64,000 nt of DNA from Alphaproteobacteria bacterium (GTDB taxonomy: Bacteria; Pseudomonadota; Alphaproteobacteria; UBA2136; UBA6156): the NCBI GenBank assembly GCA_027485835.1, contig JAIXQG010000002.1:326232-390231 (forward strand), given 5' to 3'. Positions 1-64,000 of the stretch are shown here, piece after piece (the first letter of the stretch is position 1; every line of letters begins with the position of its first letter). The notes under the pieces were generated by a model. That model ran no database searches. It was not told where the DNA came from and was given only the letters and a program-made list of their open reading frames with translations. The position numbers and the translations under genes were made by a program.

Positions 1-1213
1 CACCAGCAGAGCCGCTGCCCGCGTTGCCTGCCGTACCGGTAGCGCCTGCCTGACCCCATGTGCCACCCGCGCCACCCGTACCTGCGTTGGTGCCGCCGGC
101 GAGGCCGGAGGTCGCGGCGCCGTCGGAGCCTTGGCCACGGCCACCTGCACCGCCTGTGGTAGAGCCTGTTGTTATCACTTGTCTCGCTACCGAATAAAAG
201 TTTGTCGTACCTTGCTTTACGCCACGATAATATCGATATCCTCCAGTATCCCACTCGGTGCTGTCGTATGGAAATCCAACTGCAACAGCCGCGTCATTCC
301 AGATGATATTCGTTTGCACGCCTGACCCTGATCCAGCATCAAGCCATACATAGTCCGTAGGTGGGTTTGATGAGAAGTCGACCGAGTAACGGAATCCGCT
401 CGTTGGATCGCGCGTTCCAAGCGTTGTCCCACTTCCAGCACCGCCCTGCCCGCCACCGCCACCACCGCCGTAGATGTTGCCGGTGTTGACAACCGTGACG
501 CTGGTTTCTTGCACTTGCAATGCGTGGCCGCCGCTACCGCTGTTGGCTGCGCCACCAGCTCCGGCAATCGTGCCGCTGTTGTGGATGACCAGACTGTTGA
601 GACGACCCGTGCCGGTAAGAAGCGCGGGAGTAGCTGCTGCGGTAGATCCAATGGTAACGCCGGAGTTGATAACTACGCGTTTGCGTTTGGTACCGTCGAT
701 CCAGTCACCATTGTTAAACAGGCTGGAGATAATGAGGTTGTTGGTGCTGGAGGAAACGTAGGCGACGACTTCGGGTTCAGTCACTATAGCTGCTCCGGCG
801 CAGCCCCAACCCATGGCGACCCAGTTGGTGCTGTCGCAGAACTGGAGCTCGTTAACCGAGCTGGCAAAGCGGATTTGGCCGGGGGTGGCGCCTGCGCAGC
901 CGAAGCCGCCGGGGGCGCGGTCGGCGGCGCAGGCGGTATCCACCCAGTTGCTACCGTTACAGAACTGCACGACGCCGAGGGTGTTGTTGTAAATGACCTT
1001 GCCTGCGGTACCGGTGGGATTGCTGCAGCCAGTTTGGGGGGCGGAGGGGAGGGAGGCGCCGGTGTTGACCCAATCGGTACCGTTACAATACTGCATGGTT
1101 TTGGCGGTTTGGCTGAAAATTACGGCGCCAGCTTCAGCTGTGGGATTGGTACACGCGGCATAGCCTGCCACCGGCAGAACCACCAGCAAAAGCGTTCGCA
1201 TCCACAATCTCAT
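1..1213 (-). CDS. Secreted glycine-rich repeat protein, N-terminal part (cut by window edge)
   Basis: The frame read from an ATG at 1213 stays open for 404 codons to the window edge without a stop, so the C-terminus lies outside. It begins with a short signal peptide (MRLWMRTLLLVVLPVAGYA). Three repeats of about 45 residues follow, each with a core like MQYCNGTDW, VQFCNGSNW or LQFCDSTNW. Next come short repeats such as VINSGVTIGST and HNSGTIAGAGG and a GG-rich tail. It is a paralogue of the complete gene at 1430-2815, with the same order of parts. Function is unknown; a surface or extracellular structural role is inferred from the signal peptide and low-complexity glycine repeats. No enzymatic motif is visible. 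The long plus-strand frames over this gene are its mirror image and not real. Confidence 0.8.
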   Translation of the reverse strand, partial: MRLWMRTLLLVVLPVAGYAACTNPTAEAGAVIFSQTAKTMQYCNGTDWVNTGASLPSAPQTGCSNPTGTAGKVIYNNTLGVVQFCNGSNWVDTACAADRAPGGFGCAGATPGQIRFASSVNELQFCDSTNWVAMGWGCAGAAIVTEPEVVAYVSSSTNNLIISSLFNNGDWIDGTKRKRVVINSGVTIGSTAAATPALLTGTGRLNSLVIHNSGTIAGAGGAANSGSGGHALQVQETSVTVVNTGNIYGGGGGGGQGGAGSGTTLGTRDPTSGFRYSVDFSSNPPTDYVWLDAGSGSGVQTNIIWNDAAVAVGFPYDSTEWDTGGYRYYRGVKQGTTNFYSVARQVITTGSTTGGAGGRGQGSDGAATSGLAGGTNAGTGGAGGTWGQAGATGTAGNAGSGSAG

Positions 1214-1320
1214 GCCTACTTATAGCCAGAAGGGTCTTATCCGTCCCGACATTTCAACTTTCTTGTAAGCAATTATCTCTCGGTATTAAGTGTGAAAGAC
1301 ACAACTGACGTATAACTCAT

Positions 1321-1366
1321 CCGATGTATACGTTGCCCAGAAACACAGCAAAGACGTTGGGTTTTT
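1321..1366 (-). repeat. Upstream repeat, copy 1 (promoter block of the partial glycine-rich gene)
   Basis: A 46-bp block that recurs at 2921-2966 with one mismatch. It ends 108 bp upstream of the ATG at 1213; the other copy ends 106 bp upstream of its gene. The equal spacing suggests that the whole gene plus control region was duplicated and that this block holds the promoter or an activator site. The rest of the 1214-1429 gap shows no gene. Confidence 0.75.
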
Positions 1367-1429
1367 ACCGAAAAATCTCTCCATGTAAACATCACCTGCG
1401 CGACAGTTTTCTGGGTGGGTTAAATTGGT

Positions 1430-2815
1430 TTAATACGAACCTAGAATCGTGCCGGAATTGGTGACTGTATAGCCGCTGCCGGTGATGGCCGCGCCTGCGG
1501 GGCCGCCAGCGTTACCGGCAACGCCCGCCAAACCTGAGCCAGCATTGCCGGAGGTACCGGTGTTACCTGTACTACCTGCGGTACCCGCTACGCCCCATGT
1601 GCCACCTGCTCCACCGGCACCACCCGTGCCGCCTGTCCCTGCGTTGGTGCCGCCAGGCGAACCAGCGGAGCCAATAGTGCCCGCTGCATTTGCACCGTCA
1701 AATCCTTGTCCACGGCCACCGTTACCGCCGTTACCGCCTGCGCCGCCGGCTGTTCCAGAGGTAGCGGTATAGGTACGGTAAATACCATACTTTGTATTTG
1801 AACCGCTTGAGGTTGATCCGCTACCACGTTGAGAGCCGCGATAGTAAGTTACCCCTCCGGTGGAATACGAAGCCGCATAAGATGCATAGATCTTCCCGCC
1901 TCCCCAATAGAATCCCCTCGTAATAAGCTGGTTACCGTCTGCATCACGAACTTCATACTCATTTACCGTAAAGTATTCTCCCGACGAAGGCTCACGTACG
2001 CTATAGGAAAATGAGCCAGCACCACCCGTGCCACCGTTACCACCGCGCCCACCGCCACCGCCGCCGCCGTAGATGTTGCCGGAGTTGATAATGGTAACGC
2101 TGGTTTGCTGCACTTGAATAGCATTGCCACCTGCACCGCCATTGGCGGCACCGCCCGCACCAGCGATGGTACCGCTGTTAATAATTGTGAGGATATTACC
2201 GCGCGAAGAACTCGTTTGTAGGGCAGACTGTGCCGGATTGGTGGAACCAATCGTCACACCGCTGTTGATAATAACTTTTTTACGCTTATTCGTGGAAGCC
2301 CAATCAGTTCCATTAAAGAGCGTGGACACATTCAGGTTGTTGATGCTCGACGAAACATAGGCCACGACTTCTGAGATTCCGATGCCTGTTTGGCCACATG
2401 CAAAGCCCATGGGGACCCAGTCGGTACTATCGCAGAACATTAACTGATTGGCAGATTGATTAAATAATATCTCGCCAGCTCGACCGGATGGCGAGGTACA
2501 GCCTCCCCCGTTTGGTATCCGTTCCTCAGCACATGCTGTATTGATCCAGTTACTGCCGTTACAAAATTGTACAACTCCAAGCGCGCTATTGTAAATGACC
2601 TCGCCCGGAACACCGCTGGGAGCGTTGCATCCTGTTTGCGGTGCATTTGGCATCACAGCCCCTGTATTCAACCAATTGGTATCATTGCAATACTGCATAG
2701 TTTTGGTCGTAGTGTTAAAAATAACGTGTCCCGCATCGCCAGCAGGGCCGGTACATACGGCATAGCCCGCCATTGGTAGAATGAACACTATGAAGATACG
2801 CCAGCCTAAACTCAT
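1430..2815 (-). CDS. Secreted glycine-rich repeat protein, complete paralogue
   Basis: A 461-residue protein with an N-terminal signal sequence (MSLGWRIFIVFILPMAGYA). Three cysteine/tryptophan repeats follow at about residues 20-150, with cores MQYCNDTNW, VQFCNGSNW and LMFCDSTDW. The middle contains VIINSGVTIGST and TIINSGTIAGAGG, resembling short beta-strand turns, and a GGGGGGG run. The last 150 residues are a collagen-like series of GG, GAGG and GTGG units that ends with a short TNSGTI strand. The neighbour at 1-1213 has the same architecture, so the pair arose by tandem duplication. No known family with a tested function is recognised. A secreted or surface fibre-like role is inference. 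Both genes share the upstream block at 1321 and 2921. Confidence 0.85.
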   Translation of the reverse strand: MSLGWRIFIVFILPMAGYAVCTGPAGDAGHVIFNTTTKTMQYCNDTNWLNTGAVMPNAPQTGCNAPSGVPGEVIYNSALGVVQFCNGSNWINTACAEERIPNGGGCTSPSGRAGEILFNQSANQLMFCDSTDWVPMGFACGQTGIGISEVVAYVSSSINNLNVSTLFNGTDWASTNKRKKVIINSGVTIGSTNPAQSALQTSSSRGNILTIINSGTIAGAGGAANGGAGGNAIQVQQTSVTIINSGNIYGGGGGGGRGGNGGTGGAGSFSYSVREPSSGEYFTVNEYEVRDADGNQLITRGFYWGGGKIYASYAASYSTGGVTYYRGSQRGSGSTSSGSNTKYGIYRTYTATSGTAGGAGGNGGNGGRGQGFDGANAAGTIGSAGSPGGTNAGTGGTGGAGGAGGTWGVAGTAGSTGNTGTSGNAGSGLAGVAGNAGGPAGAAITGSGYTVTNSGTILGSY

Positions 2816-2920
2816 AACTTCTTATAGCGAGACGAAACGTACTTGTCCCGACATACTAAATTCCGTGAAGTGTTTTTGTTAGATATTCGGCACAAGAGCC
2901 ACTTCTGACAGATACCATAT

Positions 2921-2966
2921 CCGATGTATACGCTGCCCAGAAACACAGCAAAGACGTTGGGTTTTT
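2921..2966 (-). repeat. Upstream repeat, copy 2 (promoter block of the complete glycine-rich gene)
   Basis: Second copy of the block at 1321-1366, with one base difference. It lies between the divergent glycine-rich gene (start 2815) and tsaE (start 2993). Because it belongs to the duplicated control region, the in-frame ATG at 2924 cannot be the real start of tsaE. Confidence 0.75.
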
Positions 2967-2992
2967 CGGGAAAAACCGCTAAACTCGGTTTT

Positions 2993-4540
2993 ATGATTAC
3001 ACCCCGTACCCCTGCTGCCGGACAGTACCTGTGCCCCACCCTTGTGGTGGACCTTGCCGATGAAGCCGCTACCGCCGCGTTGGCGGGGCTTATTGCTCGT
3101 TATACACTGGCGGGGGATTTGATCCGGTTGGAGGGCGAATTAGGTGCGGGCAAAAGCACGTTCAGCCGTCATTTTCTGCATGCCCTTGGCCACACCGGCG
3201 ACGTGCCTAGCCCGACTTACACGCTGGTACAATTGTACGAGACCACGCCGCGTGTGCCGGTGGCGCATATTGATTGCTACCGGTTGAAGTCTCCGGAGGA
3301 GCTGGACGGGCTGGGGCTGGAGAGCTTCCGTCAGCATGGGGTGATTTTAGCCGAGTGGCCGGACAAGGGTGGTGCGCTGCTGGCCGCCGACCAGCCAGAC
3401 TTTTTGAGCTATCACATTCAGGAAATGAACAACCCCGGTGTGCTGACCGTGAGCTTTACCAGCGGCGCCACGGCGCAGGGCCGTACGGTGACCTTGCAGG
3501 GTAGCCGCAGCTGGCAGCGCCGCTTTGGGCTGATGTTTGAGAATGTGCGGCGCCCGCGCTCGGAGACCGCGCAGAAGGCGTTTTTGGATGGTTTGGGTTT
3601 GCGGGGCTATGGCGTGGAGAACCTCGGTGGCGACTGGAGCTTCCGCAGCTACTGGCGGGTACGTTTGCAGGATGGCACCAGCCGCATGTTGATGGATGCG
3701 CCGGCGCCGATGGAAGGCGTGAAGGAATTTGCGGATGTGGCGGCGTTTTACAATGCCCACGGCCTGCGCGCACCGAAGGAATATGGGCGTGATGAAGCGG
3801 AAGGTTACCTGTTGCTGGAAGACTTTGGCGGCCGTGCGTTGGCGAGTGTGAGTGGGGACGAAGCCAACGCGTGGTATGGCGTGGCGATTGATGCGCTGTG
3901 CCACCTGTGCAGCGTGCCCGCCCGCCCCGGTGGCCGCACGTTTACGCCGCGCGACTGGTGGATTGATGCCGCGCGCTTCACCGATTGGTACATGCCGATG
4001 GTACGCGGCCACGCCACCAGCATTGCCGAGCGTGCCCATTACATGGGGCTGTGGCAGAAGATGTTCGAGGCGTTTAAGGAGATACCGCAAGGCACCATGC
4101 CGTGGGATTACCAAGCCACCAACATGCTGTTGCTGAGTAACGAGCCGAGTTTACAGAACTTCGGCCTGATTGATATTCAGGATGCCAAACACACGCCGAT
4201 TTCCACCGACATGGCGATTTTGCTGCGGGATATCCGGCGTGCCCAAAACGACGAATTGGAAGCGGCGATGACGACACGTGCGGCAACCACGCTGGGTGTT
4301 GACCGCGCGCTGCTGGCCCACACCGTGGACATTGCCAGCCTACATCATTGCAGCCGGATTCTGGGTGGTTTGGCGCGGATTTACGTACGCGATGGCAAGG
4401 CGGCAGGCCCGCGTAAGTTTATCCCCCGCACGTGGGCTGTGGCGCACCAGAGCTATGCCAACCCCGCCTTGCGCGAGATTGTGGACTTTATGCGCGAATG
4501 GGAAACCCCCGGCCTTGCGCTGATGGCCGATGCGGCTTAG
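2993..4540 (+). CDS. tsaE-amgK: TsaE / AmgK fusion: tRNA t6A ATPase joined to cell-wall sugar kinase
   Basis: A 516-residue protein with two domains. Residues 1 to about 155 are TsaE, the ATPase of the TsaBDE complex that makes t6A37 in tRNA; the P-loop reads GELGAGKST, followed by SPTYTLV and the HIDCYRL strand. Residues 175-516 are an aminoglycoside-phosphotransferase-like kinase matching AmgK, which phosphorylates the anomeric position of N-acetylmuramate or N-acetylglucosamine during peptidoglycan recycling. Its catalytic loop reads PWDYQATN, keeping Asp and Asn but replacing the usual His by Trp, and the metal-binding loop reads IDIQDA. Start chosen at ATG 2993 because the upstream in-frame ATG (2924) lies in the repeated promoter block. 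In many Alphaproteobacteria these are two adjacent genes. The MurU gene follows after 9 bp. Confidence 0.88.
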   Translation: MITPRTPAAGQYLCPTLVVDLADEAATAALAGLIARYTLAGDLIRLEGELGAGKSTFSRHFLHALGHTGDVPSPTYTLVQLYETTPRVPVAHIDCYRLKSPEELDGLGLESFRQHGVILAEWPDKGGALLAADQPDFLSYHIQEMNNPGVLTVSFTSGATAQGRTVTLQGSRSWQRRFGLMFENVRRPRSETAQKAFLDGLGLRGYGVENLGGDWSFRSYWRVRLQDGTSRMLMDAPAPMEGVKEFADVAAFYNAHGLRAPKEYGRDEAEGYLLLEDFGGRALASVSGDEANAWYGVAIDALCHLCSVPARPGGRTFTPRDWWIDAARFTDWYMPMVRGHATSIAERAHYMGLWQKMFEAFKEIPQGTMPWDYQATNMLLLSNEPSLQNFGLIDIQDAKHTPISTDMAILLRDIRRAQNDELEAAMTTRAATTLGVDRALLAHTVDIASLHHCSRILGGLARIYVRDGKAAGPRKFIPRTWAVAHQSYANPALREIVDFMREWETPGLALMADAA

Positions 4541-4549
4541 GAACGCAGT

Positions 4550-5278
4550 ATGACCACGACCCCCCGTATCCACACCGCCATGGTTTTGGCCGCCGGTATG
4601 GGCAGCCGCCTGCGCCCGCTGACCGATACCATGCCCAAGCCGCTGATTAACGTGGGTGGCAAGCCCGCGATTTTGCGCATTCTGGAGATGCTTGCGGCGG
4701 CGGGAATTACGCATGTCATCATCAACACGCACTACCTTGCGCACATGCTAGAAACCGCCGTGCGCGCCGGTGCGCCGAGCGGCATGACGATTCACTTCAG
4801 TTACGAGGAAGAGCTGCTGGAAACCGGCGGCGGGATTAAAAAAGCGTTGCCGCTTTTGGGCGAAGACCCGATTCTGGTGGTGAACAGCGATGCGGTGTGG
4901 CTGGATGAGGTGAAGCCTTTGCTGAAGCCGCTGATGAACGCGTTTAACGGTGAAGTGCATGACGCCTTGCTGGCGGTGGTCTCGAAAAAAGAGACCAAGG
5001 ATTTTTTACCGCTCGGCGATTTTAAGTTTGATAAAAAAACCAAAGAGCTGGGCCGCGTGCCGCCGCGCGAGAAGTGGGATGTGGTTTATACCGGCATCCA
5101 TGTGACTAAACCAAGCCTGTTTATGGGGATTGTGGAGACCAAGTTCAGCCTGAACGTGGTGTGGGACGATTTGCGCGCGGTGCGCCGCCTGCACGGCTGG
5201 CTTTACACCGGCGGCTGGCGCGAGACCGGCACCCACCGCGGTTTGGAACTGGCCCGCGCGTTTGTTGCAGGGCAGTAG
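4550..5278 (+). CDS. murU: N-acetylmuramate alpha-1-phosphate uridylyltransferase
   Basis: A 242-residue nucleotidyltransferase of the sugar-phosphate type. The N-terminus carries the signature AAGMGSRLRPLTDTMPKPL; VNSDAVW supplies the metal-binding aspartate, and ETGGGIKKAL is a further conserved block. MurU converts N-acetylmuramate 1-phosphate and UTP to UDP-MurNAc in the cytoplasm, feeding recycled sugar back to peptidoglycan synthesis without the fosfomycin-sensitive MurA step. The assignment over other NDP-sugar pyrophosphorylases rests on size and on the AmgK domain encoded just upstream, which makes its substrate. The gene is 9 bp after tsaE-amgK and 3 bp before addB, so it is almost certainly co-transcribed with both. 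Confidence 0.87.
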   Translation: MTTTPRIHTAMVLAAGMGSRLRPLTDTMPKPLINVGGKPAILRILEMLAAAGITHVIINTHYLAHMLETAVRAGAPSGMTIHFSYEEELLETGGGIKKALPLLGEDPILVVNSDAVWLDEVKPLLKPLMNAFNGEVHDALLAVVSKKETKDFLPLGDFKFDKKTKELGRVPPREKWDVVYTGIHVTKPSLFMGIVETKFSLNVVWDDLRAVRRLHGWLYTGGWRETGTHRGLELARAFVAGQ

Positions 5279-5281
5279 GCG

Positions 5282-7645
5282 ATGAGCTTCTGCCAGCAAC
5301 TGGCGGCGCGAGTGCGGCAGCACTCGGTAGCAGACTGGCCCCGTTTGCTGGTGTTTGTGCCGACCGCGCGCGTGGCGGCGCGGCTGCGTGCGGTGTTGAG
5401 TGAGGATTTTACCGGTGTGTTGCCAGCGATTGTTCCGTTGAAAGGTACACCCGAACTGGCGGAACTGTTGCAATTAGAGATGCCTGCGGCGGTGGATAGC
5501 CTTGTGGCGCGGATGAAAATTGCGCGTGTGCTGCGGCTGAAAGACGACGGTGATTTATTCTATGCCGCGGCAGCCAGCGAGGTACTGGAAGGGGAACGGT
5601 TATGGCGCCGCGTGGACGGGCTTTATAGCACGCTTAACCGGTTGGCGTTGCACGGCGTGAGCGTGCGCGACTTACGCACGGCGGTGCCTGCGCATATGGT
5701 CGGTTTATGGGAGCAGCAAGCCGAAACGCTGGTGCGTGTGGCACGGCATATGGAGCGGTGGTTGGCGGGGCGGAAAGAGGATTTTGCCGGAGCGGTGGAG
5801 CGGCGGATTTTGGATCAGGTGGCGCAGGTTTTGCGGCAGCCTGATAGCGCGTGGATTCCGGTGGTGGCGGGTGTGGTGGATGGCATTCCGGCGGCGTTGG
5901 AGATGCTGCGGGTGGCGGCGGACCGCGGTGAGGTTTACGTGCCTGAGTTGGGTGCGGCAACGATGGAATTGGTTAGTGCTTTGCAGATAGCGACGACCCC
6001 CCTGCCCCTGCCTGCGGCAGTGTATGAGGCTGCGATTGCGGAGACGGATTGGGATGAAGCGTGGATGGCCGCTTTGGCGGTGCGTCGGGCGGTGGCAGAG
6101 GGGGATGCGCGGGTGGCGGTGGTAAGTGCGTCGCGCGGGTTGCTGGCGCGGATTGCGGGAATTTTGGAAGGTTGGCAAATTGCCGTAACGGTAGGTGGCG
6201 CGGGCTGTTTGGCGGAGACGCCGTTGGGGCGTGAGGCTACTGCTGCGTTGCACTGGGGCACACGTGGGCGGATGCTGAGCCAGTGGTTGGAGCTGATGGA
6301 GACGCGTCCGCTTGAATTGGAGGAATGGCCGACGGTGCTGCGCGAATTGCAGCGCTTGAAGGGTGAGGATTTTTGGCTGGACGCGACCGACTGGCAGGCG
6401 GTGATGAAGACGTTGTTGGCGGAAGCGCCGGTGGTGAATGAGAGCCCGACCGGTGTGGTTTTGTTAGGGCCATTGGAAGCGCGGTTGCTCGATTTTGACA
6501 CCGTGATTGCGGCGGGTTGCGTGGAAGGTACGTGGCCGAGCCACAGCGCGGATGCGTGGTTGAGCGAGCCGCATTTACGGGCGTTGAAATTGCCCGACAG
6601 CACCCATAAGGCGTTGCTGGCGGGGACGGAATTGGAAAGTGTACTGCACAGCGGCAGCCGCCGTGTGATTGTGACGTACGCGACCACTAGTGAGGGTAAG
6701 GAGACGGTGCGCAGTCGTTTTCTGGCGGATTATGCGTGTACGCCGGATACGGAATTGGCCGAACTTGCGCAGGTGTTGCGGCGCGGTGGTACACCTGCGG
6801 AGGAGACGTTGGGGGTATTTGTGCCGCAGGGGTCTCTCTGGCCCAAAAAATGGAGCGCGAGTTTTGTGGAGGCGATGCTGGCGTGTCCGTATCGGGCACT
6901 GGGTGAGCGCGTGTTGAAGCTTGCGGCGCCCGAGCCGCTGACGCCCCTGCCCGATGCGCGCACCGCTGGGTTGCTGGTGCACCGCTGGTTGGAAAAGATT
7001 GGGCAGCTCGATATTCTCCCCTCCGACGGAGAGGCTTTGACCGCCGCGATGCTGGAGCTGGCGGAGGAGGAATTGGCGCATGAGGCTCCGGTGGTACGGG
7101 CGATCTGGCGTGGCAAGTTTGCCAAACTGGCACCGGCCTTAGTGGCACAGTGGCAGGCCGATGGCCGTACGGTAGACGCGGTGGAGCAGCGCCTGACGCA
7201 CGAGGTGGGTGCGGTGACGGTGACGGCGACGCTGGACCGCGTGGAAGCGGGTGCCGAGGGCAAGGTGATTATTGATTACAAGACCGGTACGCCACCCGCG
7301 TGGAGCAAGGTGGCGGCGGGGATTAAGCCCCAGCTGGCGTTGGAGGCATGGTTGCTGGGTGCGGAGGTTCAGGGTGTGGAATACTGGCACTTGAAGGGAT
7401 TTGGAACGTCGCCGCTCAACATATCTCGCGCCGGTAACGCTGCGCGCCAGAGTTTGGAAAGTTTGGTGGCGCCGGTGGAAAACGGTGTGACGCGCCTGAT
7501 TAACACCTACGGTGAAGGTGCCGCGTTTACGGCAGTGCCGGACCGTCAAGGTGGTGGATTGCTAGCTACCGGACACTGCGAAACGTGTGAACTGGCGGGG
7601 GTATGTCGGCGCAAGGCCGTGAAGATGGAGTTTGGTGATGCGTAA
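5282..7645 (+). CDS. addB: AddB subunit of the AddAB helicase-nuclease
   Basis: A 787-residue protein, shorter than most alphaproteobacterial AddB proteins (around 1000). AddB works with AddA in resecting double-strand breaks for RecA-dependent repair. The usual N-terminal P-loop is missing and replaced by VPTARVAARL, as is typical for the alphaproteobacterial branch, so it probably does not hydrolyse ATP. The C-terminal nuclease domain is intact: VIIDYKTGTPP holds the catalytic Asp and Lys. The Fe-S cluster cysteines are present as one Cys in MLACPYRA and a trio in CETCELAGVC near the end. The gene starts 3 bp after murU and overlaps the addA start by 8 bp, indicating translational coupling. 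Confidence 0.9.
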   Translation: MSFCQQLAARVRQHSVADWPRLLVFVPTARVAARLRAVLSEDFTGVLPAIVPLKGTPELAELLQLEMPAAVDSLVARMKIARVLRLKDDGDLFYAAAASEVLEGERLWRRVDGLYSTLNRLALHGVSVRDLRTAVPAHMVGLWEQQAETLVRVARHMERWLAGRKEDFAGAVERRILDQVAQVLRQPDSAWIPVVAGVVDGIPAALEMLRVAADRGEVYVPELGAATMELVSALQIATTPLPLPAAVYEAAIAETDWDEAWMAALAVRRAVAEGDARVAVVSASRGLLARIAGILEGWQIAVTVGGAGCLAETPLGREATAALHWGTRGRMLSQWLELMETRPLELEEWPTVLRELQRLKGEDFWLDATDWQAVMKTLLAEAPVVNESPTGVVLLGPLEARLLDFDTVIAAGCVEGTWPSHSADAWLSEPHLRALKLPDSTHKALLAGTELESVLHSGSRRVIVTYATTSEGKETVRSRFLADYACTPDTELAELAQVLRRGGTPAEETLGVFVPQGSLWPKKWSASFVEAMLACPYRALGERVLKLAAPEPLTPLPDARTAGLLVHRWLEKIGQLDILPSDGEALTAAMLELAEEELAHEAPVVRAIWRGKFAKLAPALVAQWQADGRTVDAVEQRLTHEVGAVTVTATLDRVEAGAEGKVIIDYKTGTPPAWSKVAAGIKPQLALEAWLLGAEVQGVEYWHLKGFGTSPLNISRAGNAARQSLESLVAPVENGVTRLINTYGEGAAFTAVPDRQGGGLLATGHCETCELAGVCRRKAVKMEFGDA

Positions 7646-10600
7646 CACGTTTGACCAGCAGATTTTGCAGCAGGCGGCGACAGCGCAGGCGCAAGCGTTG
7701 GAGACGGGCGCGAGCGTATGGATTTCGGCCAACGCCGGAACGGGTAAAACCGAAGTGCTGACGCGGCGGATGCTGGCGTTGCTGCTGGCCGACCCGACGC
7801 TGGAGCCGCGACAGATTTTGGCACTGACCTTCACCAAAGCCGGAGCTGCCGAAATGGCCGCACGTTTACCGGCGCGGCTCAGCAAGTGGGCGGCGTTGGA
7901 CGCTGCGGCATTGCAGGCGGAGGTGGCCGAGCTGGGAGTGATTCTGCCCGACGGTTTGGACGTGGCGGCACGGGTGCAGGAGTTGGCGCAGCAGGTGCGG
8001 AAGGCTCCGCCGCTGGTGGCGACGATTCACGGTATGGCGCAGCAGATTTTAAGCCGCTTTACGGTGGAAGCGGGGCTTCCCGTGGATTTTGAAGTGCTGG
8101 AGGATGGGGCGCAAAAGCGCTTGCTGAAGGAGATTCAGAACGAGTTGCTGGTGCATGTGGAGGGGCCGCTGGCGACATATTTGGGAACGTTGCTGGATGA
8201 GCTGGGCGAGCATGGCTGGGATGATTTGACGAGTTTGGTGATTACCCATTGGCACCGGTTGGAAGCATTGTTGGAGGGCAAGGGTTTGGCGGCGGTGCTG
8301 GCTAAACTAGAGCACGATTTAGGTTTGGTGGGGCGCGAGGATGCGGGGCAGCCGCTGGTGCCGACAGCGGCCGAATGGGCGGCGCTGCGGCATGTGGTGG
8401 AGGCCTTGCCGGAGCAATCGGCCCGCGAGGTATTGGACGCGCCTGAAGCGTTGCGCGAGGCGGCGTGGAAAGGCTTCTTGCTGACCAGCAGCGGCACACC
8501 GCGGGCGCGGTTGTTTGTGAAGGCGGAGCTCGCGGTTCTGGATGAAACCGATGTGGCGGTATTGAATGCGGCCGCGCTGCGGGTGGCGGAGCAGGTGAAG
8601 TTGCGGCGGGTTTACAGGGGCTTTGACGTGACCCGTGCGGCGCTGTTATGGGCCGCCGCCGTACGCGGTGCCTACGTGCAGCGCAAGCACCGCGAGGGGA
8701 TGGTGGACTATTCGGACTTGTTGGATGGATTGGAGCGCGTGCTGAAGGCCTCTGAGAGTGGGGGGACAGGAGGTTTGAGTGAATGGGTCTGGTACGGGCT
8801 GGACCGGCGCTTCCGTCACCTTGTGGTAGACGAGGCGCAGGATAACAACCCCCAGCAAGACCGCATTGTGCAGTGGCTGGCCAAGAGCATTTTGAGCGGC
8901 GATGTGGGTGAAGGTGCCGCCCGCACGGTGCTGGCGGTGGGCGATATGAAGCAGAGCATCTTCCGGTTTCAGGGTGCCGTGCCCGAGCTGTTTGTGAAGC
9001 TGCGCGAGGTGTTGCGCGACTGGGCGCCGGTGATGCGTGAAGTGGATTTGGTGCATAGCTTCCGTAGCGGTAAAGAGGTTTTGGCGCTGGTGGACCGCGT
9101 ATTTGCGCAGGGCGACAGCGGCGCGGTTGTGGTGGGGAGCGACTTTAGAGACTGGCCCAACCACGCGGCGGTGGCGGCTGCGCGGGCGAGCCGTGTGGAG
9201 TTGTGGCCGACAGTGGTATTGGACGGCAAGGAGACGGTGGAGCCGTGGGCGTTACCAGAGGTACGTGTGGCGGCGAGCGGGCATGGCGAGGACATGGCGT
9301 GTTTACGCGCCGTGGGGATGTGGTTACAGCAGCAGGTGGGGCGTGTGGTGATGCCGAGCACCGGCGAGGCCTTGCGCTATGACGACGTGATGCTGGTGGT
9401 GCAACGCAACCGTATTGCCGCGCTGGCGGCCGGGGTGTTGCGCGGCATGGGCATCCCTGTGGCTACCGGCGGTGGCGTGCAGCCGCTGGTGGTGGATGAT
9501 GCGGTGGCGTGTTTGCGTGTGATTTATAACCCCGAGGATAATCTGGCACTAGCACATGTGCTGAAAGGAGTGCGGCGTTGGCGTGATGTACAGCTACTAG
9601 AACTAGCCGCGCGCAGTGGCGAGCAGGCGTGGTGCCATGCGCTGGAGGGAGACGATCGCGCGTGGTTGCTGGAGTTGCATAAACAGGCATGGCAGGCCCC
9701 ATTGGCGATTGTGCAGCGGGTGGTGCGCGAGGTGAAGGGTAACGAAAGCCAACTGGAATGCCTGCTGCTGTGGGCCGAACAGTGCGAAACTTTGCGGGAG
9801 CTGATTACGCGGCTGGAACTGGACGACTTGCCGGTAAGTGGTACGGGCAGTGGCGTACGGATTTTGACGGTGCACGGCAGCAAGGGTTTGCAAGCGCCGT
9901 TGGTGATTCTACCCGACACCATGGCGGCATTGGCCGACGTGAGCCATGACACGTTGTTGTGGGGCGAGGATGTGGTGTTGTTTAAGCAGGCCAAGGGGCT
10001 GAGCGCGCTGGAAGATGCCTTGGCCGAAGCCGAGAGTGCACGACGTAAAGCGGACAGTTTACGTGGTCTGTATGTAGCCATGACGCGCGCGATGGACTGG
10101 CTGGTGGTGACCGGCTTTGGCGAGGTAAAAGAGACCAGCGACACGTGGTGGACACGGATACGCAGCGGCTTTGACGGCGAGGCCGGCGCGGATGACAGGT
10201 GGGTGATGGGGGATACCTTTGCGGAGACGGAGACGCCGATACAGGCTGCAGTTGTGGAGTCGGTTGTTCCGGCATGGGCGACCACACCGGTGGAGGCTTT
10301 ACCGGCCGTGGCGCAGAGTGCTGAGCAGGCCCGTGGTGAGCGGGTGCACGCGCGGTTGCAGGGTTTGAAGGTTCCGGTAGAAGCCGATGTGGAGGCCGAG
10401 GTGGCGCGTGTGAAAGACGCGTTGCCGTGGCTGTGGGCGCATGGTAGCCGCAGCGAAATGGCGGTGGCGGTTGAGGGCCGTGTGGGGCGGATTGACCGCT
10501 TGGTGGAGCATGACGGTGCGCTATGGGTGATTGATTTTAAAACCGGCCATGTGCCCGAAACCGTGCCACCGGCCTACGTGCAGCAACTGCAAGGTTATGT

Positions 10601-10697
10601 GCGGGCGCTGCGCACAACTTACCCGCAGCGTACGCTGCGAGCAGCGATTGTGTGGACCGCCGCGCCACGGGTTGATGAAGTGGACGTGCGGTGCTAG
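7638..10697 (+). CDS. addA: AddA subunit: UvrD-type helicase with nuclease domain
   Basis: A protein of 1019 residues from ATG 7638 (TTG 7632 and GTG 7635 are in frame just before). All helicase motifs can be read: I NAGTGKTEVLTRR, Ia LTFTKAGAAEM, II VVDEAQDNNPQQ, III VGDMKQSIFRFQGA, IV HSFRSGKEVL, V LTVHGSKGLQAPLVIL and VI RGLYVAMTRAMDWLVV. The C-terminus has a second nuclease domain (EGRVGRIDRL ... VIDFKTGHVP). Family function: the ATP-driven 3'-5' motor and nuclease of AddAB, which processes double-strand ends for recombination. It overlaps addB and is followed by trxA after 40 bp. Somewhat shorter than relatives of about 1150 residues, but no motif is missing. Confidence 0.93.
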   Translation: MRNTFDQQILQQAATAQAQALETGASVWISANAGTGKTEVLTRRMLALLLADPTLEPRQILALTFTKAGAAEMAARLPARLSKWAALDAAALQAEVAELGVILPDGLDVAARVQELAQQVRKAPPLVATIHGMAQQILSRFTVEAGLPVDFEVLEDGAQKRLLKEIQNELLVHVEGPLATYLGTLLDELGEHGWDDLTSLVITHWHRLEALLEGKGLAAVLAKLEHDLGLVGREDAGQPLVPTAAEWAALRHVVEALPEQSAREVLDAPEALREAAWKGFLLTSSGTPRARLFVKAELAVLDETDVAVLNAAALRVAEQVKLRRVYRGFDVTRAALLWAAAVRGAYVQRKHREGMVDYSDLLDGLERVLKASESGGTGGLSEWVWYGLDRRFRHLVVDEAQDNNPQQDRIVQWLAKSILSGDVGEGAARTVLAVGDMKQSIFRFQGAVPELFVKLREVLRDWAPVMREVDLVHSFRSGKEVLALVDRVFAQGDSGAVVVGSDFRDWPNHAAVAAARASRVELWPTVVLDGKETVEPWALPEVRVAASGHGEDMACLRAVGMWLQQQVGRVVMPSTGEALRYDDVMLVVQRNRIAALAAGVLRGMGIPVATGGGVQPLVVDDAVACLRVIYNPEDNLALAHVLKGVRRWRDVQLLELAARSGEQAWCHALEGDDRAWLLELHKQAWQAPLAIVQRVVREVKGNESQLECLLLWAEQCETLRELITRLELDDLPVSGTGSGVRILTVHGSKGLQAPLVILPDTMAALADVSHDTLLWGEDVVLFKQAKGLSALEDALAEAESARRKADSLRGLYVAMTRAMDWLVVTGFGEVKETSDTWWTRIRSGFDGEAGADDRWVMGDTFAETETPIQAAVVESVVPAWATTPVEALPAVAQSAEQARGERVHARLQGLKVPVEADVEAEVARVKDALPWLWAHGSRSEMAVAVEGRVGRIDRLVEHDGALWVIDFKTGHVPETVPPAYVQQLQGYVRALRTTYPQRTLRAAIVWTAAPRVDEVDVRC

Positions 10698-10737
10698 ATT
10701 TAAGATGTTCAAGAAGAGTGAAAGGGGAGAAACCGAT

Positions 10738-11052
10738 ATGGTTGCAAGCATTAACGACAGCGATTTCAAGAGCAGCGTACTGGAAAACGACGGCCTGACG
10801 GTTGTGGACTTCTGGGCTGAATGGTGTGGCCCGTGCAAGGCGCTGAGCCCTCTGCTAGAACAGGCTGCCAGCGAAGTGGAAGGCGTGAAGGTTGTGAAGA
10901 TGAACGTGGACGACAACACCGATACGCCGGTGCAGTATGGTATCCGCGGGATTCCGACTCTGATCGCGTTCAAGGCCGGTCAGCCGGTGGCGAGCCTTGT
11001 GGGTTTGCGCGATAAGGCGGAGCTGGTGAGCTGGATGGAAAGCCAGAAGTAG
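10738..11052 (+). CDS. trxA: Thioredoxin
   Basis: A 104-residue thioredoxin with the redox centre WAEWCGPCK and the cis-proline loop RGIPTLI. It reduces disulfides of cytoplasmic proteins using electrons from thioredoxin reductase. The start at 10738 is chosen because it gives the standard thioredoxin length and follows a purine-rich ribosome site (AAAGGGGAGA); ATG 10705 would add 11 unusual residues. It is the last gene of the tsaE-amgK-murU-addB-addA operon, an arrangement common in Alphaproteobacteria, and is followed directly by an intrinsic terminator. Confidence 0.95.
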   Translation: MVASINDSDFKSSVLENDGLTVVDFWAEWCGPCKALSPLLEQAASEVEGVKVVKMNVDDNTDTPVQYGIRGIPTLIAFKAGQPVASLVGLRDKAELVSWMESQK

Positions 11053-11085
11053 GCAGCTAGGGACTTAGGTTGCTAGGTAACTCGG

Positions 11086-11107
11086 AAGCGCCTTCGGGCG
11101 CTTTTTT
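11086..11107 (+). terminator. Intrinsic terminator after trxA
   Basis: A 7-bp stem AAGCGCC / GGCGCTT with a TTCG tetraloop, followed by a T run. It closes the long tsaE to trxA operon. Confidence 0.9.
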
Positions 11108-11185
11108 GTTTTGATAAAGACTGGTAATAACAGCTTGCTGTCCCTATGGTATGGGCAATCGTACTTATGTTTGGAGAATTACATC

Positions 11186-11698
11186 ATGCACGATGTGTTG
11201 AATACGACCCTCGGCGACTACGCAACTTGGTTTGAAGACGTTCTTCGTCAGATGACCGAAGTCGGTATGTCGGTTAAGGGCAGCCGCTTGAGCCACATTG
11301 GACTGCGGACCGCCACCAACGACGAGTATGTGGAGTTCCGTGACCAACTTCTGCCCCTTTGCAGCGGTTGCGTGGAGAATGTCCATAACGGCCGGCCTAT
11401 TGCAAAGTTGCTTTTGCGAAAGCCGCTGCAACTTCCCCACGGGTTTGAGGTCAGTCTGATTGAACTGATGCCGCCTAAGCCTGACAAGGATTACCCGACC
11501 GGCATCGAGCATATCGGCGTTGTGATTGGTGACGATTTGGACGCCTTTGCCGAACATCATGCGGCGGTACTTTCCGGCCGACAAGACCAAGGCCCTTACT
11601 GCCAGCCATGGTTTATCACGTTTACCGATGGCAAGCGGGTCAAGTTTTATACCGTTGGCTTGAAGGAAGTGGTGGAGCTGGAAGGTGGCGTGTTTTAG
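11186..11698 (+). CDS. YecM-like protein of the VOC fold
   Basis: A 170-residue protein resembling the YecM family, which has the vicinal-oxygen-chelate fold. Supporting blocks are LSHIGLRTAT, NGRPIAKLLL, GIEHIGVVIGDD and FTDGKRVKFY. Family members are conserved in Proteobacteria but their reaction is not established; a metal-binding role has been suggested from the fold. The start ATG 11186 has GGAG upstream at a good distance, whereas the in-frame upstream frame from 11111 would begin inside the trxA terminator region. It stands alone between the trxA terminator and a bidirectional terminator shared with dnaJ. Confidence 0.75.
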   Translation: MHDVLNTTLGDYATWFEDVLRQMTEVGMSVKGSRLSHIGLRTATNDEYVEFRDQLLPLCSGCVENVHNGRPIAKLLLRKPLQLPHGFEVSLIELMPPKPDKDYPTGIEHIGVVIGDDLDAFAEHHAAVLSGRQDQGPYCQPWFITFTDGKRVKFYTVGLKEVVELEGGVF

Positions 11699-11718
11699 CC
11701 TTTGGTTATTGCGATTTT

Positions 11719-11743
11719 AAAAGCGCCCCGAGGGGCGCTTTTT
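11719..11743. terminator. Bidirectional terminator between yecM-like gene and dnaJ
   Basis: AAGCGCCCC paired with GGGGCGCTT, flanked by A on the left and T on the right, so it can work on both strands. It overlaps the dnaJ stop codon and serves the two convergent genes. Confidence 0.88.
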
Positions 11744-12902
11744 ATTCGTTCCAGAACTTGCGGAGTTTGGACATGAAGCCTGCTTCGGCGCGGCCGGGTT
11801 CCAGCTCGCTGCGGAGGGACTCCAGTTGCTCCTTCTGCTTTTTGCTGAGGTTTTGCGGCACGGTGACCTGCAGGTGGGCGACGATATCGCCCTTGTCCTT
11901 CGGGCGGCCCATGGCGGGCATGCCGAGGCCGGGCAGGCGCACGGTATCTCCCGGTTGCGAACCGGAGGGGATTTTGAGCGTGGTTTTGCCGCCTTCCGGT
12001 GTAGGAATCTGCAGCTCGGTGCCCAGTGCGGCGTCGACCATATTCACTGGCACTTCCAGATGCAGGTGGATGCCATCGCGCGCGAACAGCGGGTGGTTGG
12101 CGATGGAGACGAAGACGTACAGGTCTCCGGCCGGGCCGCCATGGGTACCAGCCTCACCCTCGCCCGCCAAGCGCAGGCGGGTGCCGTCATCAACCCCCGC
12201 CGGAATGGTGACTTGCAGTTTTTTGGTGGAACGGACGCGACCGGAACCGGCGCAATCCTTACATTTATCTTTAATCTGTTGGCCCACACCGCCGCAGTCC
12301 GGGCAGGTGCGGCTCATCTGGAAAAAGCCCTGACGGAAGGTGACGTTGCCGGAGCCGTTGCAGGTGCCGCAGGTAACCGGCTTGGAACCTTCCTTCGCGC
12401 CGGAGCCCTTGCAGGTTTCGCAGCTGATGGTGGTGGGATATTTGAGGTCGACCTTAGAGCCGGTGTAGGCGTCTTTCAGGCTGACTTCCAGATTGTAGCG
12501 GAGGTCCGAGCCCCGTTGAGTATGGCTTTTGCGGGTTTGCTGCTGGCCACCGGCGCCGCCGAAGATGCCGCCCATGAGGTCTTCGAACAGGTCTTCGAAG
12601 TTGCCCTCGAAATGGAAGCCGCCCTGCCCTTGGCCAAAGCCGCCGCCCTGCGGGCCACGGGCGCCACCCATGCCGCCTTGGGCAAACGCATTGTGACCAA
12701 AACGGTCGTACGCCGCGCGTTTTTGCGCGTCCTTCAGGACGTCGTACGCCTCATTCACTTCCTTGAATTTAGTTTCGGCATCCTTATTGCCCGGGTTGCG
12801 GTCCGGGTGGAATTCCATCGCCTTTTTGCGGTAGGCACTTTTCAGCGCGGCTTCGTCTGCCGAGCGGGCAACACCTAAAATTTCGTAATAATCGCGGGCC
12901 AT
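11742..12902 (-). CDS. dnaJ: Co-chaperone DnaJ
   Basis: A 386-residue class A J-protein. It has the J domain with the HPD tripeptide (EFHPDRNPG), a Gly/Phe-rich linker ([20 protein letters not shown]), four zinc-binding repeats ([32 protein letters not shown]) and the C-terminal substrate-binding domain. It delivers unfolded proteins to DnaK and stimulates its ATPase. The start ATG 12902 gives the standard [10 protein letters not shown] beginning; the frame extends 14 codons further upstream without biological support. It is the last gene of the hrcA-to-dnaJ heat-shock unit. A terminator lies just upstream (after the gene at 12995), so some transcripts may reach dnaJ only by read-through or from a separate promoter. 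Confidence 0.97.
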
Positions 12903-12948
12903 TGTCACTTTATAGAGGGGAGTGCTAGAAAGGTCAACACACAAGGCG

Positions 12949-12978
12949 AAAAAGAAACCCGCCCTTGAGGGGCGGGTT
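12949..12978 (-). terminator. Intrinsic terminator upstream of dnaJ
   Basis: On the minus strand AACCCGCCC and GGGCGGGTT form a 9-bp stem with a 5-nt loop, followed by TTCTTTTT. It lies between the small secreted protein gene and dnaJ and may reduce transcription into dnaJ. Confidence 0.8.
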
Positions 12979-12994
12979 GCCTGCTTTGGCAGCG

Positions 12995-13378
12995 TTAGTA
13001 ACGGACGATGCGCAGCTCGGCCGGGTAACGCGGCTTGGTGACCAGCTTGTAGCAGTAGCTAGGGGCGCCGGTGAAGCCGCAGGCGGCGGTGCTGCCGGCG
13101 GCGTTTTGCTTTTGCAGGTACTGCTCATACTGGCGTTGCTCGCGCAGTTTTTTCATCCAGTCGCCTCGGTGCGGACGGTTAATGGAGCCGCTGGCACTGC
13201 TGTAACCATTGTTGTTAGACCCCGAGCGGGCCATGTTGCTGGCAAAGCTGAAGCCACTGGGGCCGCGTTGGTAGCCATCGGCGTAGGCTGCCAATGCCGA
13301 GGTGACCAGCATAAGGCACACCAACACAGCCACGGATGCGGCGGTGCGGATGTTCGTTACGTTAACCATGTGCTTCAT
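12995..13378 (-). CDS. Small secreted protein of unknown function
   Basis: A 127-residue protein with a clear signal peptide (hydrophobic stretch [18 protein letters not shown]). The mature part is Ser/Asn/Gly-rich, then has a charged segment ([18 protein letters not shown]) and two cysteines near the end (AACGFTG, SYCYKL). I do not recognise a family. The start at 13378 is supported by AGGAG eight bases upstream. It sits between dnaK and dnaJ, where these two genes are normally adjacent, and is followed by its own terminator. Whether it is linked to folding stress or merely inserted is not shown by the sequence. Confidence 0.75.
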
Positions 13379-13497
13379 GGCGGTTTCTCCTGTTGGTGGA
13401 CTTGGGCTCCCGTGAAGGATGTCCGTTGTCCGAATTTCAACACAAAGGGCCGCTTGCGGCGACCCCTTGTTGTTAATTATTTTTGGGCTTGCGGAGC

Positions 13498-15429
<1,932 letters not shown>

Positions 15430-15464
15430 TTTCTATTACTCCCTTTAACGTTACTTTTTAAAAC

Positions 15465-16043
15465 TTAGTTAGTGATTTGCTTGCCGCCGAGTTCTGTAAA
15501 GCGGGCGAGGAAGCGGCGGTTGGCTTCTTCGGGGGTCCAGCAGGGCAGCTCGATGCCAGTGGGCTCGTACTCGGTGACGAACTTATCCCAGAACACGTGC
15601 GGCGGCATGAGCTGCTGAGCTTCATCACCTAAAATGCGGCGGTCGAGCAGCTTGATAACCGGGCTTTCCAGCTGCTCCACGCTGAGACCATAGCCTCGGG
15701 CTACGGCTTGGGTGGCCTTGGCTTCGAGATCCTTGAAGTTGATACCCATGAAGCGTTTGAGGCCGGTGGGCATATCGCCGACGTACGCCTCGCTGGCATC
15801 GTGCAACAGGGCGGCAAGAGCAAGCTCAGGCTCTACCATGTTACTGATGTGAACGCTATGCTCGGCCACGCTGTAATAACGGCTGGTATGGCCATTGTAA
15901 CGGCAGATGTTCGACAGGGCGCGAGCGATCAGTTCGATCGGCAGGACAATCCATTCCTCCGCGGCGAAGTCCAGCTGCTGATTGCTGCCGGTTTGCATCC
16001 ACGTCAGGGTGTTGATGTCCATGCTGATGGCAGGGTTTGTCAT
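15465..16043 (-). CDS. HD-domain phosphohydrolase (YfbR-like)
   Basis: A 192-residue HD-superfamily protein. The metal-binding residues are visible as YSVAEHSVHISN and ALLHDASEAYVGD (H...HD), with a distal Asp in the LLDRRILGDEA region. It resembles the YfbR group of 5'-deoxynucleotidases, which dephosphorylate dNMPs in the cytoplasm; the exact substrate is not set by sequence. Its start overlaps the stop of the CYTH gene in a TAATG junction, so translation is coupled. Placement between grpE and dnaK is unusual and suggests co-expression under heat shock. Confidence 0.8.
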   Translation of the reverse strand: MTNPAISMDINTLTWMQTGSNQQLDFAAEEWIVLPIELIARALSNICRYNGHTSRYYSVAEHSVHISNMVEPELALAALLHDASEAYVGDMPTGLKRFMGINFKDLEAKATQAVARGYGLSVEQLESPVIKLLDRRILGDEAQQLMPPHVFWDKFVTEYEPTGIELPCWTPEEANRRFLARFTELGGKQITN

Positions 16044-16624
16044 TAGGCAGCCTCCTGATTGTAGGCGGCGAAGGTGAGCTCGCGCACCGCAAAGACCTTG
16101 TTACCGGCCCAGTCGGGGTAGGCTTCGTACACGCGACCAACACCACCGAAGAGGGCTTGGGTGTAGTCGAAGCCGAGGCTTTGGCAGGCGGCTTTGACGG
16201 CGTCTTCGCTGGCGGCTTCGACTTCCGCAAAGGCGGGCAGTGCCGGCCATTGGTTGAGGGTGACTTCGGTTTCCCCTTTCACCCATGTTTCGCGGAAATT
16301 TTCCTGATGCGCGCGGTCTTCAAAACCGAGTTTTTGCAGCAGCGTAGCGGCATTTTCAAAGCTATCGACGCTAATTTCGACTTCTTCCGTACCATGGATA
16401 TCGGTGCCGTCGTGCTCGTGCTTGAACGCCATGGTTACGGTGCCGTCGCCGTTGTCCCGCACGCGGGCCCACTTGGCCGGGCTGGGGTTCAGTTCGGTCA
16501 GGAAGTAGGTGTAGCGGCGCATCAGGCTCCAAGGCCGCGTGCAGCTGTAGCCCTGCGCGGCGAGCAACGTGCGGCAGGCGGCCACATCGATGTTCGGGAT
16601 CTTGGCTTCGATTTCGATCGGCAT
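16043..16624 (-). CDS. CYTH-domain protein (triphosphate tunnel family)
   Basis: A 193-residue protein of the CYTH superfamily, which includes class IV adenylate cyclases and thiamine or inorganic triphosphatases. The hallmark ExExK is present at the start (IEIEAK), followed by the charged strands RVRDNGDGTVTMAFK, EEVEISVDSF and FRETWVKGETEVTL, which line the tunnel. The substrate cannot be told. Start taken at ATG 16624, which puts the signature at the N-terminus as usual; ATG 16642 would overlap grpE by 14 bp and is the alternative. It lies in the hrcA-grpE-dnaK unit and its stop overlaps the HD gene start, pairing a triphosphate-binding protein with a phosphohydrolase. Confidence 0.82.
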   Translation of the reverse strand: MPIEIEAKIPNIDVAACRTLLAAQGYSCTRPWSLMRRYTYFLTELNPSPAKWARVRDNGDGTVTMAFKHEHDGTDIHGTEEVEISVDSFENAATLLQKLGFEDRAHQENFRETWVKGETEVTLNQWPALPAFAEVEAASEDAVKAACQSLGFDYTQALFGGVGRVYEAYPDWAGNKVFAVRELTFAAYNQEAA

Positions 16625-16628
16625 TTTA

Positions 16629-17204
16629 CTAGGCTGCTTCATCTTTGGTGGCGACGACCACGAGACTGGGGCGCAGCAGGCGGCCGTTGAGAGTAAAACC
16701 GGCTTGGAGCTCTTGCAGGACGTGGTTTTCCGGTACGTCGGTGCTGGGGATCTGGCTCATGGCTTGGTGAAGCTCGGGGTTCAGGGGGTCGCCCGCCTTG
16801 ACCACGATTTGCTGGATGCCGTGGCGGCCAAGCATGGATTGCAGCTGGGTGGCGACCATCAGGATGCCATCACGCAGGGCTTTTTCATTACCTTCCGGCG
16901 CCGAGAGGGCGCGGGCGAGGTTGTCGCCGACGCCCAAGACATCCTGTGCAAATTTGGTGACGGCGTACTGGCGGGCGTCTGAGACTTCTTGTTGCGCACG
17001 GCGCTTGACGTTTTCGGCCTCGGCAGCGGTGCGGAAGGCTTTGTCCTTCCAGTCGTCGCGCTCGCGTTGCAGAAGGGTCAGGGCATCTTCTTGCGGAATC
17101 GCTGTGGTATCCGGCGCAGCATCGGCCTCCAGCGGGGCGGTTTCCACCGGTTGGCCTTGCATATCCTGCTCTGTCAGGTGGGGTTCGCGCATCGCTTCGG
17201 TCAT
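16629..17204 (-). CDS. grpE: Nucleotide exchange factor GrpE
   Basis: A 191-residue GrpE. The N-terminus is acidic and variable, then comes a long coiled coil (LLQRERDDWKDKAFRTAAEAENVKRR in part) and the C-terminal beta-wing domain (PLNPELHQAMSQIPS, VLQELQAGFTLNGRLLRPS, VVVA). GrpE dimers release ADP from DnaK and so drive its cycle. The gene is 41 bp downstream of hrcA, a classic pairing in Alphaproteobacteria, and is followed by the CYTH gene within a few bases. Confidence 0.96.
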   Translation of the reverse strand: MTEAMREPHLTEQDMQGQPVETAPLEADAAPDTTAIPQEDALTLLQRERDDWKDKAFRTAAEAENVKRRAQQEVSDARQYAVTKFAQDVLGVGDNLARALSAPEGNEKALRDGILMVATQLQSMLGRHGIQQIVVKAGDPLNPELHQAMSQIPSTDVPENHVLQELQAGFTLNGRLLRPSLVVVATKDEAA

Positions 17205-17245
17205 CTCTTTACTCTCCTTATCAACTTAAACTTATTTTCAAACGG

Positions 17246-18298
17246 CTATTTCAGCGCGGCATCCAGCAGGCTGCGGGTGTAATCCACAATCCCCATGGTG
17301 TGCTTATAATCCATCCGCATCGGGCCTATGACGCCGACGGTACCGACGAGCTTGTGGGACTCATGCGATTTGCCATACGGCGAAGCGATGACGGCGAGGT
17401 CTTCGGCGCCCATCACCGGTACGTCGCCGCCGACGAAAATCTTCACACCATTGCTGGTACGAACTTCTTCCACCAGCGTCATCAGCAGGCGCTTTTCTTC
17501 AAACACCTTGATCAGGCCTTGCAATTTGTCGCGGACGATTTCCGGATATTGGAACAGGTTGGTAGAGCCGGCGACAACCATGGCGCCGTCGGCGGTGACC
17601 GGCTGGCCCCACTCGTTGGCGGCCTGCATCATCTGGTCGATCATCGCATTGACCTGGCCGCGTTGCTCGGCCATGCCGGCCATCATCGCGGCTTTGGCTT
17701 CTTCCAATGTGTGGCCCATGACGAACGGGTTGAGGGTGGTGGCGGCTTTTTTCAGATCGTCGGCGGAAATGAACTCCGGCACTTCCATCATGCGGTTTTC
17801 AATCTCGCCGGACTTGGTCACCATGACAACCAGCACGCGGTTGTTGGAAAGGCGGATGAATTCCATGGTTTCCAGCGTGTCGTTTTCGCGCTTAGGGGCG
17901 GTGACGAGTGCAGCGCAATTTGTGACTTGCGAGAGCACGCTGGTGACGTCTTTGGTCAGCTGCGAAAGGCTTTTGCTGGGGTTGATCTGGCTTTGAATGG
18001 CTTGCTTGACGGCGGCTTCCGGCTCGGCGGTTTCTACCAGATGTTGGGCGTAATAGCGGTAGCCCTGCTCGGTAGGGATGCGGCCCGCGCTGGTGTGCGG
18101 ACTTTTGATAAGACCGAGGCCTTCGAGGTCTTGCATCACGTTGCGGATGGAGGCGCCGGAAAGCTGGTATTTGCCGCTTTCTACCAGCGCCTTGCTGCCC
18201 ACGGGCTCGCCTTTGGTGCCATAGGTTTCCACCACATCAGCCAGCACCTGGGCGGCGCGGGTACCGATTTCCTGAACGGGCTTTTTGGTTTTTTCCAT
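17246..18298 (-). CDS. hrcA: Heat-inducible repressor HrcA
   Basis: A 350-residue HrcA with the N-terminal winged helix (EPVGSKALVESG, SGASIRNVMQDLEGLGLI, SPHTSAGRIPTEQGYRYY), a central inserted domain and the C-terminal GAF-like dimer domain ending in VGVIGPMRMDYKHTMGIVDY. HrcA binds CIRCE operators and represses chaperone genes; its folding depends on GroEL, so it is inactivated during stress. A CIRCE element lies at 18318-18344, just upstream of its own start, so the gene is autoregulated together with the downstream grpE-CYTH-HD-dnaK genes. Confidence 0.97.
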   Translation of the reverse strand: MEKTKKPVQEIGTRAAQVLADVVETYGTKGEPVGSKALVESGKYQLSGASIRNVMQDLEGLGLIKSPHTSAGRIPTEQGYRYYAQHLVETAEPEAAVKQAIQSQINPSKSLSQLTKDVTSVLSQVTNCAALVTAPKRENDTLETMEFIRLSNNRVLVVMVTKSGEIENRMMEVPEFISADDLKKAATTLNPFVMGHTLEEAKAAMMAGMAEQRGQVNAMIDQMMQAANEWGQPVTADGAMVVAGSTNLFQYPEIVRDKLQGLIKVFEEKRLLMTLVEEVRTSNGVKIFVGGDVPVMGAEDLAVIASPYGKSHESHKLVGTVGVIGPMRMDYKHTMGIVDYTRSLLDAALK

Positions 18299-18317
18299 GA
18301 GGTAGTTATAGGGGCGA

Positions 18318-18344
18318 TTAGCACTTGCGTCAAGCGAGTGATAA
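18318..18344 (-). promoter_or_regulatory. CIRCE operator for HrcA
   Basis: TTAGCACTT, nine bases, then GAGTGATAA on the plus strand. The CIRCE consensus is TTAGCACTC-N9-GAGTGCTAA, so 16 of 18 arm bases match with the exact spacing. It ends 20 bp upstream of the hrcA start, the usual position for autoregulation. Confidence 0.93.
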
Positions 18345-18358
18345 TAGGTTTTTAGGAC

Positions 18359-18385
18359 AAAAAACGGAGGCCCTTAAGCCTCGGT
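18359..18385 (-). terminator. Intrinsic terminator of dnaQ
   Basis: On the minus strand ACCGAGGC and GCCTCCGT pair with one mismatch, followed by a run of T. It overlaps the dnaQ stop codon and separates the dnaQ operon from the CIRCE-controlled promoter of hrcA. Confidence 0.75.
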
Positions 18386-19087
18386 TTTCGGTTCTTGCAA
18401 CCATTTGGAATTAGGGACGAATTTTTGGAGAAACGCCTTATGGGCCTCGATTTCCTCCGGTGTCGCCGGAATGGCGCGGGTGGTGGTGGAAAGCTTGGCA
18501 AGGGCATCGTCGAACATATGCGCGACGGCCTCGGCCGCCCCCTCGCCTTCGGTCACCACCGTGCCGAGCTCGAACCCCGCTTGCAGGCCGCCGTGGAGTT
18601 CGACATAGACGTCGGCCAGCAGTTGGGCGTCCAGTAGCGCGCCATGGAAGACGCGGGCGGAGGTATCGATATCGTAGAACTTGCAGAGACTATCCAGATT
18701 GTGGCGCTGGCCGGGCAGCTTTTGGCGGGCGATGACGAGGGTGTCGACCATCTCGTTCATCAGCGGCGGCATGCCCAACCGCTCCAGCTCCTTATTCATA
18801 AACGAGAAGTCGAACTCGGCATTGTGGGCGACCAGTGGGGCGTCGCCGAAGAATTCCAGCATCTCGTGGACGACATCCTTAAACAGCGGGGCGTCGGCGA
18901 CTTTCTCATTGGTGATGCCGTGGACCTTGGTGGCGCCGAAGTCGATCTCACGCTCGGGGTTCAGGTAGCGGTGAAAGGTGCGGCCGGAGGGCAGGCGATT
19001 GATCATCTCGACACAGCCGATTTCGATAATACGGTGCTCTTCCACCCCAAAGCCGGTGGTTTCGGTATCGAAGACGATTTCGCGCAT
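18374..19087 (-). CDS. dnaQ: DNA polymerase III epsilon subunit (3'-5' proofreading exonuclease)
   Basis: A 237-residue DEDDh exonuclease. ExoI is FDTETTG with the two acidic residues, ExoII is HNAEFDFSF, and ExoIII is FHGALLDAQLLADVY with the catalytic His and Asp. As the epsilon subunit it removes misinserted bases and binds the polymerase core. The start at 19087 gives the normal MREIVFDTETTG beginning and has AAGGGGAAGGGG upstream; the frame extends 20 codons further but overlaps the upstream permease. It is the last gene of the minus-strand run that includes the ABC exporter. Confidence 0.93.
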   Translation of the reverse strand: MREIVFDTETTGFGVEEHRIIEIGCVEMINRLPSGRTFHRYLNPEREIDFGATKVHGITNEKVADAPLFKDVVHEMLEFFGDAPLVAHNAEFDFSFMNKELERLGMPPLMNEMVDTLVIARQKLPGQRHNLDSLCKFYDIDTSARVFHGALLDAQLLADVYVELHGGLQAGFELGTVVTEGEGAAEAVAHMFDDALAKLSTTTRAIPATPEEIEAHKAFLQKFVPNSKWLQEPKTEA

Positions 19088-19113
19088 GGTAGCCCCTTCC
19101 CCTTTGCTAAGTG

Positions 19114-19911
19114 TTAATCCAGTAACCGTTTTTGGAAACGGTAGCAAGCGTAGCTATAGCCGACCACGAAGATGGTGACGAGCACGCCGAGGTCGATGAG
19201 TACGCTCAGGGCGCTGAGGTCTTGGCCGGTCATCAAAGGGCGCACCAAGCCGATGACGTGGGTGAGCGGCAGGGCCTGTGAGAGCCAATACAGCGGAGCG
19301 GGTGCGTGCGAGAGGTCGAAGAACACGCCCGAGAAGAGGAACATCGGGGTGGTCCAGAGGGTGTTCACATACGCAAAGTGCAGCGGACGGTAGATGTGCA
19401 CGGTGAAGCACATGGCGATGGCGCCGAAGGCCAAGTTGGCGAGCATCAGTACCGGCAGGGCGAGCACGGCCCCCCAGAAGCTGGGAATGGCTTTTAGCCA
19501 AAAACCGGCCAGCAGGAAGAGGATGAGGATGCTGGGGAGCGTGCGGAGGCTGGCGTAGAGCAGCTCGGCCATCAGCACCTGCGGCAGGCGTACGGGGGTG
19601 GCGAGCCACGCCGGATAAAGCTTGTAGCTGGTGGAACGCTCCCAGACGCCATAGGTCATCGCCATGGTCATGACAAACACGCCGGTGGAAGCGGCAATGC
19701 CGGGGACGAGGAAGTCGAGATACGGCAGCCCATCCATTTGATTGATAAGCGCGCCCATGCCGAAGCCGAAGGCGAAAAGGTACAGCAGGCGGTCGATGAG
19801 GTCGCGCACCAGTTGCGCCTTCCAGACCGAGCGGTACTCGTATCCAAACCGCAGCAGCAGCGGGTAGATGTTGGCGAAGAAGTCTTTGGTTGTGGCGAGG
19901 TAGGTGGTCAT
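19114..19911 (-). CDS. ABC-2 type exporter permease (NodJ-like), second copy
   Basis: A 265-residue integral membrane protein with about six hydrophobic segments, of the ABC-2 permease family (NodJ-like). Typical features are the amphipathic N-terminus and the FLFSGVFFDLSHAP loop before the last two membrane segments (GLVRPLM motif region). It should form a heterodimer with the related permease at 19914-20663 and be driven by the ATPase at 20666-21577. The substrate is unknown; NodIJ relatives export lipo-oligosaccharides but most homologues have no known cargo. It starts 2 bp after the stop of the other permease. Confidence 0.85.
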   Translation of the reverse strand: MTTYLATTKDFFANIYPLLLRFGYEYRSVWKAQLVRDLIDRLLYLFAFGFGMGALINQMDGLPYLDFLVPGIAASTGVFVMTMAMTYGVWERSTSYKLYPAWLATPVRLPQVLMAELLYASLRTLPSILILFLLAGFWLKAIPSFWGAVLALPVLMLANLAFGAIAMCFTVHIYRPLHFAYVNTLWTTPMFLFSGVFFDLSHAPAPLYWLSQALPLTHVIGLVRPLMTGQDLSALSVLIDLGVLVTIFVVGYSYACYRFQKRLLD

Positions 19912-19913
19912 GA

Positions 19914-20663
19914 TTAATCCATCAGTCTACGTTGAAAGAGTTTGATAGCCAGCACGGTGGTGACTACGCACATTCCGGCAAGAATGAGCATATGAAGAAG
20001 GTAGGTTGCGGCTTCCGGCTGCCCGAGGAAAAGCGGACGCGCGGCCTCTACCCCATGATAAATGGGAAGCAGCATGCCGAAGACCTGCAAGGGAAGCGGG
20101 AACTGGGTAATCACGACAAACACGCCGGAAAAGACGAAGGCCGCCGACATAAACGGCTCGCTGAGAGCAATGTCGTCGTAATTGCGGGCCAGTGCCACCA
20201 CCGTGTAGCCAAGCATGGCGGCACACCAGCCGACCAACATCATCACCGGCAGGCTGGCGGCCCATGCCCCAACCGCCAAGCTACCGCCCAACAGCAGGCT
20301 GGCCAGCCAGATACCGGTGGCGGTGAGCAGCCCCTTGAACGATTGGAAGAGCGCTTCGGCCAGCACAATCTGGCGCACGGTCATGGTCGCCGCTAGCCAA
20401 CCTTCGTAGCGTTTATTGAAAAACCGCTCCATGGCGCCATAGCTGCAGTTGATGAAGCCGCTGGCGGCGACACTGTTGGCCATGATGCCGGGCAGGATAA
20501 AGGCCAACTGGTCTTGGATGCCAAACGCTTTACCGAGCCCGTACAGCATGATAACGGGGCCGACGATATACATGGCCAAAAACACCGGCAGGCGGCGCGC
20601 CCAGACCTTGGCATGGCGGTACGCCAGCGCAAGGATGGGGTGTGGGACTGACAGCATGGTCAT
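19914..20663 (-). CDS. ABC-2 type exporter permease (NodJ-like), first copy
   Basis: A 249-residue membrane protein of the ABC-2 permease family, related to but clearly different from its downstream neighbour. About six hydrophobic segments are visible, with VFSGVFVVITQFPLPLQVF in the conserved re-entrant region and a charged C-terminus (KLFQRRLMD). It begins 2 bp after the ATPase gene. Two non-identical permeases with one ATPase suggest a heterodimeric exporter. Substrate unknown. Confidence 0.85.
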   Translation of the reverse strand: MTMLSVPHPILALAYRHAKVWARRLPVFLAMYIVGPVIMLYGLGKAFGIQDQLAFILPGIMANSVAASGFINCSYGAMERFFNKRYEGWLAATMTVRQIVLAEALFQSFKGLLTATGIWLASLLLGGSLAVGAWAASLPVMMLVGWCAAMLGYTVVALARNYDDIALSEPFMSAAFVFSGVFVVITQFPLPLQVFGMLLPIYHGVEAARPLFLGQPEAATYLLHMLILAGMCVVTTVLAIKLFQRRLMD

Positions 20664-20665
20664 GA

Positions 20666-21577
20666 TTAATCGCGCAGTTTACGGCCGGTGAGACGGAGGA
20701 AGACGTCTTCCATGTTGGCCGGACGGTGCAGGTAGGTGGCGTCTTCCGGCAGGCGTTTGCGGAAGGCGGCGCCGTCGTCGACATAGAACAGCACACTGTC
20801 GCCGACGTCTTCGCTTTCCTCTGGCGGGAGGTCGAGCGGAATCGGTTTGGACACATCGAATACGTGCTTTTTAACGTGGCGTTCGATCAGCTCCGCGGGG
20901 CTACCTTCATCCAGCACCTTGCCGTGGTCGATCATGATGATGTGGTCGCAGAGGCGTTGCGCTTCATCCATGTAGTGGGTGGTGAGAAGTAAGGTTTTGC
21001 CTTGCTTTTTCAGCTCCAAAATACGCTGCCAGATCATCACGCGGGCTTGGGGGTCCAGGCCGGTGGTCGGTTCGTCGAGGAACAGCAGGTCGGGGTCGTT
21101 CACCAGTGCGCGACCGATGGTGAGGCGGCGCTTCATGCCGCCCGAAAGCTGGCCGACGCGGGCGGTCGCTTTTTCCGACAGTTGCATGTAATTGAGAATT
21201 TGCGGGACGCGGTCCTTCAGTAAGCTACGGGCGATACCGAAGAGCATGCCGTAGACGGTGAGGTTTTCCGCCACGGTCAGGTCGGGGTCGAGGTTATCGT
21301 CCTGTGGTACCAGCGCGATACGGGTCCGCTCTTCGCGGCTGAGGCTGGCGGCATCGTGGCCGAAAATATCCAAGTTTCCGCCACTGCGTTGGGTCAGACC
21401 CATCAGCATCTTCATCGTGGTGCTTTTGCCCGCGCCGTTGGGGCCGAGCAGGCCGGTGCAGGTGCCTTGCTTGACGACAAAGTCGATACCCTTGACGGCC
21501 TGCACCACCGGGCCGCCGCCGCGGGGGGTATAGGTTTTGACGAGGTTTTTAGCTTCGATCACGTTGGTTTGGGTCAT
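20666..21577 (-). CDS. ABC transporter ATPase (NodI-like)
   Basis: A 303-residue ABC ATPase. Walker A is GPNGAGKST (residues 45-53), the signature is LSGGM, Walker B is LLFLDEPTTGLDP, and the switch His is in LLTTHYMDEA. The C-terminal extension of about 70 residues after the nucleotide domain is typical of NodI/DrrA-type exporters. It energises the two permeases downstream. Its start overlaps the stop of the PCuAC-like gene as TAATG, so all five genes from 22038 down to dnaQ are probably one transcript. Confidence 0.92.
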   Translation of the reverse strand: MTQTNVIEAKNLVKTYTPRGGGPVVQAVKGIDFVVKQGTCTGLLGPNGAGKSTTMKMLMGLTQRSGGNLDIFGHDAASLSREERTRIALVPQDDNLDPDLTVAENLTVYGMLFGIARSLLKDRVPQILNYMQLSEKATARVGQLSGGMKRRLTIGRALVNDPDLLFLDEPTTGLDPQARVMIWQRILELKKQGKTLLLTTHYMDEAQRLCDHIIMIDHGKVLDEGSPAELIERHVKKHVFDVSKPIPLDLPPEESEDVGDSVLFYVDDGAAFRKRLPEDATYLHRPANMEDVFLRLTGRKLRD

Positions 21578-22038
21578 TACAGGTCTCCTTCAATCTTGAG
21601 GCGGACGGTGCGCTCGGTGCCGTCGGCAAATTTCAGTTTCAGGGGCACTTCCAGCCCCGGTTTCAGTTCGGTAGTCAGGCCAATCAGTTGCAGCTCCAGC
21701 ACACCGGGCAGCAGCACCACTTCGGTTTTGGCGGGAATGGGCAGTTCCTTTAAGGTTTGCACCTGTGTGAGGCCGTAGGCGTTTTGCACATAGGTTTGCA
21801 GTTGGGTTTGGCCCGCCAGCGGGGTGGAGGCACCTACCAGCGTCAGGGCTTGCTCGGTCGGGTTTTCCAATACCATCCGTACCGCCACGCTGCCGCCTGC
21901 GGGGGCAGGCTTGATGCCGGAATCCAGCAGCTTCAGCTGCAGAACCGCCGGATTAGGTATGGCAACGGGCACCTGCTGCGCGTGCAGCGAGACACTTAAC
22001 CCGAAGCAACTTAACAGACATACGGCGAATAACCGCAT
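21577..22038 (-). CDS. PCuAC-like periplasmic protein lacking copper ligands
   Basis: A 153-residue protein with a signal peptide (MRLFAVCLLSCFGLSVSLHA) and the cupredoxin-like fold of the PCuAC copper chaperone family. The usual block LxPGxxHLMLxGL appears as LLPGVLELQLIGLTTEL, followed by GLEVPLKLKFADG. In true PCuAC proteins, His and Met residues bind Cu(I). Here the HLM is LQL, and the earlier HEM-type loop reads TQLQTYVQN, so no full copper site remains. It therefore probably keeps the fold but not the metal function. It is coupled to the exporter ATPase gene by a TAATG overlap, suggesting a role linked to export. Confidence 0.75.
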   Translation of the reverse strand: MRLFAVCLLSCFGLSVSLHAQQVPVAIPNPAVLQLKLLDSGIKPAPAGGSVAVRMVLENPTEQALTLVGASTPLAGQTQLQTYVQNAYGLTQVQTLKELPIPAKTEVVLLPGVLELQLIGLTTELKPGLEVPLKLKFADGTERTVRLKIEGDL

Positions 22039-22097
22039 TGATTCCCCCTTTGTGGCGCCCTACCCTGCGCCTTATTTCGCTTTTTACGAAATGGAGC

Positions 22098-22490
22098 TTA
22101 CGCTGATTTTGACGAACGCGCCAGAGGACGGGCGACTGTGGTTGCCGTTTCGCGATTCAGTCCCGTGCGTTCCAGGTCGGCAAGGTAAGCGTTCCAGCGG
22201 ATTGGGTGTTCCGTCGCCAGTTCCTTTAAGTAGTTCCATGTATAAAGGCCGGTTTCGTGGCCATCGGAGAACACTATTTTTACGGCGTAGGCACCAACGG
22301 GCTCCAGCCCCTTGATAGTGACATTCTGTTTGCCGCCGACCAGACGGGCGTCGGACGGGCCGTGGCCTTTCACTTCGGCACTGGGGCTTTCCACACGGAG
22401 GTATTCGGCGGCAAGTTCGGCTTGGCTATCGTTCCAGACGACCGTGAGCGTGCGTTTGTCGGGTGAGAGGCGGAGTTCGGTGGGTTGCAT
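22098..22490 (-). CDS. DUF971 domain protein
   Basis: A 130-residue protein of the DUF971 family (the N-terminal domain type of gamma-butyrobetaine hydroxylase). Key blocks are LRVESPSAEVKGHG and VFSDGHETGLYTWNYLKEL. Such proteins are small, cytoplasmic and often encoded near iron-sulfur or cofactor genes, but their function is not settled. It is 2 bp downstream of the PH-domain membrane gene, so the two are co-transcribed. The last 20 residues are Ser/Arg/Ala-rich and probably disordered. Confidence 0.85.
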   Translation of the reverse strand: MQPTELRLSPDKRTLTVVWNDSQAELAAEYLRVESPSAEVKGHGPSDARLVGGKQNVTIKGLEPVGAYAVKIVFSDGHETGLYTWNYLKELATEHPIRWNAYLADLERTGLNRETATTVARPLARSSKSA

Positions 22491-22492
22491 GT

Positions 22493-22999
22493 TTACGATA
22501 TCCTTTGGTCCAACACCGCAGGTTGGCCGGTTTTTTGGAACTGTTCATCCTGCATGGCTTGCAGAGCCTCGAGAAACGTCATCGGGTGCCAGACCCAATT
22601 GAGGGTGACTTCCCGTACCGAAGTGGCCTCGCGGATGCGCAGCACCACGCGACCGGTGTGAAGGAGAACATCCAAGGCATTCTGCTCGACCCGCCAGCGC
22701 AGCAGGCTGGCGTCGTCGAAGGCTTCCATTTGCAGTTGGAAGCGGCCAATACGTAGCAACAGACGGTCGCTTGTGACCGCAATCTCGTTACTGCTCAGCG
22801 GGATATACCAAAGCACCGCAAAGACTACGGTCAGCAAGATAGCGGGCGGAAACAGGTAGCTGAGGCCCAACGATAGCGCGGCACTCAGCAAAAACGGCCA
22901 GCCGCGCAACGGGTGAAAGCGCACGGTATAAAGAAGCGTTTCCTCAGGCGTGAGGAGACGCTTCAAATTGGGGATAGGCTCCAGCGGCGGCAGGCTCAT
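22493..22999 (-). CDS. Membrane protein with bacterial PH-like domain
   Basis: A 168-residue protein. Two hydrophobic segments form a hairpin at about residues 34-66 (WPFLLSAALSLGLSYLF, AILLTVVFAVLWYIPL). They are followed by a beta-rich domain (EIAVTSDRLLLRIGRFQLQMEAF ... GRVVLRIREATSV) that resembles the bacterial PH domains of the DUF304 type. Family members sit in the inner membrane; their partners are mostly unknown. It is immediately followed by the DUF971 gene. Confidence 0.7.
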   Translation of the reverse strand: MSLPPLEPIPNLKRLLTPEETLLYTVRFHPLRGWPFLLSAALSLGLSYLFPPAILLTVVFAVLWYIPLSSNEIAVTSDRLLLRIGRFQLQMEAFDDASLLRWRVEQNALDVLLHTGRVVLRIREATSVREVTLNWVWHPMTFLEALQAMQDEQFQKTGQPAVLDQRIS

Positions 23000-23039
23000 G
23001 CGGGTAACTTCCTGATTTACGGCCTTGAGAGGCCGTGGG

Positions 23040-23504
23040 TTAGCCAGCGTAACTGACTTCCTTCTTTTCCTGACGGCGTTTGGCCTCGATGCTCAGGGTG
23101 GCGATCGGACGGGCCAGCAGGCGGCCGATGCCGATAGGGTCGCCAGTTTCTTGGCAGTAGCCGAATTCGCCTTCGCGGATGCGGTCGAGCGCTTCGTCGA
23201 TTTTCGAAATCAGCTTACGGGCGCGATCGCGGTTGCGCAGTTCCAGCGTTTGTTCGTACTCGATGGTGGCTTGGTCGGTCAGGTCGGACTCGATCGCGCT
23301 GTTTTCGCGCAGGTCGTGCATGGTGGACAAGTTACCGGCCACCAGCTCCTGGCGCTGGGTGAGCAAGAGGTCGCGGAAGTAGGCCAATTGCTTGGCGTTC
23401 ATGTACTCTTCCTTATCGGTGGGGACGTATTTGTCCGGGTAGCCACGCTCCTTGGCCGGTTTGTCCGTCATCGGCTCCATGCTGTCAATCGCAAGCTTCG
23501 TCAT
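23040..23504 (-). CDS. dksA: DksA/TraR family transcription factor, reduced zinc site
   Basis: A 154-residue DksA-type protein. The central coiled coil (YFRDLLLTQRQELVAGNL ... LELRNRDRARKLISKIDEALDRI) would reach into the RNA polymerase secondary channel, and DLTDQAT sits at its tip. The C-terminal finger, which has four Cys in E. coli, keeps only one (GYCQETGDPIGIGRLLARPIA); such cysteine-poor versions are common in Alphaproteobacteria. DksA works with ppGpp to adjust rRNA and amino-acid gene transcription. AAGGAGAACAG precedes the ATG. Confidence 0.92.
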   Translation of the reverse strand: MTKLAIDSMEPMTDKPAKERGYPDKYVPTDKEEYMNAKQLAYFRDLLLTQRQELVAGNLSTMHDLRENSAIESDLTDQATIEYEQTLELRNRDRARKLISKIDEALDRIREGEFGYCQETGDPIGIGRLLARPIATLSIEAKRRQEKKEVSYAG

Positions 23505-23641
23505 GGTCGGCTGTTCTCCTTACTGCATCAAAATTGCAGGTGACTATACCTGAAGGCTTCCCAGCCTTAAAGCGGAAATATGCACCTGTCGGCTGGCTTC
23601 GGTTCCCAGACTTATGGATTTATGAAAAACCCTCTCCCGAC

Positions 23642-23679
23642 ACACCAAGAAACCCCTGATTTTATGGGATTCTTGGTGT
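23642..23679. repeat. Inverted repeat after the autotransporter gene
   Basis: ACACCAAGAA and TTCTTGGTGT form a perfect 10-bp stem, with a short CCC/GGG inner pairing. It lies 7 bp beyond the autotransporter stop. There is no T run on either side, so it may be an mRNA-stabilising hairpin or a weak terminator. Confidence 0.6.
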
Positions 23680-23685
23680 TATCTC

Positions 23686-26600
23686 TTAGGGTGCCGCATT
23701 CAGGCGCGGACTGGCATCGATAAGCCCGCCGTTGGAGGCCCCGAACTCGTTGAGCCCATCCGAGTCGCTTGCTTCATCGAAGCTTGCGGGGTCGGCATCC
23801 TGGCCCCACCAGTTGTTTTCTGCCTTAAGCGTGCTGCCGTTTACATCCGGGTTGTAATAGACGTTGTAGCCGGCGTTGGCATAGTTACTGTTGTAACCAG
23901 TCGAGCCATAAACGCCGCCACCCATATCGATCACTATATTGTTGGTACCGGTTACCGTATCGAACTCGTTCATGTTGATACCGCGAGCGCCGTTATTCGT
24001 GATGGTGTTGTAGCTCATGTTGGCATGCGCCACACCGTTACCACCGGTTACCGAGCGTATCTCGATACCATCGCCGGTGTTGTTCACAAACCGGTTGCCG
24101 GTCATGACAATCGGGGTTGCGGAGGATCCGAAGTAACCGCCGATGGTGTTGGTATCGGCTCCCGTATCGACACCGTCTGCCAGTATGCTCAGACCATCGT
24201 CGCCGTTATAAGACATGGTACTGCTGATGATGGAGCCTGATACCGAGGAATCTCCGACGACGTTGATTTCCATACCGTCGCCCGTGTTATTGCTGAAGGA
24301 GCTGCTGACCACGGACATGTTCAGATGCGAGGTGTTACGCATGTCGACAAACATACCCTTCACCGTGGCGGAGGTTTGCACCACATTGGTGAGAGATACC
24401 GTTGAGATAGCGCCGCCTTGAGAGTAGAGGACTACACCACGGCCCGTGTTGTTGGTGATCGTCGTACTGATTATATTCGCATCCAGGGTATTGGTGCCGC
24501 TCACGGTCATGTAGATACCGTTTGTTGCGCCCGTGAGGGTATTACTGCTGATGCGAACATGCACCTCACCCGTCGTACCGTCGGTCGATTTAAGGATAAT
24601 GTTGTGGGTACCGTTGTTCGAGAGCGTGTTGTTCTCAATCACAATCGGTGTGGCCGACGTACCCACAGTACCGTTTAATGCGGAGGCAACCTGAATACCC
24701 TGCCCGGTATTGCTGTAAATGGTGTTGTCATAAACCCAAGCGTGCGTTTCACCGTCATCAATTACGTTGTCGACCTGAATACCAGACTCTCGGTTATGGT
24801 GGCTGGTGTTGTTATGGAAGACCACGTCGGCAAAACCAGCGTTCTGGCTACGGACTTCCTGACCGTCGTCGTTATAGCTGGTGACGTTGTTGTAGCTTTC
24901 TCCATAGACGGTACCGCCGGTGCCTTTAAAGACGATACCTTCTTCATCGGCTGTGGTTGCGGTGTTGTTGTACACCAGGAAGCGGTTGCTGCTGCTACCG
25001 ACCTGACCACCGGTGTTACCCTCGATAAAGAAGTGCGTATTAGCCGCCGTGTTGGTGGTACTGCTGATGGCGTTGGTAGAACTGTTGTAGGCCAAACGAC
25101 CGTTAACAGTGGAGGCGGTTGAGTACTTGGTTTCCACTTCCACGCTCTCACCACGGTTGTTGGTAAAGGTGTTGCTGGTGATATCAACGTAACCGTTTGA
25201 GGTATCGGCCGCCATGTACCAAACCGCGCGACCGGCATCGATACCCGCGGTATCGGCCGCGTTGGTATTGGTAATGGTGTTACTGGTTACTGTAAGGCTT
25301 ACCGAGGACGTACCGTTGGTGCGGATAAAGGCACTGTTAATCGTGTTATCATCCATGCGGTTAGACGCCAGTTGCAGCGTGTTGCTGCTGGCGCCGTTAT
25401 AAACCACGCTGATACCGTTCTGGCCGCTGCCATTGATGGTATTGCTAATGAAGTGCTGGGCGCCACCGGTGATGTTGGCGTAAGTGGCACTGATACCGTT
25501 GAAGCCGGCATCGGTAATGGTGGAATTACGCACCGTTACGTTGGCCACGTTGGTTAATTGTACGGCTGTACCGGTGGCATCGGAAATGGTCAGGTTACGT
25601 AGGGTGAGGTTATCGCCGGTTGCGGAGACACCGTTGGCACCTGCGTTATCGATGGTCAGACCCGCGAGTACGACGTTGTTAGCAGACACCGTTACCGCCG
25701 TACCGGCAGCCGTAATGACAGGTGCAGCACCTGCCGTGAACAGTTGGGTGGACCCGGTGAGAATACCGTTGGGGTCGTTAAACTGAAGGCCAAGGTCGGC
25801 CAGCGAATAACCGGTACCCGCACCGACCAGCTTCACGCCATCCTGAGTAATACTGTAGCCAGAGGAAAGACCGGTGGTGGTGCCCGTACCGCTGCGTACA
25901 TAGATGACTGTTTCGTCGGTGGCTGCGGCAACGGCATCGGCCAGATTGTTATATGGTGTTTCGTAACTCCCGTCGCCATTGGAACCGCTGTTATCGACGT
26001 AGACGATACGCGCAACTTGGCCGTTCTCGGTCGTCATCGGAGTAGTTACAACTTGATCCTGTGATTGCTCGGTGGTCACAATGTCGATGTCGCGCACGAT
26101 TGGAGTCGTCATGCGCTGTTGCATGGCATCTCGCTGGCGGGGATTACGAATTTCTTCCCACGAGAGAGGCACGGTGACACGCGCTTCGAGGTACGAGTTG
26201 TGGCCGCGCACCTTATCGTACTGCATTTCGCCTCCCAGACGGAGGAAGCGGTGGACTTCCAGTTCCAAACGCCCGCGTACGCCTTCGACGTTCGGTACAT
26301 CATCGCCTGTAAACCAGTAACCGCCGGCGTACATACGCAGCGGTACTTCTGATAACGGTTTGACCCCAAATTCAATATCGGCACCATCGAGTGACTGCTC
26401 ATATCGTGAGGAGGCTGACATATAGATACCCGTCCCCTGCGGGGTGGCTACGGTGGAGGTGCCATAGGCGTATTTACTGTCGCGCGTGAGGGGTACATAG
26501 CCGTTGACACGTACGTCCCAGCGGTCGGCCAGCAACTCGGCACCCAGCGTTGTTTGATAGAAATTATTACCATACGTAGAGTTACGACGGTCGAGGAAGC

Positions 26601-26877
26601 CATACATACCGCCGATCAGGCTGCTGGTCAGCATCTGGCGATAGCCCAGACCCACGTTGTACTCCTGAGCATTCGGGATGGAGATGACGGAGCGGATATC
26701 CGCAAACAGCAATGAGCGGTCATCCGACGCCAAGGGTAGGAAAAGCTCCGGGCTGTAGATGGTGCGGTTATTACCCGGCTTATAGCGCATCGATGCGGTG
26801 GGGACATATTCGCCCTCTGCCACCGCGGAGGAGGCAAGGAGCATGGCGAGTACGGTGCGGATAAGTATGTTTTTCAT
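23686..26877 (-). CDS. Inverse autotransporter (type Ve) with beta-helix passenger
   Basis: A 1063-residue surface protein. Signal peptide MKNILIRTVLAMLLASSAVA. Residues of about 22-236 form an inverse-autotransporter beta-barrel of the intimin/invasin type: alternating strands such as YNVGLGYRQML, LIGGMYGFLDRRN, TTLGAELLADRWDVRVNGY and a final LEARVTVPL. Next is a linker (RNPRQRDAMQQRM ... PIVRDIDIVT). From about residue 290 to the end are many parallel beta-helix rungs, e.g. NLTLRNLTISDATGTAVQL, VTVRNSTITDAG and VEVETKYSTAS, with the typical NNT and SNT turns. Known inverse autotransporters usually carry Ig-like or lectin passengers, so a helix passenger is notable. ATG 26877 is chosen because it starts the signal peptide; 8 upstream codons are in frame. 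Confidence 0.88.
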   Translation of the reverse strand: MKNILIRTVLAMLLASSAVAEGEYVPTASMRYKPGNNRTIYSPELFLPLASDDRSLLFADIRSVISIPNAQEYNVGLGYRQMLTSSLIGGMYGFLDRRNSTYGNNFYQTTLGAELLADRWDVRVNGYVPLTRDSKYAYGTSTVATPQGTGIYMSASSRYEQSLDGADIEFGVKPLSEVPLRMYAGGYWFTGDDVPNVEGVRGRLELEVHRFLRLGGEMQYDKVRGHNSYLEARVTVPLSWEEIRNPRQRDAMQQRMTTPIVRDIDIVTTEQSQDQVVTTPMTTENGQVARIVYVDNSGSNGDGSYETPYNNLADAVAAATDETVIYVRSGTGTTTGLSSGYSITQDGVKLVGAGTGYSLADLGLQFNDPNGILTGSTQLFTAGAAPVITAAGTAVTVSANNVVLAGLTIDNAGANGVSATGDNLTLRNLTISDATGTAVQLTNVANVTVRNSTITDAGFNGISATYANITGGAQHFISNTINGSGQNGISVVYNGASSNTLQLASNRMDDNTINSAFIRTNGTSSVSLTVTSNTITNTNAADTAGIDAGRAVWYMAADTSNGYVDITSNTFTNNRGESVEVETKYSTASTVNGRLAYNSSTNAISSTTNTAANTHFFIEGNTGGQVGSSSNRFLVYNNTATTADEEGIVFKGTGGTVYGESYNNVTSYNDDGQEVRSQNAGFADVVFHNNTSHHNRESGIQVDNVIDDGETHAWVYDNTIYSNTGQGIQVASALNGTVGTSATPIVIENNTLSNNGTHNIILKSTDGTTGEVHVRISSNTLTGATNGIYMTVSGTNTLDANIISTTITNNTGRGVVLYSQGGAISTVSLTNVVQTSATVKGMFVDMRNTSHLNMSVVSSSFSNNTGDGMEINVVGDSSVSGSIISSTMSYNGDDGLSILADGVDTGADTNTIGGYFGSSATPIVMTGNRFVNNTGDGIEIRSVTGGNGVAHANMSYNTITNNGARGINMNEFDTVTGTNNIVIDMGGGVYGSTGYNSNYANAGYNVYYNPDVNGSTLKAENNWWGQDADPASFDEASDSDGLNEFGASNGGLIDASPRLNAAP

Positions 26878-27120
26878 ACATCCATCATTAGACGTACGCA
26901 TATTTTAGACCAAATACAAAATGTTACATCAATTTAATAAAGTAGTCACAGTGTGGTATTTTTATGACAATAAGACCGCTTCGTTTGAAGCATTATTTAG
27001 CTTCCACCTTGCCATACAGCGCGTGTTATGCATGGCCGCTTAGCTTTATGCGGCTGGTTGGACACGCCTTCTCTACCCCTTTGTAAGGGTTTGGCTTCGT
27101 TTCGTTTTGTGGAGATAGTA
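26878..27120. other. AT-rich intergenic stretch upstream of the autotransporter
   Basis: No gene. The part next to the autotransporter (26878-26990) is markedly AT-rich and must hold its promoter. A small inverted repeat GGCCGC/GCGGCT lies near 27034-27054. Nothing else is recognised. Confidence 0.5.
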
Positions 27121-27144
27121 TGAAATGGCGCACTCGGCGGGATT
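27121..27144 (-). repeat. Copy of the tRNA-Arg 3' end
   Basis: The 24 bases at 27121-27144 are identical to 27209-27232, which covers the last 15 bases of the tRNA body, the CCA end and five flanking bases. Copies of a tRNA 3' end lying downstream are typical traces of integrase-mediated insertion. The 64 bp between the copies contain no gene. Confidence 0.8.
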
Positions 27145-27213
27145 GCCCCCTGATGGATATGAAATGGGTGGGCGCGTTCCCCCCTCATGCGAATGTGGAA
27201 TGTAAATGTGAAA

Positions 27214-27290
27214 TGGCGCACTCGGCGGGATTCGAACCCACGACCCCTTCCTTCGGAGGGAAGTACTCTATCCAGCTGAGCTACGAGTGC
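27214..27290 (-). tRNA. tRNA-Arg(CCG)
   Basis: A 77-nt cloverleaf including the encoded CCA. Acceptor GCACTCG pairs with CGAGTGC, discriminator G. The anticodon stem CTTCC/GGAAG encloses loop CTCCGAA with anticodon CCG, reading CGG arginine codons. The T arm contains GTGGG TTCGAAT CCCGC. Confidence 0.95.
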
Positions 27291-27628
27291 GTTGGTAGAC
27301 CAATGACGTGGCCTACGGTGCCTTGATAGGCGGTTTTGAAAGATTCGGCAAGCCGGTAACAGGGGGGTTGGGCGAAATTCGCTGTCAGGACGGGCTATAA
27401 CGTTCAGCGTGCGGTGCAGCATGGCGCGGGAATTCCGGTTGTTTTGCACTGCACCGAACGAGTAAAGCCACGGTAGTGTTGAAAGTTTCGGTTTTAAGGT
27501 GCTTTTGGTTGTGCGTTGCACCAGCCAAAGCCTTTGCTGGACAAGGGTTTTCTGGGTGCCGGTTTGTCAGGATTTCGGTAGTACGCTGCGCAAGCTGCGC
27601 TATAAAGGAAGGTAAGGACAGAACAACC
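27291..27628. other. Intergenic region before the fatty-acid operon
   Basis: No convincing gene. It should hold the tRNA-Arg promoter (minus strand) and the promoter of the operon that begins at 27629. An in-frame extension of the first operon gene back to 27476 lacks a ribosome site and looks non-coding. Confidence 0.5.
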
Positions 27629-30184
27629 ATGCCACGCCGTACCGACCCAAAACTCCCCCGCCCGCTGCCGAAAGCCGCCCATGAGGCGTCTTTGCATTCT
27701 CAGCCCGAGGCCACCACCATGGACGCCCCTGCCGGAGCGCCGGAGTTTACCCTGCCCGACGACATGGTGCTGAACGACAAGGTATTCGCTTACTACATGA
27801 ACCTTGTGGACATGGTGAGCCGCCGCACCGGATTGGAAGTTCATGTCGACCAGCGCGATAACGCGTTGGAGGACGGCGACATTTACCTGTTCAACCACTT
27901 CACCCGTTTTGAAACCGTGATTGCGCCATATATTCTGCACCGCGAAACCAAAAAGCTTGTGCGCAGCGTGGCCTACCACGGGCTGTTTGATGTGAATGAC
28001 ACCATGACGCGCATTTTACAGCGCAGTGGCGCGGTGCCGACAAACCTGCCCCGGCTGCTGCCGTTTTTGGCCGAAGAGATTTTGCGTGGGCGGAAAGTGA
28101 TTATCTTCCCCGAAGGTGGCTTGGTGAAGGATAAGCAGGTGCTGGATGCCAACGGCGACCTGAAGATGTGGAGCGGGGTTTCGGAAAAGGTGCGCAAGCC
28201 GCACCGTGGCGCCGCGGTGCTGGCATTGATGCTGGACTTGGCCAAACGGCGCATCAAGGCGTTGTTTGATGCGGATGACAAAGTGCAGATTACGAATTGG
28301 TGCACGCGATTAGAGCTTACGCCCGAGCAACTGCGCGCGGCGGTGGACAAGCCGACGCTGATCGTGCCGGGGAATATCACCTTTTACCCCATGCGCACCA
28401 ACCCAAACCTGTTGCTGCGTGGATTTGAGAAATTTGCCGGTACGCCGGGCCCGAACGCGCGGGATGAGTTAACGATTGAAGGCAATTTGCTGCTGCGGCC
28501 GACCGATATGGACATCCGGTTCGGTAGCCCGATTGCGGCGCTGGAAGACAAGAAACGCCTGCATACTGCGCTTATGGACCACGTACTGAGCCAAACCCAG
28601 AGCATGGACGACATTTTTGCCCTGAAAGACGATACCGGTACGTTGTTGGATGGCTATGTGGCCAAGTTCATCGCCAAGCGGATTGATAAGGTGCGGGATG
28701 AATATGCGCGCCGGATTTACTTGGGTACGACGATTAACATCAACCACCTGATGGCGACACTGGTGCGGCAGAGTGTGGACGCCGACCAGTGGAGCATGCC
28801 ACGGGCGGATTTCCATAAGGCGCTGTACCTGATGGTGAAGGAATTGCAGCAGCGCACCGACGTGAACCTGCATGCCAGCCTGATGCGGCCGGACATTTAT
28901 GCCGGATTACGCGCAGGTACCATGCGCGGGTTTGTCGGCTTTTTGGAGGCGTGCAGCCGTGTGCGACTTATTGGCGTGCGCAAGGATTCCTATCACTTCT
29001 CGCGCCGGTTATTAGACACGCTGGATTTGCAGGATATCCGTGTAGAAAACCCGATTGCGGTGCATGCCAATGAGGCTTTCCCGATCAAAGCGGTGCGCGA
29101 GGTGGCGGAGAATGTGTTGAACCGCCTTGATAAAATGACCGACAAGGACATTGCCGACTTACGGTTTGACGACATGTTGCGCGAGCATGCGGCGCTGCGT
29201 TTAAAGTTTGGGAAAAAAGATCCGCACATGTTGCTGGCGGCAGACAACCCCCTGCACGGTAGCCCGTATTTGCTGAAACCCGAGCCGGTAGAGACCAAAA
29301 CCAAAGGCGGGCACGCCCGCGTGCGGCAACATGGCGTGCTACTGGTGCATGGCTTTGCCACCACCCCTGCCGATTTACGCACCTATGCCGAACATCTGCG
29401 TGACCGTGGCTATACCGTGCTGGGATTGCGTTTGCCGGGGCATGGTACGAGCATCCTTGACTTGGAAACGCGGCACCGCAGCGAATGGCTGGCGGCATTG
29501 CAGGAAGGCTATGGCATACTGGCGGAATTGTGTGATGAGGTTTCGGCGATCGGATTCTCGACCGGTGGGGCCCTTGCACTGCAACTGGCGGCGACCAAGC
29601 CGGAGAAACTGATGCGTGTGGCCAGCGTGGCGGCACCGTTGGAGGTCCAGAACAAAAAGATGAAGTACGTGCCGGTGGGGATGATTCTGCGGGCGATTTT
29701 GGACAAGATCCCGGGTCTGACCGATGTGCTGCGCTTCCACACTTATGACCGCGACATTACGGGGACGGTGTATCACCGCGTGCCGGTGAGCGCCCTTAAC
29801 CAGCTGCGCCTGACCATTGCCGATATGTGGAGCTGCCTGCCGCGCGTAACCGTGCCGGTGGTGGTATTGCAAGGCCTGCTGGACCGTACGGTGGTGCCCG
29901 AAAGTGCGGTGAGGATTTTCCGCCGCCTTGGTAGCGAGGTAAAGGCTTTGCGCTGGATTGCCGGTGGGCCGCATGGGCTGATTACCCAGAAATTCGGCAA
30001 CACCTGGGACATCCTTGATGGATTTTTGGCCGGAGAGGACGTGACAGGAACGGCTAAAGCGGCGTCTTATAAGAACGAGCATGCGATCGTGGCTCCGCCC
30101 CTGAACTACGCACCGCAGCCCAAACGACGGATAACAAGAAAACTGGCCCAATGGCTGATTACACGAAAGGCACCCGCCCAATGA
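27629..30184 (+). CDS. Fusion of glycerolipid acyltransferase and alpha/beta hydrolase
   Basis: An 851-residue two-domain protein. The N-terminal half is a PlsC/PlsB-type acyltransferase: NHFTRFE (residues 89-95, an H-x4-E form of the catalytic H-x4-D) and the FPEGG motif (160-164). The C-terminal part from about residue 570 is an alpha/beta hydrolase: VLLVHGFATTP oxyanion region, nucleophile elbow GFSTGG (about 641-646), a late acidic loop (LLDRTVVPE) and a histidine in GGPHGLI. It may transfer or release acyl chains, but the substrates are unknown. ATG 27629 follows AAGGAAGGTAAGGA. Its stop overlaps the thiolase start (ATGA), and the operon continues with beta-oxidation genes, pointing to lipid turnover: hydrolysis of acyl esters coupled to degradation or re-esterification. 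Confidence 0.82.
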   Translation: MPRRTDPKLPRPLPKAAHEASLHSQPEATTMDAPAGAPEFTLPDDMVLNDKVFAYYMNLVDMVSRRTGLEVHVDQRDNALEDGDIYLFNHFTRFETVIAPYILHRETKKLVRSVAYHGLFDVNDTMTRILQRSGAVPTNLPRLLPFLAEEILRGRKVIIFPEGGLVKDKQVLDANGDLKMWSGVSEKVRKPHRGAAVLALMLDLAKRRIKALFDADDKVQITNWCTRLELTPEQLRAAVDKPTLIVPGNITFYPMRTNPNLLLRGFEKFAGTPGPNARDELTIEGNLLLRPTDMDIRFGSPIAALEDKKRLHTALMDHVLSQTQSMDDIFALKDDTGTLLDGYVAKFIAKRIDKVRDEYARRIYLGTTININHLMATLVRQSVDADQWSMPRADFHKALYLMVKELQQRTDVNLHASLMRPDIYAGLRAGTMRGFVGFLEACSRVRLIGVRKDSYHFSRRLLDTLDLQDIRVENPIAVHANEAFPIKAVREVAENVLNRLDKMTDKDIADLRFDDMLREHAALRLKFGKKDPHMLLAADNPLHGSPYLLKPEPVETKTKGGHARVRQHGVLLVHGFATTPADLRTYAEHLRDRGYTVLGLRLPGHGTSILDLETRHRSEWLAALQEGYGILAELCDEVSAIGFSTGGALALQLAATKPEKLMRVASVAAPLEVQNKKMKYVPVGMILRAILDKIPGLTDVLRFHTYDRDITGTVYHRVPVSALNQLRLTIADMWSCLPRVTVPVVVLQGLLDRTVVPESAVRIFRRLGSEVKALRWIAGGPHGLITQKFGNTWDILDGFLAGEDVTGTAKAASYKNEHAIVAPPLNYAPQPKRRITRKLAQWLITRKAPAQ

Positions 30185-31329
30185 CACACACTGCGAAACG
30201 CGCCGTGATTGTGGGGTACGCGCGTACCCCCTTTACCCCTGCCCACAAGGGCGCACTGGTGCATACCCGCGCCGACGATATGGCGGCAGCGGTGGTGAAG
30301 GCTTTATTAAAGCGCACGAAGGTGAAGCCCGCCGATGTGGAAGACCTGATTGTCGGCTGTGCCTTTCCTGAAGGGGAACAAGGGTTTAACGTGGCGCGCC
30401 TGATTGGGTTTTTGGCCGGTTTGCCGCAAGGTGTGGCGGGGCTGACGGTGAACCGTTTTTGCGGATCGTCGATGCAGGCCGTGCAGATTGCCGCCGGTGC
30501 GATTGCGACCGGTGCAGGTGAGGTGTTCATTTGTGCGGGCGTGGAAAGCATGAGCCGCGTGCCGATTGGCGGCTTTAACCCCCTGCCCAACCCCAAGCTG
30601 TATGACGAGATGCCGGAAGCGTATATTGGCATGGGTGAAACCGCTGAGAACGTGGCCAAGAAATTCAAGCTGACCCGCGCCGAACAGGATGCGTTTGCAG
30701 TGGAAAGCCAGCGCAAGGCCGGTATTGCCGCTGCCAAGGGCTTGCTGAAGGATGAAATTGTGCCGATTGAAACCAAGCATGGTGTGGTGGCGGAAGACGG
30801 CTGCCTGCGCCCTGACACGACCGTGAGTGCGCTTGGCGATTTGAAGCCTGCGTTTGACAAAGACGGCAGCGTGACCGCCGGTACCAGCAGCCCGCTGACC
30901 GATGGGGCTGCCGCCGTGCTGGTGGTTTCGGAAGACTATGCCAAGAAGCATAAGCTGCCGATTCTGGCACGGATTGTCAGTTTTGCGGTGAGCGGCTGTG
31001 CGCCGGAAATTATGGGCATGGGCCCGGTGGATGCCACCCGCAAGGCGTTAGAGCGCGCGGGGCTGAAGCTGAAGGATATTGATGTGATTGAGCTGAATGA
31101 AGCGTTTGCGGCGCAGAGCCTTGGCGTCATCAAGACCCTCAAACCCGATATGGACAAGGTGAACATTGACGGAGGCGCGATTGCGCTGGGCCACCCGCTG
31201 GGTGCCACGGGCGCGCGGATTGTGGGTAAGGCTGCCAGTTTGCTTCAGCGCACCAAAGGCAAATATGCACTCGCTACCCAGTGTATTGGCGGTGGGCAAG
31301 GCATTGCGATGATTCTGGAGAAGGCATAA
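30181..31329 (+). CDS. fadA: Acetyl-CoA acyltransferase (thiolase)
   Basis: A 382-residue thiolase. The nucleophilic Cys is in NRFCGSSMQ, the second region is IELNEAFAAQSL, ALGHPLGATGAR carries the active His, and CIGGGQGIA has the second Cys. It performs the last beta-oxidation step, splitting 3-ketoacyl-CoA into acetyl-CoA and a shortened acyl-CoA. The start at 30181 overlaps the upstream stop by 4 bp, and the FadN-type gene starts 4 bp later, so it is firmly within the fatty-acid operon. Biosynthetic thiolases (PhaA) are similar, but the context favours degradation. Confidence 0.92.
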   Translation: MTHTAKRAVIVGYARTPFTPAHKGALVHTRADDMAAAVVKALLKRTKVKPADVEDLIVGCAFPEGEQGFNVARLIGFLAGLPQGVAGLTVNRFCGSSMQAVQIAAGAIATGAGEVFICAGVESMSRVPIGGFNPLPNPKLYDEMPEAYIGMGETAENVAKKFKLTRAEQDAFAVESQRKAGIAAAKGLLKDEIVPIETKHGVVAEDGCLRPDTTVSALGDLKPAFDKDGSVTAGTSSPLTDGAAAVLVVSEDYAKKHKLPILARIVSFAVSGCAPEIMGMGPVDATRKALERAGLKLKDIDVIELNEAFAAQSLGVIKTLKPDMDKVNIDGGAIALGHPLGATGARIVGKAASLLQRTKGKYALATQCIGGGQGIAMILEKA

Positions 31330-31333
31330 CCCC

Positions 31334-33751
31334 ATGGCAAAGACTCCGGTAAAAACAATCAAAACGGCGAAACCGGCCACCAAGCCCTCAGTGAAAGTTC
31401 CGGTGAAACCGGCAGCTAAAGTACCGATTTTGCGCAGTGGCCCCAAGCCAATCGGCAAGGTGGCGGTGATTGGCGCGGGCGTGATGGGTGCGGGCATTGC
31501 CGCACAGGTGGCGAATGCGGGGATTCCGGTTGTGCTGCTGGATGTGGTGCCGGATGGTGCCGCCAAAGCAATTGAGAAACTGAAGAAAAGCAACCCGGCC
31601 GCGCTGATGCACCCGCGCAATGCGAGTTTGATTACGCCGGGGTCGAGCATCAAGGACCTGAAGCTGGTAGCCGATTGCGACTGGATTATTGAGGCCGTGA
31701 TTGAGAAGCTGGAGGTGAAAAAGAGCCTCTACAAGCAGTTGGCATTACTGCGGCACCGGAATGCGGTGGTGAGCAGCAATACCTCGACACTGCCGCTGGA
31801 CGTGCTGACTGAAGGGTTGCCGGCCGATTTTAAAAAGCACTTCTTAATCGCCCACTTTTTTAACCCGCCGCGCTACATGCGCCTGCTGGAGCTGGTGATT
31901 GGCGAGCACACCCTGCCGGATGTGGCGAGCCGCGTGAGGGATTTTTCCGACCGCAAATTGGGTAAAACCGTGGTGGATTGTTACGACACGCCGGGATTCA
32001 TTGCCAACCGTATTGGTACCTACTGGATGCATGCCGGTGTGGTGAAGGCGTTGGAAATGGGCGTGGGGATTGAAGAAGCCGACGCCATGCTGGGCAAACC
32101 GATGGGCGTGCCGAAGACGAATTTGTTCGGGTTGCTGGACCTTGTGGGGTTAGACCTGATGCCGCACGTGTTGAACAGCCTGCGCGGGGCGTTGCCCGCG
32201 AACGACGCGTTTATGAAGCTGGGTGAGGCGCCGGCATTACTCTCCAAAATGATTGCGGAGGGCTACACCGGCCGTAAGGGCAAGGGTGGGTTTTACCGTT
32301 TGGATGAAACCAAGACCAAGCTGGTGCTGAACCTGCAAACCGGCGAGTACGCCAAAACGCGCAAGCCGAAGGTGGACGCGGTTATCGCGGCCAAGAAAAA
32401 CGGGTTGCGCGCGATGCTGACCCATGACAGTGCCGAAGGGCGCTACGCGTGGGAGGTGATTGGTGGCACGCTGATGTATGCCGCCGGTTTGGTGGGTGAG
32501 ATTGCTGCGGATATCCATACGATTGATACCGCCATGCGGCTTGGATTCAACTGGAAGAAAGGCCCGTTTGAACTCATCGATAGCGTTGGCACCGCGTGGC
32601 TGGCCGACAAGATGGTGGCCGAAGGTTTGCCGGTTCCGGCCATTTTAAAAGCCGCGGCGGGGCGTAAGCTCTACCGCGTGAGCAACGGGCGTTTGGAATA
32701 CCTGACGTTGAACGGCGATTATGCCGCTGTGCGTCGCCCTGAGGGTGTGCTGCTGCTGGAGGACATCAAGCGCGAGGCCGGTGGCCAAAAAGGCCGCCTG
32801 TTTGGCAACATGAGTGCCAGCGTGTGGGACATTGGCGACCGCGTGGCGTGTTTTGAAATGCACAGCAAGATGAACAGCTTCAACCCGCTGGTGTTGCGTG
32901 TGCTGCGCGAAGCTCAGCGCAAGCTGCCGGAGATGGGTTACAAGGGTTTGGTGCTGTACAACGAGGGAAGCAACTTCTCGGTCGGTGCGAATATTCTGAT
33001 GCTGCTGGTGACTGGTAAACTGCGCCTGTGGGGCTTGGTGGACTGGATTCTGCGCGACGGACAACAGACGTTTGCAGGGCTGAAGTATGCGCCGTTCCCG
33101 GTAGTAGCCGCGCCGCATAACATGGCGCTGGGTGGCGGCTGCGAAATTGTGCTGCACGCCCATGCGGTGGAAGCCCATGCCGAGCTGTATATGGGCTTGG
33201 TGGAAGCCGGTGTGGGGATTATTCCCGGCTGGGGTGGCTGTAAGGAGCTGCTGGGCCGCGCGATTGCGAAAAGTAAGAGCAAAGGGCCGATGCCGCCGGT
33301 GATTCAGGCGTTTGAAACCATTGCGATGGCGAAGGTGAGCAAGAGTGCCGCCGAAGCGCGCGACCTGCTGTTTTTGCGCGATACCGACGGGGTGGTGATG
33401 AACCGCGACCGCGTGTTGGAGTCGGCTAAGGCGCGGGTGTTGCACATGGCGCATGGGTTTGAACCGCCTGCCCCGCATGAGTACCGTTTGCCAGGGCCGA
33501 GCGGTTTGGCGGCGTTGAAGCTGGCGCTACATGACTTCTTTAAAAAAGGCATTGCCACCAAACACGACATGGTGGTGGGCGGCGAATTGGCGCGGGCACT
33601 GACCGGTGGCGACACCGACCTGACCGAGATATTGGGCGAAGACGACATGCTTAAGCTGGAGCGCAAGGGCTTGGTGACACTGGCGAAAACCCGTGGTACG
33701 CAAGACCGGATTGCCTACATGTTGAAGAAAAACAAGCCGCTGCGTAACTAA
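31334..33751 (+). CDS. fadN: FadN-type 3-hydroxyacyl-CoA dehydrogenase / enoyl-CoA hydratase
   Basis: An 805-residue bifunctional enzyme. The N-terminus is a Lys/Pro/Ala-rich tail of about 35 residues. The NAD-binding fold follows (VIGAGVMGAGIA, 45-56), then the dehydrogenase C-terminal domains (AHFFNPPRYMRLLELV, DTPGFIANRIG). The last third is an enoyl-CoA hydratase with the oxyanion loop NMALGGGCE and the catalytic-Glu segment LYMGLVEAGVGIIPGWGG. The order (dehydrogenase first) is that of Bacillus FadN and opposite to E. coli FadB. It hydrates enoyl-CoA and oxidises the 3-hydroxyacyl-CoA. The genes around it are thiolase and acyl-CoA dehydrogenase, the same set as the fadNAE operon. Confidence 0.92.
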   Translation: MAKTPVKTIKTAKPATKPSVKVPVKPAAKVPILRSGPKPIGKVAVIGAGVMGAGIAAQVANAGIPVVLLDVVPDGAAKAIEKLKKSNPAALMHPRNASLITPGSSIKDLKLVADCDWIIEAVIEKLEVKKSLYKQLALLRHRNAVVSSNTSTLPLDVLTEGLPADFKKHFLIAHFFNPPRYMRLLELVIGEHTLPDVASRVRDFSDRKLGKTVVDCYDTPGFIANRIGTYWMHAGVVKALEMGVGIEEADAMLGKPMGVPKTNLFGLLDLVGLDLMPHVLNSLRGALPANDAFMKLGEAPALLSKMIAEGYTGRKGKGGFYRLDETKTKLVLNLQTGEYAKTRKPKVDAVIAAKKNGLRAMLTHDSAEGRYAWEVIGGTLMYAAGLVGEIAADIHTIDTAMRLGFNWKKGPFELIDSVGTAWLADKMVAEGLPVPAILKAAAGRKLYRVSNGRLEYLTLNGDYAAVRRPEGVLLLEDIKREAGGQKGRLFGNMSASVWDIGDRVACFEMHSKMNSFNPLVLRVLREAQRKLPEMGYKGLVLYNEGSNFSVGANILMLLVTGKLRLWGLVDWILRDGQQTFAGLKYAPFPVVAAPHNMALGGGCEIVLHAHAVEAHAELYMGLVEAGVGIIPGWGGCKELLGRAIAKSKSKGPMPPVIQAFETIAMAKVSKSAAEARDLLFLRDTDGVVMNRDRVLESAKARVLHMAHGFEPPAPHEYRLPGPSGLAALKLALHDFFKKGIATKHDMVVGGELARALTGGDTDLTEILGEDDMLKLERKGLVTLAKTRGTQDRIAYMLKKNKPLRN

Positions 33752-33783
33752 CATTTCACGTTTCTGACGAAAGGAAAAACCCT

Positions 33784-36063
33784 ATGGAACTACTTGCTCT
33801 GACTGCTGGAACCGCGCTGGCCGGCGTGCTGTTTATCAAGCAACTGCGCGTGCCGCTGCTGGCCGCACCGGCGATGAAAATTGCGAAAGGCGTGCTACCG
33901 AGTATTGGTGACACCGAGCGCATTGCGCTGGAAGCCGGTACGGTGTGGTGGGATGGGGAGATTTTTTCCGGTAAGCCCAAATGGAAGCGCCTGCTAAGCT
34001 TTGACGTACAAGGCCTGACCAAAGAGGAAAAAGCCTTTTTGGACGGCCCGACCGAAGAGCTGTGCGCGATGCTCGATGACCACAAGATTTTTCAGGACCG
34101 CGACCTTTCTGCCGCCACATGGAAATACCTGAAGGACAAGAAATTTTTTGGGATGATTATCCCCAAAGAACATGGTGGGCTTGGCTTTAGCGCGATCGCG
34201 CACAGCGCCATAGTGACCAAAATTGCCAGCCGCAGCTTGGCGGCGGCCGTGACCGTGATGGTGCCCAACAGCCTAGGGCCGGGTGAACTGCTCCTGCGTT
34301 ATGGTACCGACGCCCAGAAAAAACATTATCTACCACGCTTGGCCAAGGGGCAGGATATTCCCTGCTTTGCGCTGACCGAACCGCATGCCGGTAGCGACGC
34401 TGCCAGCGGCACCAGTTTTGGTGTGGTGGTGAAAAAGAAGGTGAATGGCAAGGACGTGCTCGGGATGGAGCTGACCTTCAACAAGCGGTACATTACTTTG
34501 GCGCCGGTGGCGACGGTGGTGGGGCTTGCCTTCCGCCTGACCGACCCCAACCGCCTGCTGGGCGACAAAGAGGATTTGGGCATTACCTGTGCCCTGCTAC
34601 CGCGCGATACCAAAGGCCTTGAGATTGGCGAACAACATGACCCGATGGGTGTGCCGTTCAAGAACGGACCCGTGCGCGGCAAAAAGGTGTTTGTGCCGCT
34701 GGATGTGATTATCGGTGGCCCCGCGATGGCCGGTGAAGGTTGGAAAATGCTGATGGAAGCGCTGGCGGCCGGACGCGGGATTAGCCTGCCAAGCCTGAGC
34801 GTGGGTGCGGCAGAACTGAGCCTGCGCGCCGCGGCAGCCTATGCCGGTGTACGTGAGCAATTCGGGATGCCGGTAGGGAAATTTGAAGGTGTGCGCGAGC
34901 GCCTTGCCCGCATGGCCGTAAACGCCCACCTGATGAACGCCGTGCGCGTGGTGACCTGTGGCGCGATTGACGCCGGTGAGCATCCTGCGGTGGCGAGCGG
35001 GATTTCCAAGGCCTACCTGACCGAAGGCATGCGCGTGAGCATTAACGACGCGATGGACGTGATTGCCGGTGCCGCGATTTGCCGTGGGCCGCGCAATATG
35101 TTTGCGCGGGCGTACAACGGGATTCCGATCGGGATTACGGTAGAAGGCTCGAACATTCTGACCCGCAGCCTGATTGTGTTTGGCCAAGGTGCCATGCGCA
35201 GCCACCCGTATTTGCAAGATGAAGTGAACGCGATTGGACGCGGCGATGTGAAGGCGTTTGATAAGGCGTTCTTTGGTCATGTGCGGCACTTTTTAGGTAA
35301 CGCCGTACGCGCGTTTGTGCTGGGTTTAACGCGTGGTTATGGCACCTTTACCGCCCACAGCAGCGTGGCGCACCATTACCGCCACCTCAACCGTTTGAGC
35401 GCGAGCTTTGCGCTGCTGACGGACTTCGGGTTGCTGATTTTGGGCGGGAGCCTGAAACGCAAGGAGTACCTGAGCGGGCGTTATGCCGACGCACTGGCAG
35501 GCCTGTACATGGCCAGCACCTTACTGAAGCAGGTACACGACAAGGGTTACCCCGCCAGTACCCGCCCGATTACCGAACTGGCCTTGCAGCAAACGTTGTA
35601 TGATATTGAGCAAGCGTTGTTGGGTGTGGTGCGCAACCTGCCCAACCCGCCGCTGGCCTTGCTGGCCCGCCTGCTGGCACTGCCGCTGGGTGCACGTTTG
35701 ACCAAGCCCAAGGACAAGCTGATTGATAAGGTGGCCGACGCCGTGATGCAGCCGACCAGTGGCGTGCGTGAGCAACTGAGCACCGAGATTTATATTCCGG
35801 ATGCAAAGGAAGAAGGCCTCGGTAAATTGGAGGCGACCTATGCCAAAGTGACCGCTGCCGAGCCGGTACGCCGCAAGATTGGTGCTGCCGTGAAGGAGCG
35901 GAAGATTAAAAAGGGCAGCGCGACCGCTATGACCGATGCCGCGCTGATGGCCAACGTGATTACCGCCAAAGAGCACAAACTGGTGCTGGATGCGTTGGCG
36001 GCGCAGGATGACATTGTGCAGGTGGATTATTATACGCCTGCGGCTTATGGCAAGTTGCGCTAA
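33784..36063 (+). CDS. fadE: Acyl-CoA dehydrogenase (FadE type)
   Basis: A 759-residue long-form acyl-CoA dehydrogenase. It starts with a hydrophobic segment (LLALTAGTALAGVLFI), then a dehydrogenase core with CFALTEPHAGSDAASGT (FAD/substrate region), ALAAGRGISLPSLS and REQFGMPVGKFEGV. A C-terminal DUF1974-like helical region of about 250 residues follows, as in E. coli FadE. It catalyses the first step of beta-oxidation, passing electrons to ETF. AAAGGAAAAACCCT precedes the ATG. It is the last gene of the fatty-acid operon and is followed by a strong terminator. Confidence 0.92.
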   Translation: MELLALTAGTALAGVLFIKQLRVPLLAAPAMKIAKGVLPSIGDTERIALEAGTVWWDGEIFSGKPKWKRLLSFDVQGLTKEEKAFLDGPTEELCAMLDDHKIFQDRDLSAATWKYLKDKKFFGMIIPKEHGGLGFSAIAHSAIVTKIASRSLAAAVTVMVPNSLGPGELLLRYGTDAQKKHYLPRLAKGQDIPCFALTEPHAGSDAASGTSFGVVVKKKVNGKDVLGMELTFNKRYITLAPVATVVGLAFRLTDPNRLLGDKEDLGITCALLPRDTKGLEIGEQHDPMGVPFKNGPVRGKKVFVPLDVIIGGPAMAGEGWKMLMEALAAGRGISLPSLSVGAAELSLRAAAAYAGVREQFGMPVGKFEGVRERLARMAVNAHLMNAVRVVTCGAIDAGEHPAVASGISKAYLTEGMRVSINDAMDVIAGAAICRGPRNMFARAYNGIPIGITVEGSNILTRSLIVFGQGAMRSHPYLQDEVNAIGRGDVKAFDKAFFGHVRHFLGNAVRAFVLGLTRGYGTFTAHSSVAHHYRHLNRLSASFALLTDFGLLILGGSLKRKEYLSGRYADALAGLYMASTLLKQVHDKGYPASTRPITELALQQTLYDIEQALLGVVRNLPNPPLALLARLLALPLGARLTKPKDKLIDKVADAVMQPTSGVREQLSTEIYIPDAKEEGLGKLEATYAKVTAAEPVRRKIGAAVKERKIKKGSATAMTDAALMANVITAKEHKLVLDALAAQDDIVQVDYYTPAAYGKLR

Positions 36064-36074
36064 GGACTGCGACG

Positions 36075-36101
36075 AAAAAGCGGCCCCACGGGCCGCTTTT
36101 T
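36075..36101. terminator. Bidirectional terminator between fadE and ecfG
   Basis: AAAAAGCGGCCC and GGGCCGCTTTTT with a CAC loop give a near-perfect 12-bp stem with T runs on both strands. It ends the fatty-acid operon and the nepR-ecfG transcript. Confidence 0.92.
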
Positions 36102-36120
36102 GGTAACGTGCGTATCGCGG

Positions 36121-36690
36121 CTATTCCACCATGCGATGAGAAGACATGGCGCCGCTGGTAGCAGCCAGCAGGGTGCTGTCTTCGGCGTGGTCCGATGGGT
36201 TGGCCATGCCGAGCATTTCCGCCAGCTTGGCGCGACCACGGTTGATGCGGCTTTTGACGGTACCGACGGCGACGTCGCAGATCACGGCGGCTTCTTCGTA
36301 ACTAAAGCCGTTGGCGCCGACCAGCAGCAGCACTTCGCGCTGGTCGTCCGGCAGCTTCTTCAAAGCTTCGCGGAAACGGACGAAGTCGAGGTGTTTGCCT
36401 TGGTCCGGCATGGTCACCATACGCTCGGCGTAGGAGCCGTCGGCGTCTTCGACCTCGCGCTGGCGCTTGCGGCACTCGGTGTAAAACTGGTTGCGCAGGA
36501 TGGTGAACAGCCATGCCTTCAAGTGGGTATCCGGACGGTAGGTCTCGCGGTTGGCCCAGGCGCGCACCAACGTTTCCTGCACCAGATCATCGGCACGGTC
36601 GGGATTGTACGTCAGCGACAGCGCGAACGCGCGCATGCTTGGCACGGCGGCGAGCAGCTCGTCTTTAAAGTTGAAAATAAGATCGGCCAT
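36121..36690 (-). CDS. ecfG: General stress response sigma factor EcfG
   Basis: A 189-residue ECF sigma factor. Region 2 is seen in ALSLTYNPDRADDLVQETLVRAW and LKAWLFTILRNQFYTECRK, and region 4 in LPDDQREVLLLVGANGFSYEEAA and VAVGTVKSRINRGRAKL. In Alphaproteobacteria EcfG directs RNA polymerase to GGAAC...GTT promoters when released from NepR by phosphorylated PhyR. NepR is encoded one base upstream, PhyR divergently, and several EcfG-type promoters are visible nearby, so the identity is well supported by context. Confidence 0.95.
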   Translation of the reverse strand: MADLIFNFKDELLAAVPSMRAFALSLTYNPDRADDLVQETLVRAWANRETYRPDTHLKAWLFTILRNQFYTECRKRQREVEDADGSYAERMVTMPDQGKHLDFVRFREALKKLPDDQREVLLLVGANGFSYEEAAVICDVAVGTVKSRINRGRAKLAEMLGMANPSDHAEDSTLLAATSGAMSSHRMVE

Positions 36691-36691
36691 G

Positions 36692-36913
36692 CTATTTAAC
36701 CTTGCTCTTCTCGGCTTGTTCCAGTTGCTCTAAAAGCTGGCTGAAACGGTCGGGGACCGGTTCGGTTAACAGATCCTGAAAGCTGACCTTCAGCAGGTTA
36801 CCAATGTGCTTTTGCACATCGGCGCCCAAGCCGGGGGTGGTGGCGTCATCGGATACGTCCGTTTCCTGTACGGGGGATGCGGGGGTCAATAGCGTGTCGA
36901 TCGGTGTGCTCAT
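36692..36913 (-). CDS. nepR: Anti-sigma factor NepR
   Basis: A 73-residue protein with a disordered acidic N-terminus and the two conserved NepR helices (QKHIGNLLKVSFQDLL and EPVPDRFSQLLEQLEQA). NepR holds EcfG inactive; under stress, phosphorylated PhyR binds NepR by mimicking sigma and frees EcfG. The gene ends one base before ecfG, so both are made from one message. Its own promoter is not clear; I see no GGAAC-type site on this strand in the 252-bp gap towards phyR. Confidence 0.92.
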   Translation of the reverse strand: MSTPIDTLLTPASPVQETDVSDDATTPGLGADVQKHIGNLLKVSFQDLLTEPVPDRFSQLLEQLEQAEKSKVK

Positions 36914-36994
36914 GGTGTATAGGCATACACGGGTTAGAGTGATGGGTAAACCCCTCTTTTCTCACTTTATTTTCGGTTTTTTTGCCTTTTTACG

Positions 36995-37019
36995 GGAACA
37001 AACGGAACGGTGGTGCGTT
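36995..37019 (+). promoter_or_regulatory. EcfG-type promoter upstream of phyR
   Basis: GGAAC, 17 bases, GTT (with C before GTT), matching the known alphaproteobacterial EcfG consensus GGAAC-N16/17-cGTT. It points to phyR and would make the response autoregulated. Confidence 0.8.
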
Positions 37020-37031
37020 AGGTTCTGTATG

Positions 37032-37053
37032 GCGGTATAAAAACCGCTTTTTT
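37032..37053 (+). terminator. Possible hairpin with T run in the phyR leader
   Basis: GCGGT and ACCGC form a 5-bp stem followed by six T. It lies just after the EcfG-type promoter and 113 bp before phyR. It could attenuate transcription, but the stem is short. Confidence 0.35.
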
Positions 37054-37165
37054 ATGTTTATTTTCAATTACTTTTTATGTGTTTTTTGCATTTTTCCGTT
37101 TGCATGATGTGCGTGTCGGTGGTAACCGTGGTGAGATCTATTAACAACGGAACGGAATTCACCTG

Positions 37166-37966
37166 ATGAGCACCGCGCAAACCCTTGCCACTTATGTACC
37201 CTACCTGCGCCGTTACGCCCGCGCCCTGTGCGGCACCCAAACGGCCGGTGACGCCTATGTGGCCGCCACCCTTGAAACCCTTGTTGCCGCACCGGAGACG
37301 CTGAGCAGCGCCTCCAGCCCCAAAGTGGCTTTGTACAAGACGTTTACCAATGTTTGGAACACCATTGCCGCCAACAGCCATGAGGTAGAAGGCCCCGGCA
37401 ACACCACCCTGCAAAACACCCCGCCGACACTGGATGTGATGACGCCGTTGCCGCGTCAGGCGTTTTTGCTGACCTCGATGGAAGGCTTCAGCCACGCCGA
37501 TGCCGGTGAGATTTTGGGCCTGAGCACCCAAGACGTAGCTACCTTGGTGGCCGAAGCAGGTCGCGAAATGGGCCAGCACATTGCCACCGACGTGTTGATT
37601 ATTGAAGATGAACCGCTGATTGCGATTGACCTTGAGAACGTGGTGGAAACGCTGGGGCACCGCATTACCAATGTAGCCCGTACGCATAAGGAAGCGCTGG
37701 AAGCGGTCAAGCTGCAAAAGCCGGGCCTGATTCTGGCCGACATTCAGCTGGCGGATGGTAGCAGCGGCCTCGATGCCGTCAACGACCTGCTGACCGAGCT
37801 GAACGTGCCGGTGATTTTCATTACTGCTTACCCTGAACGTTTGCTGACGGGCGAGCGTCCGGAACCGGCGTTCCTGTTGACCAAGCCGTACAACCCGACG
37901 ATGCTTTCCGCAGTGATCAGCCAAGCGCTGTTCTTTGAAAAGAAAGCGGGGAAGATGGCGGCCTAA
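37166..37966 (+). CDS. phyR: Response regulator PhyR (sigma-like anti-anti-sigma factor)
   Basis: A 266-residue PhyR. Residues 1 to about 130 mimic an ECF sigma factor (TLATYVPYLRRYARALCG; FLLTSMEGFSHADAGEILGL), and the C-terminal half is a receiver domain (VLIIEDEPLIAIDLE) with the phosphorylated Asp in LILADIQLADGSSG and the conserved Lys in FLLTKPYNP. When phosphorylated, the sigma-like part is exposed and captures NepR, releasing EcfG. It lies divergent to nepR-ecfG, the usual alphaproteobacterial layout, and behind an EcfG-type promoter. Confidence 0.96.
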   Translation: MSTAQTLATYVPYLRRYARALCGTQTAGDAYVAATLETLVAAPETLSSASSPKVALYKTFTNVWNTIAANSHEVEGPGNTTLQNTPPTLDVMTPLPRQAFLLTSMEGFSHADAGEILGLSTQDVATLVAEAGREMGQHIATDVLIIEDEPLIAIDLENVVETLGHRITNVARTHKEALEAVKLQKPGLILADIQLADGSSGLDAVNDLLTELNVPVIFITAYPERLLTGERPEPAFLLTKPYNPTMLSAVISQALFFEKKAGKMAA

Positions 37967-37985
37967 GCCCCTTCCCTTTCCTACC

Positions 37986-38013
37986 AAAAAGCCGCCCGAG
38001 TGGGCGGCTTTTT
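37986..38013. terminator. Bidirectional terminator between phyR and the secreted protein gene
   Basis: AAAAAGCCGCCC and GGGCGGCTTTTT with a GAGT loop form a perfect 12-bp stem with T runs on both strands. Confidence 0.92.
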
Positions 38014-38025
38014 GCAGGCGGGTTG

Positions 38026-38685
38026 TTAACCTGCGGGCTGGATGGCGGCGGCGTTATCGCGGAAGCGCGGCTCGTTCCAGAAGTCGTCGGTAGAAAGAGC
38101 TACGTACATGAACTGGCTCATGTCGTTCACCAGCAGCATGCTTACCGGAACGGTCAGGCTGGCAACAGGTGTGTTGGCCTGCATGTGTTGCGAGGGCGTG
38201 ACGGTGACGTACAACGGCTGGCCGCTGGCCGAATGAACGATGCCGGTAATGGTGCCGAGCGTATCGCTGTTCAGGCTTTTGAGCGGCATGCCCATCAGCT
38301 GCTGTTGCGAGACTTTGCGGCCTTCTCCGACCGTCAGCGTGCTATTCACGGCCTGACCGCTGATGGAGGCGATCTGTGACTGGTACTCGGCCAGCGTGAC
38401 GCGGGCGGTGGCGGGGTTAGCCAACATCGCCTGAATGGCGGCGGCTTTCTGGCCGCAGGAAACCAGATCGCCACGGGCTACGTCGGCTTCCGCCGAAGCA
38501 CGCAGCTGGCCGATGGCCTTGACGAGGTCTTGGTTGTGATAGGCGCGGTAGAAGTCGCTTTGCGCCAGTTTTACGCCGGTTGACAGATTTTCGGTCGTGC
38601 AGGCGCTTGCGGCGTCTTGTGCGTGAAGCGGCAACGCCACCAGACCTAATGCCGCATAAATTGCGACGGTTGCTGGAACTTTCAT
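38026..38685 (-). CDS. Secreted protein, possibly PRC-barrel-like
   Basis: A 219-residue protein with a signal peptide (MKVPATVAIYAALGLVALPLHA). The middle is helical and Ala/Gln-rich, with two cysteines (SACTTEN, VSCGQKAA). The C-terminal half has a block (LKSLNSDTLGTITGIVHSASGQPLYV in part) resembling a PRC-barrel strand set, found in many stress-induced envelope proteins. The function is not known. The start at 38685 has AAGGAGACTACATCC before it; the open frame continues 41 codons upstream through the promoter region and is not used. A near-consensus EcfG site lies at 38747-38771, which fits its position beside the stress regulators. Confidence 0.75.
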   Translation of the reverse strand: MKVPATVAIYAALGLVALPLHAQDAASACTTENLSTGVKLAQSDFYRAYHNQDLVKAIGQLRASAEADVARGDLVSCGQKAAAIQAMLANPATARVTLAEYQSQIASISGQAVNSTLTVGEGRKVSQQQLMGMPLKSLNSDTLGTITGIVHSASGQPLYVTVTPSQHMQANTPVASLTVPVSMLLVNDMSQFMYVALSTDDFWNEPRFRDNAAAIQPAG

Positions 38686-38746
38686 GGATGTAGTCTCCTT
38701 TTCCTCTATGACAAACGAAACGAGGCAATGCCTGTTGTGAAGGACC

Positions 38747-38771
38747 AATGGGTGGGAAAGGGTTTTGTTCC
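38747..38771 (-). promoter_or_regulatory. Variant EcfG-type promoter of the secreted protein gene
   Basis: On the minus strand GGAAC, 17 bases, ATT. It differs from the consensus only at the first base of GTT and is 62 bp upstream of the ATG at 38685. Confidence 0.5.
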
Positions 38772-38861
38772 GTTTGCTGGAGTCTTTCACGTATACACAT
38801 ACATGCAAAAGTGATAGATATCCCTCTGGAAACCCTATTGGACAACACAGGACCCCGCCAC

Positions 38862-40733
38862 GTGAACCTAGACACCCTGCTGACCGCGCTTGATATGGCC
38901 TTTACCAAGGCCGGCGTGTGGCTGTTTGCCTCGCGCGGGTATATCTCCCGCGGGGAGGCCCTGCATTGGAACGATACGGTCCTAACATGGGATATCGGGG
39001 CAAACGTTCTTAATGGATTGGCGTGCCTGCTTATCGCTGTGGGCTTTTTTGTGTTTGCCGCCCGCCGCCGCGATTTTACGCGGCCGTTCCTGTTCCTGTC
39101 GTACCTTATCGGTAGCCTGTTTCTGGTACGAGCCTTCCAGAACGGCTGGAGCATTGTAGTGTTATGGGAGCCGCTTTATGGCGCGCAAACGCTGATCAAG
39201 GTTGTTTCAGCCAGTATCACGGCACTGGCTGCGGGTATTCTGTGGTTCATGCGGAAAGACCTGCTCAACATACCCGGCCCCAACCACCTGCGCTATGTGG
39301 AAGGCCGTTTGCAAGACCTTTCCAGCCGGATACACGCCCGCCAAGATAACGTAGACGCCCTTGTGGAAGAGCGCACGCAGGAACTGCAAAGCGTGCGTAT
39401 GCGCTTTGAACAGGCGATTGCGGGGGCGGGCATCTCGGTGTTCACGCAAGACCGTAACCTGCGCTACACATGGGTGTTTACCGCCGACGACCTGCTGCGC
39501 GGCGACGTGATGGGCAAAACCGACTTTGACGTGTTGCCCCCCAACAGCTGCGGCCCTGTGGTGGCCCTAAAGCAGCGTGCGATTGCCAGTGGCAAACCGC
39601 ATGAGGCGGAGGTGAGCATACGAAGCCATGGCCACGAGACGTGGTACCGCATGCATATTGACCCGATTATGGATGCCGAAGGCCGTGTGACCAGCTTGAA
39701 CGGGATTGCCGTGAATATTTCCGACCGCAAAATGCTGGAAGACGAGCAGGTGCGTTTGAGCAGCGAGCTGGCGGCCAACCTGCACTATTATAAGCTGGCG
39801 ATGGAGAGCTCTCACACCGTGGTGTTTACCATGGACGAGAACCTGCGCTATGCCACGGTGAGCCACGACTTTTTGGGTAAACCCGCCGATTTTTACATTG
39901 GCAAAACCAATGTCGAAGCGTTGTCGGCGGAGACCTATGCGGCCTTAAAACCCCTTAAAACCAAAGCATTGGACAGCGGCAGCATGGTGCGCGGCGAAAT
40001 TAAGGCCATGATTGACGGCCAACCCCATTGGTACGACCTGAGCATCGCTCCGTTGAAAAACCGCGCCGGTGTGGTGGTGGGGCTGACGGGCGCTGTGATT
40101 GATATTTCGGAGCGTAAAGGTTGGGAGCAGCACTTACGGTTGCTGATGCGGGAATTGACCCACCGCTCGAAGAACCTACTGGCAGTGATTCAGGCCATGG
40201 CGCGCCAGACCGCCCGCCACAGCGGCACGGTGGACGAGTTTATTGAACGTTTTGGCGCCCGCTTGCACGCGTTGGCCGGTAGCCACGACCTGTTGGTACA
40301 GGAAAGCTGGCAGCGTGCCAGCATTGGCGAGCTGATTAACTCTCAGTTGGGCCACTACAGCGACCTTGTGGGCACCCAGATTGTGGTGGAAGGCCCGCAG
40401 GTCTACCTGAACCCCGATGCCGCCCAGAACCTGGGGATGGCCTTGCACGAAATGGCGACCAATGCGGTGAAGTATGGCGCGCTTTCCAACAACAAGGGAC
40501 AGGTGGCGATACAATGGGCGTGGAAGGGCAGCGGCGCCAAGCGTGTGCTCAAACTCAGTTGGAAGGAAACCGGCGGACCTGTGGTCAGCAACCCGCAGCG
40601 CCGTGGCTTTGGCAGCCAAGTGATTGAGCGCAACCTGAACCGCGCCTTAGGGGCCAACGTGAAGCTGGATTACGCGCCGAAGGGCTTCCGTGCCGAGATG
40701 GAACTGCCCATCACTGTGGCCGTCGACAAGTAG
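38862..40733 (+). CDS. HWE-family sensor histidine kinase with PAS domains
   Basis: About 623 residues from GTG 38862, which has AGGA nine bases upstream; the frame runs back to ATG 38748 but that part overlaps promoter sequence. Three membrane segments (NVLNGLACLLIAVGFFVFAA; FLFLSYLIGSLFLV; ASITALAAGILWFM) lead into a coiled coil and two PAS domains (VFTQDRNLRYTWVF; VFTMDENLRYATV). The kinase core is of the HWE type: phospho-His in ELTHRSKNLLAVIQAMARQT, ATP site MALHEMATNAVKYGALS, and WKETGGP and RRGFGSQVIE. Such kinases feed PhyR in the general stress response, and its position two genes from phyR supports that role. The signal sensed is unknown. Confidence 0.88.
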   Translation: MNLDTLLTALDMAFTKAGVWLFASRGYISRGEALHWNDTVLTWDIGANVLNGLACLLIAVGFFVFAARRRDFTRPFLFLSYLIGSLFLVRAFQNGWSIVVLWEPLYGAQTLIKVVSASITALAAGILWFMRKDLLNIPGPNHLRYVEGRLQDLSSRIHARQDNVDALVEERTQELQSVRMRFEQAIAGAGISVFTQDRNLRYTWVFTADDLLRGDVMGKTDFDVLPPNSCGPVVALKQRAIASGKPHEAEVSIRSHGHETWYRMHIDPIMDAEGRVTSLNGIAVNISDRKMLEDEQVRLSSELAANLHYYKLAMESSHTVVFTMDENLRYATVSHDFLGKPADFYIGKTNVEALSAETYAALKPLKTKALDSGSMVRGEIKAMIDGQPHWYDLSIAPLKNRAGVVVGLTGAVIDISERKGWEQHLRLLMRELTHRSKNLLAVIQAMARQTARHSGTVDEFIERFGARLHALAGSHDLLVQESWQRASIGELINSQLGHYSDLVGTQIVVEGPQVYLNPDAAQNLGMALHEMATNAVKYGALSNNKGQVAIQWAWKGSGAKRVLKLSWKETGGPVVSNPQRRGFGSQVIERNLNRALGANVKLDYAPKGFRAEMELPITVAVDK

Positions 40734-40758
40734 GGAACCGTTCCGTTTGCCCTGCGTT
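40734..40758 (+). promoter_or_regulatory. EcfG-type promoter of the small membrane gene
   Basis: GGAAC, 17 bases, GTT (C before GTT), directly after the kinase stop codon and 34 bp before the ATG at 40792. Confidence 0.85.
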
Positions 40759-40791
40759 AGCTGAGGGTAAACCAAGGAAAGGAATCTCCCT

Positions 40792-40983
40792 ATGTTAAGT
40801 GGAATTATTGGACTGATTGTCCTTGTTCTGGATATTTACGCGATTGTTCAGGTGTTGGGCTCGGCGGCCACGCCGGTCAAGAAGGTGCTGTGGTCGCTGT
40901 TCATTGTGTTCGCGCCGGTACTGGGCCTGCTGGTTTGGTACCTGATGGGGCCGCGCAGTGCGGCGAATCCGGCGGCCATCTAA
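40792..40983 (+). CDS. Small membrane protein, PLDc_N-like
   Basis: A 63-residue protein with two hydrophobic segments (IIGLIVLVLDIYAIVQVLG and VLWSLFIVFAPVLGLLVWYL) and a short tail (MGPRSAANP). This pattern matches the short phospholipase-D N-terminal (PLDc_N) family, found alone in many stress-induced membrane proteins. The biochemical role is unknown. AAGGAAAGGAATCTCCCT precedes the start. A consensus EcfG promoter lies just upstream, so expression under general stress is likely. A long perfect terminator follows 6 bp after the stop. Confidence 0.85.
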   Translation: MLSGIIGLIVLVLDIYAIVQVLGSAATPVKKVLWSLFIVFAPVLGLLVWYLMGPRSAANPAAI

Positions 40984-40989
40984 ACTGAG

Positions 40990-41034
40990 TGCCCAACACA
41001 AAACGCCCCCGAGAGGGGCGTTTTGTGTTGGGCA
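40990..41034. terminator. 20-bp perfect inverted-repeat terminator
   Basis: The arms at 40990-41009 and 41015-41034 pair perfectly over 20 bp with a 5-nt loop. It separates the convergent membrane-protein and entericidin genes and can act on both. Confidence 0.85.
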
Positions 41035-41039
41035 TAAAC

Positions 41040-41165
41040 TTATTTAGTGGAGTCTTCGATCTTATCGGAGGTGTTGGCCATATCCCGACCTAGGCCGGAG
41101 AAGGTGTTACCACCGCCGACAATGGCGACACCGGCGACAATGACAACAATAACGAGGAGAACCAT
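41040..41165 (-). CDS. Entericidin-like small protein
   Basis: A 41-residue frame from ATG 41165 to TAA 41040. A hydrophobic stretch (MVLLVIVVIVAGVAIVGG) is followed by GNTFSGLGRDMANTSDKIEDS. The latter matches the entericidin EcnA/EcnB pattern (NTxxGxGxDxxxxxxxIxxx), although the usual lipobox cysteine before Asn is replaced by Gly, so it would be membrane-anchored rather than a lipoprotein. Entericidins are small stress-related envelope peptides of uncertain action. A variant EcfG-type site lies upstream. The gene is easily missed because of its size. Confidence 0.7.
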   Translation of the reverse strand: MVLLVIVVIVAGVAIVGGGNTFSGLGRDMANTSDKIEDSTK

Positions 41166-41198
41166 GGAATGTACTTTCTGTTGATGGGTTTTGAGAGT

Positions 41199-41223
41199 AA
41201 TGCCGCTGCGTGGCGTTTGTTCC
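41199..41223 (-). promoter_or_regulatory. Variant EcfG-type promoter of the entericidin-like gene
   Basis: On the minus strand GGAAC, 17 bases, ATT, with C before ATT. It lies 34 bp upstream of the ATG at 41165, the same distance as in the consensus site of the 40792 gene. Confidence 0.5.
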
Positions 41224-41258
41224 CAACCTTACCGGAAACTGGATTGATGAGGACTCAC

Positions 41259-41283
41259 GGAACCGAAGCGAGAATAAAGCGTT
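41259..41283 (+). promoter_or_regulatory. EcfG-type promoter of the glycine-zipper lipoprotein gene
   Basis: GGAAC, 17 bases, GTT (C before GTT), 36 bp upstream of the ATG at 41320. Confidence 0.85.
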
Positions 41284-41319
41284 GTTAGAACAGGCGTTAA
41301 ACCAAAAGGAGACAACACC

Positions 41320-41562
41320 ATGAAATACTTTGTTCTAGCGGCTTTGCTGGCCACGACCACATTCCTTACAGCCTGCGGTGAAACCCGCGCAGACCGGGCG
41401 CTTAGTGGCGCCGGTATCGGTGCCGCCACCGGTATGGCGGCAGGCGCCCTGACCGGCGGTAGCGGGGTGACCGGTGCCGTACTGGGCGGTGCCGCCGGTG
41501 CGGCGGCCGGTGGCCTGAGCGATAAAGATGACGTGAACCTCGGGAAGCCCTGGTGGCGTTAA
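41320..41562 (+). CDS. Glycine-zipper lipoprotein
   Basis: An 80-residue lipoprotein. The signal peptide ends with the lipobox LTAC, and the mature chain is a glycine zipper (GAGIGAATGMAAGALTGGSG and GAVLGGAAGAAAGG) that should insert in or lie along the outer membrane. The tail DKDDVNLGKPWWR is polar. Similar small lipoproteins are frequent in envelope-stress regulons, but no precise role is known. AAAAGGAGACAACACC precedes the start, a consensus EcfG promoter lies upstream, and a strong terminator follows. Confidence 0.88.
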   Translation: MKYFVLAALLATTTFLTACGETRADRALSGAGIGAATGMAAGALTGGSGVTGAVLGGAAGAAAGGLSDKDDVNLGKPWWR

Positions 41563-41586
41563 TCGCTGGCTGATGTGAGCCAACTT

Positions 41587-41614
41587 AAAACAGGACCCAT
41601 GGGGTCCTGTTTTT
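41587..41614. terminator. Intrinsic terminator after the lipoprotein gene
   Basis: AAAACAGGACCC pairs with GGGTCCTGTTTT, with T runs on both strands. It closes the lipoprotein gene and may also serve the convergent gene at 41682. Confidence 0.88.
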
Positions 41615-41681
41615 GCTTCGGGAGAGACACGGGAGCATCTCTCCCTATCCGGTAAAAGGTCGTTTCTGTGCGTACTATTCG

Positions 41682-41957
41682 TTAGGCATGGCAGGAGACC
41701 TTTCCTTCCTTTTCGTGCAGCGCGAGAATCGGGGTGCTGCCGTTGAACAGGCGGCTGTTGAGGAAATTCGCGATTTCACGCGCTTCGGCATACGAAGCAT
41801 ACGGTTGCAGGCGCAGGGTGATGGCACCTTCCGAGCGGTTATCTTCCGCACGGTTATACCACGGGTCTACGACTTTAATCCAAGGTGTGCCGTCTTCACG
41901 CATTTCGATTGTGAAGCCGAATCCCAGTTGATCCCATCCAATGCTCGTCATGTCCAT
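41682..41957 (-). CDS. Hypothetical protein of 91 residues
   Basis: A small cytoplasmic protein (no signal peptide or membrane segment) with mixed alpha/beta character: IGWDQLGFGFTIEMREDG, IKVVDPWYNRAED and SYAEAREIANFLNSRLF. I do not recognise a family. The ATG at 41957 has AAAGGAAA before it, and the residue composition looks like a real protein. Its upstream region carries two near-identical palindromes (42061 and 42114), which could regulate it. Confidence 0.65.
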   Translation of the reverse strand: MDMTSIGWDQLGFGFTIEMREDGTPWIKVVDPWYNRAEDNRSEGAITLRLQPYASYAEAREIANFLNSRLFNGSTPILALHEKEGKVSCHA

Positions 41958-42060
41958 TTTCCTTTCCCATTACTAGCGGATGACTAAGTTGTGGGGCGGA
42001 CAAGCCCCCAGTAAAAGGGGGTTCAACCCGTTATTTCATAAAAGATGCACTACTCGTAGA

Positions 42061-42260
42061 GAGTCTGTCATATCTGATAGACTCGGCACCTCCGAACCTT
42101 ACAAAAGGCTCAAAGTCTGTCATATCTGACAGACTCTCTCCCTCGCCCCTCCTCACGCGTCGTTCATTTCTGACGGTTGCGATGCCGCTTCGTTTCGGTT
42201 TGGAGGGGTTTTGGAGGGGCAGCGGATACACAAAAGCCCCCTTTGGGAGGCTTTTTTTTT
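42061..42260 (+). ncRNA. Candidate small RNA with two repeated hairpins and a terminator
   Basis: The gap 41958-42265 holds no convincing gene. Two copies of a 22-bp palindrome, AGTCTGTCA-TATC-TGACAGACT, lie at 42062-42083 (one mismatch) and 42114-42135 (perfect 9-bp arms). A terminator with a nine-T run for the plus strand ends at 42260, yet no plus-strand gene precedes it. Together this is compatible with a structured plus-strand RNA. Alternatively the palindromes are operators for the minus-strand gene at 41957. The short minus-strand frame at 42031-42231 is judged non-coding. Confidence 0.35.
42232..42260 (+). terminator. Intrinsic terminator with nine T
   Basis: AAAAGCC-CCC-TTT-GGG-A-GGC followed by nine T on the plus strand. 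On the minus strand it could also end the 42266 gene, with only four T. Confidence 0.75.
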
Positions 42261-42265
42261 AATTG

Positions 42266-42730
42266 TTAAAGAGTGGTTCGGTCGGTTCGGGCCTTACGGC
42301 GGCGGGAGGTCGAGGGCTTGCCCACCATCCCTACGGCCGCGGCGGCTGAGGCAATGACGGCTAAGGTGGCCACCCGTTTGGGATGCAGCAGATATTTTAA
42401 AGCCGGTGCCAGTAACGGTGCGGCTACGGTTAACGCCAACGGTGCCAGCATGGTCAGGGTCGACGTGACTTCGGGTGACGGGCGCTGTTTCTGCGGGCGG
42501 TCGAGCTTATAAAACAGCCCCGCCGAGACCAAAGCCAGAACAAGGGCCACAATCAGCGGGCCGAGCAGTGGGCCGAAGGTCAGTTCTAAAGCTCTCCATG
42601 CGACCACAACAAGACAGAGTATGGCGAGGGCCAGCACGCCATAGGCAAGGGCCCGCTGTGCAAGGCGCGGGCCCAAGTGCTTGACCTCGGCCGCAGCCAG
42701 CGCGGCGGTGAGGAGAGAGCTGAGGTTCAT
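42266..42730 (-). CDS. Holin-like membrane protein (YqjE type)
   Basis: A 154-residue membrane protein. Two hydrophobic segments (ALAYGVLALAILCLVVVAWRAL and LLGPLIVALVLALVSAGLFY) form a hairpin typical of the YqjE/holin-like superfamily that accompanies ElaB/YqjD genes. A third, weaker hydrophobic region lies at residues 90-140, and the tail is very basic (SRRRKARTDR). Function unknown; in enterobacteria the yqjD-yqjE-yqjK genes are stress-induced. It is 12 bp downstream of the DUF883 gene and shares its EcfG-type promoter. Confidence 0.65.
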   Translation of the reverse strand: MNLSSLLTAALAAAEVKHLGPRLAQRALAYGVLALAILCLVVVAWRALELTFGPLLGPLIVALVLALVSAGLFYKLDRPQKQRPSPEVTSTLTMLAPLALTVAAPLLAPALKYLLHPKRVATLAVIASAAAAVGMVGKPSTSRRRKARTDRTTL

Positions 42731-42742
42731 GCGCAGGCAACC

Positions 42743-43117
42743 TTAGCGGCGCAGCAGGAAGCCGACCAAGGCGCCGATACCGGCGGCGGCGACCAGCGCT
42801 TGCAGCGGACGCTCGCGGACACTTTCGCGCATATTTTCGGCGTGTTCCTGGCCTTTTTCCATGGCGTTATCGAGGCCCAGCTTGTGCACAAAGTCCGTAT
42901 CGACCAGGCTTTCAAACTTGCCGTGCAGCTTTTCGTACATCTGCTTGATGCTGATCAGGCCTTCATCGGCACCGGCGGCAGCGAGGGATTCCAGACGGGT
43001 TTTGAGTTGGTTGAGGTCGTTTTTCAGGTCTTGTACCGACTCGCTGGTGCGGGCCGATGCGGCACGGGTGCTGGCGCGGGCGGCCTGTTTACGGACGGGT
43101 GTTGCGGTGCGGGCCAT
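42743..43117 (-). CDS. DUF883 (ElaB/YqjD-like) membrane-anchored protein
   Basis: A 124-residue protein. A basic Ala/Arg/Thr-rich N-terminus is followed by a helical region (SVQDLKNDLNQLKTRLES ... AMEKGQEHAENMRESVRERP) and a C-terminal hydrophobic anchor (LQALVAAAGIGALVGFLLRR). This is the layout of the ElaB/YqjD group, tail-anchored inner-membrane proteins that bind ribosomes in stationary phase in E. coli. Start at 43117 with AAGGAGACGCCTC upstream; an in-frame extension to 43249 covers the promoter and is not used. A perfect EcfG-type promoter lies at 43166-43190. Confidence 0.85.
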   Translation of the reverse strand: MARTATPVRKQAARASTRAASARTSESVQDLKNDLNQLKTRLESLAAAGADEGLISIKQMYEKLHGKFESLVDTDFVHKLGLDNAMEKGQEHAENMRESVRERPLQALVAAAGIGALVGFLLRR

Positions 43118-43165
43118 GAGGCGTCTCCTTGATTCGGTTATTCCGGTTGTTACTTCATGGAGCCT

Positions 43166-43190
43166 AACGCAAGCTTTCCTGAATTGTTCC
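43166..43190 (-). promoter_or_regulatory. EcfG-type promoter of the DUF883-holin operon
   Basis: On the minus strand GGAAC, 17 bases, GTT (C before GTT), 49 bp upstream of the ATG at 43117. Confidence 0.85.
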
Positions 43191-43196
43191 GCTGCG

Positions 43197-43925
43197 CTAC
43201 GAAGGGTTACGTAGCACCGGCACTGTAAGAGCCAGAAGAATAGCCGCAAATGGAAACGCGAAGCCTAACCCCGCAAAGCTAAACCCAAACGCCCCGACCA
43301 AGCCGCCGACGAAGAAACTGCCGATAAGCCCCCCCAAGGTGCAGATTTTGGGGAGGTTGGGCTCTGGCAGAGGCTCGTTGCCGGTGTGTGTGCGTACGCG
43401 CGGCCAAACGACTTTAAATAACCAGCGGCCGAGCTCGATACCGAAGTCAGTCATCATCCCTGTAACGTGAGTGGTACGGATAGGCGATACCGCCACCTTG
43501 GTGATGGTGGCGTTTTGCAGGCCCATGATGCCGCACAGGAGCATCATACCCATGGTGGGGTATTGCAAACTCTCTGGCAGGCAGGTGCCGTAAACCCCGA
43601 AGGCGGTAATGAGCAGGCCTTCTAAGAATAGTGGCAGGGCCCACTGGTGGTGGGGGCGGGTTTGGCGGCTGTAGTTAACTAACAGGGAGGCCGTGATGGT
43701 GCCGCTGAGGAACGAGGCTAAGGCTAAAAAGGCGATCCAGGCGATTTCGGCACGGCCGACGGTAACTTCGTCGGCCAGTGTGGAGAGAAAGCCGGTCATG
43801 TGCGAGGTGTAGCGGCCGATGGCAAGAGCGCCACCGGCATTGATGCCACCGGCAATAAAGGCGAGGAGCAGGCCGAGACGGGCGTCGGCAACCGGGGTAC
43901 GGACGGGGTGGATGAGGTAACGCAT
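43197..43925 (-). CDS. DUF1275 (YoaK) family membrane protein
   Basis: A 242-residue membrane protein with about six hydrophobic segments. Family blocks are LLLAFIAGGINAGGALAIG, TSHMTGFLSTLADEV, GLQNATITKVAVSPIRTTHVTGMMTDFG and the final FAAILLALTVPVL. DUF1275 proteins are widespread inner-membrane proteins with unknown transport function. The start at 43925 gives the usual N-terminus; the frame extends 34 codons upstream into the actP terminator, which argues against the longer form. Confidence 0.85.
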   Translation of the reverse strand: MRYLIHPVRTPVADARLGLLLAFIAGGINAGGALAIGRYTSHMTGFLSTLADEVTVGRAEIAWIAFLALASFLSGTITASLLVNYSRQTRPHHQWALPLFLEGLLITAFGVYGTCLPESLQYPTMGMMLLCGIMGLQNATITKVAVSPIRTTHVTGMMTDFGIELGRWLFKVVWPRVRTHTGNEPLPEPNLPKICTLGGLIGSFFVGGLVGAFGFSFAGLGFAFPFAAILLALTVPVLRNPS

Positions 43926-43979
43926 GGTGGAAGGATAGAGGAATTCGGAATCAGGAATCAGGACTTTTTTAGCGAAGGT

Positions 43980-44006
43980 AAAAAAACCCCGCCGGAGCGG
44001 GGTTTT
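43980..44006 (-). terminator. Intrinsic terminator after actP
   Basis: AAAACCCCGC pairs with GCGGGGTTTT around a CGGA loop, with a run of seven T on the minus strand. It lies 28 bp beyond the actP stop. Confidence 0.88.
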
Positions 44007-44033
44007 CAGGTGACAGCTCGCTGTCACTCTCGG

Positions 44034-45719
44034 TTAGTGCTTGGAGACCTTCAGCTCTTCCAGCGTACCGATTTCGGCACGGACGGAGAAGTTGTCGAAG
44101 TCATCCTGTTCGGCACGGCCGCTCGGGGACTTATCGATCAGCGAACCGATGATGGCACCGAGGAAGGCCAGCGGTATCGAGATGAGCGCCGGGTATTCGT
44201 ACGGGAACACCGGAGTGGCATAACCGAGGATGTTGACCCAGACGACCGGGCTGAGGATCACCAGACCGACCGCACTGACCAGACCCAGCGAGCCACCCAA
44301 CACCGCACCGGTGGTGGTCAGCTTACGCCAGAGCGTGGAGAGCAGGATGATCGGGAAGTTGGTGCTTGCCGCGATGGCGAAGGCCAGACCGACCAAGAAC
44401 GCGACGTTCTGGTTTTTGAACATGATACCCAGCGTGATGGCGAAGATACCCAGCACAACCGAAGCGATTTTGGAGACGGCCATTTCCTCTTTCTCCGTCG
44501 CCTTACCCTTACGGATGGCGTTGGCGTAGAGGTCGTGACCCACGGCAGTGGCACCGGCCAAAGCGAGGCCCGAAACCACGGCCAGAATGGTCGCGAAGGC
44601 TACCGCGGCGATGAAGCCGAAGAACAGGCTACCACCGGTGGCATGGGCCAAGTGGACGGCGGCCATGTTCTTACCACCCAACAGACCACCGTCGGCCGCC
44701 AGATACTGCGGGTTGCTACCAACCAGCAGAATGGCACCGAAACCGATGATGAAGGTGAGGATATAGAAGTAACCGATGAACCCCGTGGCTACAAACACCG
44801 ATTTACGTGCCTGCTTGGCATCCTTCACGGTAAAGAAGCGCATGAGGATGTGGGGCAGACCGGCAGTACCGAACATAAGGGCCAGACCCAGCGACACGGC
44901 GGAGAACGGATCCTTCACCAGTGTACCCGGAGCCATGATAGCGGCACCCTTGCTGTGAACCTCTATCGCACTGTTAAACAGTTCGGTCGGGCTGAAGTTG
45001 ACGTGCAGCAGCACCAGGAAGGCCATAACCGAGGCACCGGAGAGCAGCAGCACGGCCTTGATGATTTGCACCCACGTGGTGGCGATCATACCGCCGAAGG
45101 TCACGTAGAGCATCATCAGCACGCCCACCACAATCACAGCATAGGTGTATGGCAGACCGAAGAGGACCTCGATCAGCTGGCCCGCACCGACCATCTGGGC
45201 GATGAGATACAGCAGCACGGTGGCTAATGACCCAAAGGCCGCGAGCGTGCGCACGGGGCGTTGCTCGAGGCGGAAGGCGGCAACGTCGGCAAAGGTGTAT
45301 TTGCCAAGGTTACGCAGGCGTTCGGCCATCAGGAACATCAGGATCGGCCAGCCGACCAGGAAGCCGATGGAGTAAATGAGACCATCGAACCCGCTGGTGA
45401 ACACCAAGGCCGAGATACCGAGGAACGAGGCTGCGGACATGTAGTCGCCCGCAATCGCCAGACCGTTTTGGGTACCGGTGATAGAGTTACCGGCCACGTA
45501 GAAGTCGGACGCGGTACGGTTACGCTTGGAGGCCCAATAGGTAATACCTAAGGTTGCGCCAACAAAGATGAGGAACATCACGATGGCAGGAATATTCAGC
45601 GGTTGCTGGGTGCCGCCGCCGGAAATGCCGTCGGCCAGTGCCGGTGTGGCGGCCAGCAGAGCGGCGCCTCCGGCAATAAGCCAAGCACCGAAGGTGCCTG
45701 ACAGAAGATTGGATTTCAT
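44034..45719 (-). CDS. actP: Cation/acetate symporter ActP
   Basis: A 561-residue sodium/solute symporter. An N-terminal signal-like segment ([13 protein letters not shown]) is followed by about 13 membrane helices. Family marks are [70 protein letters not shown] in overlapping stretches, and the region [15 protein letters not shown]. ActP takes up acetate, glycolate and other short carboxylates with sodium or protons. The gene follows the DUF485 gene after a 32-bp gap, the same pair as yjcH-actP in E. coli. Confidence 0.93.
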
Positions 45720-45751
45720 GGGTTTATCTTTCTTTAAACTGCGGTAAGGCG

Positions 45752-46063
45752 TTATTTTTTCAACGACTCGCGCAGCGCTTTGCGGGCATCTTCGGTCAGC
45801 GGGTCGAACACATTGTTCGAGAGGCGTACGTAAATACCGGTGAGTGCCATGGCCAGCACGATCAGCCCGAGACCGATCGGGATACCGATGGTGATGGGGC
45901 TGCCTTGGGCGATGGGTGTGCCGAGAAACGCAGGGTCGAAGGCGATAAGCAGAATGAAGGCAAAGTAACTCACCAGCATGACCAGACTTAACGCCACCGA
46001 CACCTTGCGCCGGTGGGTCACCAACTGCACGTAGTGCGGGTTGGTGAGAACAGGGTTTGGCAT
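45752..46063 (-). CDS. yjcH: DUF485 membrane protein (YjcH)
   Basis: A 103-residue protein with two membrane segments ([20 protein letters not shown] and [20 protein letters not shown]) and the DUF485 mark [12 protein letters not shown] near the end. It is always found beside actP and is thought to assist acetate uptake, though a direct role is not proven. AAAGGACC precedes the ATG at 46063. Confidence 0.92.
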
Positions 46064-46309
46064 GGTAGGTCCTTTCTATGGTTTGTTGTGGCGGGCTCCG
46101 TGCAGGCGCTTGGGCGCATGTGTCACGCCGGAACTCTCTCCAGCTAGCTTATGCAACCATGGGTGGAATCGTGAGTGTCACCTCGTGGAATCCTTCCTGA
46201 CATATGGTATTTTTATCAACATTTCCGCCCGTTACGACGCTTGTGCGTCGCAATACTCCGGATTGCCTTTCTGTGTGCAACCAAACGCTGTGCCCCGCGT
46301 TGTACCAGC

Positions 46310-48220
46310 ATGCATTTACCTAGGTTCGTGTCCCGTATCGGGATGTTTTTGGCTGTTACTCTCGCTTCGCTGATTCTGTTAGTGTTGGGATCGGCGTTTG
46401 TATTGGACCTGACTTCCGGCTACTGGCTGCATAAGCCACTAAGTTGGGCGGTAAGCCGTCAAACGGGTCAGAATATCAGCCTTGCACAGGCGCAGACGCA
46501 GCTTGTCAGTTTGACGCCGGGAATTACGTTGCAGCAAATCTCAGCGGCGGGGACGCGGGATGATGTTGAACATCCTATGATAAAAGCCGACCGCATGACG
46601 GCAGCCATGCGTCTGAGTGACCTGTTACGGGGCCATGTGGTGTTAAGCTATGTGGGACTGGAAGCGGCAGACATCCGGCTAAAACGCACCGCAGATGGGC
46701 GTTCGAACTGGTCGTCTGGCACACCCGACACCACCCCTGCCCGCGCTTTGGTACTGCCGTTGATAGAACACCTTTATGTACGTGACAGCCAGATTGAGGT
46801 GGATGACGCCTTGAACGGCCTGATGTTTCGTGGAAACTTCGCCACGGAAGAGCTGCGAGGCCGTGGTGTGGGGCAGCCGTTCTCGTTGGTTGGCCAAGGC
46901 CAGTTAAATGGCAAGGCGTTTGCGCTGAACCTGAAGGGCGGCACGGTAAACGAACTTGTACGCGCGGAAGGTTACCCATTTAATTTGACACTGGAACACG
47001 GTGCGACCCGTGTAATGGCCGAGGGCAAACTGACCGGCTGGGATGCGCGCCAGTTGGAAGCGCAGGTAAGGCTGGCGGGGGATAATCTGGCCGACCTGTA
47101 TGACGTGACGCGCATCGCCTTCCCTGCCACCCGCACCTATGACCTCAACGGTTTTGTGACCCGCGCGGGTGACGTGTTGGTGGTGAAAGACCTGAAAGGC
47201 ACCGTGGGCGAAAGCGACCTGAATGGCGTTTTTCGGGTATATACCGCGGGGAATAAACCGCTGCTGACGGCGGACTTGTATTCTCGCAGCCTGAACCCCG
47301 CCGATGCCGGTGTGGTGTTTGGAGGTAAGGACGTCATGGACGGCAAAACCCGTTACCTACTGCCCGCAACACCCTTGGCTTTGGATAAGTTGAAAAGCCT
47401 GGATGCCAAGGTACGTTACCGTGCGCAGGCCTTGCAGGTGGACACGCTACCGTTGAAGGATGTGAGTCTGAGCCTGGTGTTGGAACATGGTACGCTCGAC
47501 ATACAGCCGATTGCGATTACGTTGCCGCAAGGCGCCCTGACCGGCCGTTTGGTGGTCGATGCATCTGCCACCGTACCGCATATTACGATGGATATCCGGC
47601 TTGCGCGCGCGCAACTGAATGATTTTGCGACCAAGGCCGGTGTGCCGGATGCGGTTTCGGGGACCCTCAGCGGGCGGTTGCAGATGGCGGGAGTGGGGAA
47701 TTCCTTCCATGAGGCGGCCGGACGTTCCGATGGGCGTTTGGCGCTGACGGTAACGAACGGCAGCCTGCGACAGGCCTTTGCCGAGCTGGCGGGTGTGAAT
47801 GTGCTGAAAGGGCTGGGGTTGTTGTTCAGCGGCAGCACGCAGCAGATCCCCATCCAGTGCGGCGTGGCGGACTTCCCGTTAAGAAATGGCCTGATGACGG
47901 CGAAGACTCTGGTAATTGGCACCGAGATTGTGCGCGTGGATGGCGATGGCACCCTGAACCTCGCGGACGAGCGGCTTGATTTGACCTTACAGGGCCGCCC
48001 GCTCAACCCGACACTGCTGCGCTTGCTGGCGCCGGTACATGTGCGTGGCACATTGCTGGAGCCGGAGGTGGGTTTGGATTCTGGCCCGTTACTGACCCAA
48101 GCCGGCGTGAGTGCGGCGTTGGGGGTGGTACTGACGCCGCTAGCCTCGGTGCTGGCGTTTGTGGATACAGGTGCGGCGGATGAGGTGAATTGCCAGCGTC
48201 TTTTACGCAACCAACCTTGA
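46310..48220 (+). CDS. AsmA-like envelope protein
   Basis: A protein of 636 residues anchored by one N-terminal membrane segment (IGMFLAVTLASLILLVLGSAFVL) with the bulk in the periplasm. The AsmA pattern is visible: repeated beta-rich modules, a central SLVGQGQLNGKAFALNL-type block, and a C-terminal region with SGTLSGRLQMAGVG, GSLRQAFAELAGVNVLKGL and RVDGDGTLNLADERLDLTL. AsmA-like proteins are large beta-bridge proteins implicated in lipid transport between membranes and outer-membrane integrity. The start at 46310 is chosen as it directly precedes the membrane segment; the frame runs 45 codons upstream without support, and no clear ribosome site is seen for either. Confidence 0.85.
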   Translation: MHLPRFVSRIGMFLAVTLASLILLVLGSAFVLDLTSGYWLHKPLSWAVSRQTGQNISLAQAQTQLVSLTPGITLQQISAAGTRDDVEHPMIKADRMTAAMRLSDLLRGHVVLSYVGLEAADIRLKRTADGRSNWSSGTPDTTPARALVLPLIEHLYVRDSQIEVDDALNGLMFRGNFATEELRGRGVGQPFSLVGQGQLNGKAFALNLKGGTVNELVRAEGYPFNLTLEHGATRVMAEGKLTGWDARQLEAQVRLAGDNLADLYDVTRIAFPATRTYDLNGFVTRAGDVLVVKDLKGTVGESDLNGVFRVYTAGNKPLLTADLYSRSLNPADAGVVFGGKDVMDGKTRYLLPATPLALDKLKSLDAKVRYRAQALQVDTLPLKDVSLSLVLEHGTLDIQPIAITLPQGALTGRLVVDASATVPHITMDIRLARAQLNDFATKAGVPDAVSGTLSGRLQMAGVGNSFHEAAGRSDGRLALTVTNGSLRQAFAELAGVNVLKGLGLLFSGSTQQIPIQCGVADFPLRNGLMTAKTLVIGTEIVRVDGDGTLNLADERLDLTLQGRPLNPTLLRLLAPVHVRGTLLEPEVGLDSGPLLTQAGVSAALGVVLTPLASVLAFVDTGAADEVNCQRLLRNQP

Positions 48221-48285
48221 TTTTTTAGGTGTTTTTGCGTGCCTGACAGCTAGGATTAGGCTCGGTTTTGTGCTAAGAGCGCTGT

Positions 48286-49707
48286 ATGACTCAGACAACC
48301 CCCGCCCGCCGTATGGCAAAAATTCTGGCTACCCTTGGCCCCAGCAGTAACTCCGAAGCCCAGATCCGCGCCCTTGTGGATGCTGGCGCCGACGCCTTCC
48401 GTCTCAACTTCTCGCACGGTATGGCCGCCGATCACGCGATCCGCGCCGGTGCGGTGCGTGCGGTCTCCAAAGCCACCGGCAAGCGTTTGCCGCTTTTGAT
48501 GGACCTGCAGGGTCCGAAGATCCGTATCGGTGAAATGGCCGAGCCGGTGCAGCTGCCCAACGGCGCCACGCTGATACTGGACAGCAACCCCACCCCCGGC
48601 AATGCCAACCGCGTGTGCCTTCCCCACCCCGCCATTATGGCGACCCTGCAAGTGGGTGACACCGTGATGGTGAATGACGGCGTGATTCAGCTGAAAGTGA
48701 CTGCGATTGACGACAACCAAGTGACCACCACCGTTGTGGCCGGCGGCATGCTCTCCAGCCGCAAGGGCGTGAACGTGCCCGGCCGCACGTTGCCGATGTC
48801 GGCCCTCACCGGCAAGGACAAGGACGATTTAAAGAGCGGTATGGAAATCGGTGTGGAGTGGGTGGCCCTATCGTTTGTGCAGACTGCGCAAGACGTGCGT
48901 GAGTGCAAGGAACTGGTGAAGGGCCGCGCCAAGATTATGGCCAAGATTGAAACCCGTGCCGCGATTGACAACCTGGCCGACATTCTGGCCGAAGCCGACG
49001 GCCTGATGGTGGCGCGTGGCGACCTGGGCGTGGAGCTGCCGACCGAAGACGTGCCGCCGCTGCAGAAAGAGATTATCGATATGTGCCGCAAGGCCGGTAA
49101 GCCGGTGGTGGTAGCGACCCAGATGCTGGAATCGATGATCACCAACCCGCGCCCGACCCGCGCCGAAGCCAACGACGTGGCCAATGCCGCTTACGATGGT
49201 GCTGACTGCGTGATGCTTTCGGCCGAAAGTGCCAGCGGCCAATACCCCGTGGATGCCGTAGGCGTGATGAGCCGTATTTTGGTGAAAGCCGAGCAAAGCG
49301 CGCTGTGGCGCACCGGTTTGGACGCCAAAGCGCCGACCTGCCAGAAGAACCAAGCCGATGCCGTGGCGATTGCCGCCACCAAAATGGCCGAAACGATTGG
49401 TGCCAAGGCGATGGTGGCGTTTACCGAAAGCGGCAGCAGTATTCAGCGCCTGAGCCGCCTGCGCGCCCTGCCCGACCTGATTGCACTGACGCCGTATGAG
49501 AACGTGGCGCGCCAAGTGGAATTCAACTGGGGAGTGCGTGGCCTTGTATGCCCGCCGGTGACTGACCCCGAAGACATGGTGGCCAAGGCCCGCGAACAGG
49601 CCCGTGCCGCCGGTTTGGTGAAGGATGGCGATATGTTGGTGGTGATTGCCGGAATTCCGTTTGGGCAGAGTGGTAGTACCAATATGGTGCGCGTTGTAAG
49701 TGCTTAG
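48286..49707 (+). CDS. pyk: Pyruvate kinase
   Basis: A 473-residue pyruvate kinase. Substrate and metal sites are visible: KILATLGPSS at the start, FRLNFSHG, LMDLQGPKIR, KIMAKIETRAA with the catalytic Lys and Glu, MVARGDLGVELP, VATQMLESM and DGADCVMLSAESASGQYPVDA. It transfers phosphate from phosphoenolpyruvate to ADP in the last step of glycolysis. The coding region is monocistronic and followed by an inverted-repeat element and a terminator. Confidence 0.97.
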   Translation: MTQTTPARRMAKILATLGPSSNSEAQIRALVDAGADAFRLNFSHGMAADHAIRAGAVRAVSKATGKRLPLLMDLQGPKIRIGEMAEPVQLPNGATLILDSNPTPGNANRVCLPHPAIMATLQVGDTVMVNDGVIQLKVTAIDDNQVTTTVVAGGMLSSRKGVNVPGRTLPMSALTGKDKDDLKSGMEIGVEWVALSFVQTAQDVRECKELVKGRAKIMAKIETRAAIDNLADILAEADGLMVARGDLGVELPTEDVPPLQKEIIDMCRKAGKPVVVATQMLESMITNPRPTRAEANDVANAAYDGADCVMLSAESASGQYPVDAVGVMSRILVKAEQSALWRTGLDAKAPTCQKNQADAVAIAATKMAETIGAKAMVAFTESGSSIQRLSRLRALPDLIALTPYENVARQVEFNWGVRGLVCPPVTDPEDMVAKAREQARAAGLVKDGDMLVVIAGIPFGQSGSTNMVRVVSA

Positions 49708-49737
49708 CCTCAAGACGGGAATTCTACTGACCGGGGT

Positions 49738-49822
49738 GAGTTTTCCGTTTTTCTTGCGCTGCGCTCCGCACGTATAAGGTCATACGCTTACGGTGCTCGC
49801 GCTGCGAAGAAACGCAAAACTC
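49738..49822. repeat. Long imperfect inverted repeat
   Basis: GAGTTTTCCGTTTTTCTTGC at the left matches, in reverse complement, GAAGAAACGCAAAACTC at the right, with inner arms CGTAT/ATACG. The 85-bp unit would fold into one long hairpin. It lies between pyk and its terminator and looks like a small repetitive element rather than a terminator. Confidence 0.65.
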
Positions 49823-49855
49823 CCTCCCGCTCAGCGAATTGCGGAGCCTCGTCAA

Positions 49856-49881
49856 CGCCAGCCTTTGGGCTGGCGGTTTTT
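49856..49881. terminator. Intrinsic terminator after pyk
   Basis: CGCCAGCC, TTTG loop, GGCTGGCG, then GTTTTT. It overlaps the last bases of the convergent flavoprotein gene. Confidence 0.9.
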
Positions 49882-51109
49882 ATTGGCGGTTATTGGCTGG
49901 TGCCTCTACTAGAGCAGGTTTTAAGCTAATGACTTCTGATGATGACGCCACAATTCGTCTCTTGGGTTGGCGCACACTCCCTGTCAGCAGCACACGACGC
50001 ACAATTGCATCCAACGGCAGGCCCCTTGTGAACCCATGGGCAAGACCTTTCAGCATAAACGGACGTGTAAGCCACCAATACCCCAGACGCGGCATTCGGT
50101 AGAATAAGGCGTGCATATTGAAGCACGACAGAGCCTCTAGGGCATGTGCCCGCATGTTCCAGTCATAAAGACGCCTTACCAGCCAAGGGGTAGACGCGGA
50201 ATTCAGGGCCTTGGCGGCCATTTGACCGCTTAAAATGGCGTTGTGAATCCCTTCTCCGAGCAAGGGTTCCACCGTGCCTGCGGCATCTCCTACAAACAGC
50301 ACGCGTCCGAGCGCTTTGGGGCCGTTGCCCAGACCAATACCCAACGGATGCCCCTCAATACCCGTTAACTGCTGATGGCCCAGTTTGGCCTGACAGTAGT
50401 CCAACAGCTGGTTCTTGCTCACCTTTATTGTGCGGTTGAAGGTACAGATACCGACGTTGGCGTGGTCTCCCTTCGGGAATACCCAGCCATACCCCCAAGG
50501 TACTGCGAAAAAATCGAAACTAATCGTGTGCTTGCCTTTTGGCAGCGGCGTCTTGCCCTCCAACCCAAAGGCCTGCTTCACGACTTTTTGAGGGTGCAGC
50601 ATACGGCGTACGGTACTTTTTGCACCATCTGCTGCAATGAGCCACTTGGACGATAGTATGCGGCCGCTTTTAAAGGCGACCAGAACGGCGTCTGGCGTTT
50701 GTTCAATTTCGACAATGTCACCCGCCACTTCGAACGTAGCGCCTTGCTCCAATGCTTTTTCTAGAAGATAGGCATCAAACGTATGACGCTGAACCATGGC
50801 ACAGAGAAGGCCCGATTCTGGCAAGAGGTGACGCTTTGAGAGATTTTGGGTTACTTCGAGACGATTCAGACGACGTTCTATAACCGGCGCCAAACTGAAT
50901 GGCAGCCGTTTTATGGTTTTAGGTGTCAGACCTCCACCGCATGTTTTCTGGCGGGGAAAGGCCTCGCGGTCGATAACCAATACCTGAAACCCCGCTTGTG
51001 CAAGCTGGTAGGCGGCACTGCTGCCGGCTGGACCACCGCCCACAATGAGTACGTCTACCACAGCGTTGGGCACGCCGGAGATTTGGGATAATTTCTTGTT
51101 CTGTTCCAT
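49880..51109 (-). CDS. Geranylgeranyl reductase family flavoprotein
   Basis: A 409-residue FAD-dependent oxidoreductase. The dinucleotide fold is VLIVGGGPAGSSAAYQLA, followed by TCGGGLTPKT and AADGAKSTVRR. The second FAD motif is RVLFVGDAAGTVEPLLGEGI, which also carries the family pattern PLLGEGI. Such enzymes reduce isoprenoid double bonds in chlorophyll, archaeal lipids or quinone side chains; in non-photosynthetic bacteria the substrate is often unknown. No photosynthesis genes are seen nearby. It is divergent to infC and convergent with pyk. Confidence 0.85.
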   Translation of the reverse strand: MEQNKKLSQISGVPNAVVDVLIVGGGPAGSSAAYQLAQAGFQVLVIDREAFPRQKTCGGGLTPKTIKRLPFSLAPVIERRLNRLEVTQNLSKRHLLPESGLLCAMVQRHTFDAYLLEKALEQGATFEVAGDIVEIEQTPDAVLVAFKSGRILSSKWLIAADGAKSTVRRMLHPQKVVKQAFGLEGKTPLPKGKHTISFDFFAVPWGYGWVFPKGDHANVGICTFNRTIKVSKNQLLDYCQAKLGHQQLTGIEGHPLGIGLGNGPKALGRVLFVGDAAGTVEPLLGEGIHNAILSGQMAAKALNSASTPWLVRRLYDWNMRAHALEALSCFNMHALFYRMPRLGYWWLTRPFMLKGLAHGFTRGLPLDAIVRRVLLTGSVRQPKRRIVASSSEVISLKPALVEAPANNRQ

Positions 51110-51252
51110 GTCGGTTTATGGAACGGGTTGGCGGAAATTCCTGACGTCGCGCTGACAGAGGTTTTTCCGTTTCGGGTCGCGGCGTCAGCTTGCATTTTTG
51201 GCGCTGTGTGATAAGAATTGAGGCACTCGTAATTAAAAAAGGACTACCGAAC

Positions 51253-51921
51253 ATCGGACGATTCAGAGGGACGCCGGACCGCAACCGGCAAAACGAACAC
51301 CGTATCAACGGCGATATCCGCGTACCTAGCGTGCGTGTGATTGGCCCTGAAGGTGAAAACTTTGGCGTAATGACCAGCCGCGATGCCGTCTTCAAGGCGC
51401 AGCAGCTGGGTCTCGACCTTGTTGAGATTTCGCCAACCGCGACCCCCCCTGTGTGCAAGATCATCGATTACGGTAAATTCCGCTTCCAGGAATCCAAGCG
51501 CAAGGCCGAAGCCAAGCGCAACCAGACCGTGGTGGAAGTGAAGGAAATGGTGTTCCGCCCCGGTACGGAAGACCACGACTACAACATCAAGCTCCGTAAA
51601 ATTAAGGAATTTTTGGCCGACGGTAACAAGGCCAAGATCAACCTGCGTTTCCGTGGCCGTGAGACGACCCACCAAGAAATCGGGATGGCGATGCTGGACC
51701 GTTTGGTCGCCGACACCGCCGATGTGGCGAAGGTTGACTTCCGCAGCGGGTTGGAAGGCCGCTTCATGACCCTTGTCTTGTCTCCGGACAAGAAGGGTAA
51801 GAAGGCCGAGGAAGCCCCGAAAGCGGCAGCTGCTCCGGCTGAAGATGGCGCCTTGAAGGACAGCTTTGCCACCGCACTGGCCGAGAAGGAAGCCAAGGCC
51901 GCTGCGAAAGCTGCGAAGTAG
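51253..51921 (+). CDS. infC: Translation initiation factor IF-3, probable ATC start
   Basis: A 222-residue IF-3 if begun at ATC 51253. Domain marks are RINGDIRVPSVRVIG, GLDLVEISPTATPPVCKIIDYGKF, KEMVFRPGTEDHDYNIKLRKI and KINLRFRGRE; the tail is Ala/Lys-rich. IF-3 binds the 30S subunit, prevents early 50S joining and rejects poor start codons. infC commonly starts with a rare codon so that IF-3 represses its own translation. Here AAAAAAGGA sits nine bases before ATC 51253, while no ATG occurs in frame near the expected start; TTG 51190 is the only standard alternative and would add 21 unusual residues. Confidence 0.9.
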   Translation: MGRFRGTPDRNRQNEHRINGDIRVPSVRVIGPEGENFGVMTSRDAVFKAQQLGLDLVEISPTATPPVCKIIDYGKFRFQESKRKAEAKRNQTVVEVKEMVFRPGTEDHDYNIKLRKIKEFLADGNKAKINLRFRGRETTHQEIGMAMLDRLVADTADVAKVDFRSGLEGRFMTLVLSPDKKGKKAEEAPKAAAAPAEDGALKDSFATALAEKEAKAAAKAAK

Positions 51922-51934
51922 GTTTCTACGCTTC

Positions 51935-51961
51935 AAAAAAGCCCCGATGGGGGCTTTTTTT
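51935..51961. terminator. Intrinsic terminator after infC
   Basis: AAAAAAGCCCC, GATG loop, GGGGCTTTTTTT. It has T runs on both strands and lies between infC and the convergent solute-binding protein gene. Confidence 0.93.
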
Positions 51962-51980
51962 GTGAGGAGTGTCTATCGCC

Positions 51981-53465
51981 TTAGTTCTTGCGACAGGTGA
52001 GCAGGCCGGTGTAGGCACCGCTGGGCGGGATGGTGCAGCCGGAAACCGTGGGCGCGGTAATGAGGATTTGATGCCGGCGGTAGAGCGGCAGGTAGGGGCG
52101 GACCTCGGCCAGATGCTGTTGCACGGCGATGGTGGCGGCGGTTTGGGCGGTTAGAGTAGGTGAGTTCAGAATCGCTTTGGTCAGGGCGTCGGTTTGTGGG
52201 TCGTTCAGGCGGCCACGGTTGAGGCCCACGGGCGGGATTTGGCTGCTGTGGAAGGCTTGGTGGTAGAAGGTGGGCGGCAGTTCGCCTGTCCACGCCAGCA
52301 TCACCATATCGAACTGGCCTTTTTTGACGCTGTCGTAAAAGCTGGCCCATTCGGTGGGGCGCAGGGTGACGCCGATGCCGACGTTCTCGAGTTGCTGCTG
52401 GATAACTTGGCTGACGCGCTGGCTGAAGGGGTCGGTACTGGTGAGCAGGGTGATGCGGAAGCGGAGGTTATCCGGTCCGCGCAGCAGGCCTGCGTCATCC
52501 AGCAAGTTTTCGGCATCGAACGGCGCGAAGGGTTCTTCCGGTGCGGCAAAGGCGGCGGCATGGCCTGGCGGGAGGAGGGTTGCGGCGGGTTCGGCCATGT
52601 CTCCCAGCACATATTTACGCAGGGCGGTGCGGTTGAGGGCGAGAGCCATCGCCTCGCGTACCAGCGGGTTTTTTAACTGCGGGTGCTGGAGGTTGAGGCC
52701 GAGGTAGCTGTAAGAGGTACCTGCGACCGATTGCACCGGAAAGCCTTGGGTTTTGGCCCAATTGACCAGTTGGGGGGCGACGTCGTTATAGACGACGTCC
52801 ACTTCGCCTTTTTTGAGCTTGAGCAGGCGGGTGGTGGCGTCGGAAAGTGGGGTAAACGTCAGGGTTGCGGGTAAGTCGGTACGGCTGGTGGCGAGGGTGA
52901 CGGCGCCAAGGGTATCGTGCCCCACCACGCGGTAGGGCCCTGCACCGAGGGCGGGATTGGAGGAGTTGGCGACGGGGATTTCGGTTAAGACCGACGCAAA
53001 GCCGAGGGTGGGCGACGGGAGTTGGAACAGAAGCTCGGTCGCGGTGGGGGCGGTGATGCTGACGTCCTTCAGTTGCGCGAAGGGGCTGAGCGGGGTGGAT
53101 TGGAGGGTTTGGTACCATTTGGCGACGGCGGCGGCGGTGAGCGGGGTGCCATCCAGGAACGTTTGGCCGCTGCGCAGCGTACAGGCCACGCGGGTGGGCT
53201 GCGGTTGGGTGCAGGCTTCGGCTATAAGGCCTTCCGGCTGGTAGCTGGCGTTATAGCGCAGCAAGGCGGGGTGGGTAAGCTGGAGCAGGCGCGCACCGGC
53301 GGCATCGGTGGTGGTGGCGGGGTTCAGGTTACGCGGCGCACTGCTGACGGTGATGGTAAGACCCTGAGGTGGCACCGGCGCGGAGGCCCCCTGTGCCACG
53401 TTGGCCACGCAGGCCCCCACAAAGCTGATGAGAAGGAAGGCGGCGAACTGGTACTTAACACTCAT
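51981..53465 (-). CDS. Extracellular solute-binding protein (family 5, peptide type)
   Basis: A 494-residue periplasmic binding protein of the oligopeptide/nickel family. The signal peptide (FAAFLLISFVGACVANVAQG) is followed by the family block LTHPALLRYN, then KLKKGEVDVVYNDVAPQ, YLGLNLQHPQLKNPLVREAMALALNR in overlapping stretches and the C-terminal LAEVRPYLPLYRR. It would capture a peptide or similar ligand and hand it to an ABC importer, but no permease or ATPase genes adjoin, so it is an orphan here. The start at 53465 puts the signal sequence first; 12 in-frame upstream codons overlap the divergent gene. Confidence 0.85.
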   Translation of the reverse strand: MSVKYQFAAFLLISFVGACVANVAQGASAPVPPQGLTITVSSAPRNLNPATTTDAAGARLLQLTHPALLRYNASYQPEGLIAEACTQPQPTRVACTLRSGQTFLDGTPLTAAAVAKWYQTLQSTPLSPFAQLKDVSITAPTATELLFQLPSPTLGFASVLTEIPVANSSNPALGAGPYRVVGHDTLGAVTLATSRTDLPATLTFTPLSDATTRLLKLKKGEVDVVYNDVAPQLVNWAKTQGFPVQSVAGTSYSYLGLNLQHPQLKNPLVREAMALALNRTALRKYVLGDMAEPAATLLPPGHAAAFAAPEEPFAPFDAENLLDDAGLLRGPDNLRFRITLLTSTDPFSQRVSQVIQQQLENVGIGVTLRPTEWASFYDSVKKGQFDMVMLAWTGELPPTFYHQAFHSSQIPPVGLNRGRLNDPQTDALTKAILNSPTLTAQTAATIAVQQHLAEVRPYLPLYRRHQILITAPTVSGCTIPPSGAYTGLLTCRKN

Positions 53466-53485
53466 GCCCCGTATGATACCCCGAG

Positions 53486-54403
53486 ATGAAAGCGCGTTCA
53501 CGCCTGTTTTCGGCCTTGGTGCCGATTTCCCTGCCCATAGCGGCAGCTGTGTTGTGCGTGCCCAGCGCCCATGCCGGCCAAGTGGGCTGGATGGACCGTA
53601 TGTTTACCTTCCGTGAAGAGCAGAAGCCGCTGGTAACCCCGCGCAGCAACGTGCGCGCCAAGCAAGTGGTGCAGCCCTACTACCCGAATGACGAACACGT
53701 CAGCTGGAGCAATTTTTACACCCGTACCGACCTTGAGACGCAGGATTACCTTTCCTCCAGCGCCAGCAAGGTGATGCGCCCGCGCCCGCAGGAGCAGGCC
53801 GCCCGCACCCCCGCCCAAGCCCAAGGTGGCTGGCCCGCGATTGCCGAACAGGCGATGGAAAACGCGCAGGATGAAAGCAATGGCTCGCCCTCGAACATCG
53901 CGATTGGCGAACCCGGCGAAGGCTGGGGCATGCAAAGCGGCAGCAGCAACGTAGGCCGCGCCACCCGCATTGGCCCCGCCGTGGAAGACTGGCGCGGCGA
54001 GAACGGCAAGCAACTGGCCAGTCGCCCCGGCGATTATGACTACCGCTCGCCCACTCCGGTCGATACCACCGGCAGCGATATCCAGATTTCCGATGCTGAT
54101 AGCAAGGGTGGTGGCGTGACGTTCTCTGACACCACCAGCAACGACCCGCGCTATGTGGACCACAACGCGCAGGGTCAGGTTACCAAATATTCCGTGCAGA
54201 AGGGCGATACTCTGTCCAGCATCTCCGACCAGCCCGCGATTTACGGCACGTGGAAGATGTGGCCGATGATTTACAGCGCCAACCGCCGTGCGATTGGTGG
54301 TAGCCCGAATAACATCAAGCTGCAGCAGCGACTTGATATCCCCCGCGACTACACCGAGGAACAGGCCAAGGATGCGCAGCGTCGCGCCGGTTCGGCCCGC
54401 TAA
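53486..54403 (+). CDS. Exported LysM-domain protein
   Basis: A 305-residue protein with a signal peptide (LVPISLPIAAAVLCVPSAHA). The middle is polar, Gln/Ala/Gly-rich and low in structure. The C-terminus holds one LysM domain (YSVQKGDTLSSISDQPAIYG ... IKLQQRLDIPRDY), which binds peptidoglycan. Such proteins anchor at the cell wall and often help cell-wall hydrolases; no catalytic domain is seen. The start lies only 20 bp from the divergent solute-binding gene, so its promoter must overlap that gene. Confidence 0.88.
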   Translation: MKARSRLFSALVPISLPIAAAVLCVPSAHAGQVGWMDRMFTFREEQKPLVTPRSNVRAKQVVQPYYPNDEHVSWSNFYTRTDLETQDYLSSSASKVMRPRPQEQAARTPAQAQGGWPAIAEQAMENAQDESNGSPSNIAIGEPGEGWGMQSGSSNVGRATRIGPAVEDWRGENGKQLASRPGDYDYRSPTPVDTTGSDIQISDADSKGGGVTFSDTTSNDPRYVDHNAQGQVTKYSVQKGDTLSSISDQPAIYGTWKMWPMIYSANRRAIGGSPNNIKLQQRLDIPRDYTEEQAKDAQRRAGSAR

Positions 54404-54429
54404 GACTTGCTCTTTCTAACTTTACGACT

Positions 54430-54448
54430 GAGGGGCCGATGGCCCCTC
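54430..54448. terminator. Hairpin after the LysM gene
   Basis: GAGGGGCC, GAT, GGCCCCTC is a perfect 8-bp stem, but the following GTCTGTTT is a weak T tract. Confidence 0.55.
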
Positions 54449-54543
54449 GTCTGTTTCCGTACGGCGGTAGGGGATGCCTCTCCCTATGCTTTCTATACAG
54501 AACGACGCCCTTGTTGGGCGCCGTTGCTTGGAAGACGTAAGGC

Positions 54544-55491
54544 TTAGTGACCTGCGGCGCCTTCAATATGGGCTTCTGGGCCGGTGGTCGGCGAGGTAGC
54601 GTCGGGCACCGCTACCGCGCTGGGGCTGGTGGCGACGGCAACGCTGACGGAGGTGGCCGAAACCAGAGTGTCGGAGACCGGTGCGGGGAGATCGACAATA
54701 CCGGCGGCCTTTTTCTGTTCGGCGATCCAGGCATCGAACTCGGCTTGCGGAACAGCCTTCACGCGGAAGAACATTTCGCCATGGGCCTGGCCGCAGAGTT
54801 CGGCACACTGGCCGAGCCAGTCGCCGGCTTCGGTGGCTTCAAACCACGCGTAGTTGATACGGCCGGGGATGGCGTCGATCTTCACGCCCAAGTGGGGTAC
54901 GAAGACGGCGTGGATAACGTCTTGCGAGGTAACGTGGAGCACGACCTTTTTGCCGACCGGTACCACCAGCGTTTTGGTTTGGCGGCCAAGGCCCGGCAGG
55001 CTTACTTCGGGGTCGTCGGCGGTGGGTTCGGGTGCAGCCACGTGCTTGCCGCCCTCGCTGACATCCGGGTAGTAGAAATCCCAGCCGAACTGATAACCGA
55101 CAACTTCAACGTTCATGGCGTCTTCCGGCATCGTACGGATAAGCACCATGCCCTTATAGCTGTAAATAGCGATGGCCACACAGATAAGGGCCGGAATGAT
55201 GGTCCAGATGAGTTCCAGCGTCAGGCTGTGGCTGAAGGTGGCGGGTTTGGCGACTTTCTCGCGGCGGTAGCGCCAGAGGATGTAGACCACCGGAATAGCT
55301 ACCACCAAGGCCACCACCGAGATGATGACAAACAGGAAGTTGTAGAGCCAGCCGATTTCGTTGGCTACCGGACCCACCGGCGACGGGAAGCCACCCGGGT
55401 GCATGGTTTCGGCGGCCAGTGCGGCGGCGGCGACCGCAATGTTGAGGCCGAAAGCGGCGGCCAGTGTAAGGAGGGAACGTGCGTTAGGCAT
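54544..55491 (-). CDS. coxB: Cytochrome c oxidase subunit II
   Basis: A 315-residue CoxB. It has a signal segment (LLTLAAAFGLNIAVAAAALA), two membrane helices (WLYNFLFVIISVVALVVAIP and LELIWTIIPALICVAIAIYS) and a periplasmic cupredoxin domain. The CuA ligands are in VIHAVFVPHLG and CAELCGQAHGEMF (two Cys, His, Met). It takes electrons from cytochrome c and passes them to haem a in subunit I. The C-terminus carries a long Ala/Ser/Val/Thr extension of about 50 residues, unusual for the family. Start at 55491 gives the normal signal sequence; the frame continues 39 codons upstream. coxA is not next to it. Confidence 0.94.
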   Translation of the reverse strand: MPNARSLLTLAAAFGLNIAVAAAALAAETMHPGGFPSPVGPVANEIGWLYNFLFVIISVVALVVAIPVVYILWRYRREKVAKPATFSHSLTLELIWTIIPALICVAIAIYSYKGMVLIRTMPEDAMNVEVVGYQFGWDFYYPDVSEGGKHVAAPEPTADDPEVSLPGLGRQTKTLVVPVGKKVVLHVTSQDVIHAVFVPHLGVKIDAIPGRINYAWFEATEAGDWLGQCAELCGQAHGEMFFRVKAVPQAEFDAWIAEQKKAAGIVDLPAPVSDTLVSATSVSVAVATSPSAVAVPDATSPTTGPEAHIEGAAGH

Positions 55492-55707
55492 GGGGACTTC
55501 TGCTTCTGGATGTTGGCAATGTTGAGCACTTGTGTTGTGGGGCACCGTAGCCCAAGGTTTAACAGTCATCAAGCCGCCCCATGCAAAATAGGGATATATC
55601 CGTGCCAAAATACCCTCAGGGTGTGGTATTTGCCCGACCTTACACCGCTTTTAAGGTGATAAAGCCGTTGCCCTAACTGCCAAACCCTGTTAGAGAAACT
55701 CCCGTGC

Positions 55708-55795
55708 GGAGGCGTGGCCGAGTGGTTTAAGGCGCACGCCTGGAAAGCGTGTTGGGGGCAACCCCTCGGAGGTTCGAATCCTCTCGCCTCCGCCA
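55708..55795 (+). tRNA. tRNA-Ser(GGA)
   Basis: An 88-nt class II tRNA with CCA encoded. Acceptor GGAGGCG pairs with CGCCTCC; anticodon stem CACGC/GCGTG encloses loop CTGGAAA with anticodon GGA, reading UCC and UCU. A long variable arm (TTGGGGGCAACCCC) confirms serine. The integrase gene 73 bp downstream marks the 3' end as the attachment site of the island. Confidence 0.96.
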
Positions 55796-55868
55796 AAGTC
55801 TTACTCACAGCCAAAATCCTGAAATGAAATGATAGCACCTGTAACAGAGTTACATTGGAGTGCTACAT

Positions 55869-57575
55869 ATGGGTCGTCAGACTTACCTCTTTAAAAGGGC
55901 TGGAACCTACTACTTTCGCATGGTCATCCCTGCTGATTTAAGGCCGAGATTCGGCAAAAATGAACTTGTTTCATCATTACATACAAATGCTTACGCCTTA
56001 GCCAGCGCCCATTGTGCTTTATTGGCGGGTGATTTTAATAGGTTATTCACCCTAGCAAGGATTCAGCCGATGTTAAGTCTTGAGCAATTAAAGCAAATCT
56101 CTAGAACGATTTTCGCAACCCATCTTAGCTCTCACCAAGCTGCTATGAACATCCCTCACTCCCCTACTCAGGTTCTAACCAGCCTTTTGATGAACAAATA
56201 TGCCTCCTTCAACATATCGCCCTCAACGCCCATTCAACCCGATTTTAGTGAAGTTGAACAAACGACCCTCCTTATTGCTGCTAAACAAGAAGGAATTGAG
56301 GAGGGCTCGACAGAATATGCTCACCTTAAAAAGGCTGTTTCGCGCGCCTTAACGGAATGGAAGCATTACCTTCAAGAGTTCAGCGCTGGACAATTGGAGA
56401 TAACGGCGCGTGATAGTTGGTTTAGCGACCTTTACCCAGACTATACCCCTCCTCAAATGGTTAACACCCCCCGAGATGTTACCCTCACAAGCGAACTACT
56501 ATCCGTAATCACAACTCGCCACTTAGCTGAGGACACAGCCGACAAGAAAAGTAAGCAAAAGAAACAGGTGGCGGCTAACTGGTTTGTAGAATGGTTTGGA
56601 GACAAACAGATTCACCTCATTACTAAGGAAGATGCACGTAATTATAAAACTAACTTGGCCAGAATGCCCAAAAACGCTACCCAGCGATATCCTAACATCT
56701 CAACTTCACAGCTGATTCAGAGAAAGTTTAAGCAAACTGACTTGATTTCAACTTCCAGCTTGAATGCTTATCTCGTTGCTATGAGCACCCTTTTTAACTG
56801 GGCCAAGAAGAATTACGACAATGTCGTTAACAATCCTTTTGAAGGGATCGCCGTTAAAGGGCCGAAGAACGATAAGGAAAAACGCCGCGCCTTTACGTCA
56901 GAACAAATCAAAAAGATATTTGAGAACCCCCTCTTTAGCGGGTGCCGAAGCGAAACACAGCGTTATATACCCGGTGAAATTGTGATTAGAGATGCCAAGT
57001 ATTGGGTACCCATTCTAGGGTTATATACCGGAGCAAGATTAAATGAGATCTGCCAGCTTTATATTGAGGATGTGTATAAACACGGCGAAATTTGGGTGCT
57101 TGATATTAACCAAAATGGTAACGATAAACGCCTCAAAACTGTTGCGGCTAGAAGAAAGATACCTCTTCATCCGCAGCTTCTAGCCTTAGGATTCCATAAT
57201 TATGTGACCACTCAGGGCGGTACTCCAAAGGACAGAGTGTTTCCTGAAATAGCGCTTGGAGCTGATGACACTTACTCCCATACGTATTCAAAACAGTTTG
57301 CATATGCGCTGAGAAACAAATTTGAAATTACGGATGAAAAAGTCACATTCCACAGCTTTAGACATTCACTTACGGATGAATTGAGAAATGCTGATGTGGA
57401 TACAGCGGACATCAAGCGAATCCTTGGACATGAAGATAGCTCAGTTACAGCCAATTACGGTTCCTCCGAAACCCTAGAACGTTTACATAGAGCAATTTCC
57501 AAAGTTCATTTCCCTATTCAATGGCATGAATCCCTCGATTCAAGACCTAGAGTTGTAGCTAGAGCTCGGGATTAA
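55869..57575 (+). CDS. int: Tyrosine recombinase / integrase of the island
   Basis: A 568-residue phage-type integrase. The N-terminal part (YLFKRAGTYYFRMVIPADLR) is the DUF6538-like arm-binding region seen in integrases of this type. The catalytic residues are R in LYTGARLNEICQL, HxxR in HSFRHSLTDEL, His in ILGHEDSS and the nucleophile Tyr in TANYGSSE. It would cut and join DNA at the 3' end of tRNA-Ser. The start ATG 55869 has GGAG eight bases upstream; GTG 55860 is in frame but has no ribosome site. It is long compared with most integrases (about 400). Confidence 0.93.
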   Translation: MGRQTYLFKRAGTYYFRMVIPADLRPRFGKNELVSSLHTNAYALASAHCALLAGDFNRLFTLARIQPMLSLEQLKQISRTIFATHLSSHQAAMNIPHSPTQVLTSLLMNKYASFNISPSTPIQPDFSEVEQTTLLIAAKQEGIEEGSTEYAHLKKAVSRALTEWKHYLQEFSAGQLEITARDSWFSDLYPDYTPPQMVNTPRDVTLTSELLSVITTRHLAEDTADKKSKQKKQVAANWFVEWFGDKQIHLITKEDARNYKTNLARMPKNATQRYPNISTSQLIQRKFKQTDLISTSSLNAYLVAMSTLFNWAKKNYDNVVNNPFEGIAVKGPKNDKEKRRAFTSEQIKKIFENPLFSGCRSETQRYIPGEIVIRDAKYWVPILGLYTGARLNEICQLYIEDVYKHGEIWVLDINQNGNDKRLKTVAARRKIPLHPQLLALGFHNYVTTQGGTPKDRVFPEIALGADDTYSHTYSKQFAYALRNKFEITDEKVTFHSFRHSLTDELRNADVDTADIKRILGHEDSSVTANYGSSETLERLHRAISKVHFPIQWHESLDSRPRVVARARD

Positions 57576-57671
57576 GAAAATAAAGATATAAACCAGCTCA
57601 TAACAACTATCACAGAGATAGAGATAAAGAAGACAGGGGTTATGACCACGAATTATGTTCCTAGCCCCTAT

Positions 57672-57710
57672 ATGTCGCTCAAAGCCTTTGTAGAATTGAA
57701 AAACCCTTGA
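57672..57710 (+). CDS. Possible 12-codon leader peptide
   Basis: A short frame, ATG 57672 to TGA 57710, whose stop overlaps the TTG start of the following gene (TTGA). It may couple translation of the polymerase-like protein. Only the geometry supports it. Confidence 0.3.
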   Translation: MSLKAFVELKNP

Positions 57711-59053
57711 ATCAGCATTTAACGCAAGCAGCGCAGCTTCTCTTAGAAGATATCGCAAACGACGAGTCGAGCGTTCTCACGCAGAGCAGCAAATGGATTA
57801 AGCTGAACATGCACTTGGAAACCCCAAGAACTAAAATTTTTGCTCAGGCTTGGAAAGAACTGCATAGCCGTGCGAAGCTTCCAAATACGAGAGCGACTCA
57901 CAAACATTTACAGTTTCTCTTGCTTAACATTGCTCACAGTATGAGAGATGGTCATGTAGTAGCTTTGGCCTGTCCGAATAGTAAAAAAACAATTGTTAGT
58001 TGGACACGTACTCAAAACCCTCACCGCTTAACCCCTACCCTCCTCAGCGTTGTGAACGGATTAGAACGCGCCGGTTACCTGATCAAAATCGGCTCCCAAA
58101 AACATTTTCAAGGAAAAGACCGCAAGTATAGCCGCATAATTCCAACTCCGAAGCTGATTGCAGAGATTATTGAGACCTACAATCTTCATAAAACACACGT
58201 AACTTATGTTGCTAATCTGGTGGCGGTCACTAAAGCAGAGTCTTGGGATAGAAATAAAAAGAAAATCAGACAGAAGGTCGATATAAGGCTCTTTAAGAAC
58301 CCTGCCGAGATCTCCCTTATACAATCATCAAATTCTTTCTTAAAAGATTATAATCGCTTTCTGTTGGCTCATAGAATCGAGCTTTCGGATAACGGTAGAC
58401 CCATCAGCCAATTTAAATTAGTTAGGCGCGTTTTCTGCCGAACAAGCTTACAGGCCGGAGGTAGATTCTTTGGTGGATTTTGGCAAGGTCTACCAAGTGG
58501 CAAACGCGGTGAATCAGGCAGCCGCAAACAGATCTTAATTAATGGCGAGCCTACAGTAGAGCTTGATTACAAGTCGCTGCATCCTCATTTGCTGTACCAA
58601 TGGGAAAACCTCCTACCTCCCGACGATGCTTATCTTCTAGCTGATTGGCCTCGTGAATTAGTAAAGAAATGCATTCTCGTTACATTTAACTGCAAGAGCT
58701 TTGGAGAGGAAGCATCGCTTAATTCCGTGCTGAAAGACAAAGAGTTGCAACACCATTGTTCCCTTTTGGAAAATGGCGGCTATTCTAAACTACGTAGAGA
58801 CTTTATTTCCAAGAATCCTGCTTTAGAGAAGTTTCTAGGAAAAGATGTAGGCGTTCGTCTTCAACGACAGGATAGCGATATTGCTATGGTAGTCATGAAA
58901 AGATTGATGCAGGAAGGCATTTTAGCTCTTTGCATTCACGATTCTTTCATCTGCCAAGCCAAATACGAGGAAGCTCTCCGTCAAATCATGATGGAAGCGT
59001 ATAAAGATGTTATGCAAACCCAAACAACCCCTTTAATCGGTAAAGTTATTTAG
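57707..59053 (+). CDS. Uncharacterised protein with polymerase-like palm motifs
   Basis: A 448-residue protein, TTG start (other starts possible downstream, e.g. the Met at residue 35). Residues 240-300 read [10 protein letters not shown], then [14 protein letters not shown], which looks like polymerase motif A with Asp287. Residues 316-333 read [18 protein letters not shown], matching motif B (R-x3-K ... FG) of family A DNA polymerases and T7-type RNA polymerase. Residues 387-414 end in CIHDSF, like motif C (HD-E or HDSF). The order and spacing fit a palm/fingers fold. The N-terminal 200 residues have no recognisable domain. The [10 protein letters not shown] region occurs, to my knowledge, in hypothetical proteins of mobile elements without assigned function. 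A replication or priming role for the island is inferred, not shown. Confidence 0.7.
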
Positions 59054-59265
59054 AATAGATCTGAAATCTTCAGCCCTAATGCCTTTGCTATCTTGAAGAT
59101 GTTTTCAAGGGAGACGTTTCGCTCTCCACGTTCTATCGCACCGATGTAAGTCCGATGAAGTTCGCACACTTCTGCGAAACTCTCCTGAGAATATCCCTGA
59201 GCCTGTCTCAAATCCCGCACTTGAGCGCCAAACGTCTTTTTGAGTGCCTCAAGTTCTCTGTCCAT
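59050..59265 (-). CDS. XRE-family helix-turn-helix regulator
   Basis: A 71-residue repressor-like protein consisting of one HTH_3 domain: [38 protein letters not shown] in two overlapping helices, with [14 protein letters not shown] after it. Its end overlaps the convergent polymerase-like gene by 4 bp. It is divergent from the membrane protein at 59359, and the gap holds two sets of direct repeats that may be its operators. A role as island regulator is inferred. Confidence 0.88.
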
Positions 59266-59306
59266 AACGGATTAGACCGTTTATGCACACTATATATCTA
59301 CAGACT

Positions 59307-59357
59307 ATAAGTAGCACTTGACGACAATAAAAACCTATGTTGATGACAATAAGTAGC
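59307..59357. promoter_or_regulatory. Direct repeats in the divergent promoter (possible operators)
   Basis: ATAAGTAGC occurs at 59307-59315 and 59349-59357 (42 bp apart), and TTGA(C/T)GACAATAA at 59318-59330 and 59340-59352 (22 bp apart, about two helical turns). They lie between the XRE gene and the membrane protein gene, where a repressor would bind. Confidence 0.55.
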
Positions 59358-59358
59358 T

Positions 59359-59991
59359 ATGAAAGTCGGTGCCATGGACTCACGTAATCTACCTCCTCTG
59401 AAGGAAGCTAGGATAGCTAAACGTTACCAGATAGGTAATTACCTCTTCATTGAATTTTTCGACATTCCAAAACAGCCAGCGATTGTTTACCTGTTTGCGC
59501 TGCTTGTTCTTGATCTTAAGACCGAACAACCAGTTTTATGCATCACTTCAGAAAGAACAGGAGAGCTTGCTACTGCCGCATTTAACAAAATGATGAAGGG
59601 CATTGGAGAAAACCTCACCACTTCAGACTCACCTTTCTTTTGTGTAGTAGGACGTGATTCCATTCATAAGAATCTTGGCTCTTCATCCGATTGGGATAAT
59701 CAGAAAAAATTCTTTATTGAAGCACAGCGATATGCCGTTGATGAATTGGGCTTAGACCTTGAACACAGCCAAATCATTACCAAGCAAACCCCAAGACAGG
59801 AAACCGGTGATAGTTACTGGCCTGCCATTCTAGGGTTGTTTTTCTTTGCTGCTATTATCGGAGCTTATCTTCTCTACAAATCCGAAGAGAGCCCCGAACA
59901 GAAGAGATTCATGCTTGGATGCTTAGGAAGCCACAATGAGAATTTCTGTGAGAGGCTCTGGGAAAAGAAAAACTCAATACATTCCAACTAA
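59359..59991 (+). CDS. Hypothetical protein with one C-terminal membrane segment
   Basis: A 210-residue protein. The first 150 residues are soluble and mixed alpha/beta (RYQIGNYLFIEFFDIPKQ; LLVLDLKTEQPVLCITSERT; FFCVVGRDSIHKNLG). One membrane segment follows (YWPAILGLFFFAAIIGAYLLY) and a short charged tail with two Cys. I do not recognise the family. It may start at ATG 59359 or 59374. Its end overlaps the convergent nuclease-like gene by 4 bp. Its divergence from the XRE regulator suggests repression by it. Confidence 0.7.
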   Translation: MKVGAMDSRNLPPLKEARIAKRYQIGNYLFIEFFDIPKQPAIVYLFALLVLDLKTEQPVLCITSERTGELATAAFNKMMKGIGENLTTSDSPFFCVVGRDSIHKNLGSSSDWDNQKKFFIEAQRYAVDELGLDLEHSQIITKQTPRQETGDSYWPAILGLFFFAAIIGAYLLYKSEESPEQKRFMLGCLGSHNENFCERLWEKKNSIHSN

Positions 59992-62192
59992 ACAGAGCAA
60001 CATTTTTTATACTTGGCTCCGCTTCCACATGGACATGGATCGTTTCTCCCCATTTTCGCTTTAGCTAACAATGAATTACGGCTAGTTATTTGCTGAAGAG
60101 GCTGAGACGATTCAATGATATTTTCCATGATGGGATTCATCTTCCATGGGAATTCAGAAACTAGCCTTGTTCTAATTGCAAAACTAGTTGGATCAATGAT
60201 AATTCCAAACCAAGTATCAGCCTTCTGACCATATTTACGCCTCGCCATATGCTGTCTGAGCGAGCCAATTTCGTTAGTGATGTCTGAAAGAACGGATGTA
60301 TAAACGGTTATTCCTGTAGGGTTTGTGCCAGAACCAAGAGTGACATCGTGAGTTCCTCCATCTTGCAATGTCATTACAGCAATTTTTCTTATCGCATCAT
60401 TTAGATAGTCATGCGTTTGTTCGCTCATTTGCAGAAGCATTAACCCAAGCTCGATATCCTCAGGATCAGAGCTAAATTCCAATTGCGCTATAATGTGTCC
60501 GATAGGAGTGTTCTGCAATTTTGTTAGAATTCCTTCAGGAGTTCTAAGCCCAGGCATGCCATCACGCCTCACCGCCATTGCAACATCCAAATCAGCGGCA
60601 ATATCATCTTCAAGATGCATCATATCAACATCGTTTGGCAGCCAAAGAGTTCTCTTTATATGAAAGGACAACAATGTATGCTCATGAGAAGCCATAATCT
60701 GTTCGCCAAAACGAGCCCTTAAATTTAAGTAATGAAGAATATGATGAGGACTTGGAAGCATTTCTGTAATTGCATCCAGAGCAAATACGTCTGTAACTAA
60801 AGGAGCCTTCAATTTATCGGATGAGCTATATTTCAAAAAGTCCCGAACTTGGGCTTTTAGTGCTGGATAATGCTCTGCAATGAGACACACAGGAAATACC
60901 GCTCGAAGCTTGGGTACCGTAATTTCATTACCTTCTTTATCTCGAAGCTTGGAATCCCCTGAAATCATTGCCTGAGCACATATCTCTGCTTGATTATAGG
61001 CGTCTTGCACCGCTGCTTTAAAATCATCTTGGATGCTCTCATCGCTGCCTTTGCGAGACTTCAGAGTCAGTTTTTTTGATTTAGCCTGCACAACTATTGC
61101 GTATTCTCCAAAAATCACGAGACAATCGATTTCACCTATCTCAGCTCCCTTTTTTTGACTGAGAATAACTTGCGTCCAGACATGGGTATCGCCAAAAGCT
61201 TTTGTAAAGCATCTTTGAGCGAAATCTTCCGTAAACAGTCCTCTATTATCTGATGCTTCATTCCTATAAGAGCGATCAGCTATCATCCAATAGTAAGGAG
61301 ATTCATACAAAGACTCAGTAAGAGTATAATACTGATATAAAATAAATTTACCTTCAGGCAATGCAATCAGAGGAGTGGCATTAACCGCATTAAAATCATG
61401 TATAGAGTTGAATGTAGGATTATTGTCTTCTTCTTTTAAAGAGAAAGCATCGAACACTCGCTCAATTAAACCTACTTCTATTCCAGAAAAATCGCTTATT
61501 TCTTTGCATGAGAAAGTAAAGTTAGGAAGAACTGTCCACTCTTCAGGTGATATACCCTTCATCTTCTCTAATAGAGGGACTTGGCGGTCATTTTGATAGT
61601 CGCAGACAGCCTTAACCACTTCATATGCTTCCTGAATAGTAAATCCTTTATTCGCTTGAAGCCACTTATTATCATGCTCATATTTTGGAACTGCAAAGTC
61701 TCTATATTGAGAAGTATAAGCAGATTCACCACTATAGAAAAATGGCTCTCTTAAGCTTTCACCTGAACTAAAGGGACTTTTCTCACTAAACTTGCCAGAA
61801 CTAATTTCTTCTCTGATGCGTTTTATAAAGGGCTGTGAGAGCGCTTGGTGAAGTTCTTCCAATAACGCTCTTGAAGCACCAATTTGCTGATTAATTGTTG
61901 AATATGCCAATCTATAGTCAATCGGTCGGCTTTTTACCATGAGGCCTATCAAGGTGCTTAACTCTGTCCTAATCAATCTTGATCGTGTGAACAGGTGCAT
62001 AAGATCTTCAGGCTTCATTTCTGGCCCGATTTTTACAAATGAATCACTAAAGCACATTGTAGCTAAAGCGTGTGCATATCCCTCTGAGCTACATAACTCA
62101 GCTAATAAGGCAAATACTTCTTCCTCACTTCTAACCACTTCGAGCACAGAACTAGGCTTAGGTAATGAAGGATGCGATTTACTTTTTTTCAT
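59988..62192 (-). CDS. Large protein with D...QxK nuclease motif and C-terminal SEC-C
   Basis: A 734-residue protein. The first 300 residues are helical with no recognised domain. At 321-371 a restriction-like fold is suggested: Glu322 in FTEDFAQRCF, then GEIDCLVIFGEYAIVVQAKSKK, giving the D356...Q369-x-K371 arrangement seen in NERD and Mrr-type nucleases. The last 22 residues are a SEC-C zinc motif (GRNDPCPCGSGAKYKKCC). The region between is helical. It lies 11 bp downstream of the ATPase gene and was probably transcribed with it. A role as the DNA- or RNA-cutting part of a defence pair is inferred. SEC-C is also found in SecA and other proteins, so it does not define function. Confidence 0.78.
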   Translation of the reverse strand: MKKSKSHPSLPKPSSVLEVVRSEEEVFALLAELCSSEGYAHALATMCFSDSFVKIGPEMKPEDLMHLFTRSRLIRTELSTLIGLMVKSRPIDYRLAYSTINQQIGASRALLEELHQALSQPFIKRIREEISSGKFSEKSPFSSGESLREPFFYSGESAYTSQYRDFAVPKYEHDNKWLQANKGFTIQEAYEVVKAVCDYQNDRQVPLLEKMKGISPEEWTVLPNFTFSCKEISDFSGIEVGLIERVFDAFSLKEEDNNPTFNSIHDFNAVNATPLIALPEGKFILYQYYTLTESLYESPYYWMIADRSYRNEASDNRGLFTEDFAQRCFTKAFGDTHVWTQVILSQKKGAEIGEIDCLVIFGEYAIVVQAKSKKLTLKSRKGSDESIQDDFKAAVQDAYNQAEICAQAMISGDSKLRDKEGNEITVPKLRAVFPVCLIAEHYPALKAQVRDFLKYSSSDKLKAPLVTDVFALDAITEMLPSPHHILHYLNLRARFGEQIMASHEHTLLSFHIKRTLWLPNDVDMMHLEDDIAADLDVAMAVRRDGMPGLRTPEGILTKLQNTPIGHIIAQLEFSSDPEDIELGLMLLQMSEQTHDYLNDAIRKIAVMTLQDGGTHDVTLGSGTNPTGITVYTSVLSDITNEIGSLRQHMARRKYGQKADTWFGIIIDPTSFAIRTRLVSEFPWKMNPIMENIIESSQPLQQITSRNSLLAKAKMGRNDPCPCGSGAKYKKCCSV

Positions 62193-62203
62193 TATATTAG
62201 ATA

Positions 62204-63871
62204 TCAGCTTAGTGATTTTAAAACACCGTCAATAAACTTACGGGCTTCCTCAAATTCGGGAGCTGTTTGAAGGTCATTTTCTAATGCAGCATCTACCCAT
62301 TTAGGGCCATGGTGAACAATATCCTTACAGAAACTCTCCATTTCTCCCACAGGAACTACAAATATGCCTATATCTTTAAGAGCCTCAATAACCGTTAAAG
62401 CGGTAGATCGCTCGCTCGGCGGTATACTCTGAATTCCATTTTCTTTAGCAAGAGCCCAAGGATTTGCTTTCTTTGCCAGTCGTTTAAGTTCTTTAACTGT
62501 CGCCTTTTGAATAAAGTCCTCATCTATTAGCTTAGAAGTGATAGTACTAAGCTCGCTTTTGAATTGTTTACCAGTAAGAGGCAAATTCTGTTTTTCAATT
62601 GATGCTTTAATCTTTAGAAAATCGCTCTTAAATAAGTTCCAATCACCACCGAAACTTACAACTAAGCGCTCTGCAACATTTTCATCATTAAATATATCAA
62701 TATCAACAATTCCAACCACCGGAACATTAAGAGCTTTTAAAGCAGTTGCAATTACTGTGATTCGTTCTTTTCCGCTAGAGTACGTATAGAGAAGGTCTGC
62801 GCTTGAATTACTAATGGTCTCACTCAAAGCTTCATAAAATCTACAATCTGCATCCGCTTCAGTTATGATTACTCCCTTATGAAATAACCCACTCAAAACA
62901 TTTGAGTACCTTAATATTGGGTTTTTCCAAAGGTTTAATATTTGAGCATTAGGTAAATATGAAGCCTCTGGAAGGCCTGCATCTCTCTGCAGTCTGATTA
63001 CCGAAACTCGATCAGGATGGTGAGCGAGTACACCTTGAATGACTTCATTACTATGCGTAGCAATAAAGATTTGACGTTTTTGCTTATGACTCGAAGCAAT
63101 TAACTCACCTAATTGCCTAGCTTGCGGAGGGTGCAGAAATGCCTCTGGCTCGTCAATCAAGAATATTGAGTGAATATCACTTGCTACAAGACGAGAAACT
63201 AATGTGGCAAATGACTTCATGCCATCTCCCTGTGATGAAAGGAGAGGTAAAGCCTCTATTCTCTTAAGATAGGATAATGAGATAGGATCCTCTCCTTTTA
63301 AGAATTTTGGATATTCGCCTACGTAGAGAGGAATACCTCCGTTACCTGCAAATCTATGCACTACTATATCTTGGCCAAATGCTTTTCTAAACTGAGCACA
63401 AACAGCCTTTTCAACAATGGGATCACGAAACATCTGTTGAACAGGATGTGAGGGCTGCTGGTTTATAGGATTAAAACTTGACGCACTCTGAGCATCAACC
63501 AAACGGACATCTGTAGGAAGAGGCATGCAATATCTACTGGCTAAAAATCCAATTCCTTTAGACTTTCCCCACCATTCATCTAATGAATTCTCATAAAAGC
63601 TGTGATTCGAAGCATTATAGGTTCCATTGGGTTGCTTAAACTCAGAAATTTCATCTTTTAAATCTTCTAAAGTCCCAATCTTATCAATTACAATGTCTTT
63701 GATAACAGTAGCTACATGATTGTGATCATTAAGGTGAAGCTGAATATCTCTAAGAGCTGTGCTTTTTCCCGAATTATTCGGCCCAACAAAAACTATGATG
63801 CTATCAGATTTCAACTCAATAACTTCACCAGTGGGAAGAGTTATGGATTTTATAAAGAGGCTCACGGACAT
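62204..63871 (-). CDS. OLD-like ATPase with TOPRIM domain
   Basis: A 555-residue protein. The ABC/SMC-type ATPase has Walker A GPNNSGKST (30-38), signature SSQGDGMKSF (212-221), Walker B IFLIDEPEAFLHP (236-248) and the switch His in IATHS (270-274). A C-terminal TOPRIM domain follows: GVIITEADADCRFYEAL (Glu338, Asp340, Asp342), VVGIVDIDIFND (Asp390, Asp392) and VGEMESF. This is the layout of OLD family nucleases, the class that includes GajA of the Gabija system and retron-associated ATPases. The ATG at 63871 opens the minus-strand pair. No UvrD helicase or reverse transcriptase adjoins within the window; the partner is the SEC-C protein. Confidence 0.88.
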   Translation of the reverse strand: MSVSLFIKSITLPTGEVIELKSDSIIVFVGPNNSGKSTALRDIQLHLNDHNHVATVIKDIVIDKIGTLEDLKDEISEFKQPNGTYNASNHSFYENSLDEWWGKSKGIGFLASRYCMPLPTDVRLVDAQSASSFNPINQQPSHPVQQMFRDPIVEKAVCAQFRKAFGQDIVVHRFAGNGGIPLYVGEYPKFLKGEDPISLSYLKRIEALPLLSSQGDGMKSFATLVSRLVASDIHSIFLIDEPEAFLHPPQARQLGELIASSHKQKRQIFIATHSNEVIQGVLAHHPDRVSVIRLQRDAGLPEASYLPNAQILNLWKNPILRYSNVLSGLFHKGVIITEADADCRFYEALSETISNSSADLLYTYSSGKERITVIATALKALNVPVVGIVDIDIFNDENVAERLVVSFGGDWNLFKSDFLKIKASIEKQNLPLTGKQFKSELSTITSKLIDEDFIQKATVKELKRLAKKANPWALAKENGIQSIPPSERSTALTVIEALKDIGIFVVPVGEMESFCKDIVHHGPKWVDAALENDLQTAPEFEEARKFIDGVLKSLS

Positions 63872-64000
63872 TCACATACTCTATGCTAAGCAATAGTTTT
63901 ATCAAGAGTATAGAAAACATTTACTATTTATGAGACTTACTTAACACATAAGTGAGCTAACCCAATTTTTCCCCCTACCCCACCCCTTAAAGCTAAAGCT
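63872..64000. promoter_or_regulatory. AT-rich upstream region of the ATPase-nuclease pair
   Basis: No gene can be seen in the last 129 bp. It should contain the promoter of the minus-strand pair. Confidence 0.4.

Follow-up and report, generated by a model that had tools for sequence, protein, structure and literature searches.

Conserved EcfG-type promoter sites at the phyR locus of a small-genome alphaproteobacterial genus

Six short sites in the 6 kb that begin at phyR resemble promoters of the sigma factor EcfG, which raises the question whether they are the switches of a general stress response, how far the regulon extends beyond them, and how the genes of the switch itself are transcribed. 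The window, the whole stretch of DNA analysed, comprises 64,000 nt of Alphaproteobacteria bacterium (GCA_027485835.1, contig JAIXQG010000002.1), and the site cluster is a 6196-bp stretch at positions 36995-43190. The genome of the window (G000, 1.53 Mb) was compared with two relatives of the genus (G001 and G002); the three genomes are 93, 86 and 78% complete, and PhyR of G001 and G002 is 81% and 70% identical to the G000 copy. Among 18 genomes of the order, PhyR was found in the three of this genus only, several of the others being incomplete. Across the class it was found in 64 of 385 genomes, probably an underestimate, as no more than six candidates were scored per genome. Outside the genus, the comparison covered 20 phyR regions of other members of the class, drawn from the top 30 PhyR matches. 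We consider it highly probable that the locus encodes the general stress response of the alphaproteobacteria in a small-genome lineage, with EcfG acting at GGAAC-N17/18-(C)RTT and nepR-ecfG apparently driven by a promoter of another type, and excerpts of the literature support this overall reading (PMC7083833, PMC6599016, PMC8103513).

Genes and candidate promoters of the phyR locus

The genes of the locus are the following:

36121..36690, minus strand: ecfG, general-stress-response ECF sigma factor, 189 aa (Pfam Sigma70_r2/r4_2), adjoining nepR and phyR
36692..36913, minus strand: nepR, anti-sigma factor, 73 aa (Pfam NepR, 2.9e-12, above the cut-off)
37166..37966, plus strand: phyR, anti-anti-sigma response regulator, 266 aa (Pfam PhyR_sigma2, PhyR_sigma-like and Response_reg; NCBIfam PhyR family, above the cut-off)
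38026..38685, minus strand: secreted protein, 219 aa, putative target, with an ortholog in G001
38862..40733, plus strand: PAS-PAS HWE histidine kinase (Pfam HWE_HK, 2.2e-26; HRxxN box HRSKN; start codon uncertain)
40792..40983, plus strand: PLDc_N small membrane protein, 63 aa (Pfam PLDc_N, 5.1e-10)
41040..41165, minus strand: entericidin-like peptide, 41 aa (NCBIfam entericidin domain, under the cut-off)
41320..41562, plus strand: glycine-zipper (YMGG-like) lipoprotein, 80 aa (Pfam Gly-zipper_YMGG, 5.2e-07, above the cut-off)
42266..42730, minus strand: membrane protein, 154 aa, downstream of the DUF883-like gene with a 12-base gap; gene order kept in G001
42743..43117, minus strand: DUF883-like protein, 124 aa (Pfam DUF883_C, 5e-06, slightly under the cut-off)

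Pfam and NCBIfam profiles and solved-structure matches identified the regulators as an EcfG-type sigma factor, NepR and PhyR. The top solved-structure match of the ecfG product was 5uxx (E 2.4e-52), and PhyR matched solved PhyR structures along its entire sequence. The locus has the features by which PhyR-NepR-EcfG systems are recognised, namely a PhyR with sigma-like and receiver domains, NepR beside an ECF sigma factor, an HWE/HisKA2 kinase near phyR and an EcfG-type promoter site upstream of phyR. The PAS-PAS HWE kinase is likely the PhyR kinase, and the region upstream of its gene contains no exact EcfG-type site. Since a single NepR and a single HWE kinase, that of the locus, were found in each of the three genus genomes, the locus looks like a minimal switch. 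The 154-aa membrane protein gene is probably co-transcribed with the DUF883-like gene. The secreted protein gave no Pfam or NCBIfam match, and its gene is absent from the G002 locus. The entericidin-like peptide of the window had no Pfam match, and its G002 ortholog scored above the Pfam Entericidin cut-off. None of the three entericidin-like orthologs contains a cysteine that could serve a lipobox, and G002 retains a cysteine-bearing copy just upstream of its cysteine-less ortholog.

The six candidate EcfG-type promoters lie as follows:

36995-37019, plus strand: phyR, GGAAC-N17-GTT (equal to GGAAC-N16-CGTT), 146 bases to the start codon; site kept in G001 (CGTT) and G002 (AATT)
38747-38771, minus strand: secreted-protein gene, GGAAC-N17-ATT (equal to N16-CATT), 61 bases to the start; CATT in G001
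40734-40758, plus strand: PLDc_N gene, GGAAC-N16-CGTT, 33 bases to the start; CGTT in G001, AGTT in G002
41199-41223, minus strand: entericidin-like gene, GGAAC-N16-CATT, 33 bases to the start; CATT in G001 and G002
41259-41283, plus strand: glycine-zipper lipoprotein gene, GGAAC-N16-CGTT, 36 bases to the start; CGTT in G001 and G002
43166-43190, minus strand: DUF883-like gene, GGAAC-N16-CGTT, 48 bases to the start; CATT in G001

The original prediction had placed GGAAC-N17-GTT at four of these genes and GGAAC-N17-ATT at two, and all six sites were recovered in position and in strand. They have the make-up of EcfG-type promoters, that is GGAAC, a spacer of 16-18, (C)GTT or CATT, and a start codon within about 200 bases; the distances range from 33 to 146 bases, and the base preceding RTT is C in every case (four CGTT, two CATT). 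The common 17-base spacer noted earlier holds for the six sites of the cluster but not for the regulon as a whole, where it is 17 or 18 elsewhere. In the 6196-bp stretch, four GTT sites were counted against a shuffle mean of 0.25 and six RTT sites against 0.40, and neither count was reached in any of 1000 dinucleotide shuffles. Over the whole window the excess of GTT sites was modest (7 against a mean of 2.15; 7 reached in 1 of 100 shuffles), and the loose pattern GGAAC-N15..19-RTT showed no excess there (17 versus 19.9 expected). One further GTT site, uncounted in the original prediction, lies inside nepR at 36698-36722 on the minus strand. It is present in G001 and absent in G002, so that it is best regarded as a coding coincidence, and as a leaderless ecfG promoter it was rejected because G002 is without it.

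Conservation of the sites and the regulon beyond the cluster

In G001, GGAAC-N17-RTT was found at the matching place upstream of all six orthologs, and in G002 the site was kept at all four testable genes (phyR, PLDc_N, glycine-zipper and entericidin), the comparison leaving out the secreted-protein gene, which is absent, and DUF883, before which the contig ends. Motif bases were identical at 47/48 positions versus 55/102 in the spacers between G000 and G001, and at 31/32 versus 20/68 between G000 and G002. Since the sites were picked by the motif, the fair count of conservation is the 6/6 plus 4/4 upstream regions that hold a site, and the G002 sites of phyR (AATT) and PLDc_N (AGTT) deviate from CRTT. 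Conservation at orthologous positions supports the reading of the six sites as EcfG-type promoters, and they are very probably the switches of the well-known general stress response.

A genome scan for the motif had been proposed, and it succeeded by position and failed by raw number. G000 contains 42 N17-CRTT sites (26 CGTT, 16 CATT) and 20 control sites with a 13-base spacer. In a gap no more than 200 bases from a same-strand start were 18/38 N17-CRTT sites versus 1/20 controls (Fisher p 0.0007), and outside the cluster 12/32 (p 0.008 versus the 13-base spacer control); three more sites beyond the 38, examined separately, also lay upstream of genes. The other 20 of the 38 failed the upstream-of-gene test. 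Raw genome totals showed no excess over a reversed-pattern control (33 versus 50 in G000, 23 versus 23 in G001, 27 versus 39 in G002), the sole total above it being CATT in G000 (16 versus 9). By this measure many individual sites are chance matches, and the regulon has to be defined by position and orthology rather than by sequence matches alone. Seven families outside the cluster retain the site in at least one genus relative:

DUF892, spacer 18 in both genomes
473-residue protein, site in at least one relative
secreted protein, site in all three genomes
KGG, site in at least one relative
67-residue protein, site in at least one relative
transglycosylase-associated protein, site in all three genomes (CGTT, CATT, CGTT)
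81-residue membrane protein, site in at least one relative

In G000, sites are also present at the TspO and DUF6496 genes, with none matching among the sites of the relatives. A regulon confined to the cluster, as the genome totals might suggest, was rejected on positions and orthologs. The cluster had been expected to help define the regulon, and it does so in that targets are clustered with their regulators, although the regulon extends beyond it to seven or more conserved targets elsewhere. The 20 phyR regions outside the genus held 39 N17-CRTT sites upstream of genes, as called by a gene caller, versus none with a 13-base spacer. By eye, we take the genes of these regions to include some for small proteins, among them CsbD-like, DUF1328-like and entericidin-like ones. 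It is common for small targets to lie near phyR, with targets that vary by lineage, and the clustering is ordinary. A reading of the sites as matches by chance or artefacts of coding or composition, with only one or two that matter, agrees with the loose pattern and the genome totals but is refuted for the set as a whole by the shuffles of the 6196-bp stretch, the 6/6 and 4/4 orthologous regions and the strong upstream bias, and we regard it as extremely improbable.

The two ATT sites had been called variants. They are present and conserved, but they do not form an odd class, CATT being a known weaker -10 box. In excerpts on Sphingopyxis granuli, EcfG transcribes CATT promoters in vitro, changing CGTT to CATT lowers and CATT to CGTT raises transcription (PMC7083833), and ATT sites appear in an excerpted target table of S. 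melonis (PMC6599016). A division with the GTT sites belonging to EcfG and the ATT pair to a second sigma factor would fit the finding that both ATT sites are CATT in G001 too, the entericidin site being CATT in all three genomes. Such a division is nevertheless very unlikely in view of the in vitro transcription of CATT by EcfG and of the switches between boxes, at the transglycosylase-associated gene across the three genomes and at the DUF883-like gene, which has CGTT in G000 and CATT in G001. Because of this last exchange, CGTT and CATT appear to be interchangeable boxes of one EcfG regulon, and by analogy CATT is probably the weaker in this genus.

The predicted promoter of nepR-ecfG

Both transcription units, nepR-ecfG and phyR, normally have promoters dependent on the general stress response (excerpt of the review PMC8103513). 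Upstream of nepR-ecfG, no exact GGAAC site was found in any of the three genus genomes, an absence on which the original prediction did not remark. Outside the genus, NepR was found in 17 of the 20 regions, and GGAAC-N16..18-RTT lies upstream of nepR in 16 of these 17; the seventeenth, L230, has a GGAAC site farther out. An EcfG-type promoter at nepR-ecfG is therefore usual, not universal, and was not taken as defining the PhyR-NepR-EcfG system. A different element occupies this place in the genus:

36922..36950, minus strand: TTTACC-N17-TATGCC, predicted to drive nepR-ecfG as a non-EcfG promoter; its end is 8 bases from the nepR ATG

TTTACC-N17-TAT occurs once in the window and is conserved with the same spacing in all three genomes, where 8, 7 and 9 bases lie between its end and the nepR ATG (G000, G001, G002). 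The longest run without variation in the alignment of the phyR-nepR intergenic region is GGGTAAAC, which covers the upstream half of the element; a run of 8 or more arose in 97 of 20000 column shuffles. The element may be a housekeeping promoter, and its ending 7-9 bases before the ATG suggests a leaderless nepR transcript. The genes nepR and ecfG thus seem to have lost their own EcfG-type site, which would be the only unusual part of the locus.

Autoregulation of nepR-ecfG as elsewhere, through a degenerate EcfG site beyond the reach of an exact search, would compete only with the feedback part of this reading. G000 does contain AGAAC-N18-CGTT, with one mismatch, 87 bases from nepR. This match, however, coincides in part with the phyR site as read on the other strand, and G001 and G002 conserve no counterpart to it; the element best conserved is TTTACC-N17-TAT. 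A degenerate site is therefore unlikely. The phyR site itself lies 146, 146 and 151 bases from the phyR start in G000, G001 and G002, and 15-56 bases from it in the 11 of 20 relatives outside the genus that have a phyR site. A structured phyR leader with a terminator-like hairpin at 37031-37048 was rejected: the predicted folding of the leader does not surpass that of shuffled sequences (z -0.18), and inspection by eye revealed no such hairpin in G001 or G002.

Under the reading with a non-EcfG promoter, stress would lead the HWE kinase to phosphorylate PhyR, PhyR would bind NepR and free EcfG, which would then transcribe from GGAAC-N17/18-(C)RTT promoters with interchangeable CGTT and probably weaker CATT boxes. 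Besides phyR, its targets would comprise five genes of the 6-kb cluster that encode small or secreted envelope proteins, and no fewer than seven families elsewhere. EcfG binding, EcfG dependence, the partner switch and the order of box strength would hold in this genus by analogy. If nepR-ecfG is driven by a non-EcfG promoter, feedback would run through phyR only. We consider it an evenly balanced proposal that the switch has been rewired in the genus, with sigma and anti-sigma factor at a fixed level from a probably leaderless housekeeping-type transcript and all transcriptional feedback passing through phyR. If so, NepR-mediated braking would be removed, and a sharper, possibly bistable response would be expected, in a genome in which NepR, PhyR and the HWE kinase were each found once. 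Since the genus seems to do without feedback through nepR-ecfG, it would offer a natural test of what that feedback is for. The analysis yields a conservation-supported regulon for the lineage, six cluster genes and seven further families; the finding is ordinary in kind, and the possible loss of nepR-ecfG autoregulation is its notable part.

Comparison with known systems

No description of this nepR-ecfG arrangement was found in the excerpts of open-licence literature. Like the canonical PhyR-NepR-EcfG locus, the present one has a nepR-ecfG operon, a divergent phyR, a nearby HWE kinase, GGAAC promoters and small envelope targets; there, both units have promoters of the general stress response, whereas here one is recognisable for phyR only (excerpt of PMC8103513). 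The peptide of the cluster resembles the Entericidin EcnA/B family in its GNTxSGxGxD core, small size and stress-sigma promoter, and differs in that neither the G000 nor the G001 copy has the lipobox cysteine. Sphingopyxis granuli TFA likewise uses GGAAC-N16-CGTT with a flexible -10 box that includes CATT, has an entericidin (ecnAB) target, and has one sigma paralog without an EcfG promoter. In contrast to the single nepR-ecfG operon here, which lacks an EcfG promoter, it encodes two EcfG paralogs, and its nepR2-ecfG1 operon carries such a promoter (excerpt of PMC7083833). In Methylobacterium extorquens AM1, as here, phyR has an EcfG promoter and the ecfG genes are without one. There, ecfG lies away from the phyR locus and an EcfG promoter is predicted for nepR (excerpt of PMC4814048), whereas here both genes belong to one operon at that locus, with no exact site upstream. 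According to the same excerpt, Methylobacterium is a known exception to the rule that both units are so promoted, of another form than the genus described here.

Distribution of PhyR in the order and class

The order-level survey showed that PhyR was found in 3 of 18 genomes, all three belonging to this genus. Among the 64 PhyR-bearing genomes listed class-wide, none was smaller than the genome carrying the window (1.53 Mb).

Upstream regions of phyR, nepR and the PLDc_N gene

Directly downstream of the expected phyR start lies a terminator-like hairpin (window 37031-37048), and a similar hairpin was not evident in either of the two relatives compared, G001 and G002. The short sequence GGGTAAAC was observed in the nepR upstream region (36944-36951), where it is unchanged across the three genomes, and again in this genome's PLDc_N leader (40765-40772); the window contains five copies on both strands together.

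Entericidin copies behind the GGAAC-N16-CATT site

Downstream of this predicted EcfG-type promoter, G002 carries two entericidin genes in tandem (about 1335-1620 of its stretch L040). The first has a cysteine and scores above the Pfam Entericidin cut-off, while the second is without cysteine. At the corresponding place, the window (41040-41223) and G001 have a single, cysteine-less entericidin-like copy.

Putative island at the window end

The following features were located at the end of the window:
55708-55795, tRNA-Ser, bordering the putative island
55860-57575, tyrosine integrase
within 55708-64000, AAA/OLD-like TOPRIM protein
within 55708-64000, NERD/SEC-C protein
Positions 55708-64000 likely hold an integrated island adjoining tRNA-Ser, and its codon usage differs from that of the remainder of the window.
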